Source: Leptotrichia shahii
GTDB lineage: Bacteria > Fusobacteriota > Fusobacteriia > Fusobacteriales > Leptotrichiaceae
Length of the DNA: 64,000 bases
NCBI RefSeq assembly: GCF_008327825.1
Contig: NZ_AP019827.1
Location: forward strand, 1,116,001-1,180,000
Reading direction: 5' to 3'
In this document: positions 1 to 64,000 of the stretch, piece by piece
Layout of the letters: every line of letters starts with the position of its first letter
How positions within the stretch are numbered: position 1 is the first letter of the stretch
Made by a program: the position numbers and the translations under genes
Notes under the pieces: generated by a model
Seen by the model: only the letters and a program-made list of their open reading frames with translations
Told to the model about the DNA's origin: nothing
Databases searched by the model: none

Positions 1-1152
1 CGAACTCAAATCCATATTTTTTAACACTCTCTCAAGTAAAAACGGCAATTTTTCAGGATTACAAGCAAAACATGGAATTCCAAGCGAAGCAATTTTTCCA
101 GACATTTGTGAGTCATAATAAGGTTTCCCATCTCCAGATATTGCTAAAAGACAAACTACTATTACTCCCGAATCTTTCATTTCTTGTAATCTTCTTAACA
201 TTTCACCACGATTCCCACTTTCAATTAAATCAGAAATTAGAAAAAATATTGTCTTTTTCGGATTTTCAATATATTTTGTACAATATTTAATTGATTTATT
301 GATATTTGTTCCACCACCTAGCTGAAATCCATATAGCAAATCAACTGGATCATCTGATTTTTCTGTCAAATCCACAATTTCAGTATCAAAAGCTACTACT
401 CGTGTTTTCAGTGAAGCGATACTTGCTAAAATACAAGCCATTACTGAAGAATAAATTACAGATTCTCCCATTGATCCACTTTGGTCAATATCCAAAATGA
501 CTGTAAATTTACTTGTGGGATTAACACTTGCTCGCTCGAAAAAATAATAATGCTCTGGAACAATTTTTTTTAATTCCCTATTGTAATTTTTTATCCCTCT
601 TCGTATCGTTGTTTTAAAATCCAAAGATGACGCAGATGGAATTGGCGAGTGTTGTTTCTTGTTAAGTGCTGCTCTAACTGCTCTTCTAATATCACTTTCC
701 AACAATTTATTAATTTCCTCTACAATTTTTTTTATGAAATTTCTAACACTTTCTTTACTTTTTTGTGGAATTTGCTCTTTCAAAAGCATAATTGTTGAAG
801 CAAGATTTATGTTAGGTTCTACTTGATCCAATATTTCAGGCTCAAAAAGCAATTGTTTCAACCCACATCTTTCCATCGCATCCGTCTGAATAATTTTCAC
901 CAATTCTTTATCAAACAAAGTCCTAACATCTCCAAGCCATCTACTAATTTGCGGATTAGATGGTCCTCGCCCAGCAGAATCTCCACCCATAAATTGTCCT
1001 GTCGGATTATAAATCGCATCCAACGCCTTATCCATCAACCAATCTTCCTCTGTAAAACTTGGAAGAGCTTCTGAATCCATAGACGAAAATTCTTCTTCCG
1101 TATCTTTTCCAAGAATTAATCGCCAACGTTTTATATCTTCTTTATAGTCCAT
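1..1152 (-). CDS. VWA-domain protein, YehP-like (partial, 3' end outside window)
   Basis: The gene starts at ATG 1152-1150 behind a GGGAGG ribosome binding site and stays open for 384 codons to the window edge, so the C-terminus is missing. The C-terminal half is a von Willebrand factor A domain. It has a MIDAS motif DQSGS (D223, S225, S227), a GGGTN segment with the metal-binding Thr near residue 282, and a following LISDL strand. The N-terminal ~200 residues are mostly helical and unassigned. VWA proteins of this type act with MoxR-type AAA+ ATPases in chelatase-like complexes. It is the last gene of a five-gene operon, 76 bp after the DUF5682 gene. E. coli YehP is a VWA protein of similar length. 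The substrate is unknown. Confidence 0.9.
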   Translation of the reverse strand, partial: MDYKEDIKRWRLILGKDTEEEFSSMDSEALPSFTEEDWLMDKALDAIYNPTGQFMGGDSAGRGPSNPQISRWLGDVRTLFDKELVKIIQTDAMERCGLKQLLFEPEILDQVEPNINLASTIMLLKEQIPQKSKESVRNFIKKIVEEINKLLESDIRRAVRAALNKKQHSPIPSASSLDFKTTIRRGIKNYNRELKKIVPEHYYFFERASVNPTSKFTVILDIDQSGSMGESVIYSSVMACILASIASLKTRVVAFDTEIVDLTEKSDDPVDLLYGFQLGGGTNINKSIKYCTKYIENPKKTIFFLISDLIESGNRGEMLRRLQEMKDSGVIVVCLLAISGDGKPYYDSQMSGKIASLGIPCFACNPEKLPFLLERVLKNMDLSS

Positions 1153-1228
1153 TTTTACACCTCCCTAATATTTTATTTTTTTATCAATTATCTAGTTTTT
1201 AATTTTTCTTTCAAAAAATTATTTTCAA

Positions 1229-3508
1229 TCAAATATCATCAAAATCAAATTCTTCTAATCCTGCAATTATTTCTTTCTCATTTTCTCCCAAATCATCATT
1301 TATTACAGCACTTACATCATTTTTATTCAAGCCCCATATTTCTGCAATATTTTCTGCAATATCATGCTTTTCATTTGAAGTAAAATCAGCAAAAGCTCTT
1401 CTTAAAAATAATAATGCTCTTTTAAATTCTTCCTCATCTAAGTTTGAAATATAGTTTTGGAGTTTTTCCCAAAGTCCAAGTCTTGCAATTAAGGTGTAAT
1501 GATTTTTCATCGATAGACCTTCAAACCAAGTTGCTCCTAAATCTGCGGGAACTCCTTTTGATAATCTTTTTTCGACTTCTTTTCCAAGTACTTCATTATC
1601 AATTTTTCCAGCTTCCAATAATATAGCCATTGCAAGTCCTGAGATTTTTGTATTTAAATCGTCTCTTTTTGAAATTTCTGAAAGAAGTGAATACCATCTT
1701 TCTCTATCTAAAAAATCATGATTTTCAATTACAGTATGCATTATTATTATACTTTTAGCTAGTTCTACTGCTGCATTATTGTCGCAAAAAGACTCGCTTG
1801 GCAATATTAAGCAAACTCTTAAAAAGAGTTGCTCAAGAATAGGAATCAGCACCTTTGTATCTAATTTTCTGATATCGCCATAACGAAGCATTAGTGATAA
1901 AGTTGACATCGTCTTGGCTATTTCATCAATAGGGACGTCGCCTGTTATGAAATTTTGCAATGCTTGAAACGCTTTTTCTAGTGCTTTTGGCATTCCGCAA
2001 TAGAAGGCATCTTTCACTATCTCTGCCATTTCTGACAATGTTTTTGCACCTTCTATTCTTTGCATCAATTCAAAAGCTGTTGCAAATTCAATTGTATCTC
2101 CTTTTAAGATTGTTTCCACAATTTCAATTTCTGTTTCTGGTTTCCATTGTAAAATCCATTCTTCTGCCCAAGTTGTATTTTCTTGGCGATTCCCAATAAG
2201 TTTTGCAAACGAAATATTCAAAACTCTCAATTTATGAAAAAAGAACGAACGTTCCAAGTCCATAAATGCTAATTTTTCTGATTGAACCCTTAATTTTTCC
2301 CTCAAATCTAATTTTATTTCTGTCGCTGTTAATGAACGATATTTTTCAAGTTTCAATTCCTTCAATAAATTGTAAAAATCAGACTGTATTGATGTTTGAA
2401 TAGCTTCCTTTGGAATACTTCCGATTTTTTTTCCAACTTCAACATTCGCCATTGCTAAAACTAGTTCTGAGTAGCTTCCGTGTGCCATACAAGTAATCGC
2501 TGCATCTTTTATATCCTTTAACGTCGGTATTTTCCCATCGTGTAAATTTGCCAATGAAGTTGCTAGATGAACTGCCTCGATAATTTGAGCTGACGATACC
2601 ATATTTCCATTTTCTCTTTGATATTCTGCAATTTTACTTAAATACATATATGTCGCAAAAAATGGGTCTTCTTTTTCTAAACCATTCCACAAAAATTCAT
2701 AATACCCTGGTGCCTTATTTCCAGCTCCATAATTTGAATAAGTCGATAGTTTATAATAAGAATAAGGCATTAACGTTTTTTTAGATTCTAATTTTGGTAA
2801 TTTTTTAATTTCCTTTTCAGTTAAAATAAATTTGCCACTTTCTATTCCTTCAACATGAAAAGCCCCAACAACCATAGCAATCTCATCCATTTTGTAGCCT
2901 TCTTTACACACATCGGAAACGACTTTACACATGTACGACTCTCTAATAATGTTTTTCGCATCAGACACCGTATTTGATAAAGTCAATTCTCTCAAATGTT
3001 TTCCATAATCTCTCGCTCCACTGCGATATGCCTTGTAATCAGAAGCCTGTTCCATTACCCTTTCCCAAAATACTTCATCATCTGAATCTTCTGAATATTC
3101 ATTAATTTTTCTATAAATGTAGGCATTCAAATTTCCCTCTGGATTCTCATCTAAATTTTTCTTTACACTTTCTACACCTAAAAAAATTGAAGACGGCAAA
3201 TCACAAAATCTGCACTCTACTCCATTTTCCTTTGCCCACAAAATAGTTTGATATTCTGGTGAAAACTCTGCAAATGGATACACTATTGTCTGAATAGGCG
3301 CTTCTAAAGTGTAAGCCATTACGGCAATTGGCGGGACGATATTTTTTCCAGTAATTTCGCTAATAAGCTCATTGAAATCAGAAGGCCCTTCTATCAAAAC
3401 AATTTTTGGCTGTATTTCATCTAAATAATCTCTCAAATAATGTGCTCCAGCTGGTGAAAAATGCCTAACTCCAAATATATTCGGTTTCACTTCATTTTGT
3501 TTTTTCAT
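1229..3508 (-). CDS. DUF5682 family protein, YehM-like
   Basis: This 759-residue cytoplasmic protein has no signal peptide or membrane segment. Its N-terminus shows the family signature GVRHFSPAGAHYL (residues 13-25), then VLIEGPSDF, and a later VGAFHVEGI. These resemble conserved patches of TraB/EreA-like enzymes, so a divergent hydrolase-type core is possible, but this is inference. E. coli YehM, encoded next to an AAA+ ATPase and a VWA protein, has about the same length. The C-terminal half is helical. The gene follows the AAA+ gene by 14 bp and precedes the VWA gene, so the three are probably co-translated parts of one machine. Biochemical function is unknown. Confidence 0.85.
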   Translation of the reverse strand: MKKQNEVKPNIFGVRHFSPAGAHYLRDYLDEIQPKIVLIEGPSDFNELISEITGKNIVPPIAVMAYTLEAPIQTIVYPFAEFSPEYQTILWAKENGVECRFCDLPSSIFLGVESVKKNLDENPEGNLNAYIYRKINEYSEDSDDEVFWERVMEQASDYKAYRSGARDYGKHLRELTLSNTVSDAKNIIRESYMCKVVSDVCKEGYKMDEIAMVVGAFHVEGIESGKFILTEKEIKKLPKLESKKTLMPYSYYKLSTYSNYGAGNKAPGYYEFLWNGLEKEDPFFATYMYLSKIAEYQRENGNMVSSAQIIEAVHLATSLANLHDGKIPTLKDIKDAAITCMAHGSYSELVLAMANVEVGKKIGSIPKEAIQTSIQSDFYNLLKELKLEKYRSLTATEIKLDLREKLRVQSEKLAFMDLERSFFFHKLRVLNISFAKLIGNRQENTTWAEEWILQWKPETEIEIVETILKGDTIEFATAFELMQRIEGAKTLSEMAEIVKDAFYCGMPKALEKAFQALQNFITGDVPIDEIAKTMSTLSLMLRYGDIRKLDTKVLIPILEQLFLRVCLILPSESFCDNNAAVELAKSIIIMHTVIENHDFLDRERWYSLLSEISKRDDLNTKISGLAMAILLEAGKIDNEVLGKEVEKRLSKGVPADLGATWFEGLSMKNHYTLIARLGLWEKLQNYISNLDEEEFKRALLFLRRAFADFTSNEKHDIAENIAEIWGLNKNDVSAVINDDLGENEKEIIAGLEEFDFDDI

Positions 3509-3522
3509 TTATTCCACCGCCT

Positions 3523-4623
3523 TTATTTAATAGCTTTGTTAAGTGCCTTACATTCTTTGTAAAGATCTAGCCATTCTGAACCTCGTTTTTTCATAATATT
3601 TTCTAAATATTCTTCCCAAATTTGCCCATCTTTACTATCTTCTTTTACTACAGCTCCCTGCAATCCTGCCGCCAAGTCATAATCTGATATCTCTCCATCC
3701 CCAAAACTTCCAGCTAACGCCATACTATTTGCTAAAAGTGAAATAGCTTCTGCAGTCGATAACACATTTGCAGTCGGCTTTATCTTTTGTCTTCCATCTA
3801 ACGTAACACCTTGACGCAATTCTCTAAATACTGTACAAACTTTTTCAATAACTTCCTCTTCAGGCAATTTCGCATTTAAATCCAAATTTCCTGCAAGTTG
3901 CGTAACTCTACTTCTAACAATATCTATCTCTGCTTCAAGTGTATTCGGACTTGGTAACACCACAATATTAAAACGTCTCTTTAACGCTGCCGACATCTCA
4001 TTAACTCCCTTATCACGAGTATTCGCAGTTGCAATAATAGAGAACCCTTTTTTAGCTGGAATTTCTACATTCAATTCAGGCACACTCATTCTTTTTTCTG
4101 ACAACAAAGAAATCAACGCATCTTGTACTTCTGATGCACAACGAGAAATTTCTTCCACTCTAGCAATCGCCCCATCTTCCATCGCTTTATAAATCGGACT
4201 TGGTATCAATGCATCTTTTGTAGGCCCTTCTGCAATCAACATCGCATAATTCCAAGAATATCTAATCTGCTCTTCAGTTGTTCCCGCTGTCCCTTGAATA
4301 ACTCGTGTCGAATCTCCATTTATCGCCGCCGTCAAATGCTCTGACAACCAAGATTTTGCAGTTCCCGGCTCCCCAATCAGAAGCAATGCCCTATCCGTAA
4401 CCAAAGTCGAAATTGCAATCTCAACCAATCTTTTATTCCCAATATATTTAGGCGTTATCACTTTTCTTCCAGCTTTACCTCCACAAATATATGTCAACAC
4501 TGACTTAGGTGACATTTTCCATCCAGTAGGTATTGGATTTTTTTCTGCCTTAATTAATGCATCAATTTCATCTTGAAACATCTGTTCCGCTGTTAATCTT
4601 TGTAATTCTTCTTTTTTAGCCAT
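3523..4623 (-). CDS. MoxR-type AAA+ ATPase, YehL-like
   Basis: This 366-residue protein is a single AAA+ module. Walker A is GEPGTAKS (84-91). The Walker B region is IARVEEIS (153-160), so the usual Asp-Glu pair is Glu-Glu. Sensor 1 is ATANTRD (N201), and a candidate arginine finger lies in LKRRFN. The sequence EVQDALISLLSE between them is typical of the MoxR/RavA lineage, whose members remodel proteins with VWA partners. The gene begins 3 bp after the preceding stop codon and is followed after 14 bp by the DUF5682 gene. E. coli YehL is the closest match I recognise. The acidic Walker B change may be a lineage trait rather than inactivation. Confidence 0.9.
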   Translation of the reverse strand: MAKKEELQRLTAEQMFQDEIDALIKAEKNPIPTGWKMSPKSVLTYICGGKAGRKVITPKYIGNKRLVEIAISTLVTDRALLLIGEPGTAKSWLSEHLTAAINGDSTRVIQGTAGTTEEQIRYSWNYAMLIAEGPTKDALIPSPIYKAMEDGAIARVEEISRCASEVQDALISLLSEKRMSVPELNVEIPAKKGFSIIATANTRDKGVNEMSAALKRRFNIVVLPSPNTLEAEIDIVRSRVTQLAGNLDLNAKLPEEEVIEKVCTVFRELRQGVTLDGRQKIKPTANVLSTAEAISLLANSMALAGSFGDGEISDYDLAAGLQGAVVKEDSKDGQIWEEYLENIMKKRGSEWLDLYKECKALNKAIK

Positions 4624-4626
4624 TTT

Positions 4627-6540
4627 TTACAACTCCTTCACTTTCATTCCATTATTTAACTTTTCTAGCCATTTTTCACATAAATTTATAGACATTCTTT
4701 TCATTTTTTTATCCATTTCAAATAATTCTTCAATTTGCTTTATTAATTCACTTTCAGATATAGGGACTTCATTTAAAATATATCCTATTGATCTTACTCT
4801 ATTATGTAATTTAGGTGCTTTTTTTTCTATATCTATCTTTCCTTTAAGAAAATCCTTATAATCTGTCCATCCCAATTTATTTAAGAATGCTATATCATCA
4901 TTGTAAGGAATACGAGAAAGAATAATATTATAGTAAAATGCTCCGTATTTTTCTTTCATTCCCTTTATATCTGGATTATATAAGCTCTTTAAATCTCTAT
5001 GATATGAACTGTAATAATTCCAATTTTCATAGAAATCATCTTCAATATTAAAGATTATATTATACCATTTTTTATCAAAACCATTTAACTTTATTTTCAT
5101 AACACTATAATCATTTATATTTTGCCAATATAAAATATATTCCTTATTTTCTTCATCATAGTGAATATGGAAAATTACATTAAATAATGTACTAAAATCC
5201 TCTTGAGCTTTAGCTTCTTCCTTATTTTTAGAAAGTTTATTATTAGCAAAGAATGTATGGAATAATTTTTTTATTCCTTTTTCATCTTTTCCTGCTCCTG
5301 CAAATTTAGAAAAATTCTTATATGTAGTTTCAGGTTTATCTTTAATAAGTGAAATTAAAAATTCTTGTTCTAAGAACTCTCCTTCATACTTTTTAGATAA
5401 TTCTTTTATTAAATCTATAATTTCCTTATTTAAGTTAGCTACTATATAGTAACTTAAAATTCTTTTTATCTCATCTTTATTATAAGGATACAACTCTCTA
5501 TAATAATCTAAATTTTTATTTATTTCTTTATTAAAACTAACTGAACATATTTTAGCAACTTCACTTTCAACTACTCTTCTTTCTTCTGCTGTCTTTAATG
5601 TCTTATTTTTTAATTCTACTATATATTCTTTAATAAAATTATTTAAATAATCTATTGCCCATTGTTGATTGGTAAATTGAAATGAATAAATATTGTCAAA
5701 AGGTTTCTTTTTAAAGAATTTATCCCATTCTTTTTCTGCTCTGCTATCATTCATCCATAATAAACTTACATAGGCTTTATTTTTTACACTACCCTTTTCT
5801 GTTTTTATTAAATCTAATATATAATCAATATTATCTTGGCAATATTTTAACTCACTTATCGCATTTTCCTTCATTTCCTTAGATCCATTCTCAATGCAAT
5901 ATTTGTAAAAATCATTTTCATCTTCTTTACAAATAGCTCCAATGATATCAAGCCTAGCAATCATCTCTCTTTTACCCTGCGGATTAAATCCATCTTTCAA
6001 TAGAGGAACTATATCCTTATCTTTCTTCTTTAGTTCCCTTGTTATTCTATCTGCAATTCCAGAATATTTATCAGAAAGTCCATCTATCATATAGCTTTTC
6101 AAACGAAAATCATCAAACATTTCAGGACTTGTTTCAAAAGCATTTTCTATAATAGCTAATCTTCCTCCACCTGTACCTGTGAAAGCACTTACTATCTGAC
6201 TTAACTCACTGTAATGAAGTTCTTGATAAAAATTTTCTTTTCCAGCAGTCGTTTCTATTTTTTGCAAATTATCACCTGAATAAGTTGTCGCTTGGGTACA
6301 AAGCACCGCATCAAGCAAAGCCAACAAATCTAAAAATAAATCACATTTATCTTCCTCATCGCCTTCAATCAATTTTTGCCCCATTTCATAAATTTGCTTA
6401 AATACTTTGGCAGCCGAAGCATATCCCTTCATTTGATCAACAGCTCTTTGCAAACGAAAATCATCTTTCACCAAATTTATCCCAACAATTGCCACATTTT
6501 CAAGCCTATTCTTCAATTCATATAACAGTTCTAAATTCAT
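4627..6540 (-). CDS. HEAT-like helical protein of the yeh-type operon
   Basis: I do not recognise a named family for this 637-residue protein. It is soluble, rich in Lys, Glu, Asn and Tyr, and consists almost wholly of predicted short amphipathic helices. Residues ~145-330 read like degenerate HEAT/ARM repeats, which usually make scaffolds. Residues ~430-560 are richer in aromatic residues and may form a separate domain. It lies between the SWIM gene (23 bp upstream) and the AAA+ gene (3 bp downstream), all on one strand. It is therefore very likely a subunit or adaptor of the same complex. It is the component with no counterpart I can name in the E. coli yeh set. Confidence 0.7.
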   Translation of the reverse strand: MNLELLYELKNRLENVAIVGINLVKDDFRLQRAVDQMKGYASAAKVFKQIYEMGQKLIEGDEEDKCDLFLDLLALLDAVLCTQATTYSGDNLQKIETTAGKENFYQELHYSELSQIVSAFTGTGGGRLAIIENAFETSPEMFDDFRLKSYMIDGLSDKYSGIADRITRELKKKDKDIVPLLKDGFNPQGKREMIARLDIIGAICKEDENDFYKYCIENGSKEMKENAISELKYCQDNIDYILDLIKTEKGSVKNKAYVSLLWMNDSRAEKEWDKFFKKKPFDNIYSFQFTNQQWAIDYLNNFIKEYIVELKNKTLKTAEERRVVESEVAKICSVSFNKEINKNLDYYRELYPYNKDEIKRILSYYIVANLNKEIIDLIKELSKKYEGEFLEQEFLISLIKDKPETTYKNFSKFAGAGKDEKGIKKLFHTFFANNKLSKNKEEAKAQEDFSTLFNVIFHIHYDEENKEYILYWQNINDYSVMKIKLNGFDKKWYNIIFNIEDDFYENWNYYSSYHRDLKSLYNPDIKGMKEKYGAFYYNIILSRIPYNDDIAFLNKLGWTDYKDFLKGKIDIEKKAPKLHNRVRSIGYILNEVPISESELIKQIEELFEMDKKMKRMSINLCEKWLEKLNNGMKVKEL

Positions 6541-6563
6541 TTCTTCTCCTTCCTAAACTCATT

Positions 6564-8003
6564 CTAAAATCCAAAACGAATAATTTTATCATTAGTTACA
6601 ATACTTTGTGCTTCAGCATAAATATTTCTACCTTCATAAAATAATTTTACGAACATCACTTGATTTTCCAAACATTCATTTGGCAAAAGTTCATAAAAAT
6701 CCTCTGAAAATACCTTGTTTTTAGTATGCTTAAGTTCTATCATTCTTTCATTTTTATCAACTAAAATATACCTTTTCATATTTTCCTCTTTAACAAACAT
6801 AATTTTTTCAAATTCTAGCAGTAAAGCCACTTCATTATTTGTCAAAATATTTTTAAGCTCATTTTTAGCTATCTTTACAGCCTGTTCTATATTTTGAGCA
6901 TGCTTTTTTATCTTTTTACAACAAGAACTTTCAATCTTATCAAAACTAGCCGCATCCCATCTTATTCTCTTATTAACACCACCTGGATAAAAAGTCAATA
7001 CAGGCACTGTCAATAACGAAAAGTTAGAATTTTCCTGCTTAATATATTTCATTGCCGAACGAGGTCTATAATTAGCAGTATATGACACTTCCCCACTTTC
7101 CAAGTCAATCCAGTATCCACAATCTCTAAAAATCTTACTAGCCTCATCATAATTTACTTCAAATGAAAGCTGCACCAATCTCGCATTTTCCTTTTTTAAC
7201 CCCAAATCATTCAACTGAGTTAACTTCCATACGCCTCCTAAATCCTCATACAACGTATTATCTGTCAATTCTGGATCATTCTTTTCAAGTTGCTCATTCA
7301 AAAACTCTCTTCCTTTTTTCTCAATTGCCCTCAATTTTTTCAGACATTCTAAAGCTGTCTGATAATGTATCTTATCCTGATCCTCTTTATATGCCTGAAT
7401 TTCCAAAAGTAGCCTTTGAAACAAAACTTGTGGTCCTGGCAAATAATAATCTCCCAATTGCTTTACAATATCTCTATACTCTGTAATCGAAATGCTTCCC
7501 ATTGCAGAAAGTCCAACTTTTAATAATTGCGAACTTATTTTCTTTATCAGATCTAGCCCTTCAAGTTGCTTTTTAATTTTCTTTGTTCTAGCTGCTTTAG
7601 ATGTCTTTGAGGGAGATTTCTTTTTAGTTTCCTTTTCCTCATTTGCCTTTTTAGCCTTCGATTTTTCCTTTTTTTCTCTCTTTGCTAAAATATCTTCTGG
7701 TATTTCACACTCCTCAAATTTTTCTTCTTTCAATATCTCAAATAACAAAGCTAATCCATGCTTACAAGGAAATTGTCTGCTTGGACAAGTGCATCGTGCA
7801 ACAGGATTTTCCTCATCAATAAAATCTACCGAAACCGTATAATTCGATTTTCCACTTCCTTTACATTCACCCATATACAAAGTATCATCAGCAGAACGCC
7901 ATAATCTCAAAAATGCCCCTTTATCGCAAAGTTTTTTTGCATTTGAAATTGCCGAAGCATTCGGAGCCATAGCAATAATCCTGCTCTCTTCTAATTTCTT
8001 CAC
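6564..8003 (-). CDS. SWIM zinc-finger protein, YehQ-like
   Basis: First gene of the five-gene operon. The start is GTG 8003-8001, chosen because a perfect GGAGG lies 8 bp upstream; the next ATG is 11 codons in. The 479-residue protein carries a SWIM zinc finger, CxCx6CxH, with ligands C71, C73, C80 and H82. A strongly basic Lys-rich linker follows (~residues 105-145), then a helical C-terminal region. SWIM domains mediate DNA or protein contacts. E. coli YehQ is a SWIM protein encoded with a MoxR ATPase, a YehM-type protein and a VWA protein. A substrate-recognition role for the AAA+/VWA machine is plausible but inferred. Confidence 0.85.
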   Translation of the reverse strand: MKKLEESRIIAMAPNASAISNAKKLCDKGAFLRLWRSADDTLYMGECKGSGKSNYTVSVDFIDEENPVARCTCPSRQFPCKHGLALLFEILKEEKFEECEIPEDILAKREKKEKSKAKKANEEKETKKKSPSKTSKAARTKKIKKQLEGLDLIKKISSQLLKVGLSAMGSISITEYRDIVKQLGDYYLPGPQVLFQRLLLEIQAYKEDQDKIHYQTALECLKKLRAIEKKGREFLNEQLEKNDPELTDNTLYEDLGGVWKLTQLNDLGLKKENARLVQLSFEVNYDEASKIFRDCGYWIDLESGEVSYTANYRPRSAMKYIKQENSNFSLLTVPVLTFYPGGVNKRIRWDAASFDKIESSCCKKIKKHAQNIEQAVKIAKNELKNILTNNEVALLLEFEKIMFVKEENMKRYILVDKNERMIELKHTKNKVFSEDFYELLPNECLENQVMFVKLFYEGRNIYAEAQSIVTNDKIIRFGF

Positions 8004-8075
8004 AATATAAACCTCCTTTATTTTTGTTAAAAATTTACTCGATTTTTTATTCAGATTTTTAATTCGTTTAGGTTT

Positions 8076-8104
8076 ATTATATCATAATTTTTTTATAAAC
8101 TAAA
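8076..8104 (-). promoter_or_regulatory. Putative promoter of the SWIM-HEAT-AAA-DUF5682-VWA operon
   Basis: On the minus strand an extended -10, TGATATAAT, occupies 8084-8076, about 75 bp before the SWIM start codon. The -35 region about 17 bp further upstream is poor (TTTAGT). Most of the strength would come from the TG-extended -10. No operator-like repeat is seen. Confidence 0.5.
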
Positions 8105-8263
8105 CTCTATTTAAAATTATATTTCATAATATTCCTCAATATTTATTTTAATTATTTCAAAATAAGTATTAAGTTTAATCTACTAAAAAGATTTATAGTG
8201 AAATTATTATCTAAATAAAAAATAGTATCAATTCTAAAAGAACTTAAATATATTTTTACTAAA

Positions 8264-8294
8264 CAAAAAATCGTTGCTTTTTATCACAACGATT
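8264..8294 (-). terminator. Intrinsic terminator after the YwqK-like gene
   Basis: An 8-bp stem AATCGTTG/CAACGATT (8269-8276 with 8287-8294) has a 10-nt loop. On the minus strand it is followed by TTTTTTGTTT. It lies 17 bp beyond the stop codon of the upstream gene. Confidence 0.85.
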
Positions 8295-8311
8295 ATTTTA
8301 AATATTTTATT

Positions 8312-9064
8312 TTAATAATTATATTCCTGAATTATTTTTCCATCTTCTCCATACTCTTTTTGCAAAAATATTTTTCCATTTTCTAAATGACTTTCCATTT
8401 CCAATTTTCCAGTCTTAGAATTATATCTCCAGATAATTCGCGTTTTATTAGCCAAACTTTCTTTTTTTACAATTTCTCCTGTATTTATATCATATATTTC
8501 ATAATATTCCACATAATCTTTAAAATCATCTGGATTACTAAATGGATGAAAATTATTTTTCTTTCTCAAAGTAGATTTTCTATAAAGTTTTCCATTATCA
8601 TAATATTCTTCCATTTCTCCAACTGGTTTACCGTTCTTATAATTTAATTTTAAAGAATTTTTATTACCAAATCCAAAAGATTTATCAACATACATTTCCC
8701 CAACAGGTCCACTTTGATTATATTGTGCAGAGAATTTTAATTTGCCAGTTTTTGAATCTCTTGCTTCAAATTTTACCATTCTTCCATTTTTTATTTCAAA
8801 AGTTAATGTTCCAGAAATATCCAAATCATCAACATAAAGATATCTCAATATAAATACTCTAAACGAAACATTCGTGTTTTCACATGTGTAAATACCATTT
8901 TTAAAAGGAATATTTGTTTTTCCAGTATATGGATTAAATTTTTTCTTACTATCTCCACCTTTAAAATATTTACAAACTTCCAAAGTCTGGTTATCTGTAT
9001 TACCAAATATAACTATTGAACTAAATAAAAGAAGAAAAAGAAAAATTATTTTTTTCTTAAACAT
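8312..9064 (-). CDS. Secreted YwqK-like MORN-repeat protein
   Basis: The start is placed at ATG 9064-9062, which begins the basic, hydrophobic signal sequence [14 protein letters not shown]. An upstream in-frame extension would lie inside ychF. The gene overlaps the ychF stop codon by 8 nt, so the two are translationally coupled. The 250-residue product has a cleavable signal peptide and then several degenerate repeats of the type Y-x-NGK-x-x-G-E-x-x-x-Y. This is the MORN_2/YwqK repeat, with clear units at about residues 95-190. Such proteins are abundant in Fusobacteriota and often labelled YwqK family antitoxins, but no toxin partner is adjacent. The product is probably periplasmic or surface-exposed; function is unknown. 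Confidence 0.75.
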
Positions 9065-10160
9065 TAAATCTAAAGAACATAACATCCCCATCTTGCACAA
9101 TATACTCTTTCCCTTCAAGCCTCATTGCACCTTTCTCTTTAGATCCATTCCATCCATTTAGCTCAATAAATTTATCAAACGAAACAACTTCTGCACGAAT
9201 AAATCCTTTTTCAATATCCGTATGAATTTCACTAGCTGATTTTTGTGCATTTGTTCCTTGCTTAATTGTCCAAGCTCTGACTTCCTTCACTCCAGCCGTA
9301 AAATATGTAATTAATCCCAATAATTTAAATCCAGCACGAATTAATCTATTTAAACTTGGCTCTTTAATTCCAAGTTCATCAATAAACATTTGTCTTTCCT
9401 CTTCATCTTCAATTTCGATTAATTCAGCCTCCACTTTTGCCGAAAAAGTCACAACTTCGCTGTCATACTGTTTTGCAAATTCCCTAACTTTTTTTACATA
9501 GTCGTTTTCAGTCCCGCTTGTCAAGTCATCTTCAGAAATATTTGCCGCAAACATCATTGGTTTTACTGTCAAAAATTGATAAACTTTTATTAATTCTTCT
9601 TCCCTTTGAGTAAATTCTAAAGTTTTTAACAATTTAAATTCTTCCAAATGTGCCTTACATCTTTCAAGAACTGCAAGTAATTCCTTTCCTTCAGCGTTTC
9701 CGCCACGAGCCAGTTTCTGGTTTTTCTGAATTGCTCTTTCAACAGTTTCCAAATCAGCAAAAATAAGTTCCGCATTGATTGTTTCAATATCTCTAATTGG
9801 ATCGACGCTTCCTTCCACATGAATAATGTTGTCATCGTCAAAACATCTTACAACTTGACAAATTGCAGCTGTATTTCTAATATTTGACAAAAACTGATTC
9901 CCAAGCCCTTCTCCTTTAGAAGCACCTTTCACAAGCCCTGCAATATCCACAAATTCAACTGTCGCTCCAACCGTTCTCTCTGGATTAATGATTTTTTCTA
10001 ATTCTTTTAACCGTGGATCTGGTACACTCACAAGCCCCACATTTGGTTCAATTGTCGCAAACGGATAATTTGCCGCTTCTGCATTTTGTGTCTTTGTTAT
10101 CGCATTAAACAATGTTGATTTTCCTACATTTGGTAATCCTACAATTCCTATTCCTATCAT
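9057..10160 (-). CDS. ychF: Ribosome-binding ATPase YchF (Obg-like)
   Basis: This 367-residue protein is full length for YchF/OLA1. Walker [10 protein letters not shown] is at residues 8-16. The G3/switch region reads [10 protein letters not shown]. The usual NKxD specificity motif is replaced by NISE (~208), the hallmark of the ATP-preferring YchF branch. A coiled-coil insertion lies between ~125 and 200. The C-terminal TGS domain covers ~283-365. YchF binds ribosomes and influences translation and stress responses. It is upstream of, and overlaps, the YwqK-like secreted protein gene. Nothing unusual is seen. Confidence 0.97.
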
Positions 10161-10185
10161 TCTTTTTTGTTTCCTCTCTTCTTTT

Positions 10186-10719
10186 TTATAATTTTTCCAA
10201 AATTTTTATCAATTTCCACTTTTCCTTGTCTGTTGCCTTAAACAAATAGGAAATATCATAAATCGGCACAATCTTAATTTCTCCATAAAAATCAAATACT
10301 TTCCCAACTAAATCCTTTATATCCTCTTTCTCATCATTTTCCAAAAGCGACCTAGTCGCCCTTTCTCCAACTGTTACAATATATTTGGGATTTATCAAGG
10401 CAATTTGCGTTATCAAAAACTCATTGCATTGCAAAATGCTTTCCTGCTCGATTAAATTCCCATGAGAACTGCATTTTGTAAGCGTTGTAAAGTAGCATTT
10501 CTTTAAATCTAGCTTTGAATATTCCAAAAATCTTTTAAAATATTTTCCATTTTTGTCATTAAGAAGCTGCTGCTTTATATCCTCTTCCTCACTTACGCTA
10601 TCCAATACAAACAGTACCTCTGCCTTTTCATTCCCTTCTCCAACAATCGGATTAATTCGAGTTTTTTCCAAGATACATTTAGTGCAAATATCGATTTCCA
10701 ATTTTAAGTCATTCCACAT
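10186..10719 (-). CDS. Degenerate uracil-DNA glycosylase family 4-like protein
   Basis: The 177-residue protein keeps the architecture of family 4 uracil-DNA glycosylases. It has a CxxC pair (C12, C15) and C83-x14-C98, arranged as 4Fe-4S ligands, and the typical PIVGEGN segment at 24-30. The catalytic motif normally GEAPG is replaced by LDSVS (39-43). The late HPS-type motif is replaced by VPIYDIS (151-157). Overall fold and cluster binding are likely, but glycosylase activity is doubtful. The gene is 25 bp upstream of ychF and 21 bp downstream of walJ in the same direction, so it is probably co-transcribed with them. Confidence 0.7.
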
Positions 10720-10740
10720 AACTTTTCCTTTATTTATTTT

Positions 10741-11514
10741 TTATATTTTATAAATTCCCGTTCCTTCTTCATCAATAATTTCAATTTCCAAATGACTTTT
10801 ATTTTCACGCTCCAAAATCTCATATAGCGAATTATACGCCAATTCAGGCGTATTGTTGTCTTTACTTATATGCATCAAATAAATTTTTTTCAATTTTTCA
10901 TTAAGTACTTGAGCGATTAATTTTGATGCTTCTGCATTTGATAAATGACCATTTCTACCCTTTACACGATTTTTAAGTTCCCAATGATAAGGTCCTGTCA
11001 TCAGCATATTATAGTCATAATTACTTTCTAGCACGATTACGTCACTATTTTTCAAATTTTCCTTAATAATATTGTTCACGCAACCAACATCACTCGCATA
11101 AGATAATTTTTTCCCTTCATACTCAAACGTATACCCTAAGCATTTTTTAGCATCGTGCATCACTTCAAAATTATTAATTACACAATTTCCGATTACAGTT
11201 TTGTCTTCCCTTATAAAATTTAAATTCTTTTTATCAATTTTTCCAATTTTTTCTTTAATAACGCCATAAGTCATTTCATGAAGATAAATTGGAATGTCAT
11301 ATTTTCTCGAAACAACTCCAAGTCCCTGAATATGGTCAGAATGTTCATGAGTTACAAATATTCCCGTTATATCTTCAATTTTTTTTTCAATATTATTTAA
11401 TTTTTCTGCAATTTTCTTTCCACTAAACCCTGCATCCACCAAAAATTTTTTATTCCCCATCTCAATATAACTGGAATTTCCGCTGCTTCCACTTCCCAAA
11501 CTTGAAAATTTCAT
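10741..11514 (-). CDS. walJ: MBL-fold metallohydrolase, WalJ/YycJ family
   Basis: The 257-residue protein begins with LGSGSSGNSS, diagnostic of the YycJ/WalJ branch of the metallo-beta-lactamase fold. It carries the metal motif THEHSDH (H56, H58, D60, H61). Further ligand segments are ASDVG (~140) and the MHISKDN segment near residue 215. In Firmicutes this protein is encoded with the WalRK two-component system and is thought to be a nuclease-like enzyme affecting cell-wall and DNA-replication coordination. No WalR or WalK gene is present here, so that link is absent. Confidence 0.88.
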   Translation of the reverse strand: MKFSSLGSGSSGNSSYIEMGNKKFLVDAGFSGKKIAEKLNNIEKKIEDITGIFVTHEHSDHIQGLGVVSRKYDIPIYLHEMTYGVIKEKIGKIDKKNLNFIREDKTVIGNCVINNFEVMHDAKKCLGYTFEYEGKKLSYASDVGCVNNIIKENLKNSDVIVLESNYDYNMLMTGPYHWELKNRVKGRNGHLSNAEASKLIAQVLNEKLKKIYLMHISKDNNTPELAYNSLYEILERENKSHLEIEIIDEEGTGIYKI

Positions 11515-11586
11515 TATTTTCCATTCTTCTTTCTAACTGAATTTTTATTTAACCCCCAAACTTCCCCCTTTTAAAATTCTCAAATT

Positions 11587-12027
11587 TTAAATATTTGGCG
11601 AAATAGTTCCCTTCACTTCATCATAGACCCATCCGCCTTTCCTATCTTTTTTTATTACGATTCTATTACTTTGCTCCCTATCATTCTTTATGCTTTCAGG
11701 AATTTCATAAATTTTTTCACTTCCATAAAAAGTTTCAAAATTATATTTCCCATCTGCACTTTTCACACTTCTAAGGTTATCTTCAAGCCCTGCCAATTTA
11801 GGATTTGCACCTGTTACTTCCTTAAACTTTTTTACTGCATTTTGCAATTTCACAGTTTCCACTTGAATATCTGCAGTTATAAGTTTATCAATCTTTCTTG
11901 AAAAAAGTATGATAACATTAAAAATCGCAATAATTAAAACTATAAGAAAGACTATCCCACGAAAAACAATCTTTCTAGTTATTTTTGCCCTATTATTCCC
12001 ATAATAATAATCATTATCGAAAGCCAT
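11587..12027 (-). CDS. Membrane-anchored pseudopilin-like protein
   Basis: This 146-residue protein has a cytoplasmic basic N-terminus and one transmembrane helix (~20-47). An amphipathic helix and a globular C-terminal domain follow. The C-terminal pattern LQNAVKKFKEVTG ... GGWVYDEVKG ... PN resembles the periplasmic domain of type II secretion or competence major pseudopilins. The N-terminal prepilin peptidase site (Gly followed by a hydrophobic run with Glu+5) is not recognisable, and ~20 extra residues precede the helix. No assembly genes are nearby. It may be a non-polymerising relative. Function is unknown. Confidence 0.55.
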   Translation of the reverse strand: MAFDNDYYYGNNRAKITRKIVFRGIVFLIVLIIAIFNVIILFSRKIDKLITADIQVETVKLQNAVKKFKEVTGANPKLAGLEDNLRSVKSADGKYNFETFYGSEKIYEIPESIKNDREQSNRIVIKKDRKGGWVYDEVKGTISPNI

Positions 12028-12072
12028 TTTCTTAAATGAAATTTAAAAATTTCATGTTCTCCCTTCTAAAAA

Positions 12073-13194
12073 CTATTTTTTATTCTTAAAAATTGACGGT
12101 CTTACAATTACTTTTACCTGCTTTGGAATTTCTAATTTTATTTTTAATGGTCCTCTTTTAACATTGATCCATCCAAGTCCAGCAATTGCCAGTTCCTCAT
12201 TTTCTTCAATTTCCACTTCGCAATTTACAAATTCATTTTTGAAATAATTTTCCTTTTCACTCTCTTGTAAAATTTCAAAAAAACTCCCATTCAACAAATC
12301 TTTCACTCTTTCCTCACGAGTTACATGGAATTTTACACTTTTTGAAGTATAAGCAGAAAAAATCGGCTTACTTCCACTTTCCAAAAGCTCATTGCCCAGC
12401 ACTTTAAATCTGCAAAAAGCATCAAACATAAATACTTGATTTTCTTCCAGTTTAAAAGTCTTTCTTGAAATTTCCCCAGCTGGTACAAGTTTCAATCCAC
12501 TTTCTGCACTAATAAAGTCAGAAACTCTTCCATCTGGAATAAGACCAGGCGTATCAATTATCGTAATTTCACTATTTGGAATTTTATTATTAATTGATTT
12601 TAAAGTTGTACCTGAATATTTTGAAGTTGTTATTCTATTATTTCCCAAAAGTAAATTTATAACCGAAGATTTTCCAACATTTGAAACTCCTAGAACTGTT
12701 GCCTTAACATTTTTATTTGGAAAAATATTTTTAATTTTTCTAATTATCCCATTTATTCCGTATTTGCTTTTAGCACTAATAAAGGCAATATCATCAGGCA
12801 CTATATCCTCTTCAGCAAGCCTATCCTTTATCCAGTTTGAAATCTCTGCTGGATGTATAAAATCAGGCATAAGATCAATTTTATTAACCAAAATTATTGA
12901 TCTATAATCCCTCAAAAAATCCAAGATTTCTTCAGTAAAGGATCCTTCAAAGTCAATAATATCAAAGATTGGCAATATTATATCTGATTTTTTTACACTT
13001 TCACTTACTTCCTTCAAATAATCCTCTCTGCCAAAATTATTCACAAGATTTTCTCCATAATTCTTAATCTTAAAACATCTTTGACAAAGCAAATTATCAT
13101 GCATCAAAAATTTTTCTTCAGGAACATACCCCTCCTTATTTTTATCTTCAAACTGCAGTTCAATTCCACAGCCAATACATTTTTTTTTAATCAA
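12073..13194 (-). CDS. yqeH: Ribosome biogenesis GTPase YqeH
   Basis: The 373-residue protein has an N-terminal treble-clef zinc finger (C6, C9, C37, C40 in CIGC and CQRC). A circularly permuted GTPase domain follows, with motifs in the order G4 NKID, G5 SAKS, G1 GVSNVGKSS and G3 DTPG. A C-terminal region binds nucleic acid. This order is the hallmark of the YqeH/YlqF group. YqeH supports 30S subunit assembly. The gene begins 30 bp downstream of a copy of a dispersed intergenic repeat (13224-13280). Confidence 0.95.
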   Translation of the reverse strand: MIKKKCIGCGIELQFEDKNKEGYVPEEKFLMHDNLLCQRCFKIKNYGENLVNNFGREDYLKEVSESVKKSDIILPIFDIIDFEGSFTEEILDFLRDYRSIILVNKIDLMPDFIHPAEISNWIKDRLAEEDIVPDDIAFISAKSKYGINGIIRKIKNIFPNKNVKATVLGVSNVGKSSVINLLLGNNRITTSKYSGTTLKSINNKIPNSEITIIDTPGLIPDGRVSDFISAESGLKLVPAGEISRKTFKLEENQVFMFDAFCRFKVLGNELLESGSKPIFSAYTSKSVKFHVTREERVKDLLNGSFFEILQESEKENYFKNEFVNCEVEIEENEELAIAGLGWINVKRGPLKIKLEIPKQVKVIVRPSIFKNKK

Positions 13195-13223
13195 AATTTC
13201 CTCCTACTTTCTTTTTTCATTAG

Positions 13224-13280
13224 TTATTTATAAAAGTTTAAAAATTATGATAAACACTGTATTTTTATATCTAATTTTTT
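13224..13280. repeat. Dispersed intergenic repeat, copy C (partial)
   Basis: This segment matches the left half of the copies at 35241-35323 and 40638-40717. Shared blocks are TTTATAAAAG, TAAAAATT, AAACACTGTATTTT and AATTTT. It sits 30 bp upstream of the yqeH start. The alignment was made by eye and is weaker than that between copies A and B. Confidence 0.45.
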
Positions 13281-13402
13281 ATCTTCGTTCTCGCTCTTTA
13301 TCATTTTTAATAAAATAAAAATTAACGTCCGATAACATAATTTTTTATTTTAAAAAAATAACAATTCCTAATTTTATATTAATTTTAGTTCCCAAAGCAA
13401 AT

Positions 13403-14437
13403 TTATTCTTTAGCTAGTGGATGTGTACTCATATAAATATCCCGCAACAAGGATTTGCTCACGTGTGTATAAACTTGTGTTACAGCAATGCTGCTATGCC
13501 CTAAAAGCTCCTGCAGATATCGAATATCCACACCATTATTTAAAAGTTCCGTTGCAAACGAATGTCTAAACACATGCGGTGTTATTTCCTTTTCTATTCC
13601 AGCCTCATGTGCATGTGCTGAAATCAGCCTTCTAAGTGAACGTGTCGTCAATTTTTTCCCTTTACTGTTTACAATAAGCACTTCCCTAGTATAATTAGCA
13701 TACTGCTTCTTTTTTTCTTCAATATATTTTATAAGCCACTTTTTCGCATTTTCGCTAAAAAAAGTAATCCGTTCCTTGGTGCCCTTTCCAATAACCCGAA
13801 TTTCCCGTTCTTCAATATCAATTATAAATTCACTTAAATTAATAAGTTCAATTGAACGAAGCCCGCTGGAATAAAGCAGTTCAATAATCAATCTATCACG
13901 AATTCCAGTAATTTTTTCTGTGCTTATAACGTGCCTTAATCTGTTTAAATCATCTCGATTAATCACATTTGGTAATTCCTTTTCAAATTTCGGAACATTT
14001 ATATAAGAAGCCTTATTTGTTTCAATAACTTTTATTTCTTGAAGATACTTGAAAAATGTCCTTAGTGCTGAAATTTTCCTATTTATGCTTCTTTTAGAAA
14101 CAGGCTTTAATTTTGCTTTTTTATTGGAAGTTTTCGTATCTTTTGTATTTTCATCTTTTTCAAGCCTTTTAGGAGAATTTAAATAGGCAATAAATGATCT
14201 GAAAGTCATCATTTCAATTTCCTCAAAATTATGAATTTCTTCATATTCCTCAAGATACTCCATAAACTGAAGCAAATCTCGCCGATAACCTCTAATTGTA
14301 TTGAAACTCTTACCAAGAATAACTTCTTCATAATATAAAAATTTATCTACATACATCACAAGATTTTCATTTTTTCTAATTTCTTGTACATCTTTATTAT
14401 TTTTTTTCGTCAATTCATCATTTATAACATCTTCCAT
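13403..14437 (-). CDS. Tyrosine recombinase, XerC/XerD family
   Basis: The 344-residue protein has a SAM-like core-binding domain (~25-140) and a catalytic domain (~155-340). All catalytic residues are visible: R194 in SGLRSIEL, K218 in GKGTKER, H288 and R291 in HVFRHSF, H314 in LGHSS, and nucleophile Y323. Length and motif spacing match chromosomal Xer recombinases, which resolve chromosome dimers. The core-binding domain carries an extra Lys-rich loop of about 25 residues (91-115). No integrase-associated att site, excisionase or mobile cargo is nearby, so a housekeeping XerC/XerA role is more likely than an element integrase. Confidence 0.85.
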   Translation of the reverse strand: MEDVINDELTKKNNKDVQEIRKNENLVMYVDKFLYYEEVILGKSFNTIRGYRRDLLQFMEYLEEYEEIHNFEEIEMMTFRSFIAYLNSPKRLEKDENTKDTKTSNKKAKLKPVSKRSINRKISALRTFFKYLQEIKVIETNKASYINVPKFEKELPNVINRDDLNRLRHVISTEKITGIRDRLIIELLYSSGLRSIELINLSEFIIDIEEREIRVIGKGTKERITFFSENAKKWLIKYIEEKKKQYANYTREVLIVNSKGKKLTTRSLRRLISAHAHEAGIEKEITPHVFRHSFATELLNNGVDIRYLQELLGHSSIAVTQVYTHVSKSLLRDIYMSTHPLAKE

Positions 14438-14575
14438 TTAAATTTCTCCAATTTTAAAAACTCTATTTTATAGTAAAACTGATTTAAAATCAAACTCAAA
14501 TCCTAAACTTAGTATGATTTTTAACAGTTCAACAATTTTGGTTAGGTTCCAATATAGTTATAAAAAAGCAAAAGA

Positions 14576-15271
14576 TTATAAACTAAATAATTTATCAAAA
14601 GCATTTTTTGAAAGCTCTATAAATTTTAAAAGTTCAGCTTGTGTAAACGTTGCTTCTTCTCCTGTTCCCTGCAGCTCGATAAATTCTCCCTTGTCATTCA
14701 TTACAATGTTCATATCCACATCAGCCCTTGAATCCTCTTCATATTCCAAGTCAAGGAGCAATTCGTTATGAACTTTTCCAACACTTATTGCCGCAACTTT
14801 TGATTTTATCGGAATCTCCTTTAGTTTCCCCTGATCAATCAACTTTTCAACTGCCAGTTCCAAAGCAAGATAAGCACCTGTTATCGAAGCTGTTCTTGTT
14901 CCACCATCAGCCTGAATTACATCACAGTCGATCATTACCGTTCTTTCTCCCAGCTTTTCCAAATCTATTACTGCTCTCAATGCCCTTCCAATTAAACGCT
15001 GAATCTCCATAGTTCTTCCGCCAAGTTTCCCTTTTGCAGATTCCCTTTGAACACGTGTATGCGTTGCTCTTGGAAGCATACTGTATTCAGCAGTTATCCA
15101 TCCAGAATTTGTTCCTTTTAGCCATCTTGGAATTTTATCTTCAATTGTAGCATTACAAATAACTTTTGTGTTCCCAAATTCAATTAGAACTGAACCTTCT
15201 GGATGAATGATATAATTTTTAGTTACTTTTACTTCTCGCATTTCATCATTTTTTCTGTTATTATTTCTCAC
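14576..15271 (-). CDS. rph: Ribonuclease PH
   Basis: The 231-residue protein matches RNase PH over its whole length. It has the phosphate-binding segment [17 protein letters not shown] (residues 76-92) and the active-site block [16 protein letters not shown]. RNase PH trims tRNA 3' ends phosphorolytically. The start is GTG 15271-15269, with AGGAG 5 bp upstream. No ATG suits the reading frame before residue 11. It lies 26 bp downstream of glyA on the same strand. Confidence 0.95.
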
Positions 15272-15297
15272 ATTTTCTCCTAATTTTTAATTTCTAA

Positions 15298-16542
15298 TTA
15301 TTTTCCCTTATAAAGTGGAAATTTTTCAGTTAATTTAAAAACTTGTTCTTTTACTTGGGCAATTTTTTCGCTGTCATTTATATTTCCCAAAACTGTCAGT
15401 ATAAATTGTGCCACTTGTCTTGTTTCATCTTCCTTAAATCCACGAGTAGTAATCGCAGGCGTTCCCAATCTTATTCCACTTGTAACAAACGGTTTTTCAG
15501 GATCATTTGGAATAGCATTTTTGTTACAAGTTATTCCAGCTTCTTCCAATTTTGCTTCAGCTAATTTTCCAGTAACTCCCATTGGACGTAAATCTACAAG
15601 CATTAAATGGTTGTCAGTTCCTCCACTTACGATTCTAAGTCCACCTTTTACCAGTTCTTCAGATAAAACTTTTGCATTTTTTGCAACTTGTTCCTGATAT
15701 TTTTTGTATTCAAGACTAAGTGCTTCTTTAAATGCAACTGCTTTTGCTGCGATTATATGAACCAATGGTCCTCCTTGTATTCCAGGAAATATTGTCTTGT
15801 CAATTTTTTTAGCAATTTCTTCATTGTTTGTCAAAATTACTCCACCACGAGGCCCTCTTAATGTTTTATGAGTTGTAGAAGTTACCACATCTGCATATTC
15901 CAATGGATTTGGATGAAGTCCAGCTGCAACAAGTCCAGCAATATGAGCCATATCCACCATTAAATATGCCCCAATTTCATCAGCAATTTCTCTAAATTTT
16001 TTAAAGTCTATTATTCTTGAATAAGCACTTGCTCCAGCAACTATCATTTTAGGCTTCTCTCTTAATGCGATTTCTCTTACTGCTTCATAGTCAATTAGTT
16101 CTGTTTCAGGATTTAATCCATATTCCAGCCCAATATAATTTTTTCCAGAAAAATTAATTTTATAACCGTGAGTCAAATGTCCACCAGCACTAAGACTCAT
16201 TCCCAAAATTTTGTCCCCAGCATTAAGCAATCCAACATAGACTCCCATATTTGCTTGAGATCCAGAATGTGGCTGAACATTGGCATATTTTGCCCCAAAT
16301 ATTTTTTTCAATCTTTCAATCGCAAGACTTTCCACTACATCAGCATTTACACATCCTCCATAATATCTTTTCCCAGGATAACCTTCCGCATATTTATTAG
16401 TAAATACAGAACCAGCCGCTTCCATCACAGCCTTTGAAACAAAATTTTCAGATGCTATAAGCTCAATTCCCTCTTCCTGTCTTTTTTCTTCTTCCGATAT
16501 CGCATTATACACTTCCAAATCAACATCTTTTATATAACTCAT
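15298..16542 (-). CDS. glyA: Serine hydroxymethyltransferase
   Basis: The 414-residue protein is full-length SHMT. It interconverts serine and glycine with tetrahydrofolate and PLP. The Schiff-base lysine is K226 in [13 protein letters not shown]. Other conserved segments include ELIASENF (27-34), [20 protein letters not shown] and [10 protein letters not shown] Met-Asp-Ala-rich C-terminal domain is present. It precedes rph. No riboswitch-like structure is seen in the 85 bp upstream. Confidence 0.97.
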
Positions 16543-16627
16543 CTTAATCTTCCTCCTGTTTTTTATTTAATATTAACTGCCCTATCAAAGTTTATAATTT
16601 ATTAAAAATAATTATAATATTAGTTAT

Positions 16628-17608
16628 CTATTTTATAACTTGTATTTTTCTATAATTATAATAAAGAGCTTTTACTAAATCATATTCAAATGGAGAATTT
16701 AAATCTCCATATTTTATACTAAGCATAGAACGTGCATTTAATCCAGTTACAGCTGGTCTTACAAATCCATAAACATTTTTATCAAAGACTCCTGTATCAA
16801 AAAATAATTTTTTTTCTGCAGCACCTCTTACTGCACCTTCTATCGCTGAATCTGCCATACTTCCAACTGTATCTCTAAGAGTACTTGGCCCTAATCCCGG
16901 CAAAACAAGGAAAGAACCTGCTCCTATTCCATAATGTCCTAAAGTATCTCCCATTGTTTCAGAATCACGCTTCATTCCAATATTTTTAGCAACATCAGTC
17001 ACTCCCAATAATCCAACAGTTGAATTTACAACAAATCTTCCAAGTGCATTTGCCGCTTTTCCAGGTTTTAATTGTAAAATTGAATTTACAAATGTCGGTA
17101 TTTCACTAAAATTACTATAAAAATTTGAAATCCCTTTTCTTATTGGACTGGGAACGACTGAGGCGTATATACGTGAAGCTGGATAAGCTATTTTTCTATC
17201 AAACTGTGTATTAAAAGCATACATTCTTCTATTAAACGGCTCCATTGAATCATTTATTCCAGTCAGCTGAAAAACTTGACTTGATATAATATAATCCTCA
17301 TCCAACTCTTCTAAGTTCTCTGCCAATACTCCATAACCATCTTGTTCAAAGGCAATATATTTATTTGTATCAGGTTTATTCTTCTTCGTTTCTATATTCG
17401 TCTTTTTAACTAGACCAATACTTTTATCAGGTGTATACGGTGTTTTTCCATCTACAAATTCAATAAAAAGGCTATCATCTGCTTCTTTATTACTTTCTTC
17501 CAAAAACATCACAGTATCTTCATTTTTTATTTCCATTAGTTCAGCTTGTCCAACCACTGCAACAGCAAACATGGCTCCAAGTATTAATAATTTATTTTCC
17601 CTTGCCAT
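16628..17608 (-). CDS. MlaA/VacJ family outer-membrane lipid-transport protein
   Basis: The 326-residue protein starts with an N-terminal hydrophobic segment ending in GQA, read as a signal peptide. There is no lipobox Cys, unlike E. coli MlaA. Residues ~90-320 form the MlaA/VacJ domain, with NDSMEPFNRRMYAFN, PSPIRKGISNFYSN, NSTVGLLGVTDVA and LGHYGIG all recognisable. MlaA removes mislocalised phospholipid from the outer leaflet of the outer membrane. A ~70-residue acidic insert precedes the domain. The gene is separated by 3 bp from an upstream secreted hydrolase. No MlaBCDEF genes are in view. Confidence 0.88.
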   Translation of the reverse strand: MARENKLLILGAMFAVAVVGQAELMEIKNEDTVMFLEESNKEADDSLFIEFVDGKTPYTPDKSIGLVKKTNIETKKNKPDTNKYIAFEQDGYGVLAENLEELDEDYIISSQVFQLTGINDSMEPFNRRMYAFNTQFDRKIAYPASRIYASVVPSPIRKGISNFYSNFSEIPTFVNSILQLKPGKAANALGRFVVNSTVGLLGVTDVAKNIGMKRDSETMGDTLGHYGIGAGSFLVLPGLGPSTLRDTVGSMADSAIEGAVRGAAEKKLFFDTGVFDKNVYGFVRPAVTGLNARSMLSIKYGDLNSPFEYDLVKALYYNYRKIQVIK

Positions 17609-17611
17609 AAT

Positions 17612-18913
17612 CTAATTTTCCTCCAATTTATTTACCATCAAATTTGCCACATCCTTATGCCAAAGAACTCCTGTATGACCTCCAAATGGTATTAACACTC
17701 TATTTGAAAATGTTTTTCTTATATAATTCAAATCTTCTTCTGCAAGCAAAATATCATCTGTTGAAGTAATAAATATAATATTTTTATTATTTCTATTAAT
17801 AAAATCCTGACTATTTTTTAAGTCAAATTCATTTATAAAATCATTAAAATCAAGATTAGGATTTTTATATTTTTTCAAATATGGATATAAAATTTCCTTT
17901 GCATATTCATCAAATGAAACTGATAATCCCTCTCTAAATTCATTAGACACAGAATCAAATCTCTTGTATGATTTTTTATCTGAAAGTCTTCCCACAGCAT
18001 TATGCCCGCTAAATACTTCCCCCGCAAAAGTCATATTTGCCGAATAAAATCTAAATAACAGTCCTGTAAGCATTTCAAAGTCCTTTTCTCCAAGCCCTAC
18101 TTTTCCTAATGAAGTCGTCAAATTTGAAAACTCAATATCTTTTATTTGTATTGATTTATCGTACATAAGTCTACTAAATATAGTATCCATATATTTTTCT
18201 AGACTTCTAGCATCATAAACTCCATTTTTTACTAAGAATCCATCTAATTTCTGTGTTGCTGTCAAAATACTAATTGGCGAATTTAATAAAAGAGACTTGT
18301 CAATTCCGATTCTTCTGTTATTTTTTTCATCCATTTCATGAACCAGCAATGACTGAAACCCACCTAAACTATAACCTCCAATATAGATTTTATCAACTTT
18401 CATCCCATCATTTTTTTCTTTAGAAATAGCTTGCTGTATCAAGCTATACATCTGATTAGTCTCATCCTTTATATAGCCTGCATACACATTTTTACTTTGA
18501 CTTACAATATAAGGCATTGTTGTAGGCGAGCTAAAGGCAATAACATTGTATCCTCTGTCATAAAAAACATTTGCCAAAAAAAGTGACATTCCACTGTTAT
18601 AAACTGAACCTGTCCCCGAAATTATAATCATAAGCGGTGCTTTTTTCCCTTTTTGAGTCCACACGCCATATTCATAATCCTTCCACTGTCTTAATATTTC
18701 AGGAATTTTTTTTGTTGTTGTAAATTTTCTAACTTTTGGTCCTTTTGGATTTTTAAATTTATACTGCTGCTCTGCAGGCGTTCCAAGAACCGTTGCCAGT
18801 ATGGCACTTTCCTTGTATGGATAATCACTTGCAATCTGTGACACATCTGTTTCAGCAAGCCCAATAGCCGAAAATACAAGTATTGTTACTAGACCCAATA
18901 TTTTTTTTAACAT
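17612..18913 (-). CDS. Secreted alpha/beta hydrolase encoded with MlaA
   Basis: The 433-residue protein has a classical signal peptide ending at GLA (residue 20). An alpha/beta-hydrolase fold follows, with oxyanion-hole region IIISGTGS (96-103) and nucleophile elbow GYSLG (S182). A likely catalytic His lies in the C-terminal FGGHTG segment. It is thus probably a periplasmic serine esterase or lipase. It is immediately followed (3 bp) by the MlaA-family gene, so the two are translationally coupled. A role in handling outer-membrane phospholipid together with MlaA is a reasonable inference. No substrate can be named. Confidence 0.75.
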   Translation of the reverse strand: MLKKILGLVTILVFSAIGLAETDVSQIASDYPYKESAILATVLGTPAEQQYKFKNPKGPKVRKFTTTKKIPEILRQWKDYEYGVWTQKGKKAPLMIIISGTGSVYNSGMSLFLANVFYDRGYNVIAFSSPTTMPYIVSQSKNVYAGYIKDETNQMYSLIQQAISKEKNDGMKVDKIYIGGYSLGGFQSLLVHEMDEKNNRRIGIDKSLLLNSPISILTATQKLDGFLVKNGVYDARSLEKYMDTIFSRLMYDKSIQIKDIEFSNLTTSLGKVGLGEKDFEMLTGLLFRFYSANMTFAGEVFSGHNAVGRLSDKKSYKRFDSVSNEFREGLSVSFDEYAKEILYPYLKKYKNPNLDFNDFINEFDLKNSQDFINRNNKNIIFITSTDDILLAEEDLNYIRKTFSNRVLIPFGGHTGVLWHKDVANLMVNKLEEN

Positions 18914-19030
18914 ATTCCCAATTATGCGAAAACTTTTTCACATTTCTCCTTTCCAATTTTAAAAAATTATACTTTTTATTTACTTATATTTTATCAAAAA
19001 TATCAAAAAATTTCCAGTAAAAAAATTTAT

Positions 19031-22000
19031 TTACACATCCACTGAAACAATCTTAGTTTCACCAATCTCTTTATTCATCGTAACTCCATACAGCCTATGT
19101 GATCCCTTCATCGTTTCCTTATTATGAGTTATAAGAATAAACTGTGACTTATTAATAAACTGATGCAATAATTCAATAATTTTTTTCGTATTTTTTTCAT
19201 CAAGTGCAGCTTCAATTTCATCAAAAAACGTAAATGGACTCGGCTTAAACATAAAAATTGCCATTATAAACGAAACTGCAAGCATTGATTTCTCACCACC
19301 TGAAAGTAAAAGCAATGTCTGCTCGGGCTTATTTTTATATTTTACACTCAATTCTAAACCAGTCGTAAGCAAATTATCAGGATCTGTCATTTTCAGCATT
19401 CCCTTAGCACCATTTAAAATTGTTTCACACATATATCGAAAGTTTTCATTTATTTGATTATAAGCCATAAAAAACTTGCTTGTAACTTCCTCTTCAATTT
19501 CTCTAATAAATCCAAGCAATGATTCTCTGCTCTCAAGTAAATCCTTCTTCTGTGTCACAATATTCTGATACCGCTTATTTTCATGTTCATATTCCTCTAT
19601 CGAACCCATATTTACTGCCCCAATATTCATACGGTCTTTTTCATCCAAAGCTAATTTTCTTTTTGCTTCTATAAGCTCTTCTTCACTGGCAATTTCAAAA
19701 TATTCTTCATCATTTAAAATTTCATCATTCTCAAGTTCCTTAAATTCTGAAGTCTGAAACTCAAGTTCGCTGTTATTTCTAGTAATTTTCTCAATTATTT
19801 TTTCATATTCATTTTTATATTTTAGAATATTCATTTCAATTCCCTTGATTTCGGCAATTAATTTTCTTTCACTTCCTTCAATTTCCTGAATTTCCTTTTC
19901 TATTCCTTGAATCTTATCAAAAATATTCTCTCTATTTTTTTCCTCTTCCCCAATTTCGGACTTCATATTTGAAATTTTATCCATCAATTCGCTTCCAAGC
20001 AAATCCTTCCTTTTCTCAAATTCAATTAATTCAGCCTTTTCCTTCAAAAGTTTCTTATAATCAGCCTCAATTTCTCCAAAACGATTTTTATTATTATCCG
20101 TTCGGACTTTCAAAACTTCATATTCCTTATCTGCCACATTTAATTTTTGAATAGATTCATCAATATTTTCAAGTTTTTTTAATTCTTTATTCAAATTTTC
20201 CATTTTTAAATTATTCTCTTTAATGCACTTTTCAATATTTTGAATCAATTCCAGATTTTCCTTTATCTTCGTTTCTTTCTCTAAAATAAACTTCCCGCTT
20301 TCAGAAATTTCATAATTCAAAGTATTAATTTCCCGCTGTTTTCGACTAAATCTAATACTGAAATCATCATAACTTTGATTAAACGACTGATAATCATTTT
20401 TAAAATTCTCAAATAATTTTTCTTCCTCTTCCTCTTCCTTTCTTATTTTTTCGATTTCTAAAACAACTTCCGATAATTTTTTTTCAAATTTATCAAAATT
20501 CTCCTTATTTTCCTCAATCTCACCTTTCAGATACTTCAGTTCCTTTTTCCTTTCCAAAATCTCATCCTTACCCTTAAACGAATGACCGCCAGTCATTCTC
20601 CCACGAGAAGTAATAATATCCCCCTCAAGTGTAACAATCCTGTCATTAAACCCTTTTTTCAAAAGCTGTGTTCCAACTTCCAGATTTTCTACAACAACTG
20701 AATTTCCATAAACAAACTGAATAACTTTTTCTATATTTTTATTTACAAATTTTGCATCAACTTTCACAATATTTCTTGCAAAGTCAATAATTCCATTTTC
20801 CCCCTTTGTATTTGAAACAAGATTCTGAATTTCCTCCTGCGACATTTTATTTTGAAAATCATTTTTTGGAAAAATTTTCTCAATAATTGGCAAATCCTCA
20901 TTCATCTTTGAAACTCGAATATTTTCAACTGGCAAAAACGAAGCCCTTCCAAGTTTTTTCCTTTTTAAAAGCTCAATGCATCTCTTACCAATTTCGCTAT
21001 CCTTAACAACAATATCCCGGAACATTCCTCCAGACAAAGTCTGTACTGCTTCTTCAAACCCTGCTGGAACATCAATTAAATTAATAAAAGCTCCAATCAC
21101 TCCATCAATTTTTTCATTCAAAATATGTTTCACGCTTTGGTTAAAAGTCTCATTTTTCTCAATTGCATTAGCAATAGCCTCTTGCCTAACCTTAAAATTT
21201 TCTAGTTTATAACTAGCTTCATTTTTTTTCTTATTAATTTCTGAATATTCTTTTCTCAATACATCTATTTTTTCATTAAATTTCTGAATTTTCTGTTCCC
21301 TTTCAAATTTCTGCTTTTCCTTTTCTGATTTCTGCATCTCATAAGCCTTTTTTTCCTGACTTATTTTATTGAATTCATCTTCCAAGTCCATCTTTTCAGC
21401 AATTTGTCTTTTATTCTCATTCTTAGCCCCAAAAACTCTTTTTCCTAAATCCTCATTTTTTCCAGCAACTTTAATCTTATCCACTTCAAAATCAGAGTTC
21501 TTTTGTGTCCGTTCTCTCAATTCACGCGTAATCTCATCACTTTTCTTTTTTACATCCTTAACTTTAGCTTCTAATTCAATTTTTTCCTGTTCCTTTTTAG
21601 CCAGATCCTTTGTAATAATCTCAAGTTCACTTCTAGAATTATTCAAAATTTCCTCTTTTTCAGCAATATCCTTTTCTAAAATATTCTTTCTTTTAGTCTT
21701 CTCGTTGGCTTCTGTTTCCAAATTGGAGTTTTGATTCATCAATTTTGAATATTCTTCTTTTAAAAATTCCAGATTTTTAAAGTTTTCACTATTTTCACTT
21801 TTTAGATTTTCCAGATTTTTATACAAATTTTCCCTAAATTCATTTGTTTTTTCAAGTTCATCCTGCTTTTCTGAAAAATTCTTTTCATTTTTTTTCAGTT
21901 CTTTCTGCATTTCCTGACTTTTTTCCTCATATTCATATTTTAACGAACTCTTTTCATTGACATTATATTCTAGAACCATAAATCGCTGCACATCAATTTT

Positions 22001-22660
22001 TTTTGTATAGTCCCTAAAAAGCCTTGCTTTTTCCTGTTCCTTTTTCAAATAATCAACCCGCAGTTTCAAGTCCTTTTCCACATAATCAATTTTTTCAATT
22101 TCATTTTTCAAATCCTGCAGCTTTTTCTCAGAATCCTCCTTCTCAATCTTAGCTCTTTTTACTCCAGCCGCCTCTTCTATAATTTCCTTCAATTCCTTTG
22201 ACGAAGAACTAATAATTCTCTCCACACGTCCTTGCCCAATTATCGAGTAGGCCTGCTTTCCAATCCCAGTATCCATAAAAAGATTATGAATATCTTTAAG
22301 CCTAGACTTTTTATTATTTATCAAATACTCATTTTCTCCAGTCTTAAAAATCCTTCTCGTAATTTTAACTTCCGAAAAATCAATATCCAAGTATCTATCT
22401 CCATTATCAATAATTAGGCTAACCTCTGCCATAGACTTTGGCTTTTTATTCTTCCCACCAGAAAAAATAATATCCGAACTCTCCTTTGCCCGTATATTTT
22501 TATAACTCTGCTCTCCCAAAACCCACAGAATCGCATCCAAAATATTGCTCTTTCCACTCCCGTTAGGTCCAACAATGGAAGTAATCCCGCTATCAAATTC
22601 CACAATAGTCCTATTTGCAAACGATTTAAATCCAGTCAGCTCCAATGCTTTTAAGTACAT
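19031..22660 (-). CDS. smc: Chromosome segregation protein SMC
   Basis: The 1209-residue protein has the full SMC layout. The N-terminal ATPase half carries Walker A GPNGSGKSN (32-40) and the GIGKQAYSIIGQG Q-loop region. Long coiled coils (~165-505 and ~670-1015) flank a hinge (~510-660). The C-terminal half has signature LLSGGEKSM and Walker B FTFFDEIEAALDE. SMC dimers with ScpA/ScpB compact and segregate the chromosome; no scpAB genes are nearby. It begins 21 bp downstream of a possible repeat copy at 22681-22730. Confidence 0.97.
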   Translation of the reverse strand: MYLKALELTGFKSFANRTIVEFDSGITSIVGPNGSGKSNILDAILWVLGEQSYKNIRAKESSDIIFSGGKNKKPKSMAEVSLIIDNGDRYLDIDFSEVKITRRIFKTGENEYLINNKKSRLKDIHNLFMDTGIGKQAYSIIGQGRVERIISSSSKELKEIIEEAAGVKRAKIEKEDSEKKLQDLKNEIEKIDYVEKDLKLRVDYLKKEQEKARLFRDYTKKIDVQRFMVLEYNVNEKSSLKYEYEEKSQEMQKELKKNEKNFSEKQDELEKTNEFRENLYKNLENLKSENSENFKNLEFLKEEYSKLMNQNSNLETEANEKTKRKNILEKDIAEKEEILNNSRSELEIITKDLAKKEQEKIELEAKVKDVKKKSDEITRELRERTQKNSDFEVDKIKVAGKNEDLGKRVFGAKNENKRQIAEKMDLEDEFNKISQEKKAYEMQKSEKEKQKFEREQKIQKFNEKIDVLRKEYSEINKKKNEASYKLENFKVRQEAIANAIEKNETFNQSVKHILNEKIDGVIGAFINLIDVPAGFEEAVQTLSGGMFRDIVVKDSEIGKRCIELLKRKKLGRASFLPVENIRVSKMNEDLPIIEKIFPKNDFQNKMSQEEIQNLVSNTKGENGIIDFARNIVKVDAKFVNKNIEKVIQFVYGNSVVVENLEVGTQLLKKGFNDRIVTLEGDIITSRGRMTGGHSFKGKDEILERKKELKYLKGEIEENKENFDKFEKKLSEVVLEIEKIRKEEEEEEKLFENFKNDYQSFNQSYDDFSIRFSRKQREINTLNYEISESGKFILEKETKIKENLELIQNIEKCIKENNLKMENLNKELKKLENIDESIQKLNVADKEYEVLKVRTDNNKNRFGEIEADYKKLLKEKAELIEFEKRKDLLGSELMDKISNMKSEIGEEEKNRENIFDKIQGIEKEIQEIEGSERKLIAEIKGIEMNILKYKNEYEKIIEKITRNNSELEFQTSEFKELENDEILNDEEYFEIASEEELIEAKRKLALDEKDRMNIGAVNMGSIEEYEHENKRYQNIVTQKKDLLESRESLLGFIREIEEEVTSKFFMAYNQINENFRYMCETILNGAKGMLKMTDPDNLLTTGLELSVKYKNKPEQTLLLLSGGEKSMLAVSFIMAIFMFKPSPFTFFDEIEAALDEKNTKKIIELLHQFINKSQFILITHNKETMKGSHRLYGVTMNKEIGETKIVSVDV

Positions 22661-22680
22661 CTTCTTCTCCTATTTTTTAT

Positions 22681-22730
22681 TCATTTTAAAAGCCTATAAA
22701 ATCTATTAATACAGTTTTTTTAATTTTTTA
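22681..22730. repeat. Possible dispersed intergenic repeat, copy D (weak)
   Basis: CATTTTAAAAG followed by TATAAAAT, ATTAATACAGTTTTTTTAA and TTTTTTA resembles the left half of copies A and B. Several mismatches and a shorter length make this the weakest member. It lies 21 bp upstream of smc. Confidence 0.3.
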
Positions 22731-22745
22731 CAGTTTCTCTATTTT

Positions 22746-24029
22746 CTATCTTCCTTTTCCAAAAATTACAATTGTAATTGTCTTTAACAATATTTTCATA
22801 TCGAAAATAATGTCATGATTTTTTATATAAAACAAATCATACTGCAATTTTCTGTAGGCATCCTCAACACTTGCTCCATAAGGATACATAACCTGTGCCC
22901 AGCCAGTAAGCCCCGGTTTTACAGTATGTCTTAAGTTATAGTACATAATTTCCTTTTCCAACTGCTTTATAAAAAACTCTCTTTCTGGACGTGGTCCCAC
23001 AAAGCTCATCTCTCCACGTAGCACATTCCACAGTTGCGGTAATTCATCAATCCTTGTAAGCCGCATGAATTTACCAAATTTTGTAACACGATTGTCATTT
23101 TTGGTAGCCCATTTTGGTCCATCCTTTTCCGCATCAGTTGTCATTGAACGAAATTTCACTATCTTAAACGGCTTGTTTCCTTCTCCAATTCTTTCCTGTA
23201 TAAAGAATACTGGCCCTTTTGACTCCAATTTTATTATTATAGCCGCAACAATCATAATCGGAATTACACAAATCCCAATTAACAGTGCAAAAATTATATC
23301 AAGAATCCGTTTTGCCTTTAAATTGAAACTGTTATAGTAAATTTCAAAACCTGTATTTTCCAAAAACCATTTTGGGCTCAAGTTTGAAACTGGCAATTTA
23401 TTCTCATACATTTCATAAAATTCCAAGTAATTATAATACTGCATTCCATTAAGTTTATACTGTAAAAGTTTATCCACAAGTTTTGTATCATATAAAAGAT
23501 TACTTGTAAAATCCACAATTATATCAACTTTTTTGTTTTCACAAAGATTTAACAATTTTTTTGTTAGAATGTTTATATCTTTCTTTTCTTTTAAAAAGTC
23601 TGATAATTTATATTGGCTGTCTTTTTTGATACTTTCCAGCAAATCATCTGTATATCCATTTTCTCCAACAAATACGATTTTTTTCTTTTCAGCCAGCCCA
23701 ATCATTACAATATAACGATATATAATTTGAAACATTGTGAGCAGCCCAAACAAAATTATTGCTTCATTCAAAAGAAATACTTTTAAAAATTTTGTAATCA
23801 TCACAAGAATAAAATTAATTGCAATTATAATCACAATATCTCGCAACTTATATCTTCCTGTCATATTATAAACATTCGCTACATAATAAATTACCATCGA
23901 ACAAGCAATTACAACCACATTTGTAAAACCAAGTCCACGATTTATAAGCAGTAATCCCACTAAATATACCGTAATTGTCAATATTCCAAATAAATAAGAA
24001 TAATTTTTTTTCATTCCACGTACAGCCAT
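22746..24029 (-). CDS. Polyprenyl-phosphate sugar-1-phosphate transferase (WbaP/WcaJ type)
   Basis: The 427-residue membrane protein begins with four hydrophobic helices (~8-125) and a small cytoplasmic domain containing VGENGY. The C-terminal bacterial sugar-transferase domain (~232-427) starts with a re-entrant helix. It carries [29 protein letters not shown] and [10 protein letters not shown]. Such enzymes start exopolysaccharide, capsule or O-antigen units by moving a sugar-1-phosphate to undecaprenyl phosphate. No complete polysaccharide operon follows, but an acyltransferase gene is upstream on the same strand. Confidence 0.92.
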
Positions 24030-24256
24030 CTTAAATTACACTTCCTTTTTTATTTTTTCTTTAATAATAAATTTATCTAAACAAAATCTTCCCACTAAAT
24101 AAATAAAATTTTCAAATCATAAATTTAATATATTTTATTATTTCCAGCTTTTCTCCTTTCTTCTATTCATCTCATATTATCTATAAAATTCAATTAATCC
24201 ACTATTCTTAATCTTCCTCAATCTTTTTACCACAAATCCTTAGTTGTCATAAAATA

Positions 24257-25372
24257 TTATTCCTTTTTGTAACATTTTCTATTTATACCAGTTAAAATAT
24301 TATACAGTATTTTTAATATTTCACTTGTAAAAAAAGATAATGCAAATACTATTACAAATGCAGTAATTATATATAAAAAATAATTCATTCTGGATTTTAA
24401 TATTCTTTCACAAAAAAATAAAAAAATTGGATGAATTAGATAAATATCATAGGTTTTCGCTGATATAGATTTTACAATACTTTTTACTTTTGGAAAAACT
24501 TTTTCTCCATCAAAAATATTTACAAAGAAATCATAAAGCAAAACTGCGGATATAAATACACTAATTGAATGATAATCATAAAAATAGTCAAAAAACTTTC
24601 CACTTGATTTTGTAAATATATACGTTAAAAAGACAGTTAATACAACTGCTATAAAAAAAATCGTGTATTTTTGCCATTTTTTCATATTCAAAGGTTTTTC
24701 TGCGAGCAGATAGCCAATCAAAAAGTAGCCGAGGTATTGCCCAACTGGAGAATATACTTTTATATTTTTCTTAAAAATCACATTTAGAAATGGTACTAAA
24801 ACCATAAATATTATCCATATAAAAACTAGATAATTAATGCTTTTTCTCTCAATTTTTACCATAACTTTTCGTAAAAATGGCGTTATCAGATAAAGTGACA
24901 ATATCATATAAATGTACCACAAATGATAGTAAACTTTACCTTGAAAAAAACTTGAAAAGAAATTATGGTAACTTTCTTTCTGGAAAAAAATTGAAATTAT
25001 AGTCTTATAAGTTGATTTTCTAAAAAAAACTGAGAATAATTCATTATCTTTCACATCTTTAAAAATTATTGTAAATATAAAAAAAATAACAGAGTATATA
25101 AAAAATTTTGGAATAATTTTTATAAATCTCTTTTTAAAAAATATCTTTACATCTTCATCTTTTCTCAACAAAAAAAATCCACTAACCATAACAAATATGG
25201 GTACGCATATTCTGCTAAGAGAATCTATGACATTTGCCATCATCCATCTATTTCCAGATATTTTACCATAACCATATAATTCACTTGCAACAATATGAAT
25301 AAATAAGACCATAATAATTGCAATACATTTTAAAATATCAAAGTTAAAAAATCTGTCCTTAGTTTTTACCAT
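24257..25372 (-). CDS. Acyltransferase family 3 membrane protein
   Basis: The 371-residue protein has about ten transmembrane helices. Its N-terminus FNFDILKCIAIIMVLFIHI contains the conserved His (H27) of the acyltransferase-3 family, after FDxLK/R. The C-terminus ends in helices typical of this family, with YDIYLIHPIFLFF. Members O-acetylate or otherwise acylate sugars of surface polysaccharides at the membrane. The gene is divergent from the methyltransferase gene at 25643 and upstream of the sugar transferase gene. A role in surface glycan decoration is likely. The exact acceptor is unknown. Confidence 0.85.
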   Translation of the reverse strand: MVKTKDRFFNFDILKCIAIIMVLFIHIVASELYGYGKISGNRWMMANVIDSLSRICVPIFVMVSGFFLLRKDEDVKIFFKKRFIKIIPKFFIYSVIFFIFTIIFKDVKDNELFSVFFRKSTYKTIISIFFQKESYHNFFSSFFQGKVYYHLWYIYMILSLYLITPFLRKVMVKIERKSINYLVFIWIIFMVLVPFLNVIFKKNIKVYSPVGQYLGYFLIGYLLAEKPLNMKKWQKYTIFFIAVVLTVFLTYIFTKSSGKFFDYFYDYHSISVFISAVLLYDFFVNIFDGEKVFPKVKSIVKSISAKTYDIYLIHPIFLFFCERILKSRMNYFLYIITAFVIVFALSFFTSEILKILYNILTGINRKCYKKE

Positions 25373-25566
25373 TTATAAATCTCCACATTTATGAAATTTT
25401 TTTAATAGAAATATAAATAATTTTACCATAGTTTAAGGTAATTTTCAATTGTTTTTCCTTTTTCAAATTTTATCTATTGTAAAAAATTAAAAAACAATAA
25501 TTATTTTATTCAAATCCTAAATTTACTTGGTTTTAACGAGTTTATAAAAATTTTTATAATAAAAAT

Positions 25567-25594
25567 TTGCATTTTAAATAAAAATGGGTATAAT
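25567..25594 (+). promoter_or_regulatory. Promoter of the methyltransferase/ABC cassette
   Basis: The promoter reads TTGCAT (25567-25572), a 16-bp spacer and TATAAT (25589-25594), about 49 bp before the start codon. A short inverted repeat, TTTGA-CAA-TCAAA (25607-25619), lies just after the expected transcription start and could be an operator; this is inference. Confidence 0.65.
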
Positions 25595-25642
25595 TCTATT
25601 AGATAGTTTGACAATCAAAATTTTTATAAGGAGGAATATACT

Positions 25643-26437
25643 ATGAAAATAAAACTTAATAATATTTCAGAAACTATGCTTATCACCTTATATATGCGGG
25701 CAACCGATGCCAAAAGTGAAAAGCCGATTTTAAATGACAAAAGATCTGAAGAAATAATCTCTCAAATAGATTATGACTTCTCGAAATTCAAAAGTGCATG
25801 GGCTTCGTATTATGGAGTACTTTCACGGGCGAAAGTGATGGATAATGAAGTAAAAAAGTTTATAACAAAATATCCAGATTGTGTAATTGTGTCGATTGGA
25901 TGTGGATTAGATACAAGATTTTTACGAATAGATAATGGAAAAATAAGATGGTACAATCTTGACTTGCCAGAAGTTATCGAAAAACGAAAGCTCTTTTTCG
26001 AGCCAAACGAAAGAGTTACAGATATTGCAAAATCTGCATTTGATTCAGCATGGACAAAGGATATTAAACTAGAAGGGAAAAAATTGCTTATTATTTCGGA
26101 AGGTGTATTAATGTATTTTGAAGAACAGCAAATTAAACAGTTTTTGGAAATACTAACTGATAATTTTGATTCTTTTGAAGCTCAATTTGACTTGCTTTAC
26201 AAAGGAACAGTTAAAATGAGTAAAAAACATGACACCTTAAAAAATATGGAAGCAAAATTTAGTTGGGGAGTAAAAGATGGAAGCGAAGTTGTAAAATTGA
26301 ATCCAAAATTAAAACAGACTGGACTTATTAATTTTACTGATGAAATGAAGCATCATCTTCCTGGCTGGAAAAAATTGTTTATTCCATTCTTTTACATTTT
26401 TAATAACAGACTTGGAATTTATACTTATGAAAAATAG
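25643..26437 (+). CDS. SAM-dependent methyltransferase, LCMT/TcmP-like
   Basis: The 264-residue protein belongs to the leucine-carboxyl-methyltransferase/TcmP group. Motif I is SIGCGLDTR (84-92), followed by WYNLDLPEVIEKR and IISEGVLMYF. An N-terminal helical cap precedes the SAM fold. The family methylates carboxylates or hydroxyls of small molecules such as polyketides. A strong GGAGG precedes the ATG. It is the first gene of a plus-strand cassette with two ABC half-exporters. It may modify a compound that the transporter moves. The substrate cannot be read from sequence. Confidence 0.8.
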   Translation: MKIKLNNISETMLITLYMRATDAKSEKPILNDKRSEEIISQIDYDFSKFKSAWASYYGVLSRAKVMDNEVKKFITKYPDCVIVSIGCGLDTRFLRIDNGKIRWYNLDLPEVIEKRKLFFEPNERVTDIAKSAFDSAWTKDIKLEGKKLLIISEGVLMYFEEQQIKQFLEILTDNFDSFEAQFDLLYKGTVKMSKKHDTLKNMEAKFSWGVKDGSEVVKLNPKLKQTGLINFTDEMKHHLPGWKKLFIPFFYIFNNRLGIYTYEK

Positions 26438-26486
26438 AATTATTTTTTAATTTATTTCCTTTTCTAAAATGAATGGAGGGATTATT

Positions 26487-28223
26487 ATGAAAGAATTGAA
26501 ATATTTGCTAAGTTTATCTGGTAAACATAAGATGAAGCTGATTTTTTCAGCAATATTCAGTATAATCGGTACAACATTATCTGCTGTGCCTTACCTTCTT
26601 GTGTATCAGATTGTTTTGGAACTTTTTAAGGCGAATATTGATTATTCAAGAATAAAGTTCTGTGTTTTTATTGCGATATTTTTTATAATTGTAAAGATAA
26701 TTATGCAGATTTTATCAGGTATTTTTTCACATATTGCGGCTTTCTCGATTTTGTACAAGATTAGGATTGACTTAATTGAGCATTTGTCAAAGCTGAATAT
26801 GGGGTTTTTTAAGAAAAATATGTCTGGAAAGCTGAAAAAGATTATTAATGAGGATATTGAAAAATTGGAACTCTTTATTGCACATCAGATTCCAGATTTG
26901 TCATCGGCACTTGTAACTCCGATAATATTTTTGGGGATTATGATTTACTTTAACTGGAAATTGACACTTGTTTTATTTATTCCAATTATTTTGAGCATAA
27001 TGGCACAGGGAAAAATGTTTCAAAGTTATGGGAGTCGTGTAGAACATTATTATACTCTTCTTGCAAACTTAAACGCTACTATTATGGAATACATAAATGC
27101 AATGAACGTTATGAAAGCATTTAACCTTACTGCTAAATCATTCAAGGATTATCGGGATATTACTCAGGAATATGCGGATTACTGGATTGAACTTACAGAA
27201 TTAAGTGTTCCGTTTTATTCAATTTTTCTCTGTCTGACTGATTCAGGGCTGCTTTTCATTATTCCTGTTGGCGGACTTATGCTGTTTTATAATCAAATTT
27301 CAGTATCTGTGTATATTTTATTTATTTTAATGAGTACAATTTTTTTAAGCTCATTAAAGGCATTATTTGACTTGGCACACCATCTTTCCGCATTAACTAA
27401 AGGGCTAGGAAAGATTATAGAAATTAATAGGGAACAGGAGCAAAAATCTGGAAACATAAATTTTTCTTCTAATTTTTCAGGTTTTATAAAATATGAAAAC
27501 GTAAATTTTGCATATAAAAATAAAAATGTTATAAATGACTTTTCCTTGAAAATAAAGACTGGAACCTCAACCGCACTTGTAGGGCCTTCTGGCTCAGGAA
27601 AAACAACGATAGGACTTCTGCTTGGAAGATTTTGGGATATAAATAGCGGAAAAATAACTATTGATGGAACTGATATTAAGGATTTTACTTACACAGGATT
27701 GGCTGACAATGTTTCATTTGTCTTTCAGGATACATTTATGCTTCACGATACTATTTTTGAGAATATAAGAATGGGAAAGGATTATTCGCTGGAAAAAGTG
27801 GAAAATGCTGCAAAAAAGGCACAAATTCATGACTTTATAATGTCTTTGCCTCAAAAATACGAAACTGTAATTGGTGAAGGCGGAATTAAATTAAGCGGTG
27901 GCGAAAAACAGAGAATTTCAATAGCTCGTGCAATTTTAAAAAATGCCCCAATTATCGTGCTGGACGAAGTTACTTCCTACTCCGACATTGAAAACGAAGC
28001 CAAAATTCAGGAGGCTTTGCGTACTTTATTAAAAGGAAAAACTGCCATTATCATTGCTCACAGGCTTTACACAATAAAAAATGCCGATAATATCGTTGTA
28101 ATGAATAAAGGACGTATTACCGAACAAGGTACTCACAAGGAGCTTCTGCAAAATAAGTCTGAATACTGGCATTTATGGAATTTATATAGCGATAATGATT
28201 TGATGGAAAATAAGGAAATTTAG
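26487..28223 (+). CDS. ABC transporter, fused permease and ATPase (subunit 1)
   Basis: The start is set at ATG 26487, 7 bp after GGAGGG. An in-frame ATG 18 bp upstream precedes this ribosome binding site. The 578-residue half-transporter has a six-helix type IV (exporter-fold) membrane domain (~15-300) and an ATPase domain (~335-575). Walker A is GPSGSGKT (366-373), the signature is LSGGEKQR (469-476) and Walker B is IIVLDE. The D-loop reads SYSD (497-500) instead of the usual SALD. Similar pairs include siderophore importers such as YbtPQ and IrtAB as well as drug exporters. It pairs with the next gene. Confidence 0.88.
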   Translation: MKELKYLLSLSGKHKMKLIFSAIFSIIGTTLSAVPYLLVYQIVLELFKANIDYSRIKFCVFIAIFFIIVKIIMQILSGIFSHIAAFSILYKIRIDLIEHLSKLNMGFFKKNMSGKLKKIINEDIEKLELFIAHQIPDLSSALVTPIIFLGIMIYFNWKLTLVLFIPIILSIMAQGKMFQSYGSRVEHYYTLLANLNATIMEYINAMNVMKAFNLTAKSFKDYRDITQEYADYWIELTELSVPFYSIFLCLTDSGLLFIIPVGGLMLFYNQISVSVYILFILMSTIFLSSLKALFDLAHHLSALTKGLGKIIEINREQEQKSGNINFSSNFSGFIKYENVNFAYKNKNVINDFSLKIKTGTSTALVGPSGSGKTTIGLLLGRFWDINSGKITIDGTDIKDFTYTGLADNVSFVFQDTFMLHDTIFENIRMGKDYSLEKVENAAKKAQIHDFIMSLPQKYETVIGEGGIKLSGGEKQRISIARAILKNAPIIVLDEVTSYSDIENEAKIQEALRTLLKGKTAIIIAHRLYTIKNADNIVVMNKGRITEQGTHKELLQNKSEYWHLWNLYSDNDLMENKEI

Positions 28224-28235
28224 GGGGTGCAGATA

Positions 28236-29975
28236 ATGATTAACGATATTAGAAATATAAAAACTCTTGCTGGAAATAAATATAAAAATCTTAAAAAGCC
28301 AATATTTTTTCTAACAATAGATGCTATATTTTATATGATGAACTACGCAATGTTTTATTTTACAATTATTGATTTGATGAATAATAATTTTACGATGAAA
28401 AAGTTGATAATCTATACTTTTATTATGATTTTTGCAATTATTTGCAGATTTATATTAAATCGTATCGGATATATTGGAATTCAAAGTGAAGGGGCTAAAA
28501 TTATTCAGGATTTGAGAATCAGGATGGGGGATCATTTGAGAAACTTGAATTTGGGATACTTTAACAGTCATAATATTGGGAACATTATTAATATTATGAC
28601 AAATGATTTACAGGATTTTGAGCAGGTTATAACTCATAGCACATCAGAAATTATAAAGTTATCCATACTGACAATTTATCTTCTGTTAATTATATTTGCA
28701 ATTTCTCCCCTACTTGCCATATTGCAACTAATAATCTCCCTGACTGGATTAATATTTGTCATTCTGGGAACAAAAAAAGGTGCAAAAATAGCATTGAAAA
28801 AGAAGCATACTATGGATAATGTTGTTTCACGGATGGTGGAATATATCGCCGGAATGGAGCTTTTTAAGGCATATAATCTGACTGGGGAAAAATTTAAAAG
28901 ACTAAAGGACAGCTTTAATGATTTGAAAAGGGAAAGTATAAATACTGAAATTGCTCTTGCCCCCTATGTTATGATTTTTCAGCTTATTACAGATATTTCC
29001 TTTGCCTTGCTTCTGCTTGTATCTACACAGCTTTTTATGGCTTCTTCCATTAATAAAGTTGAATTTTTTTCATACATAATTATTGGACTTACACTTTCAA
29101 ACGTGCTAAAAGCCTTTTCTACACAATATACTTTTATCCAATACTTGAAACTTGCCACAGATAAACTGATAAATGTGCATAATGAAAAGGAAATTTCCTA
29201 TGAACTTGAAAAAGTTACTTTACCAAATTACAATATAAAATTTCAGAATGTAAATTTTTCTTATGAAAAAGACACTCCTGTTCTAAAAAACATCACTTTT
29301 GAAGCAAAACAGGGGACAAAAACTGCCCTAGTCGGTTCATCAGGCTCTGGAAAAACAACTGTTACCAGCCTTATTGCAAGATTCTGGGACTGCCAGTCTG
29401 GCGAAATTACCATTGGTGGGATAAATATCCAAAAAATATATCCTGAAGAGCTGCTTACAAATATAAGCATGATTTTTCAAGATGTCTACTTGGTAAATGA
29501 TACTTTTGAAAATAATATAAGGCTAGGAAAACCAAAGGCTACAAGGGAAGAAGTAATAAATGCGGCTAAAAATGCCAATTGCCACGATTTTATAATGGAA
29601 AGCGAAAATGGATATGACACTGTAATCGGAGAAGGCGGCTCTACCTTATCTGGTGGAGAAAAACAGAGAATTTCAATTGCAAGAGCATTATTAAAGAATA
29701 CGCCGATTATTTTAGTTGATGAAGCCACAGCCTCACTTGATGCCGACAACGAACACGAAATAAGAAAATCACTAAATATTCTTACAAAGAACAAAACTGT
29801 AATTACAATCGCCCACAAACTCAACACGATAAAAGATTATGATAAAATTATAGTTATGTCTGACGGAATAATCGAAGAAATTGGGAATCATAAGCAGCTT
29901 ATGAAAAATAAAGGACGATATTACAAAATGTATACTGAAATGGAAAAGGCACAGTCAGAATTTGAACTAATTTAA
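28236..29975 (+). CDS. ABC transporter, fused permease and ATPase (subunit 2)
   Basis: The start is placed at ATG 28236, 8 bp after a GGGGG ribosome binding site that begins at the stop codon of the previous gene. An in-frame GTG at 28227 overlaps that site. The 579-residue protein mirrors its neighbour. It has an exporter-fold membrane domain, Walker A GSSGSGKT, signature LSGGEKQR, Walker B IILVDEATASLD and a canonical D-loop. It is very likely the heterodimer partner of the preceding protein. Here the ATPase motifs are fully consensus, whereas subunit 1 departs in the D-loop. Confidence 0.88.
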   Translation: MINDIRNIKTLAGNKYKNLKKPIFFLTIDAIFYMMNYAMFYFTIIDLMNNNFTMKKLIIYTFIMIFAIICRFILNRIGYIGIQSEGAKIIQDLRIRMGDHLRNLNLGYFNSHNIGNIINIMTNDLQDFEQVITHSTSEIIKLSILTIYLLLIIFAISPLLAILQLIISLTGLIFVILGTKKGAKIALKKKHTMDNVVSRMVEYIAGMELFKAYNLTGEKFKRLKDSFNDLKRESINTEIALAPYVMIFQLITDISFALLLLVSTQLFMASSINKVEFFSYIIIGLTLSNVLKAFSTQYTFIQYLKLATDKLINVHNEKEISYELEKVTLPNYNIKFQNVNFSYEKDTPVLKNITFEAKQGTKTALVGSSGSGKTTVTSLIARFWDCQSGEITIGGINIQKIYPEELLTNISMIFQDVYLVNDTFENNIRLGKPKATREEVINAAKNANCHDFIMESENGYDTVIGEGGSTLSGGEKQRISIARALLKNTPIILVDEATASLDADNEHEIRKSLNILTKNKTVITIAHKLNTIKDYDKIIVMSDGIIEEIGNHKQLMKNKGRYYKMYTEMEKAQSEFELI

Positions 29976-29978
29976 TAT

Positions 29979-30030
29979 AAAATATACCCAATCTTGAATT
30001 TTTCGATCAAAAATTTGGGTATATTTTTAT
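29979..30030. terminator. Bidirectional terminator between ABC cassette and symporter
   Basis: AAATATACCCAA (29980-29991) pairs with TTGGGTATATTT (30014-30025), with a 22-nt loop. T-rich runs follow on the plus strand. On the minus strand the stem itself ends in A/T pairs followed by TTAAATTAG-type sequence. It separates convergent genes. Confidence 0.75.
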
Positions 30031-30048
30031 TTTTTATATCTCTAATTA

Positions 30049-31392
30049 CTAATCTTTTAACAATGGATCCTTCTTCGTAACTTCAACTACCAATTTATGT
30101 AGCCCAATCAACGCTATCAAATTTGGAATTACCATAAGACCATTAAACATATCCGCAAGTTCCCATACTAAATCAACTTTTTGTAATGAACCTGCCACTA
30201 TGCAAACCATTACTAAGGCTCTGTAAATATTAAGTGCTTTTTTACCAAATAGATATTTCACATTAGCTTCCCCAAAGAAATACCATCCAATTATTGTAGA
30301 AAATGCAAAAAAGAATAATGCAATTGCAACAAATATTACTCCAAAGTTCCCCAATACTGCTTGAAATGCTTGCTGTGTCAATGAGATTCCAGTTCCTTTA
30401 GCTCTTCCATCTGCAATTAATATTACTAGTGCTGACAATGTCAAAATTACAAATGTATCAATGAAAACTGTAACAATCGCAACGTGTCCCTGATCTTCGG
30501 GATTTTTAACTTTCGCAATTGCATGTGCATGTGGTGTTGATCCCATTCCAGCTTCATTTGAAAATAGCCCTCTTGCAACTCCAAATCTTATTGCCTTTCT
30601 CATTCCAGCTCCAGCAAATCCTCCTAAAACTGCTTTTGTTGAAAAAGCATTTACAAAAATTGCCTTAAATGCCATTCCTGTATTTCCAATATTTAATAAA
30701 ATAATAGTCACACATGTTATAATGTATAAAACTGCCATAATCGGCACAATTTTCTCAGTAACCGAAGCAATTCTCTTTACACCGCCAAAAAATATAAATC
30801 CAGATAAAATTGCTAAAAATAATCCTGTTACAATTGTTGGAATATGAAAAGCATTATGAAAAGCATCTCCAACTGAATTTGCCTGAACCGCATTTCCCAT
30901 AAATCCTAGTGAAAGTATACAAGCAACTGCAAAAAATCCTGCTAAAAATTTAGCTGCTTTTCCACCATTAAATAAAGTTTGGATATAATAAGCAGGCCCT
31001 CCTGTCATTTCCCCATCTTTTTTTTGTTTAAAAATTTGGCTTAATACTGCTTCTGAATAAATAGTAGCCATTCCAAAAAATGCACTTAACCACATCCAAA
31101 ATATTGCTCCAGGCCCTCCAGACACAATCGCTGTTGCAGCTCCTGCAAGATTTCCTGTTCCAACTTGTGCAGCGATTGCTGTTGCTAATGCCTGAAATGA
31201 TGACATTCCATTACTATCTGCCTTTTCTCCACTGAGGTCAAATCCACCTGTCAGCTGCTTTAATCCAGTTTTAAATTCCCTGATTTGAATAAACTTCAAT
31301 CTAAAAGTGTAAAATATACCCGTTCCAACTAACAATATAATTAAAATAACTCCCCAAAAAAATCCATTAAAATCCTTAATAACGTTTAACAT
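30049..31392 (-). CDS. Sodium:alanine/glycine symporter, AGCS family
   Basis: The 447-residue protein has about eleven transmembrane helices. It carries AGCS family signatures: SSFQALATAIAAQVGTGNLAGAA (residues 63-85, split here only by position), GGPGAIFWMW, and GVARGLFSNEAGMGSTPHAHA in the middle. AGCS proteins import alanine or glycine with sodium. The tandem glycine riboswitch at 31598-31778, followed by a terminator hairpin, points to glycine as the physiological signal. It also suggests glycine is the substrate, and that is inference. The protein is full length with no anomalies. Confidence 0.93.
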   Translation of the reverse strand: MLNVIKDFNGFFWGVILIILLVGTGIFYTFRLKFIQIREFKTGLKQLTGGFDLSGEKADSNGMSSFQALATAIAAQVGTGNLAGAATAIVSGGPGAIFWMWLSAFFGMATIYSEAVLSQIFKQKKDGEMTGGPAYYIQTLFNGGKAAKFLAGFFAVACILSLGFMGNAVQANSVGDAFHNAFHIPTIVTGLFLAILSGFIFFGGVKRIASVTEKIVPIMAVLYIITCVTIILLNIGNTGMAFKAIFVNAFSTKAVLGGFAGAGMRKAIRFGVARGLFSNEAGMGSTPHAHAIAKVKNPEDQGHVAIVTVFIDTFVILTLSALVILIADGRAKGTGISLTQQAFQAVLGNFGVIFVAIALFFFAFSTIIGWYFFGEANVKYLFGKKALNIYRALVMVCIVAGSLQKVDLVWELADMFNGLMVIPNLIALIGLHKLVVEVTKKDPLLKD

Positions 31393-31490
31393 TTAAACTT
31401 TTCTCCTTCTATTTTTATATTTTGAATTTTAAATGAATGTAGAATTTAGGCTGTGTATTTCAAACAAATAACATTATAATTTAGATTTAT

Positions 31491-31540
31491 TCAAATAAAA
31501 AGGCTGCCTTCTGCTTTAAAATAAAGCGCAGACAACCTCT
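31491..31540 (-). terminator. Terminator hairpin of the glycine riboswitch expression platform
   Basis: On the minus strand, AGAGGTTGTCTGCGCTTT (from 31541) pairs with AAAGCAGAAGGCAGCCT, ending at 31501. A TTTTATTTG run follows. The hairpin stands between the second aptamer and the symporter start, as expected for ligand-controlled attenuation. Confidence 0.75.
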
Positions 31541-31597
31541 AAAAAATCTTTTTATACTAAAAAAGAAATATAAAATTATAATTTTATATGTGTTAAT

Positions 31598-31778
31598 CTC
31601 TGTTCTTTTACCTGAGAGTTTAGGGAAAATATTCCTTTGCTCCTTCGGTGCAGTCATTTAAGACCATCTCTCCAGAGGTTCGTCCACTATGAGTCCTTTT
31701 ACCTGAAAGAGTCACTTCTTCGGTGTTTCAATTATATTTTTAATACTTTTCTAATATAATTAAAATCTCTCCTCATAC
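31598..31778 (-). ncRNA. Tandem glycine riboswitch (gcvT element)
   Basis: Read on the minus strand, two aptamers occur in series. Each contains GGAGAG near its 5' side, then CACCGAAG, and then CTTTCAGGT or CTCTCAGGT followed by AAAAG. Aptamer 1 spans about 31778-31690 and aptamer 2 about 31682-31598, joined by a short linker. This is the classical cooperative tandem arrangement. The downstream gene is an amino-acid:sodium symporter, a known target class. Confidence 0.93.
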
Positions 31779-31805
31779 CTTCATCCAATTTATTCACTTT
31801 TTTAC

Positions 31806-31834
31806 ATAATATCATATTTTTTTTATTATGTCAA
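31806..31834 (-). promoter_or_regulatory. Promoter of the glycine riboswitch/symporter unit
   Basis: A consensus TTGACA (31834-31829), a 17-bp spacer and TATTAT (31811-31806) lie on the minus strand. They sit about 30 bp before the first aptamer. It is one of the best sigma70-type promoters in the window. Confidence 0.8.
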
Positions 31835-31893
31835 AAAATATTTTTTTATGTTTTTTTATTTAATAATTTTTATATTGTTAATAAACTCAAATC

Positions 31894-32142
31894 TTAATAT
31901 TTCACTTCAAAATAATCAAACATTTTTTTCATTTCATCTTGTGCCATAAGACAAGTATCATAAAGCCATTCCTTTTTACTCTCATAATTTTTTAACCCAC
32001 GATAATAAAACATTTTATACTTATCTTCCAATATAAAAGGCACAATATTATTTTTCAGACATTCCTTAAACATTATAAGCCTTCCAACTCTTCCATTTCC
32101 ATCTTGAAATGGATGAATTTTTTCAATAAATTTATTTACTTT
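31894..32142 (-). pseudogene. C-terminal remnant of a Fic-domain protein
   Basis: This 82-codon open segment has no start codon or ribosome binding site. It begins just after an in-frame TGA at 32145-32143 and overlaps the last 11 bp of the glycosyltransferase gene. It encodes the intact Fic active-site motif HPFQDGNGRVGR and then about 60 residues typical of a Fic C-terminus. The N-terminal part of the Fic fold is gone. It is best read as the 3' remainder of an AMPylase-type gene cut by a rearrangement that brought in the glycosyltransferase. Expression as a functional enzyme is unlikely. Confidence 0.75.
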
Positions 32143-32881
32143 TCAATACTGCTCTAACTGCATAGTGCATAAAATAATAGATTGATTTTAAAAGTGACAG
32201 TTTTTCAATTTTTCGATAAATTTCCCAACGTACTTTTGCTGTTTTAGACTTGTTGCTCGAACGTGAATTATCCAGCACTCGATAATATGCCAGATTTTCC
32301 TTTAATCCATAAATTGTCTTCACATCCTTCACAATTTCTAGCCAAAGTACATAATCTTCATTTTTTTCAAGCTCTTTAAAATATCGTTTCCCAACTTTTT
32401 CCACATCATACATAACTGTAAGACAGCCCAAATAGTTATTTTTCAACATATCTGTATAAGAAATTTCAGGCTTTATGACAATTTCATTAATTTTTTCCCC
32501 ATTTTCCCTAACTCTCGTATATTCTGTACAGCTAATACTCGCATTTTTTTCCTTCATAAATTTTATCTGCTTTTCCAATTTTTGGCTGTGCCAGTAATCA
32601 TCAGCGTCTAAAAATGCAATATATTTTCCATTTGCCAAATCAATTAGATGATTTCTCCCTTTTACAACGCCCATATTTTTTTCAGTATTTACAACCTGTA
32701 TTCTATCATCCTTTTTTGCAAATTCATTTACAACTGCAAGACTGTTATCTGTTGAAACATCATTCATAATAAGCATTTCCCAATTCTCATAAGTCTGTGA
32801 AAGCACTGATTCTATTGTTTTCACAATAAACTTTTCTGCATTGTACATCGGTACGATTATTGAAACTTTTTCCTTTTCCAT
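32132..32881 (-). CDS. Family 2 glycosyltransferase
   Basis: The 249-residue protein has a GT-A fold of family GT2. It begins VSIIVPMYNAEKFI and contains SVLSQTYENWEMLI, NDVSTDNS and the metal-binding segment AFLDADDYW (DAD, residues ~93-95). No membrane anchor is present. Such enzymes add sugars to lipopolysaccharide, capsule or glycoproteins. It lies 24 bp downstream of the Gfo/Idh/MocA oxidoreductase gene and probably shares its transcript. Its 3' end overlaps a Fic gene remnant, evidence for a past junction here. Confidence 0.9.
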   Translation of the reverse strand: MEKEKVSIIVPMYNAEKFIVKTIESVLSQTYENWEMLIMNDVSTDNSLAVVNEFAKKDDRIQVVNTEKNMGVVKGRNHLIDLANGKYIAFLDADDYWHSQKLEKQIKFMKEKNASISCTEYTRVRENGEKINEIVIKPEISYTDMLKNNYLGCLTVMYDVEKVGKRYFKELEKNEDYVLWLEIVKDVKTIYGLKENLAYYRVLDNSRSSNKSKTAKVRWEIYRKIEKLSLLKSIYYFMHYAVRAVLKSK

Positions 32882-32905
32882 TTCCTCTCCTCATTTTAAA
32901 ATTTT

Positions 32906-33886
32906 CTAGTCTTGCGGAAATCTAATTCCCGCCTCAATTCTAGCTTTTGTCTGCACTTCACTTACTAACAGGCTTTTTTCTAGCTGTTTGTAGCAAAATT
33001 CCAAGTCATTTTCATTTACTGCACGAATGAATGCTTTAAACTCAGGTACAACTCTGTCTTTTGAAAATCCATCATCAAAACTTTCTGTTGTTCCATCATA
33101 CATTTTTAATGTAACTTTTCCAACAAGTCCCGGAGCCTCTTCACTTACGATTTTTCCTTCACTTCCTTGAATTACGCCTATTCTTTCTCCTTCACTATCT
33201 TTTGCACATACACACATAGCATTAAAATTTTCGTATTCTATCATAAGAACTCCGCTCGTGTCAATATTTCGCTCGATATTCGCATAATACTTTACATTTT
33301 CAGGCTTTCCAAAAAGTCCTAGAACATAATGCAAATTATACAGCCCCAAGTCCATCAATGCTCCTCCAGCTTTTTCAGGATCAAATACAGGTAAAATTTC
33401 TCCTCTCTTAAAAGCATCATATCTGCTGGAATACTGACTATACTGGCTCTGAACAAGTTTGACATCCCCAATTTTCCCAATCCAGTCTTTTATTTTTTTA
33501 TAATTTTCAAAATAAAGTGTCGTTATCGCTTCAAATAAAAACAGTTTTTTTTCTTTTGCCAAATTCGACAATTCTTTAGCTTGTCTATAATTAGTTGTCA
33601 TCGGCTTTTCAACAATAACATTCAAGCCTTTTTCCAATGCTTTTTTACAATATTCAAAATGTAAAAAATTCGGAACAGCAATATAAACAGTATCAATTCC
33701 AAATTCACAAAGTTTGTTAAAATCATCAGTAAATTTCGGAATATCATATTTTTCACAAATTTCCTCAACTTTACCAATACTATTTTTCGTTCCTTGTATC
33801 CCTGTGATTTCCAATCCTTCCAACCGAACAAGACTAGGCAAAAATTCCTGAACAATCATTCCTGAACCAACAATTCCCAATTTCAT
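32906..33886 (-). CDS. Gfo/Idh/MocA family NAD(P)-dependent oxidoreductase
   Basis: The 326-residue protein has an N-terminal Rossmann domain starting MKLGIVGSGMIVQEF. The family motif VIVEKPMTTN (~91-100) contains the conserved Lys of the EKP signature. The C-terminal beta-sheet domain carries the GGALMDLGLY segment expected for the active-site region. These enzymes oxidise or reduce sugars, inositol or nucleotide-sugars, commonly in surface-sugar pathways. Position upstream of a glycosyltransferase is consistent with that, but the substrate is not identifiable. Confidence 0.88.
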   Translation of the reverse strand: MKLGIVGSGMIVQEFLPSLVRLEGLEITGIQGTKNSIGKVEEICEKYDIPKFTDDFNKLCEFGIDTVYIAVPNFLHFEYCKKALEKGLNVIVEKPMTTNYRQAKELSNLAKEKKLFLFEAITTLYFENYKKIKDWIGKIGDVKLVQSQYSQYSSRYDAFKRGEILPVFDPEKAGGALMDLGLYNLHYVLGLFGKPENVKYYANIERNIDTSGVLMIEYENFNAMCVCAKDSEGERIGVIQGSEGKIVSEEAPGLVGKVTLKMYDGTTESFDDGFSKDRVVPEFKAFIRAVNENDLEFCYKQLEKSLLVSEVQTKARIEAGIRFPQD

Positions 33887-34109
33887 GCAAATTACCTTCT
33901 TTCTCCATATTTTACTTGAAACTTATTTTTTATTCTAATAGTGAAATAATTCATTTTAAAATAGATATGTTCAATAATCTAAGTCTTTTTGGTCAAGGCC
34001 CCTTACTTCAGATATTTATTTTATTAAATTCTAAGTTTGTATGGTTATCGAACAAGTCTAATATTTTTTCTAATTCTAAATCTGCATAATTCTAAAAAAA
34101 TTCAATAAA

Positions 34110-34379
34110 TTATGCCTTTAAATCATCATATTCTCCACTTTCAAACTTTTTCACTATATAACTGCAAATTGGCACAATTTTATATCCATTTTCTCTTGCA
34201 TATTTTACACCAGCATCAAATAATTTTCCTGCAATTCCTTGTCCTCTTAATTCAGGAGAAACTACGGTTGATTCAAAAAACAGTTTTTCTCCTTCCTTTC
34301 TATATGTCAGTTTTGCCAGTTCATCTCCATTTTCTCCAAATATAAAAAATCCTTCATTTACTACATGTCTTATTTCCAT
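34110..34379 (-). CDS. Small GNAT-like N-acetyltransferase
   Basis: The 89-residue protein matches the short GCN5-related acetyltransferase type (Acetyltransf_CG/YjdJ-like). The acetyl-CoA loop region is VSPELRGQGIAGKLF (residues 41-55), preceded by a beta-hairpin with AKLTYR. PICSYI follows. It is a complete single-domain protein of the length usual for this group. Substrates are mostly unknown. The ~220 bp upstream toward the oxidoreductase gene contains no other gene. Confidence 0.82.
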   Translation of the reverse strand: MEIRHVVNEGFFIFGENGDELAKLTYRKEGEKLFFESTVVSPELRGQGIAGKLFDAGVKYARENGYKIVPICSYIVKKFESGEYDDLKA

Positions 34380-34450
34380 TTTTCAAACTTCCTTTCAATA
34401 TTTTGATTAAATTATATATCAAAATCATCTCAAAATCAAATTTAAAAAAT

Positions 34451-35209
34451 TTATAAATATTTCAATATTTTACGCTTGTATTTGATAAATTCTTCTGACA
34501 TTATAATCTCTTCATTATTATACCCTTTATTCTCGCTCTTTTTCAAGTCAATATTTATTCCCGCAACAATTTTTCCTGGACTTCCTGCCAAAATATAAAT
34601 CCTATCAGAAAGCAATATTGCTTCATCAATATCGTGAGTGATGAATAAAGTTGACATTTTTATTTTTTTCATAATATCCAAATACCAGCTATGAATTTTA
34701 TTCTTTGTAATGGCGTCCAATGCACTGAATGGCTCATCAAGGAGAGCAACTTCGCTGGAAAATAAATATGTTCTAAGCAATGCCGCTCTTTGCTTCATTC
34801 CGCCTGATAGTTTACTTGGATACAAATTTTCCGTACCTTCTAATCCAAAATCTTTAAAATACGGCTTTGCAATTTCCCGTGCCTTATTTTTATTTTCCCC
34901 CCTTATTACAAGCGGAAGTGCCACGTTGTCAATGATTTTTTTGTGAGGTAAAAGCAAGTCCTTTTGCAACATATAGCTTATTTCCCCAGATTTTCCAGTT
35001 ATATCTTCTCCACTCATTTTCACATTCCCGCCATCAGGCTTTAAAAGTCCTGCAATAATGTTAAACAACGTTGTTTTCCCGGCACCACTCACTCCTAGAA
35101 TACAAGCCAGCTCATTTTCATACAAATCAATTGAAACATTTTCCAAAACTTTTTTATTTTCAAAAGAAATGGAAATATCTTTTATTTCCAGCTTTTTGTC
35201 TTTCTTCAC
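34451..35209 (-). CDS. ABC transporter ATP-binding protein, ThiZ-like
   Basis: The 252-residue ATPase starts at GTG 35209, with GGAG 7 bp upstream. Walker A is GVSGAGKT, the signature is LSGGMKQR and Walker B is VALLDEPFSALD. These are typical of the nitrate/taurine/thiamine-precursor importer class. It is the last gene of the TPP-riboswitch operon and energises the permease and binding protein encoded upstream. A 160-bp gap with a repeat copy and a strong palindrome separates it from the binding-protein gene, so it might also have separate control. Confidence 0.85.
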   Translation of the reverse strand: MKKDKKLEIKDISISFENKKVLENVSIDLYENELACILGVSGAGKTTLFNIIAGLLKPDGGNVKMSGEDITGKSGEISYMLQKDLLLPHKKIIDNVALPLVIRGENKNKAREIAKPYFKDFGLEGTENLYPSKLSGGMKQRAALLRTYLFSSEVALLDEPFSALDAITKNKIHSWYLDIMKKIKMSTLFITHDIDEAILLSDRIYILAGSPGKIVAGINIDLKKSENKGYNNEEIIMSEEFIKYKRKILKYL

Positions 35210-35240
35210 TTAATATCTCCTTAATATAACATATTTTAAT

Positions 35241-35323
35241 CATTTATAAAAGTGTAAAAATTCCAATAAATACAGCATTTTTAAATTTTCAGCTTTATTA
35301 TTTTTCTTGGCTTTTTGACAAGG
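35241..35323. repeat. Dispersed intergenic repeat, copy A
   Basis: These 83 bp align end to end with 40638-40717 at roughly 80 percent identity by eye. Shared blocks include TAAAAATT, AAATACAG, TAGCTTTATTATTTT (CAGC in this copy) and TGACAAGG. It lies 32 bp upstream of the ThiZ-like gene, within the operon. It is followed directly by a perfect inverted repeat. Confidence 0.7.
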
Positions 35324-35338
35324 GGTCAAGACCCCTTG
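35319..35338. repeat. Strong inverted repeat in the ThiY-ThiZ gap
   Basis: CAAGGGGTC-AA-GACCCCTTG is a perfect 9-bp stem with a 2-nt loop, unusually GC-rich for this genome. On the minus strand it is followed by TCAAAAAG, not a T-run, so it is a poor terminator. It could stabilise or process the mRNA between the two genes. Confidence 0.7.
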
Positions 35339-35369
35339 CTATTATAAATATTGTTATTAGTCAAATTTT

Positions 35370-36344
35370 CTATTTCAAATACTTGTTGCTATATCCAAAA
35401 TCCTTTGGTATTTCACGCTCTACAGCCTTATTTTTGTAAAGCCATTCATAAAATCTGTTCCAACGGTTTCCGTCAATTATTCCCCATTCCTTTGCATCAG
35501 ATTGATATTCTTTAGAAATCCATTTTTGACTTGCTGTTACCAAGTTTATGTCAAGTTCTGGAGAATTTTTTACCAAAATTTTTGCTGATTCTTCTGGATT
35601 TTTCATTGCATATTCATACCCTTTTTTTATTGCCTTCAAAACTTTTTTTGCAATTTCAGGATTCTTTTTCAGAAAGTCATTATTTGCGATAATTACTGGG
35701 CTATAGTAATCAAGTTCTTTAGCATAGTCTCGTATTTTTAGAAAATTTGTCTGAAGTCCTGCTCTTTCTGTCGCAATTCCATCCCACGCATAATAAACCC
35801 AGACAGCATCGACATCAGTCTTTAAGCCAGTTACGACATCTGTTATCGTATAAGGAATTAATTTTACTTTGGAAAAATCTCCTTTATCATCTGTTACTAA
35901 TTTTTTTAAAATGGCTTGCTCAATGTTATCTTCCCAAGTGGCATATTTTTTACCTTCCAGTTTTTTCGGCGAATCAATGCCTTTTTCCTTTAATGAAATA
36001 ATTCCAGATGTATTATGCTGAAGAATTGCTGCAACAGCTGTCACTGGCACAGGATTTTCCTTTGCAAACGATTTTGCCAATGTATCCTGAAAACTTATTC
36101 CAAATTCTGCCCCTCCAGTTCCGATAAGTGCAGTTGTACTACCTTCAGGCGGCTGTACAATTTCCACATTCAATCCTTCCTCCTTGAAATATCCTAGGTC
36201 TTTTGCCACATAAAGCCCCGTATGATTAGTGTTTGGCACCCAGTCCAGTACAATTTTTACTTTCTGATTATTTTTAGATTTCCCACATGAAACAGCCAAA
36301 ATCAAGATTAAACATAAAATTAAAATTTTTGAAATTTTTTTCAT
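35370..36344 (-). CDS. ABC transporter substrate-binding lipoprotein, ThiY-like
   Basis: The 324-residue protein has a lipoprotein signal with lipobox AVSC (C20). Residues ~28-315 form an NMT1/THI5-type periplasmic-binding fold, with VLDWVPNTNHTGLYVA and PPEGSTTALIGTG. The THI5-like family binds pyrimidine precursors of thiamine (HMP or formylaminopyrimidine). The TPP riboswitch and the thiamine-binding protein gene at the start of the operon support this. The gene is 48 bp downstream of the permease gene. Confidence 0.9.
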   Translation of the reverse strand: MKKISKILILCLILILAVSCGKSKNNQKVKIVLDWVPNTNHTGLYVAKDLGYFKEEGLNVEIVQPPEGSTTALIGTGGAEFGISFQDTLAKSFAKENPVPVTAVAAILQHNTSGIISLKEKGIDSPKKLEGKKYATWEDNIEQAILKKLVTDDKGDFSKVKLIPYTITDVVTGLKTDVDAVWVYYAWDGIATERAGLQTNFLKIRDYAKELDYYSPVIIANNDFLKKNPEIAKKVLKAIKKGYEYAMKNPEESAKILVKNSPELDINLVTASQKWISKEYQSDAKEWGIIDGNRWNRFYEWLYKNKAVEREIPKDFGYSNKYLK

Positions 36345-36392
36345 TTTTTATACCTCTCTTTATTTTTATTTTGAATTTTTTTATTTAAAAAT

Positions 36393-37148
36393 TTACTTTT
36401 CCCAAACCATGCACCATTTCTGTATTTTTTTTACAAAATACATAAGCAGCAGACTTATTGCAGAAATAAGAAAAATTACTGCAAACATTTTATCAAATGA
36501 ATACGATTTTCTCACTCTTGTCATATAAACTCCAAGTCCACTAAATCCACCAAGCCATTCAGCCACAACTGCCCCGATTATAGAATATGAAACTGAAATT
36601 CTAAGCCCTGCGAAAAAATATCCTAATGATCCTGGCAATTTAACATGAACAAAGTTCTGAAATGGTGTTGCTCCCATTGTTTTTAACAAATTTAACATAT
36701 CCTTGTCAGCCGAACGAAATCCATCCAGAAGCCCAATAGTAATCGGGAAAAACGAAGTCATAACAATAAGAGTAATTTTCGGCAATATTCCATATCCCAG
36801 CCAAAGTACCAAAAGCGGTGCAATAGCAACCGTCGGAATTGTCTGCGTAATCACCAAAACAGGATAAATCATTTTATACGCATATTCAAACCTATCCATA
36901 ACAACCGCCACAACAAATCCTAGAACTATTCCCAGTCCAAGTCCCAAAAACGCTTCAATAAGTGTAATTTTTGTATGTTCCATAAGTAACGGAAAATCCG
37001 AAACAAACGCTTTTACAACTTCAAATGGCGACGGCAACATAAATTTTGGAATAATATTCACCATTGACAAAATTTGCCAAATTATCAGCAATACAGCAAT
37101 AATAATACTTGGTGCAATTTTATCTGTTATATTTTGAAATTTTTTCAT
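36393..37148 (-). CDS. ABC transporter permease, ThiX-like
   Basis: The start is taken at ATG 37148, since the codon before it is TTG. The 251-residue protein has six hydrophobic helices and the permease EAA loop around TMGATPFQNFVHVKLPGSL. It belongs to the SsuC/TauC/ThiX class. It forms the membrane channel for the ThiY-like binding protein and ThiZ-like ATPase. It overlaps the preceding MTH1187-type gene by 29 bp, so translation is probably coupled. Confidence 0.88.
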   Translation of the reverse strand: MKKFQNITDKIAPSIIIAVLLIIWQILSMVNIIPKFMLPSPFEVVKAFVSDFPLLMEHTKITLIEAFLGLGLGIVLGFVVAVVMDRFEYAYKMIYPVLVITQTIPTVAIAPLLVLWLGYGILPKITLIVMTSFFPITIGLLDGFRSADKDMLNLLKTMGATPFQNFVHVKLPGSLGYFFAGLRISVSYSIIGAVVAEWLGGFSGLGVYMTRVRKSYSFDKMFAVIFLISAISLLLMYFVKKIQKWCMVWEK

Positions 37149-37431
37149 CAATCTTTAAAATATCTCCCTTCGGTTTATAATTTATTTTCACATAAGACAT
37201 TACACCTTCAGCCCCTGCCTTCACAGCCACAATCTGACATTCCTTCACAATTTCCATAAGTTCGTCAAAATCTCCTTCTATTGTCGTTTCAAATGGAGCA
37301 ACATTCATTTTTAACCCTTTACTTTTAATAAATTCAATAACTTCATCAACAACTCTTACAATTTCCTCATTTCCCACAACATTTGGCAATACCTGAATTG
37401 CAATACTTGCATTAATCTCTGTTCTTTCCAT
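37120..37431 (-). CDS. Thiamine-binding protein, MTH1187/YkoF (UPF0045) family
   Basis: The 103-residue protein matches the MTH1187-type ferredoxin-like fold. It has an N-terminal strand ASIAIQVLP, FIKSKGLKMNVAPFETTIEGD in the centre (positions ~38-58) and a C-terminal KINYKPKGD. Family members bind thiamine or its precursors. It is the first gene of the TPP-riboswitch-controlled ThiXYZ operon, which strongly supports a thiamine-related role, possibly as an intracellular binder. Its 3' end overlaps the permease gene. Confidence 0.85.
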   Translation of the reverse strand: MERTEINASIAIQVLPNVVGNEEIVRVVDEVIEFIKSKGLKMNVAPFETTIEGDFDELMEIVKECQIVAVKAGAEGVMSYVKINYKPKGDILKIDEKISKYNR

Positions 37432-37483
37432 AATTTATAATTCCTTTCCTTAAATTTATATTTTTTTATTTGAAATTTTTTCG

Positions 37484-37515
37484 TATAAAAAAATCCCCTT
37501 GTTACAAGGAGATTC
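37484..37515 (-). terminator. Terminator of the TPP riboswitch expression platform
   Basis: On the minus strand, AATCTCCTTG (37514-37505) pairs with CAAGGGGATT (37501-37492) around a short loop, then TTTTTTTAT follows. It lies between the TPP aptamer and the first gene, as expected for attenuation. Confidence 0.85.
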
Positions 37516-37606
37516 TATATTTTTATAATTCAAAAAGATAATATCAAATAACTTTAAAATTAAAATTATTTCATTCTTTATTTTAAATTATTTTTTATTT
37601 TATATA

Positions 37607-37680
37607 AAATACTCCCTCCGACAGCATTATCTGTACAGGTTATATGGGTTTAATTCTCAGCAAAACTGCTCCCCAGTATT
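37607..37680 (-). ncRNA. TPP riboswitch (THI element)
   Basis: Read on the minus strand, the element begins with P1 strand AATACT. It then shows GGGGAGC, GCTGAGA, ACCC, ACCTG, GATAATGC and GGAGGGA, and closes with AGTATT. These are the conserved THI-box blocks in the right order and spacing. It starts 9 bp after the stop codon of the upstream lipoprotein gene. It controls the MTH1187-ThiX-ThiY-ThiZ operon. Confidence 0.95.
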
Positions 37681-37689
37681 TTTTATTTA

Positions 37690-38328
37690 TTATTGTTCTA
37701 TATTTACATCTGCAAGATCTGAATATAATTCTTTCAAAATTAATTTAGTTTTTTCATCAATATTTACTAAATACCATTTATTTTTATCTTCAAATGCCAA
37801 AGTCTTTTGATTTAATTCCATTTTTTTGCCTTGAGCTGAAATTATACTTTTTGTTGGTATAACAGCATAATTTCTTCCAGCAGTTGTCTGCCCTGTCTTT
37901 ACGTTTTGCATATTATATTCAAATTTTTCAAATTTTACTTTCTGCGAAACTTCCTTTAACAGTTGCAATGTCATTTCTTTAGCTTTTTGCGGTGTTGTAG
38001 ATAGATGTTTAGCTTCCCAGTCCCAAAGTTTTTCAGGTGCACTTTCCATACTTGAACTTGCATTTCCTGCTAACACATCCTTTGAAATTTCATCTACTTT
38101 TTTAGAAACTTCAGGCTTCACTTTGTTCCACCATTCCTGTGCCAGCTCACTTTGTGCCTGCTCCACATTTTTACAAATTTTCTCATCTTGTTTTTGTTTA
38201 CATTTTATGACAGTCTCTTTTAAGAGCTTGTCATCTTTTTTTAAATTTTTTACGCTGTACTTATTTCCACATGCCGTAAAAATCATCGCTGAAACTGAAA
38301 TTAGAAGTAATAATTTTATTTTTTTCAT
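37690..38328 (-). CDS. Putative lipoprotein, EexN-like N-terminus
   Basis: The 212-residue protein has a lipoprotein signal with lipobox FTAC (C20). The following segment LLKETVIKCKQK-x5-CKNVEQAQ, with two Cys spaced like a small disulphide loop, resembles EexN-type lipoproteins. The remaining ~150 residues are helical, then beta-rich, with a C-terminal WYLVNIDEK strand. It is probably anchored in a membrane facing the periplasm. No function can be assigned. It lies 60 bp downstream of a second lipoprotein gene, a thiol peroxidase. Confidence 0.65.
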   Translation of the reverse strand: MKKIKLLLLISVSAMIFTACGNKYSVKNLKKDDKLLKETVIKCKQKQDEKICKNVEQAQSELAQEWWNKVKPEVSKKVDEISKDVLAGNASSSMESAPEKLWDWEAKHLSTTPQKAKEMTLQLLKEVSQKVKFEKFEYNMQNVKTGQTTAGRNYAVIPTKSIISAQGKKMELNQKTLAFEDKNKWYLVNIDEKTKLILKELYSDLADVNIEQ

Positions 38329-38388
38329 TTTTCCTCCAAAAAGTTTGTTTTAATTAATTATACCTCATTTTTTCAAATTTTCAAAATT

Positions 38389-39039
38389 TTATTTTTTTAT
38401 TAAATTATTTTTTAAAAATTTTAACGCTTTGTCAATATTTGCCTCTTTCCCTTCTTCAGGCACATATTCAATATATTTTACATTATTATTTTCATCCACT
38501 ATTACCAACGCTCTTGTCAACAGTCCTTTTTCCTTTACAAAAAATCCATTCTGAATACCAAATTGATGATATTTAAAGTCAGAAACTGCTTTTAATCCGT
38601 TAATTTCATTGGCTGTACAGAATCTTTCCTGTGCAAATGGAGTATCAACAGTTACCGAGTAAAATTTTACATTTGGATAAGTTTTTGCAGCTTCATTTAA
38701 CTGTTTTGTCTGCAATGAACAAACTTTTGTATCAAGCGATGGTGCGGTATAGATTACTTTTATATTTTTATCTTCAAAAATATTTTTTTCTTCCAATTTC
38801 GTATTTATAACTAAAGGCACTTCCTTTATTTTATCTCCAACTTTTAATTCTTTTCCAACAATTGTTACGGGAACTTTTCCCATTGTGATTTTTAAATTAT
38901 TATCAGCTTTCAAAGTGTCTAAATATTGTGCATATTCGGCATTTTGTCCCGCCTGTCCTATTTTATTTTGTGTTTTGGGCTTATTTCCACAGGCAGCTAA
39001 AACTACTGCAGCTACTCCTAATAATAATATTTTTTTCAT
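38389..39039 (-). CDS. tpx: Lipoprotein thiol peroxidase (Tpx family)
   Basis: The 216-residue protein has a lipoprotein signal with lipobox LAAC (C17). A complete atypical 2-Cys peroxiredoxin of the Tpx type follows. The peroxidatic Cys is C107 in SLDTKVCSLQT and the resolving Cys is C141 in PFAQERFC. The usual peroxiredoxin Thr/Ser is replaced by S101 within APSLDT, as in normal Tpx. Tpx reduces hydroperoxides using thioredoxin. Most homologues are cytoplasmic, so export as a lipoprotein implies an extracytoplasmic thiol donor. Confidence 0.9.
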   Translation of the reverse strand: MKKILLLGVAAVVLAACGNKPKTQNKIGQAGQNAEYAQYLDTLKADNNLKITMGKVPVTIVGKELKVGDKIKEVPLVINTKLEEKNIFEDKNIKVIYTAPSLDTKVCSLQTKQLNEAAKTYPNVKFYSVTVDTPFAQERFCTANEINGLKAVSDFKYHQFGIQNGFFVKEKGLLTRALVIVDENNNVKYIEYVPEEGKEANIDKALKFLKNNLIKK

Positions 39040-39139
39040 TTATTTCCTTCTTTCGTAATTTTATCTATTGCTTTTAAAAATCTAAATTGTATAATTTTTG
39101 CAATTTTAATTTAAACTATTTTTATCTAATTTATTATTT

Positions 39140-40570
39140 TTATTTTGATACTTCTCTGATTAAACTCGGATTATATAATAAATCTTCATTTCTTCTAACT
39201 TCTTCAAAAGTATATGTTTTCAAAATTTTTCCATTTTCAAAAACACATTCCATTACGGAATCTTCGTGATATTGATTTTCAGGTAAATCTGAAATATTTA
39301 CTGTTTCAAATTCTCCATTTTTATTTTTTATTAAGTCAAGTCGTCCCTTTTTACTGACTTTTCCTTTATCTGTAACAGGATTTTTGTAAACATCTCTAAC
39401 TTCATTTCCAATTTTTATACAGCTGCATTTCATGGCAAATTTATGAGTATCCCTGTTAATGCTAGATTTTTCATTTCCTTGCAAAAGTGATCCTCCACAG
39501 CCCAAAGTAACATTTTCAGCAGAATATTTATTATCTTTTAAAGATTTATAAATATCCCAGATTGTATCTTCATTAATTCCATCACCTTGTAAAATACGAA
39601 CTTTGTTAATTACTTTATATCCTTTGGAGTTTATAGTATAGCCAAAATTCTTTTCCAGACTTTCAAGTGCAAATAGAATATTTGTAATTGCATCTCCGCT
39701 ATCTGGACGTATTGTAACCATTCCATCTCTTGCCAATATTTTTTCACGTAAATCTTTTCCGATAATATTTTCTACCGCATTAAAAAAATTATAGCTGTCA
39801 AGAACGATTGAAACAATTCCTTTTGGAAATTTATCAAGCATGTTTTCGTATGCTTCCTTTTCATATTTCTGAGTCCACGAAGTCATTGTACTGTGTTCAG
39901 AAGCAGGCACACTGAAAGCGGCTATTTTTTCATTATAATATTTACGGGCAAAGACAAGTGCATTTAAGGTATCCGTTCCATAAAAATTTGTAAGATGAGC
40001 CATTCCGCCAATTCCAGCACTTTCCTCGCTAGAAACACCACGATAACCAAAATCATGCAATTTAAACTTCAACTCTGCTTCCACATTGTCACTTGTTTCT
40101 TCCAAAAAGTATTTTATAATCTGTTTTGCCTTGTATGAAAATGTAGCAACGGTAATTGGATACCATACTTTTAACAGCAATGTTTCCACCCAGCCCACAA
40201 TCCAAGGCACATTTTTGTCAGTTGATTCAACTGTAACCAGCACATTATGATTTTTTACAACGCTGCCTTCTGGCACGGTTCTAATTCTAAGTGGCAACTT
40301 CCCATCCAACTTTTCTACGATATATCTCCATCCTTCTTCAAAAAATGGCAATCCATGTAATTCACAAATTTCCTTGGCTTCATCTATCATTTCATTTGTA
40401 ATTCTTTTTGTCAAATACTCCATTAAGTAATATTGCAGTCCAAAAAATTTTACATATCCGTATAAACCGCCACGACTCTCGATATAATCGTGCATATACG
40501 TCATATTTTCTGGATATTGAAATGGATGAGTAATTTTATATGAATCTGTCGATAATATTAAATTTTTCAT
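39140..40570 (-). CDS. nadV: Nicotinamide phosphoribosyltransferase
   Basis: The 476-residue protein matches the NAMPT/NadV family rather than PncB. It has DSYKITHPFQYP near the N-terminus, FGYRGVSS, SVPASEHSTM, VTIRPDSGD and LGCGGSLLQ. The enzyme converts nicotinamide and PRPP to NMN, allowing NAD salvage directly from nicotinamide. No NMN adenylyltransferase gene is adjacent. About 230 bp upstream is a TATAAT embedded in a 14-bp palindrome that could be its regulated promoter. Confidence 0.93.
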   Translation of the reverse strand: MKNLILSTDSYKITHPFQYPENMTYMHDYIESRGGLYGYVKFFGLQYYLMEYLTKRITNEMIDEAKEICELHGLPFFEEGWRYIVEKLDGKLPLRIRTVPEGSVVKNHNVLVTVESTDKNVPWIVGWVETLLLKVWYPITVATFSYKAKQIIKYFLEETSDNVEAELKFKLHDFGYRGVSSEESAGIGGMAHLTNFYGTDTLNALVFARKYYNEKIAAFSVPASEHSTMTSWTQKYEKEAYENMLDKFPKGIVSIVLDSYNFFNAVENIIGKDLREKILARDGMVTIRPDSGDAITNILFALESLEKNFGYTINSKGYKVINKVRILQGDGINEDTIWDIYKSLKDNKYSAENVTLGCGGSLLQGNEKSSINRDTHKFAMKCSCIKIGNEVRDVYKNPVTDKGKVSKKGRLDLIKNKNGEFETVNISDLPENQYHEDSVMECVFENGKILKTYTFEEVRRNEDLLYNPSLIREVSK

Positions 40571-40637
40571 TTTTATTTTGTATGATAATTACAAATTATG
40601 TAAAAATCATACTCTCCTTCCCTATACTCTTTTTAGC

Positions 40638-40717
40638 CGTTTGTAAAAGTATAAAAATTTCACCAAATACAGTATTTTAAAATTTTTAGCTTTATTATTT
40701 TCTCCATCTTTGACAAG
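40638..40717. repeat. Dispersed intergenic repeat, copy B
   Basis: These 80 bp align with copy A at 35241-35323, differing by a 2-bp gap and scattered substitutions. This copy lacks the perfect inverted repeat that follows copy A. It lies 68 bp upstream of nadV. Confidence 0.7.
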
Positions 40718-40797
40718 GAAACAAAAATTCTTATTGTTATAGACACTGCTGGCAGTTAATCTTTAATACCTTTAAATCACCATATACTTTTAATTTG

Positions 40798-40811
40798 TAT
40801 AATCGATTATA
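40798..40811. promoter_or_regulatory. Palindrome with -10-like core upstream of nadV
   Basis: TATAATCGATTATA is a perfect 14-bp palindrome. On the minus strand its first half provides a consensus TATAAT -10, though no good -35 is seen. It could be an operator overlapping a nadV promoter. This is an inference from sequence symmetry alone. Confidence 0.35.
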
Positions 40812-40833
40812 ACCCTTTATCCTTTGAAAATAT

Positions 40834-40883
40834 ACTAAAAATACAGTAAAACCTCTTTGAATAAAGTAAAAAGGCTTTTACTG
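40834..40883 (-). terminator. Intrinsic terminator after pcrA
   Basis: On the minus strand, CAGTAAAAGCCT (40883-40872) pairs with AGGTTTTACTG (40854-40844) with one bulge. A TATTTTTAGT run follows. It lies 16 bp beyond the pcrA stop codon. Confidence 0.75.
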
Positions 40884-40898
40884 TAATAATACTATTTT

Positions 40899-43109
40899 TT
40901 ATTTTTCCAAAATTTTATCCGCCAACACCAATGCTATTTTCTTCTCACCAATCATAAATTCCACAATCATACTTTTCATATCCACTTTTTTTATTTTTCC
41001 ACGTCCAAATTTCTTGTGATTAACAACATCTCCAACTTTATATTTAGAATTCACATTTGAAGTTATTTGAGAATTACTTAATTTTTTACCAAAAGTTCCT
41101 AATTTATCCTTAGAAAATGGATTAAAGTTTTCTATTTTCGGTGTAAAACTTCTTGGAGCTGAAGATTTCCCTTTTAAACTTCCGTATTTTCCGCCTATAT
41201 ACTCCAGATTATCTTGCTTCATTTCATAGATAAATCTTGATGGACGACGTAAATTGTCATCTTTTCCCCAAATTTTTCTTGATGAAGAATAGGAAATAAA
41301 CAGTTCTTTTTTAGCACGGGTTATCGCCACATAGCAAAGTCTACGCTCTTCTTCCAGCTCTTCTTCAGGAGCATCGAAAGAAATTGACGGAAACAGCCCA
41401 TCTTCCATTCCTGCAAGAAATACATAATCAAATTCCAGTCCTTTTGAACTGTGAATTGTCATAAGTTTTACATAATTTTCATCTTCTTCCATTTCATCAG
41501 TCGTCGAACTTAACGAAATCATATCAAGATATTCATTTAAGGACATACTTGGATTTTGCTTTTCAATTTCAGTAATACTGTTTAACAATTCCTCAATATT
41601 TCTAACCCTGTCTTCCTTGTTGTCTTCAATTGAGTCAATATAACGTGTTCTTATAAGAATTTCATCAAATATTTCCTTAATTGACATTTCTTCAAGGCTT
41701 GAGTAAATACCCTGCATTAAATTGTAAAATTCCTTTAATGCCAGTTTTGTAGATGCTCTTACAGGAATTTCATCAATGTAGTGAAGCGCTTCAAGCATCG
41801 AGATATTTTTTTCATTTGCCACTTCCTGTATTTTTTCAAGCGTCTTTTCTCCAACAGAACGTTTTGGAACGTTAATTATACGATAAAAATTATGATTATC
41901 ATTTTTATTATTTAAAAGGCTTAAATATGCCAAAATATCCTTTATTTCCTTACGTTGAAAGAACTGCATCCCACCGTAAATTTTGTAAGGAATATTTGCA
42001 GACAGCAGTTTTTCCTCCAGAACTCTTGACTGTGCATTTGTCCTGTACAAAATCGTCATATCCTTGTAATCAGCACCATCTCTTTTCTTTTTTTTCATCT
42101 CTGTCACAATGAAATCTGCTTCATCATAAACAGTCATTGCATTGTAAATCTTGATTTTTTCTCCATCTGAGCCATCTGTCCAAAGAGTTTTCCCTTTTGA
42201 ACTTTTATTATTTTTAATAAGCTCATTGGCTGTATCCAGTATTTTCTTTGTAGAACGGTAATTTCTTTCCAATTTTACCGTAAACGCTTCCTTGTAATCT
42301 CTCTCAAAATTCAGAATGTTATTAATATTTGCCCCACGAAATGCATAAATACTCTGATCCTCATCTCCTACAACACAGATGTTTCGATACTTTGCTGCAA
42401 TCATATTAATCATCTCATACTGAATATCGTTAGTATCCTGATACTCATCCACCACAATATACTGATACCTTTCCTGGATTCTTTCGAGAACAAAAGCATC
42501 ATCCAGCAATTTTCTCGCATTCAAAAGCAAATCCGAAAAATCCATCGCATTATTTGCCTTCAAAACTTCATCATACTTCTGATAAATCTCGCCAAAAAGC
42601 CTGTTCGCAGGAATTCTCATATCAATTTCACGTTCAAGCTCCTTAATTCCTATCCCCTGTTCCTTCAATTTGCTGATTCTATTTGCAAGTTTTCCCGGCT
42701 GAACATTGTCATTATCCTTAATTCCCATATCCTTTTTTATCTTTGTAATAATCGACTTCTGATCATCCACATCATAAATATTAAAATTTCGCCCATATCC
42801 AATTCTTTCAGAATAAGTTTTAAGCAATCTTACTGAAAACGAGTGAAATGTAGAAACTACAAGATTATTCGCCTCATGTCCAATAAGTGCCGCAGCCCTT
42901 TCCTTCATCTCTCTTGCCGCCTTATTCGTAAAAGTAAGTGCCAGAATATTAAGCGGTGAAATCCCTATTTCTTTTACCATGTGTGCAATTCTATAAGTAA
43001 CTGTCCGTGTTTTACCACTTCCCGCTCCAGCCAGTATCAATACAGGCCCTTCTATTTTTTCCGCAGCTTTTCTCTGCTCTTCATTTAATTCATCTAAAAT
43101 ACTGCTCAT
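40899..43109 (-). CDS. pcrA: ATP-dependent DNA helicase PcrA/UvrD
   Basis: The 736-residue protein shows the full superfamily 1A helicase motif set. These include LNEEQRKAA (Q motif), GAGSGKTRT (motif I), VVDEYQDTND (II), VGDEDQSIYAFRGA (III), ERNYRS (IV), TIHSSKGLEFDYV (V) and CYVAITRAKKEL (VI). The C-terminal ~60 residues, KYKVGDVVNHKKFGRGKI and beyond, form the Tudor-like domain that contacts RNA polymerase in PcrA/UvrD. Roles are nucleotide excision repair, conflict resolution and plasmid replication. Confidence 0.97.
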   Translation of the reverse strand: MSSILDELNEEQRKAAEKIEGPVLILAGAGSGKTRTVTYRIAHMVKEIGISPLNILALTFTNKAAREMKERAAALIGHEANNLVVSTFHSFSVRLLKTYSERIGYGRNFNIYDVDDQKSIITKIKKDMGIKDNDNVQPGKLANRISKLKEQGIGIKELEREIDMRIPANRLFGEIYQKYDEVLKANNAMDFSDLLLNARKLLDDAFVLERIQERYQYIVVDEYQDTNDIQYEMINMIAAKYRNICVVGDEDQSIYAFRGANINNILNFERDYKEAFTVKLERNYRSTKKILDTANELIKNNKSSKGKTLWTDGSDGEKIKIYNAMTVYDEADFIVTEMKKKKRDGADYKDMTILYRTNAQSRVLEEKLLSANIPYKIYGGMQFFQRKEIKDILAYLSLLNNKNDNHNFYRIINVPKRSVGEKTLEKIQEVANEKNISMLEALHYIDEIPVRASTKLALKEFYNLMQGIYSSLEEMSIKEIFDEILIRTRYIDSIEDNKEDRVRNIEELLNSITEIEKQNPSMSLNEYLDMISLSSTTDEMEEDENYVKLMTIHSSKGLEFDYVFLAGMEDGLFPSISFDAPEEELEEERRLCYVAITRAKKELFISYSSSRKIWGKDDNLRRPSRFIYEMKQDNLEYIGGKYGSLKGKSSAPRSFTPKIENFNPFSKDKLGTFGKKLSNSQITSNVNSKYKVGDVVNHKKFGRGKIKKVDMKSMIVEFMIGEKKIALVLADKILEK

Positions 43110-43231
43110 ATTTCTCCTTTTTTAATCATCATTATTTTTTAAATATCTAGTATGTATCTGAAAACTATCAAAATATTGAATTTTTTTATCAATAATAATA
43201 AACATTAATTAATTTATTATAATTAATCTAA

Positions 43232-43804
43232 TCAAAATCCAACACAACTAATCCATATTTCATTTCCTTCTCTGTAAAAACTACCAAACAAATTTAATTT
43301 TATTATTTCAACTCCTGAAAATTTTACTTTTTTTCCTTCATATTCTTCTACCCATTCTTTATTATTAAACTTCAAGTTTTTATTATTATCTTTTAAAAAT
43401 TTTAAAAACTCATCTTTGGGAATTGAAGAAAATTTTGGAAAATATGGTTTTCCTTTCTTTTCTGGGGGAACAGGGTAAGCATATGGTGTGTATATTTCAC
43501 CTTCATAATCAGAATTCTCAATTTTAAAATCAGAAACTTTCAACAAAATTTCTAGTGCATCATTTTCTTTATTTTTTATTTCTGCAACTCCTATAACTGA
43601 CAATTCTATTTTTTGCAATAAAAACGGAAATTGATGTCCGCATCCACCAAGAGGTTCGTTTTCAAATCCATCTATACAATTTCTTTCAATATAATTATTG
43701 TTATAAAAAGCATACCATTTTCCATTAACATAACCACCTTTGTATCTTTCAGCAAAAATGTTAAAACTTAAAAGTGCTAATATTATTAAAATATATCTTA
43801 TCAT
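43232..43804 (-). CDS. Small secreted protein, paralogue 1 (GGY-x-x-KWYA type)
   Basis: The start is placed at ATG 43804, 8 bp after GGAG. An upstream in-frame TTG lacks a site. The 190-residue product has a signal peptide MIRYILIILALLSFNIFA. The mature protein begins near GGYVNGKWYAFYNN. The same motif opens the mature part of the product of the neighbouring gene, GGYIDNKWYAWYDN. Later parts share IELSVIGVA/LEVDVIGIG and the LKVSDFKI/LKVSNFKL block. They are tandem duplicates of a beta-rich periplasmic or surface protein. No known family is recognised. Confidence 0.7.
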   Translation of the reverse strand: MIRYILIILALLSFNIFAERYKGGYVNGKWYAFYNNNYIERNCIDGFENEPLGGCGHQFPFLLQKIELSVIGVAEIKNKENDALEILLKVSDFKIENSDYEGEIYTPYAYPVPPEKKGKPYFPKFSSIPKDEFLKFLKDNNKNLKFNNKEWVEEYEGKKVKFSGVEIIKLNLFGSFYREGNEIWISCVGF

Positions 43805-43821
43805 TGCTTTTACTCCTTTAT

Positions 43822-44442
43822 TCAATTATCTATTGTTTGCTCAATTGGCGATATATTATACCAGTTATATTCTATGTCATTACAACTTAAATGTAACGTT
43901 CTGCCATCTATTTCAGAACAAATAATGTCAACACCATCTGATACGAATTTTAATTTTACTGGTACAACATCTAAAGATATCAGATTTTTATCTTTTTTTT
44001 CTGGACTTTTAAATTTTAAATTTACGTCATTATTTAGTAAATTTGTTGCTAAATAACGATTATTTATAATTATATCAGGAATAAACTCTACTCTTTTTTC
44101 ATTTGGATAATTATCCTTCGTGTATATATTTCCATTTATATCAGTCAACTTAAAATTAGATACTTTTAAAAATACTTTATTAAATCCATTTTCAAATTTA
44201 TCATTAGAATTATAATATTTATTTTTGACATCATAATAAAGTCCGATTCCAATTACATCCACTTCTAAACTTTTAAATTTATGAAATTTTTCAGAAATTA
44301 CAGTTTCTTTTCCAAGAAAAGTATTATCATACCAAGCATACCATTTATTATCGATATATCCACCTGTTGTATTAGATTGTGGAGCTGAAAAGCCTAAATT
44401 AAAAACTAAAAATAAATTTAAAAATAATATAATTTTTCTCAT
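43822..44442 (-). CDS. Small secreted protein, paralogue 2 (GGY-x-x-KWYA type)
   Basis: The start is ATG 44442, with GGGAG 6 bp upstream; in-frame ATGs further upstream have no ribosome binding site. The 206-residue product has a signal peptide MRKIILFLNLFLVFNLGFSA and then GGYIDNKWYAWYDN. It shares this motif and the VIGIG and LKVSNFKL blocks with the next gene 17 bp downstream. It contains no conserved Cys pair apart from two late Cys residues. Function is unknown. The pair probably arose by local duplication. Confidence 0.7.
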   Translation of the reverse strand: MRKIILFLNLFLVFNLGFSAPQSNTTGGYIDNKWYAWYDNTFLGKETVISEKFHKFKSLEVDVIGIGLYYDVKNKYYNSNDKFENGFNKVFLKVSNFKLTDINGNIYTKDNYPNEKRVEFIPDIIINNRYLATNLLNNDVNLKFKSPEKKDKNLISLDVVPVKLKFVSDGVDIICSEIDGRTLHLSCNDIEYNWYNISPIEQTIDN

Positions 44443-44464
44443 AAAATTCTCCCTATTCTTCATT

Positions 44465-44708
44465 TTAATATTCTTCATCTAAAAATTCCTCTTCAGAAAC
44501 TGTTGGCACTCCCAAAGTGCTTCCATAAACTTCTACTAAATCTTCATCTACAATTTTAGCACCTTGTTCTTTTATATTTTTTGAAGTTATAGGTAGAATG
44601 AATCCATCTGGTAAATTTTTGTAAGCTGTCCTACGCATTTGCATGTGCATTCTTAATATATTGTTATCTGATTTATATTTTACTTGAGCAAGATCTACAA
44701 AAAATCCC
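44465..44708 (-). pseudogene. 5'-truncated gene fragment
   Basis: An open segment of 80 codons follows an in-frame TAG at 44711-44709. It ends at 44465 with the acidic tail EEEFLDEEY. Coding-like text continues upstream of the first ATG (44650), with VDLAQVKYKSDNNIL, and no ATG there has a ribosome binding site. This suggests the 3' remnant of a longer gene whose front is lost. Homology is not recognised. It lies just before the tandem secreted paralogues. Confidence 0.45.
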
Positions 44709-44783
44709 TAACAAAATAAATTTTCTCACCCCAAATCTCTCCCTTCAAATTTTTAAAATTATTCTTAATTTCTCTCTCAAATT

Positions 44784-45197
44784 TTAATCTATCGCATGAA
44801 ATTCCATCGCTAAAGGATCTTTCCCAATTTTTTCAGCCCACTGCATTGAATCTGTTTTTAATTTGCCTGTTTTCTTATTTACTTGATAACTAAATAATCG
44901 TGGTGCTACACTTGGATCTCCACCACATTTTTCATTATTACTGCGAATATCAAAATAATAATAATTTTCATCTTCACCCTCTGAAGCCGTTATACAATTA
45001 ATATCCGCCAAATTATGTTTAATAATAGATTTTCGTACTAATTGATATGCTTCTTCTGAATTGCTTATTGATTTAGTTTTAGCAATTTTTTGTTTTTTTA
45101 TATTTGTATCAGAAACTAAATCACTAGTGTCCTGATTTTTCTTTCCGCAAGTAACTATACAGAAAGTAATCAAAATTACAGTTAATAATTTTTTCAT
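44784..45197 (-). CDS. Hypothetical lipoprotein
   Basis: The start is ATG 45197, 9 bp after GGAG; an in-frame TTG upstream overlaps that site. The 137-residue product has a lipoprotein signal MKKLLTVILITFCIVTC with lipobox IVTC. A Lys/Ser-rich linker and a ~85-residue globular domain follow. The domain has two Cys (in INCI and EKCGG), which could form a disulphide, and a YQVNKKTGKL strand-turn. No family is recognised. It is 63 bp downstream of the gap following the thymidine kinase fusion gene. Confidence 0.65.
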   Translation of the reverse strand: MKKLLTVILITFCIVTCGKKNQDTSDLVSDTNIKKQKIAKTKSISNSEEAYQLVRKSIIKHNLADINCITASEGEDENYYYFDIRSNNEKCGGDPSVAPRLFSYQVNKKTGKLKTDSMQWAEKIGKDPLAMEFHAID

Positions 45198-45260
45198 TAT
45201 AAATCTCTCCTTCAAATTTTACTATTAATTCACACTCTAAATATATAATAAATTCAAATC

Positions 45261-46340
45261 CTATAACTCCCGATACTTCACTTCCGTTATTTTCGATATT
45301 TTCTCAATAACACCATTTTCTTCCTTTTCTTCCCCAGCATGACTAGTCCCATTCTTATAAACAATTTCCTTCAAGTTCAAGTCTGATTTTTTTAGTAAAT
45401 CCACTGTTAATAAAATTTGGTTAAGTACGCCTTTTTTATTTTTTGAAACAATGATAACTTCTGAATTTTTTCTAAATTCACACATAAAGTCCAGAATACT
45501 GTAGCTTCCTTCCAGCTTTAACAAAAGCCCGCCAGTAATTCTGACAAAGATATAATCATTTTCAACTAATGCCAAATTTATTTTTTCACGCAATTTTATT
45601 AAATCAATTTTTTCACTTTCGTTCATTTGACCTTTTATAACAATGCTTTCTATTTTTTTCTTGTCAACTAGCTGCTTTTCATACATTTTTTCAACAAATT
45701 TCTTGCCAACGTTAATTTCTGTTCCAACAATAAAATATATTTTCCCTTTTTTATCAGTTCTATACCTTACAATGTGATGTCTACGGCATCTTGCCTCATA
45801 ATTTTCATTTGCACCAACCATAACTAATGGATCATCATAATAAGCAGGCTCTCCATTAATAAGACGCTGACTCGCATAAGCAGGCTTTCCACAAACCATG
45901 CAAATTGCGTGAAGTTTATCTACCTGATCGGCAATGCTCATCAATTCAGGCACAGGCTCGTAAGGCTCTGCCCTAAAGCTCATATCAAGCCCTGCAACAA
46001 TCACTCTTTTACCATATTCCACATACTTTTTACAAAAATCAACAACTCTTTCTCCAAAAAACTGCACTTCATCAATGCCAATGACTTCTGCATCAACATT
46101 TTTTTCCATGATTTCTTCCATTTGAGAAACATCACTTACGGGATAAGCTCTAAAACTGTCATTCCCATGTGAAAACACTCCGTCTTCTCCATATCTGTTA
46201 TCGATTGCATGCTTAAATGCGACAATTTTCTGCTTTGCATACTCTGCACGCCTAAGCCGTCTTATAAGCTCCTCACTTTTTCCTGAAAACATGCTTCCAG
46301 TAACTACTTCCAATGTTCCAATTTTAGAATTTTGTATCAT
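45261..46340 (-). CDS. tdk: Thymidine kinase with C-terminal BioD-like domain
   Basis: The start is ATG 46340, preceded by AGGAAAG; the ATG six codons earlier has no site. Residues 1-195 form a complete type II thymidine kinase: P-loop GSMFSGKS (15-22), DEVQFF (90-95), zinc ligands CMVC and CRRH, and the lasso YYDDPLVMVGA. Ordinary Tdk ends near residue 195. Here another ~160 residues follow and resemble dethiobiotin synthetase: IVGTEINVGKK (204-214), RITGGLLLKL (267-276) and SILDF ... GVLNQILLTVDLL (281-315). The BioD P-loop Thr is Lys214, so this tail may not hydrolyse ATP. It could be regulatory. Confidence 0.85.
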   Translation of the reverse strand: MIQNSKIGTLEVVTGSMFSGKSEELIRRLRRAEYAKQKIVAFKHAIDNRYGEDGVFSHGNDSFRAYPVSDVSQMEEIMEKNVDAEVIGIDEVQFFGERVVDFCKKYVEYGKRVIVAGLDMSFRAEPYEPVPELMSIADQVDKLHAICMVCGKPAYASQRLINGEPAYYDDPLVMVGANENYEARCRRHHIVRYRTDKKGKIYFIVGTEINVGKKFVEKMYEKQLVDKKKIESIVIKGQMNESEKIDLIKLREKINLALVENDYIFVRITGGLLLKLEGSYSILDFMCEFRKNSEVIIVSKNKKGVLNQILLTVDLLKKSDLNLKEIVYKNGTSHAGEEKEENGVIEKISKITEVKYREL

Positions 46341-46391
46341 TTTATCTTTCCTTTTCATATTTTTTATTATTCAATGATTTAGATAAATTAC

Positions 46392-46416
46392 GTTTTAAAA
46401 AGGGGCTTCTGCCCCA
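46392..46416 (-). terminator. Intrinsic terminator after the GH13-like gene
   Basis: GGGGC-AGAA-GCCCC on the minus strand (46415-46402) is followed by TTTTTAAAA. It lies 8 bp past the stop codon of the GH13-like gene and insulates it from the thymidine kinase gene. Confidence 0.85.
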
Positions 46417-46423
46417 TATATTT

Positions 46424-49036
46424 TTATTTTTTATTTTGTCTAAATGAATCAAACATATTTTTTGCATTACTATATAAAACTTTGACTTCATAAGGCTTTA
46501 CATTAACTTGGATTTTTTTGTCAGAAATAGCATAATTTTCCTTTAAATTTAGCTGATTTCTATAAAATCCAAATAATTTTGGTACTTGCAACGACAATGG
46601 ATATTCATCTGACCCGTTATTTACCACTATTATCATTGACTCATTTCCATCTGATATCTCATAGGAAATAAAGTCTGTATTTGGTCTTGCAGGATTTATA
46701 TCACGACCTTGATACAATTTTGCCCGTCTTTTCTGATCATCTAAATAAGCTGTAATTTCTGAGTCAATACGTCCTTTTGTCTTTGGATCGCTATAGACTT
46801 CAAGAATTCTCAACTTTCCATTTCTAAATAAGTTTTTATGTTCCTCACGTATTTTTAATAATGCTCTGTAATGATTTTCAATATCAGAATTACTGTTTAC
46901 AGGATATGAAATCCACTTTTGAACTTCATTTACTTCCACAACGCTTGGCAAACTTCTAAGCCTATCTTTATATTTGATAATATTGTCAGTTTCATTGTCA
47001 TAGGGTTCATAATCCTGCCATAACATAGGCTTTCTATTTCTAGGCGAATCTGCTCCCCACATTCCTTTTTCATCTCCATAATAGATAACTGGCGTTGCAG
47101 GCAGCATCATTTGCATTGAAACTACTCTTTTCAGTTTACTTACAGCCGTTCCATCATAAAGATCTGGACGAATATTCAAATATCCTTGATCTGACTGATT
47201 ATTTCTATCATAAACCCTGTTTGGATTTATCATTCCGCTAAAAATTCTGTCCGTATCAAGCGAGCCGATAAACACTTGTGTCATATTAAAACGATTACTT
47301 GAATATCTGTTATAAATTTCATTTAATTTTGTTGCAAATTCTACTCCGCCGATACGATAATTCGGATTAGTATTTACAGTATATTTTATAATATTATTAA
47401 TTATGTTATAATCTGCTCCACTATCATATATTCCATCTTCAATATCTTTTGTAATGCTATTTGAAACTTCCCCTGTAATCAGCAGATCTGGTTTATATTT
47501 TTTCAAATTTTCTGTAATATTTGCGATATATTCTTTATTTTCATTGTCATAATAAACATATCTTATCCCGTCAATCCCGTCATCATAAATTTCCTTTTTA
47601 AAAGTTCCATCAGGTCCTAAAACCCATTTTTTCATCGCATTTTCAATATAATTTCTAACTTCAGGATTTTTTAAGTCAAGCACAGTATTCTTCAAATACC
47701 AGTTTGAAAATTCCTTATTATTTATTGCAAAAAATCTATTTGATGTAGTGTCAGGCGCTACTTCCAGAACAACTTTAAGCCCTTTCTGATGGGCCTTTTT
47801 CACAAGGCTCGCCAGTTTTAAGTCAGAATCTGTCCACACCCACGTTTTTGGATCTAGCAAGTCTTCATCAAGCAAGTTTTTATCAGTTTCAGGATTAAAA
47901 ATAAGCAAATTTAATTCCATATCCCCATTGTTATTATGAACTTTTGATTTTATGTCAAGTCCTTTTGACGTTCCAGTCTGCTCTATGTAGCCAAAATACG
48001 GATCAACGTGATTAAAGTAAATTGTGTCGTATTTATGGTTTGAAAGTGAATAAAATGGTGATGATAAAATTATATATTCTACACCAAGATCTTTAATATA
48101 ATCAAGTTTTTCAATTATTCCTTCTAAGTCTCCACCATAATAACGTGTGTAATTTTGAACATCATTTAACGTATTTTCTTCCCACTCGTTTTTTTCCTCA
48201 TAATTACTATTCCACTCATTTAGGGAAAATTGCGGCTTCTCATTTCCGCCCCAATACGCTAAAACTAAATCTTTTTTTGATCTTCCTGAACGAATTTCTC
48301 CAGTAGGCTCAGCAAAGTCATCTGTCCCAAACTCATTAAAAATCGCATCATTATCCACATCCCCATTTCTAAATGAATCAATGTAAATCTGATATCCTAC
48401 AGAACCTCTCGCCCATTCTGGAATCGTCGTTAATTTATCTGACCGTGAAAATTCAAATTTTTCTATATCCTTTAAATTTTTTGAAATATTTCTTCCCATA
48501 TAATATTTTGTCTTGTCATCTGTCAGCACAAAATAGTAACTTGACACGCCGCTTGGAATTTCAGCCATAAAAATTTCATTTCCACCATAGTTTCCAATTC
48601 CACGCATCAATTTTTTACCGCCATCATAAACAACTTCTGCAGAATAAATATCATTATTTTTAGTCTTTAACATTACCTTAACATTATTTCCGTTAAGAAC
48701 TCTAAATTCAGTATCCTCTTTGTGAACTAATGAATTTAAATCAATAATTCCATCATTTCTTTGACTATATTTCAATGATTCATTTGTTTTAGAAATATAT
48801 GTATTTTCATCTGTTTCATTTGTTTCATTATTATCATCATCATTATCAATTTTTTCTAAATTTTCACTATTTTTTTTATTATTTTTCTTCGCTACACTAA
48901 TCAAATAATCCTCTTGAATATTCACAGCATCATTTTTTATATTTTCATGAAAATCCTCATTTTGTACTGAAGCTGAAAATGAAACAACTGAACTTATCAA
49001 AAATAGCAAAACTTTCATTTTTAATTTAAAACTCAT
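46424..49036 (-). CDS. Secreted GH13-family protein lacking catalytic residues
   Basis: The 870-residue protein has a signal peptide (to ~residue 22) and an acidic Asn/Asp-rich linker (40-95). A CBM34-like N-domain (~100-185) precedes a GH13 barrel (~205-760) and a beta-sandwich tail. The layout is that of neopullulanases. Catalytic positions are changed. The region II pattern GxRxD is GIRYV (490-494), so the Asp nucleophile is Val. The region I DxxxNH is EVAPDTTS. The region IV NHD is SLD. The general acid E523 in ITGEV remains. It is probably a non-catalytic glycan-binding relative. The ATGA overlap with comF indicates coupling. Confidence 0.8.
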   Translation of the reverse strand: MSFKLKMKVLLFLISSVVSFSASVQNEDFHENIKNDAVNIQEDYLISVAKKNNKKNSENLEKIDNDDDNNETNETDENTYISKTNESLKYSQRNDGIIDLNSLVHKEDTEFRVLNGNNVKVMLKTKNNDIYSAEVVYDGGKKLMRGIGNYGGNEIFMAEIPSGVSSYYFVLTDDKTKYYMGRNISKNLKDIEKFEFSRSDKLTTIPEWARGSVGYQIYIDSFRNGDVDNDAIFNEFGTDDFAEPTGEIRSGRSKKDLVLAYWGGNEKPQFSLNEWNSNYEEKNEWEENTLNDVQNYTRYYGGDLEGIIEKLDYIKDLGVEYIILSSPFYSLSNHKYDTIYFNHVDPYFGYIEQTGTSKGLDIKSKVHNNNGDMELNLLIFNPETDKNLLDEDLLDPKTWVWTDSDLKLASLVKKAHQKGLKVVLEVAPDTTSNRFFAINNKEFSNWYLKNTVLDLKNPEVRNYIENAMKKWVLGPDGTFKKEIYDDGIDGIRYVYYDNENKEYIANITENLKKYKPDLLITGEVSNSITKDIEDGIYDSGADYNIINNIIKYTVNTNPNYRIGGVEFATKLNEIYNRYSSNRFNMTQVFIGSLDTDRIFSGMINPNRVYDRNNQSDQGYLNIRPDLYDGTAVSKLKRVVSMQMMLPATPVIYYGDEKGMWGADSPRNRKPMLWQDYEPYDNETDNIIKYKDRLRSLPSVVEVNEVQKWISYPVNSNSDIENHYRALLKIREEHKNLFRNGKLRILEVYSDPKTKGRIDSEITAYLDDQKRRAKLYQGRDINPARPNTDFISYEISDGNESMIIVVNNGSDEYPLSLQVPKLFGFYRNQLNLKENYAISDKKIQVNVKPYEVKVLYSNAKNMFDSFRQNKK

Positions 49037-49725
49037 ACTTCTCCTCTATTCACCTTAATTTCCCTAGCCGCAGCCAGACAAAAAACTATTATTTTTATAT
49101 TTTTTTTATTCACATCACCTTCAAATTGCTCTAAAATACTACTTTTAATTTCCCTAAGTGTAGCCCCAGTTGTTATAATATCATCAAGTATCAGAATGTT
49201 TTTATTTTTAAAGTCAATATTTCCAGAAATTTTAAAAGCTCCCTTTATATTTTTATTTCTATCTTCCTCATTTAGAATTCCAGCCATTTTTTTCGTATTT
49301 TTAATCCGTTCAAGCTGGACATAATTAACCTTTAAGAAATTCAAAATTTCATCAACCTGATTATATCCTCTCTCATTTTTCCTTTTCCTACTGACAGGCA
49401 CACTCACAACAACATCTATTTTTTCCCTTTTTAAAACATAATAAAATTCCTCTTTTACCAATTCAGCAATTAGTTTTGCCATAATCTTCCTATGATTATA
49501 TTTATAGGAATAAATCAATCTTTTAAATTCCCTGTTATAATCCCAGACATAGTAAATATTATTTAATTTCTTCAATTTTTTTAGCTTTTTCAAATCATTT
49601 CTTGTATCTTTTGATACAATATCACACTCAACCAATTCCTCCCCAGAAATTATATCCCGATTTCTAAATAAAATTCCTTTAAAATTAAATATTATTTTCC
49701 TAAAAACTTTAGACTGGATCTTCAA
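49033..49725 (-). CDS. comF: ComF family phosphoribosyltransferase-like protein
   Basis: The 230-residue protein has the ComF core. It shows YKYNHRKIMAKLIAELV, VVSVPVSRKRKNERGYNQ and the PRPP loop ILILDDIITTGAT (~175-187). In competent bacteria ComF supports uptake of transforming DNA. The usual N-terminal zinc-binding Cys set is absent. A separate small zinc-ribbon protein is encoded just upstream and overlaps by 17 bp. The TTG start at 49725 is uncertain because AGAAGG lies directly against it. Its stop overlaps the next gene by 4 bp. Confidence 0.82.
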   Translation of the reverse strand: MKIQSKVFRKIIFNFKGILFRNRDIISGEELVECDIVSKDTRNDLKKLKKLKKLNNIYYVWDYNREFKRLIYSYKYNHRKIMAKLIAELVKEEFYYVLKREKIDVVVSVPVSRKRKNERGYNQVDEILNFLKVNYVQLERIKNTKKMAGILNEEDRNKNIKGAFKISGNIDFKNKNILILDDIITTGATLREIKSSILEQFEGDVNKKNIKIIVFCLAAAREIKVNRGEV

Positions 49726-49900
49726 CCTTCTGAATTATTTTGGTTGAGTACATTTCCGTATATCCACAGTTTTTACATATTTTCAAATAAAACGTATCAA
49801 TAGCTATCTTTGCTCCAACAGCCTTTTTGGTAGGAATAGCCACCTTTTTTATTTCAAATATATCCATTCCGCATTTACAGCATTTTTCATCATTTCTCAT
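49709..49900 (-). CDS. Small zinc-ribbon protein
   Basis: The 63-residue protein has two Cys pairs, CCKC (7-10) and CKNC (42-45), spaced as in a zinc ribbon. A beta-rich middle separates them. It begins 9 bp after yraN and its end overlaps comF by 17 bp. It is not a recognised enzyme. Because ComF here lacks its own zinc domain, the two proteins may form a split version of the usual one; this is inference. Confidence 0.6.
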   Translation of the reverse strand: MRNDEKCCKCGMDIFEIKKVAIPTKKAVGAKIAIDTFYLKICKNCGYTEMYSTKIIQKVEDPV

Positions 49901-49909
49901 ATAACCACC

Positions 49910-50272
49910 TCAAAACGCATTTTTTAACCATTCAATATTTCCAGAACCCTTGCTTACTCCAATAATATCATACCTCACATTCTTATCCCAATTTTTTTTC
50001 AAAAGATAAGCCTGCGAGCTGGCAAGAATTCTATTCTGCTTCTCCTGTGTCACCATCTCAATCGCTGACCCAAAAAAATTATTCTTCCTATATTTAACTT
50101 CCACAAACACCAGTGTCTCGCTATTCTTTTCAAAAAAAATCAGATCAATCTCTCCAAACCTAGTATAAAAATTACTCTCAACAAACGTAAGTCCCTGCAA
50201 AATCAAATATTTTTTCGCAATATTCTCATACTTAAACCCAATTTCCCTTTTATTCATCTTTTTATTTTCCAT
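49910..50272 (-). CDS. yraN: YraN family (UPF0102) endonuclease-like protein
   Basis: The 120-residue protein has the YraN pattern. It begins REIGFKYENIAKKYL, followed by the nuclease-fold motif EIDLIF ... LVFVEVKYRK (Asp and Glu-x-Lys of the PD-(D/E)xK type). Its size is normal for the family. Activity of YraN proteins is not established. The genes around it (rnhB, comF) are DNA or RNA metabolism genes, a common neighbourhood for yraN. Confidence 0.9.
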   Translation of the reverse strand: MENKKMNKREIGFKYENIAKKYLILQGLTFVESNFYTRFGEIDLIFFEKNSETLVFVEVKYRKNNFFGSAIEMVTQEKQNRILASSQAYLLKKNWDKNVRYDIIGVSKGSGNIEWLKNAF

Positions 50273-50378
50273 CCCCTTTTTTAAAATATTGTATCATAAA
50301 TATTTAATCAGTTAATTTTATATTATATGATACCAATTTTTTACTTTTTTTTCAAGACTGAAAATAAGGCATTTACTC

Positions 50379-50783
50379 TTACTGTAAAAATTTAAATGAA
50401 AGTTCACCTTCCAAAAAAACAACATCATTTTTTTTATAAATCACCTCATTTTCAAATTCGATCAAAATTTCTGAATCTAAAATGGATGATTTTACCAGCA
50501 AAGAATCTGAATTTATCTGTTTTACCACTTTCACTACAGCTTCTATATGTGGAGAATTTGGCAAAGGCTGCGTAGCACTCAATTCACTGTTCATATCTAT
50601 TTTCAAATCTTTACGCACATATTGAATAAATAATTCTACTTTGACAATATCCCCTTTGCTAATAGTATCTTTTACATTGTATTCTACAAATGAAACATTC
50701 CACTTTTTTCCATTATTTCCCAATTCTTTTATTAACGCCATCCTGTCATATTCATATTTCCTCAAACTCTCTACTATATACAT
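50379..50783 (-). CDS. Hypothetical protein between rnhB and yraN
   Basis: I do not recognise this 134-residue protein. It is soluble, beta-rich and without Cys. It consists of two similar-looking beta segments (KGDIVKVELFIQYVRK and KKNDVVFLEGELSFKF), suggesting a barrel or OB-like fold. It begins 2 bp after the rnhB stop codon, so it is almost certainly co-translated with RNase HII. Its role is unknown. Confidence 0.6.
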   Translation of the reverse strand: MYIVESLRKYEYDRMALIKELGNNGKKWNVSFVEYNVKDTISKGDIVKVELFIQYVRKDLKIDMNSELSATQPLPNSPHIEAVVKVVKQINSDSLLVKSSILDSEILIEFENEVIYKKNDVVFLEGELSFKFLQ

Positions 50784-50785
50784 GT

Positions 50786-51430
50786 CTATTCTTTCTTCTC
50801 ACTATCTACCAATATCTTCTTCAAAAACGTCTTCCTATGATACTTACAAGCCCCTTTTTCAAGCAAAATCTCCCTATGTTTCTTAGTTCCATATCCCTTA
50901 TGTTTCTCAAATTCATACTCAGGAAATTCTTTTGCGATTTCACAAAGCATTCTATCCCTCGTAACCTTTGCCACAATCGAAGCCGCCGCAATTGCAATCG
51001 ACTTGCTATCGCCTTTCACAACGCACTCCTGCTCTCCTTTATACTCACGAATCAAATGATTACCATCAACTAAAACTATACCAAATTCAGATTTTCCCGC
51101 CACTTGACTAATCGCTCGACGCATTGCAAGAAACGTTGCATTCAAAATATTCATCTCATCAATTTCCTTTTCCGAAGCAATCCCAATTCCCACAATACAA
51201 TTTTTTTCTATTGCCTCAAACAACCTTTCCCTTTTTTTCTCAGTCAATTTCTTTGAATCATTAATCTCCTGCAATTCTGGAAAATTCCGATTTACAATAA
51301 TCGCCCCAGCCACAACTGGTCCAGCCAAAGGCCCTCTCCCAGCCTCATCAACTCCAACAACAATCTTATTGTACTTTTCATCAAATTCCATTAATTCATT
51401 TCTTTTGTTTTCTAATTTTTCTTTATCCAT
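50786..51430 (-). CDS. rnhB: Ribonuclease HII
   Basis: The start is set at ATG 51430, preceded by GAGGAA. A GTG 33 codons upstream would add a non-conserved tail. The 214-residue protein shows VGVDEAGRGPLAGPVVA with the first catalytic Asp-Glu. It continues with DSKKLTEKKRE, VDGN and the late Asp in KVTRDRML (the second catalytic set). RNase HII removes ribonucleotides from DNA. It is 106 bp downstream of the RluD-type gene. Confidence 0.95.
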   Translation of the reverse strand: MDKEKLENKRNELMEFDEKYNKIVVGVDEAGRGPLAGPVVAGAIIVNRNFPELQEINDSKKLTEKKRERLFEAIEKNCIVGIGIASEKEIDEMNILNATFLAMRRAISQVAGKSEFGIVLVDGNHLIREYKGEQECVVKGDSKSIAIAAASIVAKVTRDRMLCEIAKEFPEYEFEKHKGYGTKKHREILLEKGACKYHRKTFLKKILVDSEKKE

Positions 51431-51536
51431 AAATTTTTCCTCTATTTTTTGTAATTTATTTAATAGGTTTATTAAATAACTTTTTATAAAACTGCCTTTA
51501 AAATATTCAATTTGATAATTTTCAAACACAGTCTAA

Positions 51537-52508
51537 TTAAAAGGTTTCAAACTCAAGCCCACATTTTTTCAGTGCCTTTTTAAAATCTTCTGGCAATTTT
51601 GCAATAAATTCCATCTTTTCTTCTGTAATTGGATGTTGAAATTCCAATTTATAAGCGTGAAGCATTTGGCGTTTTTCGATATCTGTTCTGCCGTAGACAC
51701 TGTCGCCTAAAATTGGGTATCCTAGATGTTTCATGTGAACTCTGATTTGGTGAGTCCTTCCTGTTTCAATATGAACTTTAACAAGCGTAAATTTTTCTGT
51801 CTGTGAAATTACTTCATAATTGGTAATTGCTGTTTTTCCTGAATTTAAATCATTTATTACAGTCATTTTCTTTCTGTCATTTTTATCACGTCCGATTTGT
51901 GTTACAATTCTTCCACTTTTCTGATTTAGTTTTCCTTTCAAAATCGCAAGATAAGTTTTTTTCACAGTTTTATCATGAAACATTTGCGATAATTTCAGAT
52001 GTGCCTTGTCATTTTTTGCAATTATTAAAAGTCCGCTTGTGTCCTTATCTAGCCTATGCACAATACCAGGACGGATTTCCCCATTTATTCCCGACAAATC
52101 TTTAATGTGATACAAAATTGCATTTACAAGTGTTCCCGAATAATGTCCATTCGCAGGATGTACGACAATTCCAGCTTTTTTATTAATAACTGCCAAATCA
52201 TTATCTTCGTAAATTATTTTGATATCAATGTTTTCAGGTTTAATTTCAACAGTTTCCAGTTCCGGAATTGCAACTTTTATTGTATCATTTTCTTCAATCT
52301 TATAAGCAGGCTTTGTCTTTTTTTGATTTACCAAAATATTTTCATCTTTTATAAGCTGCTGAATACGTGTCCGTGTCAACTCCAGCCTTTCTGACAAAAA
52401 TTTATCAATTCTGCTTCCAGCTTCTTCTCTCAAAACAACAATATCTTCCTCATTTTCACTATCTATTTCATCTTCAAATTTATTTTCTACTTCATATTTT
52501 TTATTCAT
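51537..52508 (-). CDS. rluD: RluD-type 23S rRNA pseudouridine synthase
   Basis: The 323-residue protein has an acidic N-terminus and an S4 RNA-binding domain (~28-90). The RluA-family catalytic domain follows, with HRLDKDTSGLL (catalytic D154) and the late HQIRVHMKHLGYPILGD motif. Length and domain order match RluD, which modifies helix 69 of 23S rRNA. The exact RluA/C/D specificity cannot be fixed from sequence alone. Confidence 0.9.
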   Translation of the reverse strand: MNKKYEVENKFEDEIDSENEEDIVVLREEAGSRIDKFLSERLELTRTRIQQLIKDENILVNQKKTKPAYKIEENDTIKVAIPELETVEIKPENIDIKIIYEDNDLAVINKKAGIVVHPANGHYSGTLVNAILYHIKDLSGINGEIRPGIVHRLDKDTSGLLIIAKNDKAHLKLSQMFHDKTVKKTYLAILKGKLNQKSGRIVTQIGRDKNDRKKMTVINDLNSGKTAITNYEVISQTEKFTLVKVHIETGRTHQIRVHMKHLGYPILGDSVYGRTDIEKRQMLHAYKLEFQHPITEEKMEFIAKLPEDFKKALKKCGLEFETF

Positions 52509-52554
52509 AATTATTTATTTTTCTTTCTTTTATAATTTTTTATTTCCCAAAATT

Positions 52555-53205
52555 CTATTCTTTTTTAAAATTTATCCCGTCAATACAATGATTGTAAATC
52601 AATTCCTTAATTTCATTCATATCATTAGTTTCGTAAAATTTTACAAGCAATTCCAAAAATTCCTCCTGATATTTTATAGGAACTGAAATAATCCCTGCAC
52701 CATTTTGAATCATCACTTGATTTGCCGCCATCATGCTTGTCCTTTTATTTCCATCATAAAAAAGCTGGCTTCTCATTAAATATAGCATTAAGTTTATTGC
52801 TTTTTCTGTTGCAGAATTTTCACTTTCTAAAATCTTGTTCAAACTGTCATTCACTTTTTCTTTATCAGGAATTTCAGGCTTCCAATCTGTTCCACCCATA
52901 CTGAGTCCTGGGAAAGGATTTACATTTGCCTCTCCAATAAGTTGATTTATTTTACAGATATAATTTAAATCAATCGGATATTTAATATTTTCCAAAATAA
53001 ATTCCCACGAATGTTTCAAATTAACAATGGCATTTATATCCTTAATTTTCATATTTTGAATTCCCAGCCCTTGAAAAATTGTTTCAGTCTGAGGATAAGT
53101 CACAGCTATTCCTTCCAAATTTGCCGATTTCCAAATTGAATCCACTACATTTCTTTTTGCAACAAAAATATTTTCTTCTAATGTCATTTTATACTTATCT
53201 TCCAT
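52555..53205 (-). CDS. Fic-like protein with catalytic His replaced
   Basis: The 216-residue protein has Fic-fold features. An N-terminal inhibitory-helix motif SANLEG (27-32) fits S/T-x-x-x-E-G/N. The central loop QLFYDGNKR (147-155) corresponds to H-x-F-x-D-G-N-x-R, with the catalytic His replaced by Gln147. The flanking helices and the GGTDWKP flap segment are present. Loss of the His argues against normal AMPylation, although other Fic proteins perform different phosphate chemistry. It lies alone between rluD and an HD-domain gene. A truncated Fic remnant elsewhere (31894-32142) is of a different subtype. Confidence 0.75.
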   Translation of the reverse strand: MEDKYKMTLEENIFVAKRNVVDSIWKSANLEGIAVTYPQTETIFQGLGIQNMKIKDINAIVNLKHSWEFILENIKYPIDLNYICKINQLIGEANVNPFPGLSMGGTDWKPEIPDKEKVNDSLNKILESENSATEKAINLMLYLMRSQLFYDGNKRTSMMAANQVMIQNGAGIISVPIKYQEEFLELLVKFYETNDMNEIKELIYNHCIDGINFKKE

Positions 53206-53241
53206 AAATTCACTCTTTTCTAAAAATTTTTCATCAATTTC

Positions 53242-53658
53242 TTAACTCTCATCATCACATTTCTGAAAAATGCTCATTTCCTCTGAATACCCTCGATTAT
53301 GATGATTCTTAGCTAAAATCGCTACTTCCTCATCTACTTTTTCCAGCTTTTCAAAACTTCTTTGTGCGTGATTCTGCAACTGCGTTTTAAATCCTAATTT
53401 ATGCAAAACTCTCGTTATAATCGACACATTTTCTTTTCCACAGTCGTGCAGAAGTGCCAGTTTAAAATACTTCTCATTATTTTTTAGTTCTGTTTTTTTT
53501 ATTTTTTTATAAACTTCAAGTGAATGAAACTTATCATAATCAGACATTTCCAAAAATATTTTCTTTTCTTGCTCTGTCAATTTTTTTAGAGCCTCATTCA
53601 TATAAGCCCTATTAATCTTCGGGTTAAAATACTCCATCGCTTTTCTAATTATATACAT
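53242..53658 (-). CDS. HD-domain phosphohydrolase-like protein
   Basis: The 138-residue protein is a short HD-domain protein with metal ligands H45 (FHSLEV), H71 and D72 (LLHDCGKEN). Further His residues occur in NHAQRS and KNHHNRG, and a late Asp in KCDDES. HD proteins of this size hydrolyse nucleotides or phosphomonoesters. No second domain is present, and the substrate is not clear. A GAGG site precedes the ATG. Confidence 0.8.
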   Translation of the reverse strand: MYIIRKAMEYFNPKINRAYMNEALKKLTEQEKKIFLEMSDYDKFHSLEVYKKIKKTELKNNEKYFKLALLHDCGKENVSIITRVLHKLGFKTQLQNHAQRSFEKLEKVDEEVAILAKNHHNRGYSEEMSIFQKCDDES

Positions 53659-53774
53659 TTTTCCAACCTCTTTTACATATTTTTAATTTATATTTAATTT
53701 TTTATTAGACCTATCCAATAGCCACATAAACTCAGAATTTATAAATGAAATATATTTCCTATTTTTCTCAATTT

Positions 53775-54809
53775 CTAAATTTCCTTCACAACTACATCCC
53801 CCAAAATTTTCTTCAACTTCCTAATATTTTTTCCCTTTTTACCAATAAACTCCCCTTTATCTTTCTTTTCAACAAAAAATACTGTAAAATAACTATTTTT
53901 TTCAATTTTCCTAACTTTGCCAATTTTTTCAATATTCTCTAACTCTTCATTCAAATTATTTATTTTTATTTCAAAATCTGTTTTTTCTAAGTTTGTAATT
54001 CCTAGATTTTCTTTTTCAAAATTTTCCCTATTCTCTTTATTTTTCAAAGCCACCAGTTCTTCAATATTTTCCACATCAAAAAATCTCATTTTTTCCAACT
54101 CCTCTGAAAACTCAACCTTCTTCAATGTTAAATATTTTCCATCAAGTGCCTTGTCTTTTATACTTAATTTTTTATTTTCAAAGTTTTCATCATTCAACTT
54201 TTCAATATCAAACTTCGTGTTATTTAAAATAAAATTACTCATAATCCGCACCTGCTGCGGCAAAAATCCATCTCCCGCAAAATATAGATTACCATTTTCA
54301 TATTTCACCAAAATTTCTCTTATGTGATTTTTTAATTTTTTCCCCTTTTCTGAAGTAAATTCGTAAAAATCCTTTTTCCCAGACACTTTCTCACAAATCT
54401 GATTTATTCTCTCTTCATTATTTTTTACAAGATGTTTTGGATATTTATAAATATAATATCTTTTTTGAATCATCTGTGGAAATTCTAAAAATGGCAATGT
54501 TCTTACTATTTTATTAATTTTCAGCCCTTCTATTTCCAAAAATTTTAATTTAAAAAAATCAATAACATCTTTGGAATTTATATAAAGAATATTTTCCTTT
54601 GCACTCACATTCGCATCAGTCCTTCCAGCCTGCTGAATTCCTTTGAATATTTTGATTTTGTTACTTTCCAAAATTTTTCTAAATTCTGCTTTTATACTTT
54701 TTTTATTCGGATTTTCATCAAAAGAGTTAAACTTTTCTCCATTATATTCTATAAAAAACATGTATCCAAAATATTTTGTATTCTCAAAATCTCTTATTAA
54801 TTTATCCAC
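53775..54809 (-). CDS. TruA-like pseudouridine synthase with C-terminal KH-like domain
   Basis: The 344-residue protein shows the TruA catalytic signature AGRTDANVSA (61-70) with catalytic D65. The consensus has Gly-Val-His where this has Asn-Val-Ser. The core covers ~10-235, including KNHIREILVKYENGNLYF (about positions 165-182). A charged linker leads to a C-terminal ~50-residue KH-like module with FIGKKGKNIRKLKKILG, carrying the GxxG loop. Ordinary TruA is ~245 residues and has no KH domain. It probably modifies RNA uridines, perhaps with altered target choice. Confidence 0.75.
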   Translation of the reverse strand: MDKLIRDFENTKYFGYMFFIEYNGEKFNSFDENPNKKSIKAEFRKILESNKIKIFKGIQQAGRTDANVSAKENILYINSKDVIDFFKLKFLEIEGLKINKIVRTLPFLEFPQMIQKRYYIYKYPKHLVKNNEERINQICEKVSGKKDFYEFTSEKGKKLKNHIREILVKYENGNLYFAGDGFLPQQVRIMSNFILNNTKFDIEKLNDENFENKKLSIKDKALDGKYLTLKKVEFSEELEKMRFFDVENIEELVALKNKENRENFEKENLGITNLEKTDFEIKINNLNEELENIEKIGKVRKIEKNSYFTVFFVEKKDKGEFIGKKGKNIRKLKKILGDVVVKEI

Positions 54810-54903
54810 TATTATTTCTCCATTTTTTATTTCTTTACTTTATAAATTTCCCTAACATATTTTCCAATCTAAATTTTTCATAATTCAAAATTACTTTATT
54901 ATT

Positions 54904-54923
54904 TATTCAATTATAATTGAATA
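54904..54923. promoter_or_regulatory. 20-bp perfect palindrome between truA-like and malic enzyme genes
   Basis: TATTCAATTATAATTGAATA reads identically on both strands. It lies in the divergent intergenic region, about 95 bp from the truA-like start and 134 bp from the malic enzyme start. A TATAAT core occurs on both strands inside it. It looks like an operator; no regulator is assigned. Confidence 0.45.
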
Positions 54924-55005
54924 TATTTTATCATTTTCTCCAATAAATGTATAGGTACTCTCCTTTAATTTAAAGTAAAAAAAAATCAATTTCTCTATTA
55001 TTCCA

Positions 55006-55014
55006 TGTTATACT
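55006..55014 (+). promoter_or_regulatory. Putative extended -10 promoter of malic enzyme
   Basis: TGTTATACT gives an extended -10 (TG at 55006-55007, TATACT at 55009-55014), 43 bp before the start codon. The matching -35 position is weak. The 5' leader would be short. Confidence 0.45.
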
Positions 55015-55056
55015 TGACTTATCAAAATTATTTTAAAAATTTAGAGGTGATTATTT

Positions 55057-56691
55057 ATGAAATCAGGTTATGAAATTTTGAATGATCCTTTTCTTAACAA
55101 AGGAACAGCATTTACAAAAGAAGAAAGAGAAAAATATGGATTATTGGGACTATTGCCAGCACAATTCCAAACGATAGAAACTCAAGCGAAACAAGTTTAC
55201 AAACAATTTCAAGCGAAAGATAAATTAATAGAAAAAAGATATTTTTTGATGGAAATTTTTAACACAAATAGAACATTATTTTATTATTTATTTAATGAAC
55301 ACGTTGTTGAATTTATGCCTATTGTTTATGATCCTGTAATTGCAGAAAGTATAGAAAATTACAGCGAATTATTTGTAAACCCTCAGAATGCAGCTTATTT
55401 ATCAGTAAAAGAACCAGAAAATATAGAAATAATTTTAAAAAATGCCACAAGTGATAGAAATATTCGATTGATAGTTGTTACAGATGCTGAAGGGATTTTA
55501 GGAATTGGAGATTGGGGAACTAATGGAGTAGATATTTCAGTTGGAAAGTTAATGGTTTATACTGCTGCAGCTGGAATTGATCCTTCTACAGTTCTTCCAG
55601 TTGTGATTGATGCAGGTACGAATAGAAAAGAATTGTTGGAGAATGAATTTTATTTGGGAAATAAATTTGAAAGAGTTAGAGGTGACGAATATTATAATTT
55701 TATTGATAAATTTGTAAAAACAGCTGAGAAAATTTTTCCAGATTTATATCTTCATTGGGAAGACTTTGGAAGATTAAATGCTGCTAATATTTTGAAAAAG
55801 TATGAAAATGAAATTGCAACTTTTAACGATGACATACAGGGGACAGGAATTATTACTTTAGCTGGAATTTTAGGAGCATTAAAAATTTCTGGTGAAAAAC
55901 TTACAGATCAAGTTTATATGTGTTTTGGTGCAGGAACTGCTGGAGCTGGAATTGCCAAAAGAATTTTTGATGAAATGATTGAACAAGGACTTTCTGAAGC
56001 AGAAGCAAAAAAGCGTTTTTATTTAGTTGATAAGCAAGGATTATTATTTGAAGATACAGAAGGATTGACACCAGAACAAATTCCTTTTGCTAGAAAACAT
56101 GATGAATTTGAAAATTCTAATGAACTAATAAATTTAGAAGCAGCAGTTAAAGCTATAAAACCAACAATTTTAGTAGGAACTTCAACAGTACCGAAAACTT
56201 TTACAAAAGAGATCATACAAGAAATGGCAAAACATACAAAAAGACCTATAATTTTTCCATTAAGCAATCCTACAAAATTAGCAGAAGCATCTGCGAAAGA
56301 TCTTATTGAATGGACAGATGGAAGAGCTCTTATTGCAACAGGAATTCCATCAGATCCAATAGAATATAAAGGCACTGTTTATGAAATTGGACAAGCTAAT
56401 AACGCATTAATTTATCCTGGATTAGGACTTGGAATTATTGCAACAAAATCAAGACTTGTAAATGACAAAATAATTTCAGCAGCAGCTCATTCACTAGGAG
56501 GAATTGTTGATACAAACAAACCTGGTGCTGCAGTACTTCCACCTGTATCGAAATTAACAGAATTTTCTGAAACAGTGGCACTTGCGGTAGGAGAAAGTGT
56601 GTTAAAGCAAAAATTAAATAGAGATCCTGTTGATGATTTAAAAGAAGCAATTAAAAATACAAAATGGATTCCTGAATACAAAAAACTTTAA
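55057..56691 (+). CDS. NAD-dependent malic enzyme
   Basis: The 544-residue protein is a full-length malic enzyme of the large type (SfcA/MaeA). It decarboxylates malate to pyruvate. Conserved segments are [13 protein letters not shown] near the N-terminus, [18 protein letters not shown] (DxxxILGxGDxG), [28 protein letters not shown], the Rossmann loop [11 protein letters not shown] and [12 protein letters not shown]. It is one of the few plus-strand genes and is followed by an RpiB/LacA-type isomerase gene 69 bp downstream. Confidence 0.95.
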
Positions 56692-56760
56692 TTAGCTTAT
56701 TGATTTTTCTAACTTTTTAAAGTAAAATGAAAATATATAAAAATATTAGGAGATGATTTT

Positions 56761-57225
56761 ATGAAAATAGCAATGGCTGGAGATCATGCTGGATTTAATT
56801 TAAAAAAGGAAATTAAGGAATTGCTGGAATCACAAGGGCACGAAGTTATAGATTTTGGACCTTTTAGTGAAGAATCTTGTGACTTGCCTGATTTTATCTA
56901 TCCTGCTTCACTTGCAGTAAGTAAACAAGAAGTTGACAGAGGAATCTTTATAGACGGTGTTGGCTATGGAAGTGCTTTAATTGCAAATAAAATTTACGGT
57001 GTTTATGCTGCTGTTTGTCAAGATCCATTTTGTGCAAGTTTAGCTCGTTCTCACTCAAATACAAACGTACTTTGCCTTGGTGGAAAAATTATTGGTTCTG
57101 CTATTGCACAAGAAATTGTAAAAACATGGATGACTACTGATTATTTGATAAATGAAAAAAAATATACAAATAGAGTAGAAAAAGTAATTGAAATTGCTGA
57201 AAGACATATAAGAAAAGACATTTAA
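56761..57225 (+). CDS. RpiB/LacA/LacB family sugar-phosphate isomerase
   Basis: The 154-residue protein begins MKIAMAGDHAGFNLK, typical of RpiB and LacA/LacB. At the position where RpiB has its catalytic Cys (usually ICGTG), this protein has FIDGVG with D65, more like LacA. It retains SHSNTNVLCLGG. It isomerises aldose/ketose phosphates, either ribose 5-phosphate or galactose 6-phosphate. The choice cannot be made here. No lac or gal genes are adjacent. AGGAGATG precedes the ATG. Confidence 0.85.
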   Translation: MKIAMAGDHAGFNLKKEIKELLESQGHEVIDFGPFSEESCDLPDFIYPASLAVSKQEVDRGIFIDGVGYGSALIANKIYGVYAAVCQDPFCASLARSHSNTNVLCLGGKIIGSAIAQEIVKTWMTTDYLINEKKYTNRVEKVIEIAERHIRKDI

Positions 57226-57604
57226 TCAGCATTTTCATTTTTAAAATAATTTTAAAAATAGAATTATTATTTTACTGAAATTTAAACTTATACTGTTTCC
57301 CATTTAAACAACAGACTGGTTATAAATTTCTTTGCAAAAGAATCAAAAAACACTTGTTAGCAAATAATATAAAATATAGCTTCTATTTTTAAACAGAGTT
57401 TAGTATTAATTTTGATCTATTTGATTAAAAAAATTTAAACATATAAAAATAATCCCTAATCTTGAATTATTATCAACAAAAGGGACTATTTTTTATTTTA
57501 TCTACAAAAATTTTCCAAAGTTCAAAAATAATTTACTGTTATTTCTTTTTTTTATTATTTTAAATTTAAATATTTCAAATTTTAATTCTATAAAATCAAT
57601 TAAT
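57226..57604. other. Intergenic region, 379 bp
   Basis: This AT-rich gap lies between convergent genes. Apart from the terminator at 57447-57500, I see no open frame with a ribosome binding site, no repeat matching others in the window and no structured RNA. Confidence 0.6.
57447..57500 (+). terminator. Terminator downstream of the sugar-phosphate isomerase
   Basis: AAATAATCCCT (57447-57457) pairs with AGGGACTATTT (57481-57491) with one mismatch, followed by TTTTATTTTA. It lies about 220 bp after the stop codon and faces a convergent minus-strand gene. Confidence 0.6.
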
Positions 57605-58042
57605 TTATGCTTCCTGTGCTGCATATCCACCTTCGATTGCAACTTCCTTCACTTTTTCCTTCTTCTGTTTGATTTTTAATGAAAAAGTCCCTGTTCCAGC
57701 CTGATTTCCATATTCTTCGATATAATCAACTACAAATACATTTGTCATATCAATTTTTCTTACCATCTGTCCTGCTGAAATGATTTCAAGGCTTGCTTGT
57801 CTATAGGCATCGCTTGCTTCTGATGGAACTAATGACCATTGTGCAACTTTTCTTGTGTCATCTTCCGTATCTCCACTTGCTGCAGCCAGTATTTTCCCTC
57901 TTATTTCCAAAATTACTCCTAGATCTGTTGCTCTCGCATTTGAATCATCAGGCGTTTCAGAAATGTATTTTACATCCAAAATACTTTCCTTGTCTAGCAA
58001 AATTTCATTTTCTTGTCCTTTAACGCTCAATCTGAATCCCAT
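57605..58042 (-). CDS. Hypothetical small beta-rich protein
   Basis: I do not recognise this 145-residue protein with confidence. It has no signal peptide, no Cys and no membrane helix. It is predicted to be mostly beta strands, with GFRLSVKGQENEILL at the start and a central AYRQASLEIISAG helix-strand. TNVFVVDYIEEYGNQ then leads into a final strand, GTGTFSLKIKQKK. The single-layer beta layout with a conserved E-Y/G segment is reminiscent of Hcp or phage tail-tube subunits. No phage or secretion genes are near, so that is only a suggestion. Confidence 0.5.
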   Translation of the reverse strand: MGFRLSVKGQENEILLDKESILDVKYISETPDDSNARATDLGVILEIRGKILAAASGDTEDDTRKVAQWSLVPSEASDAYRQASLEIISAGQMVRKIDMTNVFVVDYIEEYGNQAGTGTFSLKIKQKKEKVKEVAIEGGYAAQEA

Positions 58043-58177
58043 AAATTATTCCCCCCATTTTATTTTTGACAACTAAATAATAGCACTATTTTTTTAAATT
58101 AATTTAATTTTAATTATCTGTTATTATTTTACAACAAAAATATCTATTTGTCAACCAAAATTTTAATTTTTTATTAA

Positions 58178-58831
58178 TTAATCTACAAGATAAACCTTAA
58201 GAGCAATTTCATCATCAAATGGAATGGGCACAGCAACAAACTTTTTCCCCGCATCAATCATTCTAGCAATAATCTCACATTGACTTTTTGGCAAATATCC
58301 AACTTTCTCCTTTCTAGAATTATAAACAGCGACTGCATTTAAAGAGATGCCGTTAAATTCACGAAATAAGTCCATCTGAACCTCATCTTTAATTTTAATA
58401 GCAAAATTTCTAATATATTTAGCCCCTTCTAAATAAGTATCCAGCAAAAACAGTCTTCTTGACTTCTTTGTGTATTTGTCAATCAATGTCTTTGCATATT
58501 CAAACATCATTTCCTTCCCCAGCTTAATCTTTTCTTCCCGCCCATTATCCTTTTGAATGACAAGCACTCCATTTCCAAAATTAAACTCATTTATCATATA
58601 ATTTCTCTGATTTTTCAAAAGCTCAAAATATTCCATCATTTCTTCAAAAATCATGATTTCCTTCTGATTAATTTGAAACGATCCCTTTTTCAGTTCAACC
58701 GACGTATTCTCAATATATGAATAATAAAATCTTCCATCCCCAAAAACCTCGATTTCATAATTCCCTCCATAATAAAGTCCATCAAATTCAAGTTTTATCC
58801 CATTAAAATTACTTACCAACATTTTTTTCAC
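58178..58831 (-). CDS. HIRAN-domain protein
   Basis: The 217-residue protein has an unassigned N-terminal beta-rich region (~1-135). Its C-terminal HIRAN-like domain (~148-215) shows LFREFNGISLNAVAVYN, VGYLPKSQCEIIARMIDAG and a final strand. HIRAN domains bind DNA ends or damaged DNA and usually occur in helicases or nucleases. Here the domain stands in a short protein without any enzyme part. Neighbours give no operon clue. Confidence 0.65.
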   Translation of the reverse strand: MKKMLVSNFNGIKLEFDGLYYGGNYEIEVFGDGRFYYSYIENTSVELKKGSFQINQKEIMIFEEMMEYFELLKNQRNYMINEFNFGNGVLVIQKDNGREEKIKLGKEMMFEYAKTLIDKYTKKSRRLFLLDTYLEGAKYIRNFAIKIKDEVQMDLFREFNGISLNAVAVYNSRKEKVGYLPKSQCEIIARMIDAGKKFVAVPIPFDDEIALKVYLVD

Positions 58832-58856
58832 CTCTTTTATTGTACCTTCTTATTCC

Positions 58857-59825
58857 TTATTTCAGTCCTTCTAACTTTCCTTCGAGAAACAATTTCAAAT
58901 TTTTTTCAACATCATTCATAAGTGCCAGCATACTTTTTTCAGACTTCCATGCAATGTGTGGAGTAATTACAATGTTGTCCAATTCAAATAATTTAGAATT
59001 TTTTTCAATTGGCTCAACACTCGTTACATCAATAGCTGCTGATTTTATTATTTTATTTTTTAATGCAAAATACAGATCATCCTGATTTATAACTGGTCCT
59101 CGTGCTAAATTCAAAATTCTAGCACTCCTTTTCATTTTTTTCATTTTTTCAAGATTTATAAGATTTCGTGTTGAATTAGTCAATGGTATATGAAGTGTTA
59201 AAACATCGCATTTTTCTAGAACTTCATCCAAATCATACCGTAAAACTCCATTCTCTTCAACTTTTTTATAATCCTTTTCATTATTTTTAGCAACCATTAC
59301 TTTCATTCCCAATGCTTCTGCCATCTGAGCAACTTTTTTCCCAATATTTCCAAATCCCACAATTCCTAAAATTTTCCCCTCCACATCATCAATCGGATAT
59401 TTCTGATAATCAGGAGCATCAATATCAATCCATTTACCATTTTTTACTTCCTCAAAATATTTATTAACAGGTGTTAATTCATTTAAAAGAAAAGTAATTG
59501 CCAGCTGTGCAACAGAATTAGTCGAATAACCTGAAACATTTGCCACCTTTATTCCAAACTCATTCGCACTTTTCACATCAATATGATTAAAGCCAGTCGC
59601 TGTAATAAGTATCAATTTAAGTTTCTTAGCCTTCTCAAACTGCTTTTTTCCAAGTTTTATTCTAGTTGTTATTACAACATCCACATCTTCTATTCTTTCA
59701 TCAATTTTTCCTATTTCAGTATCTTCATATTCAATATATTCACCATATTTATCAAACTTTTCCTTTAAATCAATTGGTCCAGCTGTAATTCTATCCAGAT
59801 ACACTATTTTTAAATTTTTTTTCAT
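58857..59825 (-). CDS. D-2-hydroxyacid dehydrogenase
   Basis: The start is ATG 59825, 9 bp after GAGGG; an ATG three codons earlier abuts that site. The 322-residue protein has the formate/glycerate dehydrogenase fold. It carries VGFGNIGKKVAQMAEALGM (NAD loop), LTLHIPLTNSTRNLI, NLARGPVINQDDL with the catalytic Arg region, and VTPHIAW with the catalytic His. It reduces a 2-keto acid to a D-hydroxy acid, with hydroxypyruvate or glyoxylate the usual substrates. The exact substrate is not determined. Confidence 0.9.
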   Translation of the reverse strand: MKKNLKIVYLDRITAGPIDLKEKFDKYGEYIEYEDTEIGKIDERIEDVDVVITTRIKLGKKQFEKAKKLKLILITATGFNHIDVKSANEFGIKVANVSGYSTNSVAQLAITFLLNELTPVNKYFEEVKNGKWIDIDAPDYQKYPIDDVEGKILGIVGFGNIGKKVAQMAEALGMKVMVAKNNEKDYKKVEENGVLRYDLDEVLEKCDVLTLHIPLTNSTRNLINLEKMKKMKRSARILNLARGPVINQDDLYFALKNKIIKSAAIDVTSVEPIEKNSKLFELDNIVITPHIAWKSEKSMLALMNDVEKNLKLFLEGKLEGLK

Positions 59826-59992
59826 AAATATCATCCCTCTTTTAGTATTTTACTATTTAATAAAAAATCAGTTTTCTCAGATTATATTCCAAACTATACT
59901 TTCATGGAATATATCCTATAAACTTTTTAATTTTATTTATAATAACCTAATTCATATTTATTTTCCCAAATTCAAATTTTAAAACAAATATA

Positions 59993-60733
59993 CTATATAA
60001 TGCTGACATCTGCCTTCAATTTATAAATAACATCCTTTCTTTCCACAACAATCATAACTTTTTCCTTTAATTCCTTGTCCCGCTTTATTTTTTGCAATAA
60101 TTTTTTTGCTGGATTTATAGCGATGGCATTTCCTACATTTTTAAACATTGTCAGATCTCCCGTTGTATCTCCATAGGCATACGATTTTTTCAAATCAATG
60201 TCATACTTTTTACAAAAGTCTGCTATTGCCTTCTGCTTACTTTTAGCATCCCACATTGGAATGACATTCCCTGTAAAAATCCCATTTTCATTAACTTCAT
60301 AAATAGAAGCCCTGTAATCTTCAACGCCGTATCTTTCAGCCATTTTACTAACAAGAAAATCTGGACTTCCTGAAATAATTATAACCTTATGCTCTTTCTC
60401 CTTGTGATATTTCAACCTTTCCCGTGTATACCGATAAACTTTATCACCTTTTAACTTCATCACCCTTTTAGCAATAAAGTCCATATCCTCCTTGCTAAAA
60501 TTTTTCAATGCCTCCATATAAGTCTGCACAAGCTCATCTAAATAATCATCATAATCTCCAGTTCTATTCTCCCACTTGGAAAATTTTTCCTTAACTTTCC
60601 CTTCCCAAGTCATCATATCAATATACTCATACTGAACAAGCATCTTAAAATGTTCAATTAACAGCGAATCTCTGTAAATTGTTCCATCGATATCAAAAAA
60701 TGCCGCCACATTTCTAGTTTTATTTCCTTTCAC
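59993..60733 (-). CDS. HAD-superfamily IB phosphatase (SerB-like)
   Basis: The 246-residue protein shows HAD motif I FFDIDGTIYRD (nucleophile D13), motif II IIISGSPDF, and motif IV YAYGDTTGDLTMF. A helical type I cap lies between motifs I and II. This is the HAD-IB (PSP-like) subgroup, which includes phosphoserine phosphatase and cell-cycle or lipid-linked phosphatases. No serine pathway genes are adjacent. Substrate is unknown. Confidence 0.85.
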   Translation of the reverse strand: MKGNKTRNVAAFFDIDGTIYRDSLLIEHFKMLVQYEYIDMMTWEGKVKEKFSKWENRTGDYDDYLDELVQTYMEALKNFSKEDMDFIAKRVMKLKGDKVYRYTRERLKYHKEKEHKVIIISGSPDFLVSKMAERYGVEDYRASIYEVNENGIFTGNVIPMWDAKSKQKAIADFCKKYDIDLKKSYAYGDTTGDLTMFKNVGNAIAINPAKKLLQKIKRDKELKEKVMIVVERKDVIYKLKADVSII

Positions 60734-60887
60734 TTATATTCCCCCTAATTAAATTTATTTATCATCAATGTATTTTATATATTATGCTATATTTTACCTT
60801 ATTTTCCTCAATAAATCAAATAATTTGCTATTCTAAATAATTTAACTTTAACTGTTTAGCAATTTATTTTGGTGCTGTATCTGAATA

Positions 60888-60935
60888 ATAAAAAAACGGA
60901 AATTAATTAAAAATTTTAAAATACATTCCGCTTTT
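60888..60935 (-). terminator. Intrinsic terminator after the phosphoglycolate phosphatase-like gene
   Basis: On the minus strand, AGCGGAAT (60932-60925) pairs with ATTTCCGTTT, ending near 60894, with an AT-rich loop. A T-run, TTTTTTTATT, follows. It lies 55 bp beyond the stop codon. Confidence 0.7.
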
Positions 60936-60989
60936 TATTTTTCTAAATCAAATTTTTTTACAGTTTATTTTACTCCAAAAAATTTAAAT

Positions 60990-61646
60990 TTATTTTATTC
61001 TTTTCATAATCTCCTGAACACTAGACACCTTCACATCTTCTTCAATTCCATCCTCGCCTTTTACTTCGCCAAATCCCCATTTGCAGTAAACAATGTCAAT
61101 TCCAGCATTTTTAGCTGTATTTACGTCCACAAGCATATCTCCAACAAATAATATTTTTTCTTTTGGAATATTTAAGTTTTGTGCCATTCTATCAACATTA
61201 TAAGGATTCGGCTTATTTGGATATTCCTTTTCATTTGAGCCAAATATCCCATCAAATTTCCATTTAGATAATTTTTTATCAACAGCAGACAAGGCTGTTT
61301 CATGATCCTTGTTTGTTACAATACCTTTTTTCACGTCATTTTGCTCTAAAAAATCAAGCAATTCAGGTATTCCTTCATAAGGTTCGACACCATAGTCAAA
61401 GTAAATATCGTAATATTTTCTTATAACCTTTTCCATTTCCTCATTCGTTACATCCTCATATTTCTCTTTTTCCAAAATATTCCGTGCAAGCCCTGAAACT
61501 CCACCACCAACAAATTTTACACACTCATCAATAAAATACTGCTTTTTCCCAAGTTCTTCCATCGCTGAATTTACAGTCTTTGTAATAGATTTTGACGTAT
61601 CCATAAGCGTCCCGTCCAAATCAAATATAACTAAATCATATTTCAT
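60990..61646 (-). CDS. HAD phosphatase, phosphoglycolate phosphatase-like
   Basis: The 218-residue protein has motif I VIFDLDGTLMDTSKSI, motif II GIVTNKD and motif IV LFVGDMLVDVNTAK. The four-helix cap with FVGGGVSGLARNIL is typical of the Gph/PGP group. Phosphoglycolate phosphatase is the best name, but pyrophosphatase or other sugar-phosphate activities occur in this family. It lies 39 bp downstream of the DUF896 gene on the same strand. Confidence 0.85.
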   Translation of the reverse strand: MKYDLVIFDLDGTLMDTSKSITKTVNSAMEELGKKQYFIDECVKFVGGGVSGLARNILEKEKYEDVTNEEMEKVIRKYYDIYFDYGVEPYEGIPELLDFLEQNDVKKGIVTNKDHETALSAVDKKLSKWKFDGIFGSNEKEYPNKPNPYNVDRMAQNLNIPKEKILFVGDMLVDVNTAKNAGIDIVYCKWGFGEVKGEDGIEEDVKVSSVQEIMKRIK

Positions 61647-61685
61647 AAATTTTTATTCACTCCTTCCCTAATTTACTTTATTTTT

Positions 61686-61907
61686 TTACGCTTCAGGTTC
61701 AATAACATTCCCGTCATCATCAATTGGATTCCCATCGTCATCCACTCTAACAACCTTAATGCTATCCAAATGCCCTCTCACACTTTCCTTAAACTTTTCA
61801 ATATACATTTTTCTATATTTTTCTCGCTCTTTCTTCTCTTCTTCCGTCAATTCTCTCTCACGTGCCAATTTTGAAAATTCATTTATTTTTTTTATAATGT
61901 CTTCCAT
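61686..61907 (-). CDS. DUF896 (UPF0291/YnzC-like) small protein
   Basis: The 73-residue protein matches the YnzC/DUF896 family. It is a helical hairpin with IIKKINEFSKLARERELTEEEKKE split over positions 4-27, YRKMYIEKFK and VRGHLDSIKVV. The C-terminal tail is unusually acidic, with two repeats of DDDGNxI. Members are cytoplasmic, some linked to SOS or biofilm in Firmicutes. It probably shares a transcript with the phosphatase gene. Confidence 0.88.
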   Translation of the reverse strand: MEDIIKKINEFSKLARERELTEEEKKEREKYRKMYIEKFKESVRGHLDSIKVVRVDDDGNPIDDDGNVIEPEA

Positions 61908-62434
61908 TTTTTTAATTTTCCTTTCTAAAAATATTACTTTTATTTCTAATTTTCATCTTGATTTTATCTAAAATATGGCATAACATATTAAAGTAAAATT
62001 CAATTATATTTAAGCCTTTAGCGTTGTACTTATTTTTTTATCTTTTCAGAAATTTCATAATCTAAAAAGTATATAACAATATTATTATACTTTATCGTCT
62101 ATAATTTATCAACAATTTTCAGAAAATATTTCTCCCCATTTATATGTTTTATAAATTTTTAACAAAAAATCACAGTTAATCTTAATAACCGTGATTTTCA
62201 TTTGCAAAAAGTTTTTGTTTTTATTTATTGTTCTATCTTTTATTTTTTAAAATGCTGAAACTACATAAGTAATCAAGACAACATACGATATAACAATATT
62301 TGTAATATCCAGTAAAGATAATGCTAAATTTCCATAATCCTTTAATTTATTCTTATTTTTTGATTTATTTTTACAATTATCTGTTCCTATTTTTATTTAA
62401 ATTTAGCCTAATTTTTTCAACAAAACAAGAACTA
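61908..62434. other. Intergenic region, 527 bp
   Basis: The gap holds the rclA terminator at 62161-62198. It also holds a minus-strand open stretch (62396-62247, 49 codons) that ends in a hydrophobic segment YVVLITYVVSAF but has no ATG, GTG or TTG near its beginning and no ribosome binding site. The rest is AT-rich sequence without recognisable features. Confidence 0.55.
62161..62198 (-). terminator. Intrinsic terminator downstream of rclA
   Basis: AAAATCAC (62166-62173) pairs with GTGATTTT (62191-62198). On the minus strand a TTTTTTGTT run follows. It lies about 240 bp after rclA, so it may end an extended 3' untranslated region. Confidence 0.65.
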
Positions 62435-63808
62435 TTATTTCACGCTTCCAAATAAATCATTCAAAGCCTCACTCATTGTTGGATGAGTAAATATCATATC
62501 TTTTAGGAATGTATATTTTTGTTCAGCTTTCATAGCCGCTGCAACGATGTTTATCATTTCGTGGGAAGTGTTGCATAATAAAGTACATCCCAGTATTTTA
62601 TCTGTTTTTGCATCTATAACTGCTTTAAGCAGTCCATCTGTTACACCTTCTATTTTTGCTTTTGGAATTGCCATTGCTTCAAGTCTTCCTGTTTTTACTT
62701 CATATCCTTTGGCAATCGCTTCACTTTCAGTCATTCCAACTCTTGATAATGGCGGATTTATGAATACACTATATGGAATTACATTTCTGTCATTTACTGT
62801 TCTATTTCCTCCATTGTAAAGATTATCTCTTATTATTCTAAAGTCATCAAGAGAAATATATGTGAATTGAAGTCCACCTTTCACATCTCCCATTGCCCAA
62901 ATATTATCAGCTGTTGTTTTCAATGTTTCATCAACTACAACCGCACCTTTTTCGTCAGTTTTTACTCCTGCTGCTTCTAAATTAAGTCCTTCTGTATTAG
63001 GTCTTCTTCCAATTGCCACAAGAATTGCGTCTGATTCAATTTCAATCTTACTTGCTCCTTGTAAAATTTGCACATATCCTTTTCCATTTTTATCAACAAT
63101 TTCCTCAATTTTTGATTCCAGTAAAAATTTAACCCCTTTTGCCTCAAATATAGCCTTTGCCCTATCAGCAATTTCTTCATCTTCTCTAGGCATAAGTCTT
63201 TGTGCCAAATCAATCACTGTAACTTCTGACCCAAAATCAGCATACATCGAAGCAAATTCCAGTCCAATGTACCCTGCTCCTAAAACAGTCAATTTTTTAG
63301 GAAGTTCCTTCAATTCCATAATCGAAGTGCTTGTATACACATGGTTACTTTCTTTAAGCCCTTTTATACCAGGAATTATTGTAGTCGAACCTGTATTTAT
63401 AAATATCTTTTCTCCTTCAATCTGAACATTTTCACCATTGCTTTCAATATTAACTACATTTTTTGAAGCAAAACTTCCAAATCCATCGTAAATATCAATA
63501 TTTTCCTTTGTAGCCAGCATTTCATAATTTTTTCCACGCAATGCACCAATCAGTGTATTTTTATTATTTATACTTTCTTCATAAAATCTTTCTTTTTCTT
63601 CAATGCCATTTAACCCTTTATTTTTAAGAACTTTTGTACTGTCAACAAGCTTTTTCGTAGGAATACATCCAATATTTATACAAGTCCCTCCATACATCTT
63701 GTCCGATTTCTCAATCAAAGCGACATTCTGACCTTTCCCAGCCAAAAATCCTGCCAGAGTTTTTCCACCTTTTCCAAATCCAATTATTACTGCATCATAT
63801 TTTTTCAT
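62435..63808 (-). CDS. rclA: RclA-like flavin disulphide oxidoreductase
   Basis: The start is ATG 63808, 8 bp after AAAGGA; two in-frame ATGs upstream lack sites. The 457-residue protein is a class I pyridine nucleotide-disulphide reductase. It has the redox pair GGTCINIGC (C43, C48), FAD loop GFGKGGKT, and NAD(P) loop GAGYIGLEFA. The C-terminus has HEMINIV and FTHPTMSEALNDLF. The long block from NIWAMGDV through FTYISLDD and PYSVF closely follows E. coli RclA, a cupric reductase protecting against reactive chlorine. Mercuric reductase is less likely. Confidence 0.88.
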   Translation of the reverse strand: MKKYDAVIIGFGKGGKTLAGFLAGKGQNVALIEKSDKMYGGTCINIGCIPTKKLVDSTKVLKNKGLNGIEEKERFYEESINNKNTLIGALRGKNYEMLATKENIDIYDGFGSFASKNVVNIESNGENVQIEGEKIFINTGSTTIIPGIKGLKESNHVYTSTSIMELKELPKKLTVLGAGYIGLEFASMYADFGSEVTVIDLAQRLMPREDEEIADRAKAIFEAKGVKFLLESKIEEIVDKNGKGYVQILQGASKIEIESDAILVAIGRRPNTEGLNLEAAGVKTDEKGAVVVDETLKTTADNIWAMGDVKGGLQFTYISLDDFRIIRDNLYNGGNRTVNDRNVIPYSVFINPPLSRVGMTESEAIAKGYEVKTGRLEAMAIPKAKIEGVTDGLLKAVIDAKTDKILGCTLLCNTSHEMINIVAAAMKAEQKYTFLKDMIFTHPTMSEALNDLFGSVK

Positions 63809-63877
63809 TTTCTTCATCCTTTCTATTTCATACAACTATAATTACATAATTGTACTTATTATAAAATTAATTTTTAT

Positions 63878-63905
63878 ATTATAAGAATACCACATTTTTT
63901 GTAAA
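63878..63905 (-). promoter_or_regulatory. Promoter of rclA
   Basis: TTTACA (63905-63900), a 16-bp spacer and TATAAT (63883-63878) lie about 70 bp before the start codon on the minus strand. No RclR-type activator gene is seen in the window; the DNA upstream of 63906 is AT-rich and featureless to the edge. Confidence 0.65.
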
Positions 63906-64000
63906 AAAACAAGAGTATTTGTGTTTACAAATTTTATTATTTTTTGATTCCAGTTTTATTAAATATTTTGCTTTTCTTACTTCTTATATAAAAACATCCG

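Follow-up and report, generated by a model that had tools for sequence, protein, structure and literature searches.

A YehL-like MoxR/VWA five-gene unit in Leptotrichia shahii with a TraB-like domain in its DUF5682 protein and a variable second slot

YehL is one of the seven named subfamilies of MoxR ATPases; to our knowledge it is uncharacterised, and we know of no function for its partners. The pairing of a MoxR ATPase with a VWA protein, which is also found in the unit described here, is shared with RavA-ViaA and CoxD-CoxE, whose ATPases belong to other MoxR subfamilies and for which the consulted sections of PMC3893208 describe no DUF5682 partner. The MoxR-vWA ternary conflict systems set out in the consulted sections of PMC7159879 join a MoxR ATPase and a CoxE-like vWA protein to a further component, as our unit does; the third components named there are VMAP, iSTAND and FtsH, and those sections do not use the terms SWIM, TIKI, YehL or DUF4132. 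No VMAP, iSTAND, FtsH or beta-propeller domain was among the Pfam matches of our five proteins, and the MoxR protein, which reached 28.6 bits against bpMoxR (cut-off 27), scored far better against AAA_5.

The window that we analysed is a 64,000-nucleotide stretch of the L. shahii chromosome (NZ_AP019827.1, positions 1,116,001 to 1,180,000). Five minus-strand, co-directional ORFs run from window position 8003 to 1 in the order SWIM, helical repeat, MoxR, DUF5682 and VWA, separated by 23, 3, 14 and 76 nt (Table 1). Because the whole-genome ORF of the VWA gene encodes 393 aa (L002, 11152-9971), of which 384 lie in the window, 30 bases of this gene fall beyond the window edge. The SWIM motif of gene 1 reads C71-x-C73-x6-C80-x-H82, and the MIDAS sequence of gene 5 reads DQSGS. 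A first-pass annotation had described five tightly spaced, co-directional genes with SWIM, MoxR, DUF5682 and VWA/MIDAS products, and both points are borne out, the former by the ORF coordinates (gaps of 3-76 nt) and the latter by the Pfam search and motif reading. It had further matched four of the proteins to the E. coli yehLMPQ set, and this holds for three clear homologues: the MoxR protein is 40% identical to YehL (362 aligned positions, pairwise E 4e-81), the VWA protein is 30% identical to YehP, and the DUF5682 protein is 21% identical to YehM, both being 759 aa long. The match to YehQ is confined to a shared motif, as the SWIM protein gave no significant match to it (E 0.67) and the best piece was the zinc knuckle. 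By sequence, gene 3 resembles the YehL-type MoxR proteins. The E. coli yeh cluster contains a SWIM gene, as the window's unit does, but its order differs, with SWIM last and DUF4132 genes first. In a derivative of E. coli K-12, yehQ and the DUF4132 genes are broken. A structure search by sequence with the VWA protein returned weak, unconvincing matches.

Table 1. Features of the five-gene unit, in window coordinates
Feature	Coordinates	Strand	Basis
Gene 1, SWIM zinc-finger protein, 479 aa, GTG start	6564..8003	-	ORF; Pfam SWIM 5.2e-06; slot kept in related loci
SWIM zinc finger, residues 55-88	7740..7841	-	Pfam match range; C71, C73, C80, H82 read from sequence
Gene 2, helical-repeat protein, slot 2, 637 aa	4627..6540	-	ORF; no Pfam family; own family in relatives
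Gene 2 mosaic segment, codons about 114-395	5356..6201	-	Identity/dS profile vs four relatives
Gene 3, MoxR-type AAA+ ATPase, YehL-like, 366 aa	3523..4623	-	Pfam AAA_5 5.9e-39; 40% to YehL
Gene 4, DUF5682 protein, 759 aa	1229..3508	-	Pfam DUF5682 1.3e-142, residues 26-724
TraB/Tiki-like domain of DUF5682, residues about 3-228	2825..3502	-	H16, E40, R189-E190, G215-A-x-H218
Gene 5, VWA (CoxE-type) protein with MIDAS	1..1152	-	Pfam VWA_CoxE 2e-38; 30% to YehP

The DUF5682 protein led us to at least 575 relatives, the best 80 of which were taken as named loci. Seventeen of these 80 were left out for short flanks, and among the 63 that could be assessed, 55 carried all five slots, co-directionally; one of the 55 complete loci is L027, in which slot 2 is held by the gene 2 family. 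SWIM and DUF5691 are fused in nine loci (L015, L018, L036, L059, L061, L078, L080, L089 and L091), and DUF5682 and VWA are fused in L023. In all six genomes whose DUF5682 gene stood without the other four, a DUF5691 gene was present elsewhere. The five genes are a true unit. Co-occurrence of the neighbourhood beyond chance had been named beforehand as the check that could refute such a unit, and the retention in 55 of 63 loci, together with the spacing and the homology to YehL and YehP, supports the earlier view of a fixed five-gene unit and its reading as a remodelling machine.

Our favoured reading, to which we assign a probability of about 0.45, is that the operon encodes a target-selective, YehL-type MoxR/VWA remodeller; one of its subunits would be TraB-like and perhaps hydrolytic, and its recognition solenoid would be exchangeable. 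The helical protein of gene 2 would bind the target, probably together with the SWIM protein, and the MoxR ATPase and VWA protein would pull on or reshape the target or the complex. The final step would fall to the DUF5682 protein, whose N-terminal domain has the predicted TraB/Tiki fold with its His-Glu-His residues; this step would most likely be hydrolysis of a peptidase or esterase-like kind, and the C-terminal solenoid of the protein may serve as a docking arm. Complex formation, catalysis and the choice of target by gene 2 are the steps that we infer. Two elements are new here: the TraB-like domain in DUF5682, which the first-pass annotation had missed, and the variable slot 2.

The predicted model of the DUF5682 protein (pLDDT 89.9, pTM 0.85) is laid out as a TraB-like N-terminal domain, a middle region and a C-terminal helical solenoid. 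Aligned by hhalign to a profile of four PrgY/TraB-type proteins, the N-terminus scored 34.8 (P 1.8e-4, 190 of 223 columns), against no more than 18.0 for 60 column-shuffled controls, 14.1 for a reversed one and 14.1-15.2 for four unrelated profiles; a repeat with six PrgY-type proteins gave P 2.3e-4 over 194 columns. The second class had supplied 14 loci for the TraB set; the motif filter removed 9 of them and left 5, of which the four-protein profile used 4, and another TraB set comprised 6 of the same 14. The hhalign probability against PrgY-type proteins was a moderate 44-49, and gumN-type proteins, which belong to the same Pfam family, gave no significant profile match (P 0.04 and 0.09). 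When residues 3-229 of the model were compared by structure, three TraB family protein entries came out on top (Z 10.1-10.5, 194-202 residues). Foldseek with the DUF5682 model yielded no match that reached E 0.001, a sequence-based structure search with the protein found nothing significant, and the Pfam search gave no TraB match in it. Residues H16, E40, R189, E190, G215 and H218 are invariant both in 13 rows that were not chosen by motif and in a 69-row set, in which the invariance of R15, H16 and P19 is partly built in because the search pattern required them. H16, E40 and H218 align with TraB residues. In predicted fold and in these three residues, and moderately by profile, the N-terminal domain of DUF5682 resembles the TraB/Tiki type. 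The TraB/PrgY/Tiki superfamily (Pfam TraB_PrgY_gumN) shares with it the fold of residues 3-228 and the His-Glu-His set; unlike in those proteins, the domain here sits within 759 residues, with a helical solenoid and in an AAA+ operon. ChaN-type relatives (PF04187) were found in none of 61 genomes.

It is conceivable, though we think it doubtful, that the role of the TraB-like domain is to bind or sequester a peptide and leave it uncut, and that the mosaic structure of gene 2, described below, came about by ordinary recombination, with no selection for a different target. Catalysis is missing from part of the Tiki superfamily, for example from PMT, which is without the 2His/2Glu motif (consulted part of PMC6254334), but the invariance of the His-Glu-His residues in DUF5682 speaks against this explanation.

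Slot 2 is the variable part of the unit. In most phyla its occupant is DUF5691; loci of the window's lineage and of Clostridia have a helical protein there, with no detectable kinship to DUF5691. No Pfam family matched gene 2, and its identification as a DUF5691 protein was rejected (hhalign probabilities 1.9 and 1.4); the DUF5691 profile had no match in the window's genome or in G012, and the E. coli control genome likewise has no DUF5691. The slot 2 label of DUF5691 for L002 and L014 is circular, the window protein having served as seed. The HEAT-like label that the first-pass annotation gave gene 2 is tentative. The gene 2 model, predicted from 3 sequences at a mean pLDDT of 60.8, is almost all helical and is better over about residues 160-430. 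The best structural matches of this overall weak model were mostly designed HEAT-like alpha-Reps at Z about 11; scores of this size can arise between repeat proteins from common arrangement.

Compared with six relatives, gene 2 is 66.5-82.1% identical, whereas the MoxR proteins of the same relatives are 99.5-99.7% identical. The divergence is concentrated in a segment of 282 codons, whose borders were placed by eye once the profile had been seen: amino acid identity to four relatives is 62-63% within it and 95-99% in its flanks, and dS is 0.96-1.09 against 0.03-0.14 (4/4 full-length copies compared). Mosaic genes arise through ordinary recombination, which is what the non-selective explanation would call for; against it, in the four copies compared a jump of such degree occurs along the unit only in this segment. 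In a pairwise table of 54 loci, from which fused, cut, doubtful and fusobacterial loci were left out, DUF5691 was the least conserved of the five proteins in 1414 of 1431 locus pairs; for close pairs the count was 64 of 66. When five close pairs of other phyla were examined for gene 2 mosaics, slot 2 divergence was raised, but no comparable sharp-edged mosaic was seen. Because solenoids often evolve fast, low conservation of slot 2 need not mean target choice. The first-pass annotation had given the recognition role to the zinc-finger protein; the gene 2 mosaic and the low conservation of DUF5691 point more to the helical protein of slot 2 as the part that would choose the target. Targets may change quickly in the window's lineage. 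The TraB/Tiki-like domain gives three residues to mutate and the gene 2 mosaic gives a part to swap, and with these residues and this segment named, a long-unassigned machine is therefore directly testable.

The distribution of the unit bears on a possible though rather unlikely alternative, in which gene 2 recognises phage or other foreign proteins and the unit acts on these, or on a target in the cell, by remodelling or cutting. Presence is patchy: the unit was found in 6 of the 13 genomes from its genus and in 11 of the 98 from its phylum. The core genes are 96.5-97.6% identical in DNA to a copy outside the genus, in a genome with a ychF identity of 83%; the core looks to have been exchanged across a genus border, with this one housekeeping gene as the yardstick. 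An AbiD gene lies between DUF5682 and VWA in G009 (left out of the DUF5682 identity comparison, its frame being broken), in Fusobacterium vincentii SB055 a set of DpnII-type restriction-modification genes stops 98 bp ahead of the SWIM gene, and TnpB-like ORFs, one of them checked by Pfam, lie near several copies. The gene 2 mosaic would also fit. A more specific version, which we consider unlikely, is an undescribed conflict system in which the YehL-type MoxR/VWA motor feeds or switches a TraB/Tiki-type hydrolase and the HEAT-like solenoid aims it; recombination would swap the target-binding segment of the solenoid and leave motor and hydrolase almost unchanged. If true, this would add an aimed AAA+/hydrolase system to bacterial immunity. 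Against such a role, no PADLOC model names any of the five proteins (best E 0.0059, a weak match, among six proteins scanned), and near and far flanking proteins (92 each) looked alike across phyla by PADLOC, in a coarse test with 57 families in the near set and 44 in the far set, each with at most 2 of 92 members. The 69-row tree mostly follows phyla (16 changes against a shuffled mean of 42.9), the yeh cluster is present in 5155 of 5426 E. coli genomes, and no relative was found by our scans of viral collections including IMG/VR. The one match in a phage collection, MT835988.1, looks bacterial. An initial scan of genome contigs with a single protein as query found no relative.

A maturation chaperone like CoxD/CoxE or NorQ/NorD, inserting a metal or cofactor into one enzyme, seems to us quite unlikely. 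The VWA protein is of the CoxE type, and known MoxR/VWA pairs act in this manner (consulted parts of PMC3893208 and PMC7159879). MoeA, however, was found in none of the 13 genomes from the genus, with 11 of 14 controls positive; all 13 genomes therefore have no molybdenum-cofactor enzyme. Among flanking families, counted as unannotated clusters, the most frequent recurs in no more than 11 of 73 loci. Maturation of molybdenum enzymes is unlikely in the window's lineage, and the earlier suggestion of metal insertion is not supported there for these enzymes. A molybdenum link through MolR/DUF4132 was rejected on the same absence of MoeA.

The mostly phylum-wise tree and the wide occurrence of the cluster in E. 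coli are also what one would expect of a stress or protein-quality machine whose role resembles housekeeping, and a link to DNA-damage regulons is described for the DUF4132 proteins that lie near the E. coli-type cluster (consulted part of PMC8533742). We hold this role to be improbable, given the patchy presence in genus and phylum, with 4 of 391 passing the cut-off in the class to which the L027 genome belongs, and given that a search for SOS control with six simple LexA/RDRM-type patterns gave 0 matches across 65 upstream regions, where shuffled sequences led us to expect at most 0.5.

Because the Chitinophaga locus L052 carries both DUF5691 and a DUF4132 gene, a slot exchange with DUF4132 is not simple.

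The operon at the left edge of the window comprises five genes that are separated, from gene 1 to gene 5, by 23, 3, 14 and 76 nt, the last of them encoding 393 aa in the full genome. By eye, its neighbours on both sides are housekeeping-like (a YchF-like GTPase and a ThiF-like enzyme), and its DUF5682 protein has an 82% match to a Fusobacterium vincentii record, which together with gene content suggests kinship to Fusobacteriota, probably Leptotrichiaceae. Elsewhere in the window, GC skew is strongly negative except at 24001-30000 and 54001-58000, where it deviates from this course.

Genes of the operon in window coordinates
Gene	Product	Coordinates	Strand	Basis
1	SWIM	8003-6564	minus	ORF and Pfam
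2	slot-2 protein	6540-4627	minus	ORF; no Pfam family
3	MoxR (AAA_5)	4623-3523	minus	ORF and Pfam
4	DUF5682	3508-1229	minus	ORF and Pfam
5	VWA_CoxE	1152-1	minus	ORF and Pfam; runs 30 bases past the window

The first-pass annotation had proposed that these genes form a fixed neighbourhood, and tabulation across genomes bears this out. Scanning named genomes with a 13-row DUF5682 alignment turned up at least 575 relatives; we used the best 80, a sample that was picked with DUF5682 and is biased towards window-like loci. ORFs, with mechanically assigned starts, were scored with profiles for all five proteins; 17 of the 80 loci had too little flank, and among the 63 assessed all five slots were present and co-directional in 55, present with SWIM and DUF5691 on the opposite strand in 2, and incomplete by one or more slots in 6. 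The commonest order was SWIM, DUF5691, MoxR, DUF5682, VWA. Among the 80, SWIM and DUF5691 are fused into a single ORF at nine loci and DUF5682 and VWA at one, in agreement with the annotated records. For six loci with DUF5682 alone, several of them in metagenome bins, a DUF5691 gene lies elsewhere in every genome, adjoined by MoxR in two and by SWIM in one; the separation is firm for only four, because L050 and L087 lie at contig ends. Flanking families outside the unit are each shared by at most 11 of 73 loci. The five-gene set is a genuine unit that is conserved across a wide range of genomes and based on the YehL type, which is already known.

The second slot is the variable one. DUF5691 was not found in the window's genome, and an assignment of gene 2 to that family fails on profile comparison; gene 2 is a different protein occupying the same slot, of a separate family that is shared with relatives of the window and with five genomes reached by way of L027's class or of L026 and L027. 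Its predicted model is weak overall and helical; the more reliable stretch, about 160-430, looks like designed HEAT-like alpha-Reps. Against six relatives, identity is 99.5-99.7% for MoxR, 98.2-99.0% for VWA, 91.6-96.2% for SWIM and 66.5-82.1% for gene 2, with DUF5682 at 97.2-98.4% in five (the sixth copy is broken). Four relatives have gene 2 at full length, and there identity is 62-63% over codons 114-395 (dS 0.96-1.09), against 95-99% in the flanks (dS 0.03-0.14), the step being abrupt and lying over the repeat region; in two more, a 365-aa gene 2 follows the common version up to about codon 300 and then diverges. Five close pairs elsewhere had no segment as sharp. Comparison across phyla ranks DUF5691 lowest in conservation among the five proteins in 1414 of 1431 locus pairs and 64 of 66 close pairs (median identities: MoxR 69.3, VWA 58.3, DUF5682 44.0, SWIM 35.5, DUF5691 23.5%).

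Within the genus, 6 of 13 genomes have the unit, one copy having a broken DUF5682; within the phylum, 11 of 98 do. Four of the 11 copies are distant, and the three of them that were examined showed MoxR, DUF5682 and VWA only, within the stretch examined. The unit lies next to ychF in three genomes and at other positions in others. DNA of MoxR, DUF5682 and VWA is 96.5-97.6% identical to the window's in G078, a genome of another genus, and 96.7-97.5% in G001, versus 83% and 87% for ychF, a thin yardstick as a single housekeeping gene; in nearer relatives ychF, at 95-97%, is not below the unit. The unit has apparently been transferred, judging by these identities. In G006, two near-copies of a dTDP-sugar epimerase-like gene lie either side of the unit (L123, 4587-5192 and 14323-14934) and may mark an insertion; a TnpB-type gene is also present. 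G011 has a 270-aa ORF between DUF5682 and VWA (L122, 5118-5930) without a Pfam or PADLOC match, and a phage-collection record (L024, MT835988.1) that holds MoxR, DUF5682 and VWA looks bacterial.

DUF5682 itself carries a predicted TraB-like domain, as judged from profiles and a confident model (pLDDT 89.9, pTM 0.85, 69 rows). The structural matches to residues 3-229 are headed by three chains of ciliate complex IV (Z 10.1-10.5, 194-202 residues), named TraB family protein in the sequence database; the next-best row (Z 9.1) falls on the C-terminal solenoid, and Foldseek by itself gave these chains E 0.3 or worse. Four PrgY/TraB-type proteins matched the DUF5682 profile over 190 of 223 columns (score 34.8, P 1.8e-4, probability 48.5), versus at most 18.0 for 60 column shuffles, 14.1 for the reversed profile and 14.1-15.2 for the SWIM, MoxR, VWA and DUF5691 profiles. 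A six-protein set of the same type gave P 2.3e-4 over 194 columns. For a mixed set P was 0.0068, and for five proteins headed by a gumN-like row it was 1.2e-5, chiefly over the second motif; gumN-type proteins, a branch of the same Pfam family, gave nothing significant against this profile. H16, E40, R189-E190 and G215-x-x-H218 fall where TraB proteins have their histidines, glutamate and Arg-Asp motif; these residues are invariant in 13 DUF5682 rows found by similarity rather than motif and in the 69 rows, for which the search pattern partly imposed R15, H16 and P19. Hydrolysis by DUF5682 is an inference, since PMC6254334 describes water activation by a His-Glu pair in the TraB/Tiki superfamily as proposed and certain members as lacking catalysis. 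Neither this domain nor the exchangeable second slot appeared in the literature searched, in which we found no paper on DUF5682, DUF5691 or PF18934.

PMC7159879 gives as the common scheme that MoxR/VWA pairs act on a bound protein to remodel it. The anatomy of the unit fits a machine of this kind, in which the variable helical protein of slot 2 would be the binder and the TraB-like domain the output part; we put the probability of this reading, its inferred steps included, at about 0.45. A role in conflict, also suggested at first pass, is a less probable alternative. The mosaic gene 2 and the apparent transfer would suit it, as would an AbiD/Abi_2-type gene on the same strand between VWA and a DUF5682 in two pieces in G009 (L124, 4999-5928), and D12 methyltransferase, DpnII, Mrr-type nuclease and N6/N4 methyltransferase genes that stop 98 bp before SWIM in F. 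vincentii SB055 (L014, 1050-4416). However, flanking proteins looked alike against PADLOC whether near or far (92 of each), viral scans found no relative, at least 80% of yehLMPQ is held by 5155 of 5426 E. coli genomes, and rows in the DUF5682 tree, built by a quick method, group by phylum: the 11 groups need 16 changes, where 10 is the minimum, shuffling gives a mean of 42.9 and 0 of 200 shuffles come down to 16. The SB055 record is labelled a plasmid yet is 2.1 Mb long. Metal insertion, in the form of molybdenum-enzyme maturation, is unlikely in this lineage because MoeA is missing from all 13 genus genomes.

Among the genes proposed to match E. coli yehLMPQ, MoxR has 40% identity to YehL and VWA 30% to YehP; for the SWIM protein, alignment with YehQ is confined to the knuckle. 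YehL is among seven named MoxR subfamilies whose roles are termed unclear in PMC3893208. Another arrangement, in which DUF4132 genes lie close to MoxR, DUF5682, VWA and SWIM, appears in annotated records from Iodobacter, Agrobacterium, E. coli and Streptomyces. DUF5691 is absent from the E. coli control genome. Chitinophaga L052 has DUF5691 as well as a 974-aa DUF4132 gene (13434-16358) 19 nt past VWA, so DUF4132 recurs as a partner and is not a simple substitute. Similar ORFs follow VWA in L043 (20 nt) and L049 (24 nt); of the three, the L052 gene was the one checked by Pfam. In both E. coli strains viewed, yeh genes are annotated as broken: yehQ and a DUF4132 gene in MFDpir, and yehL and yehM in AR202.2.
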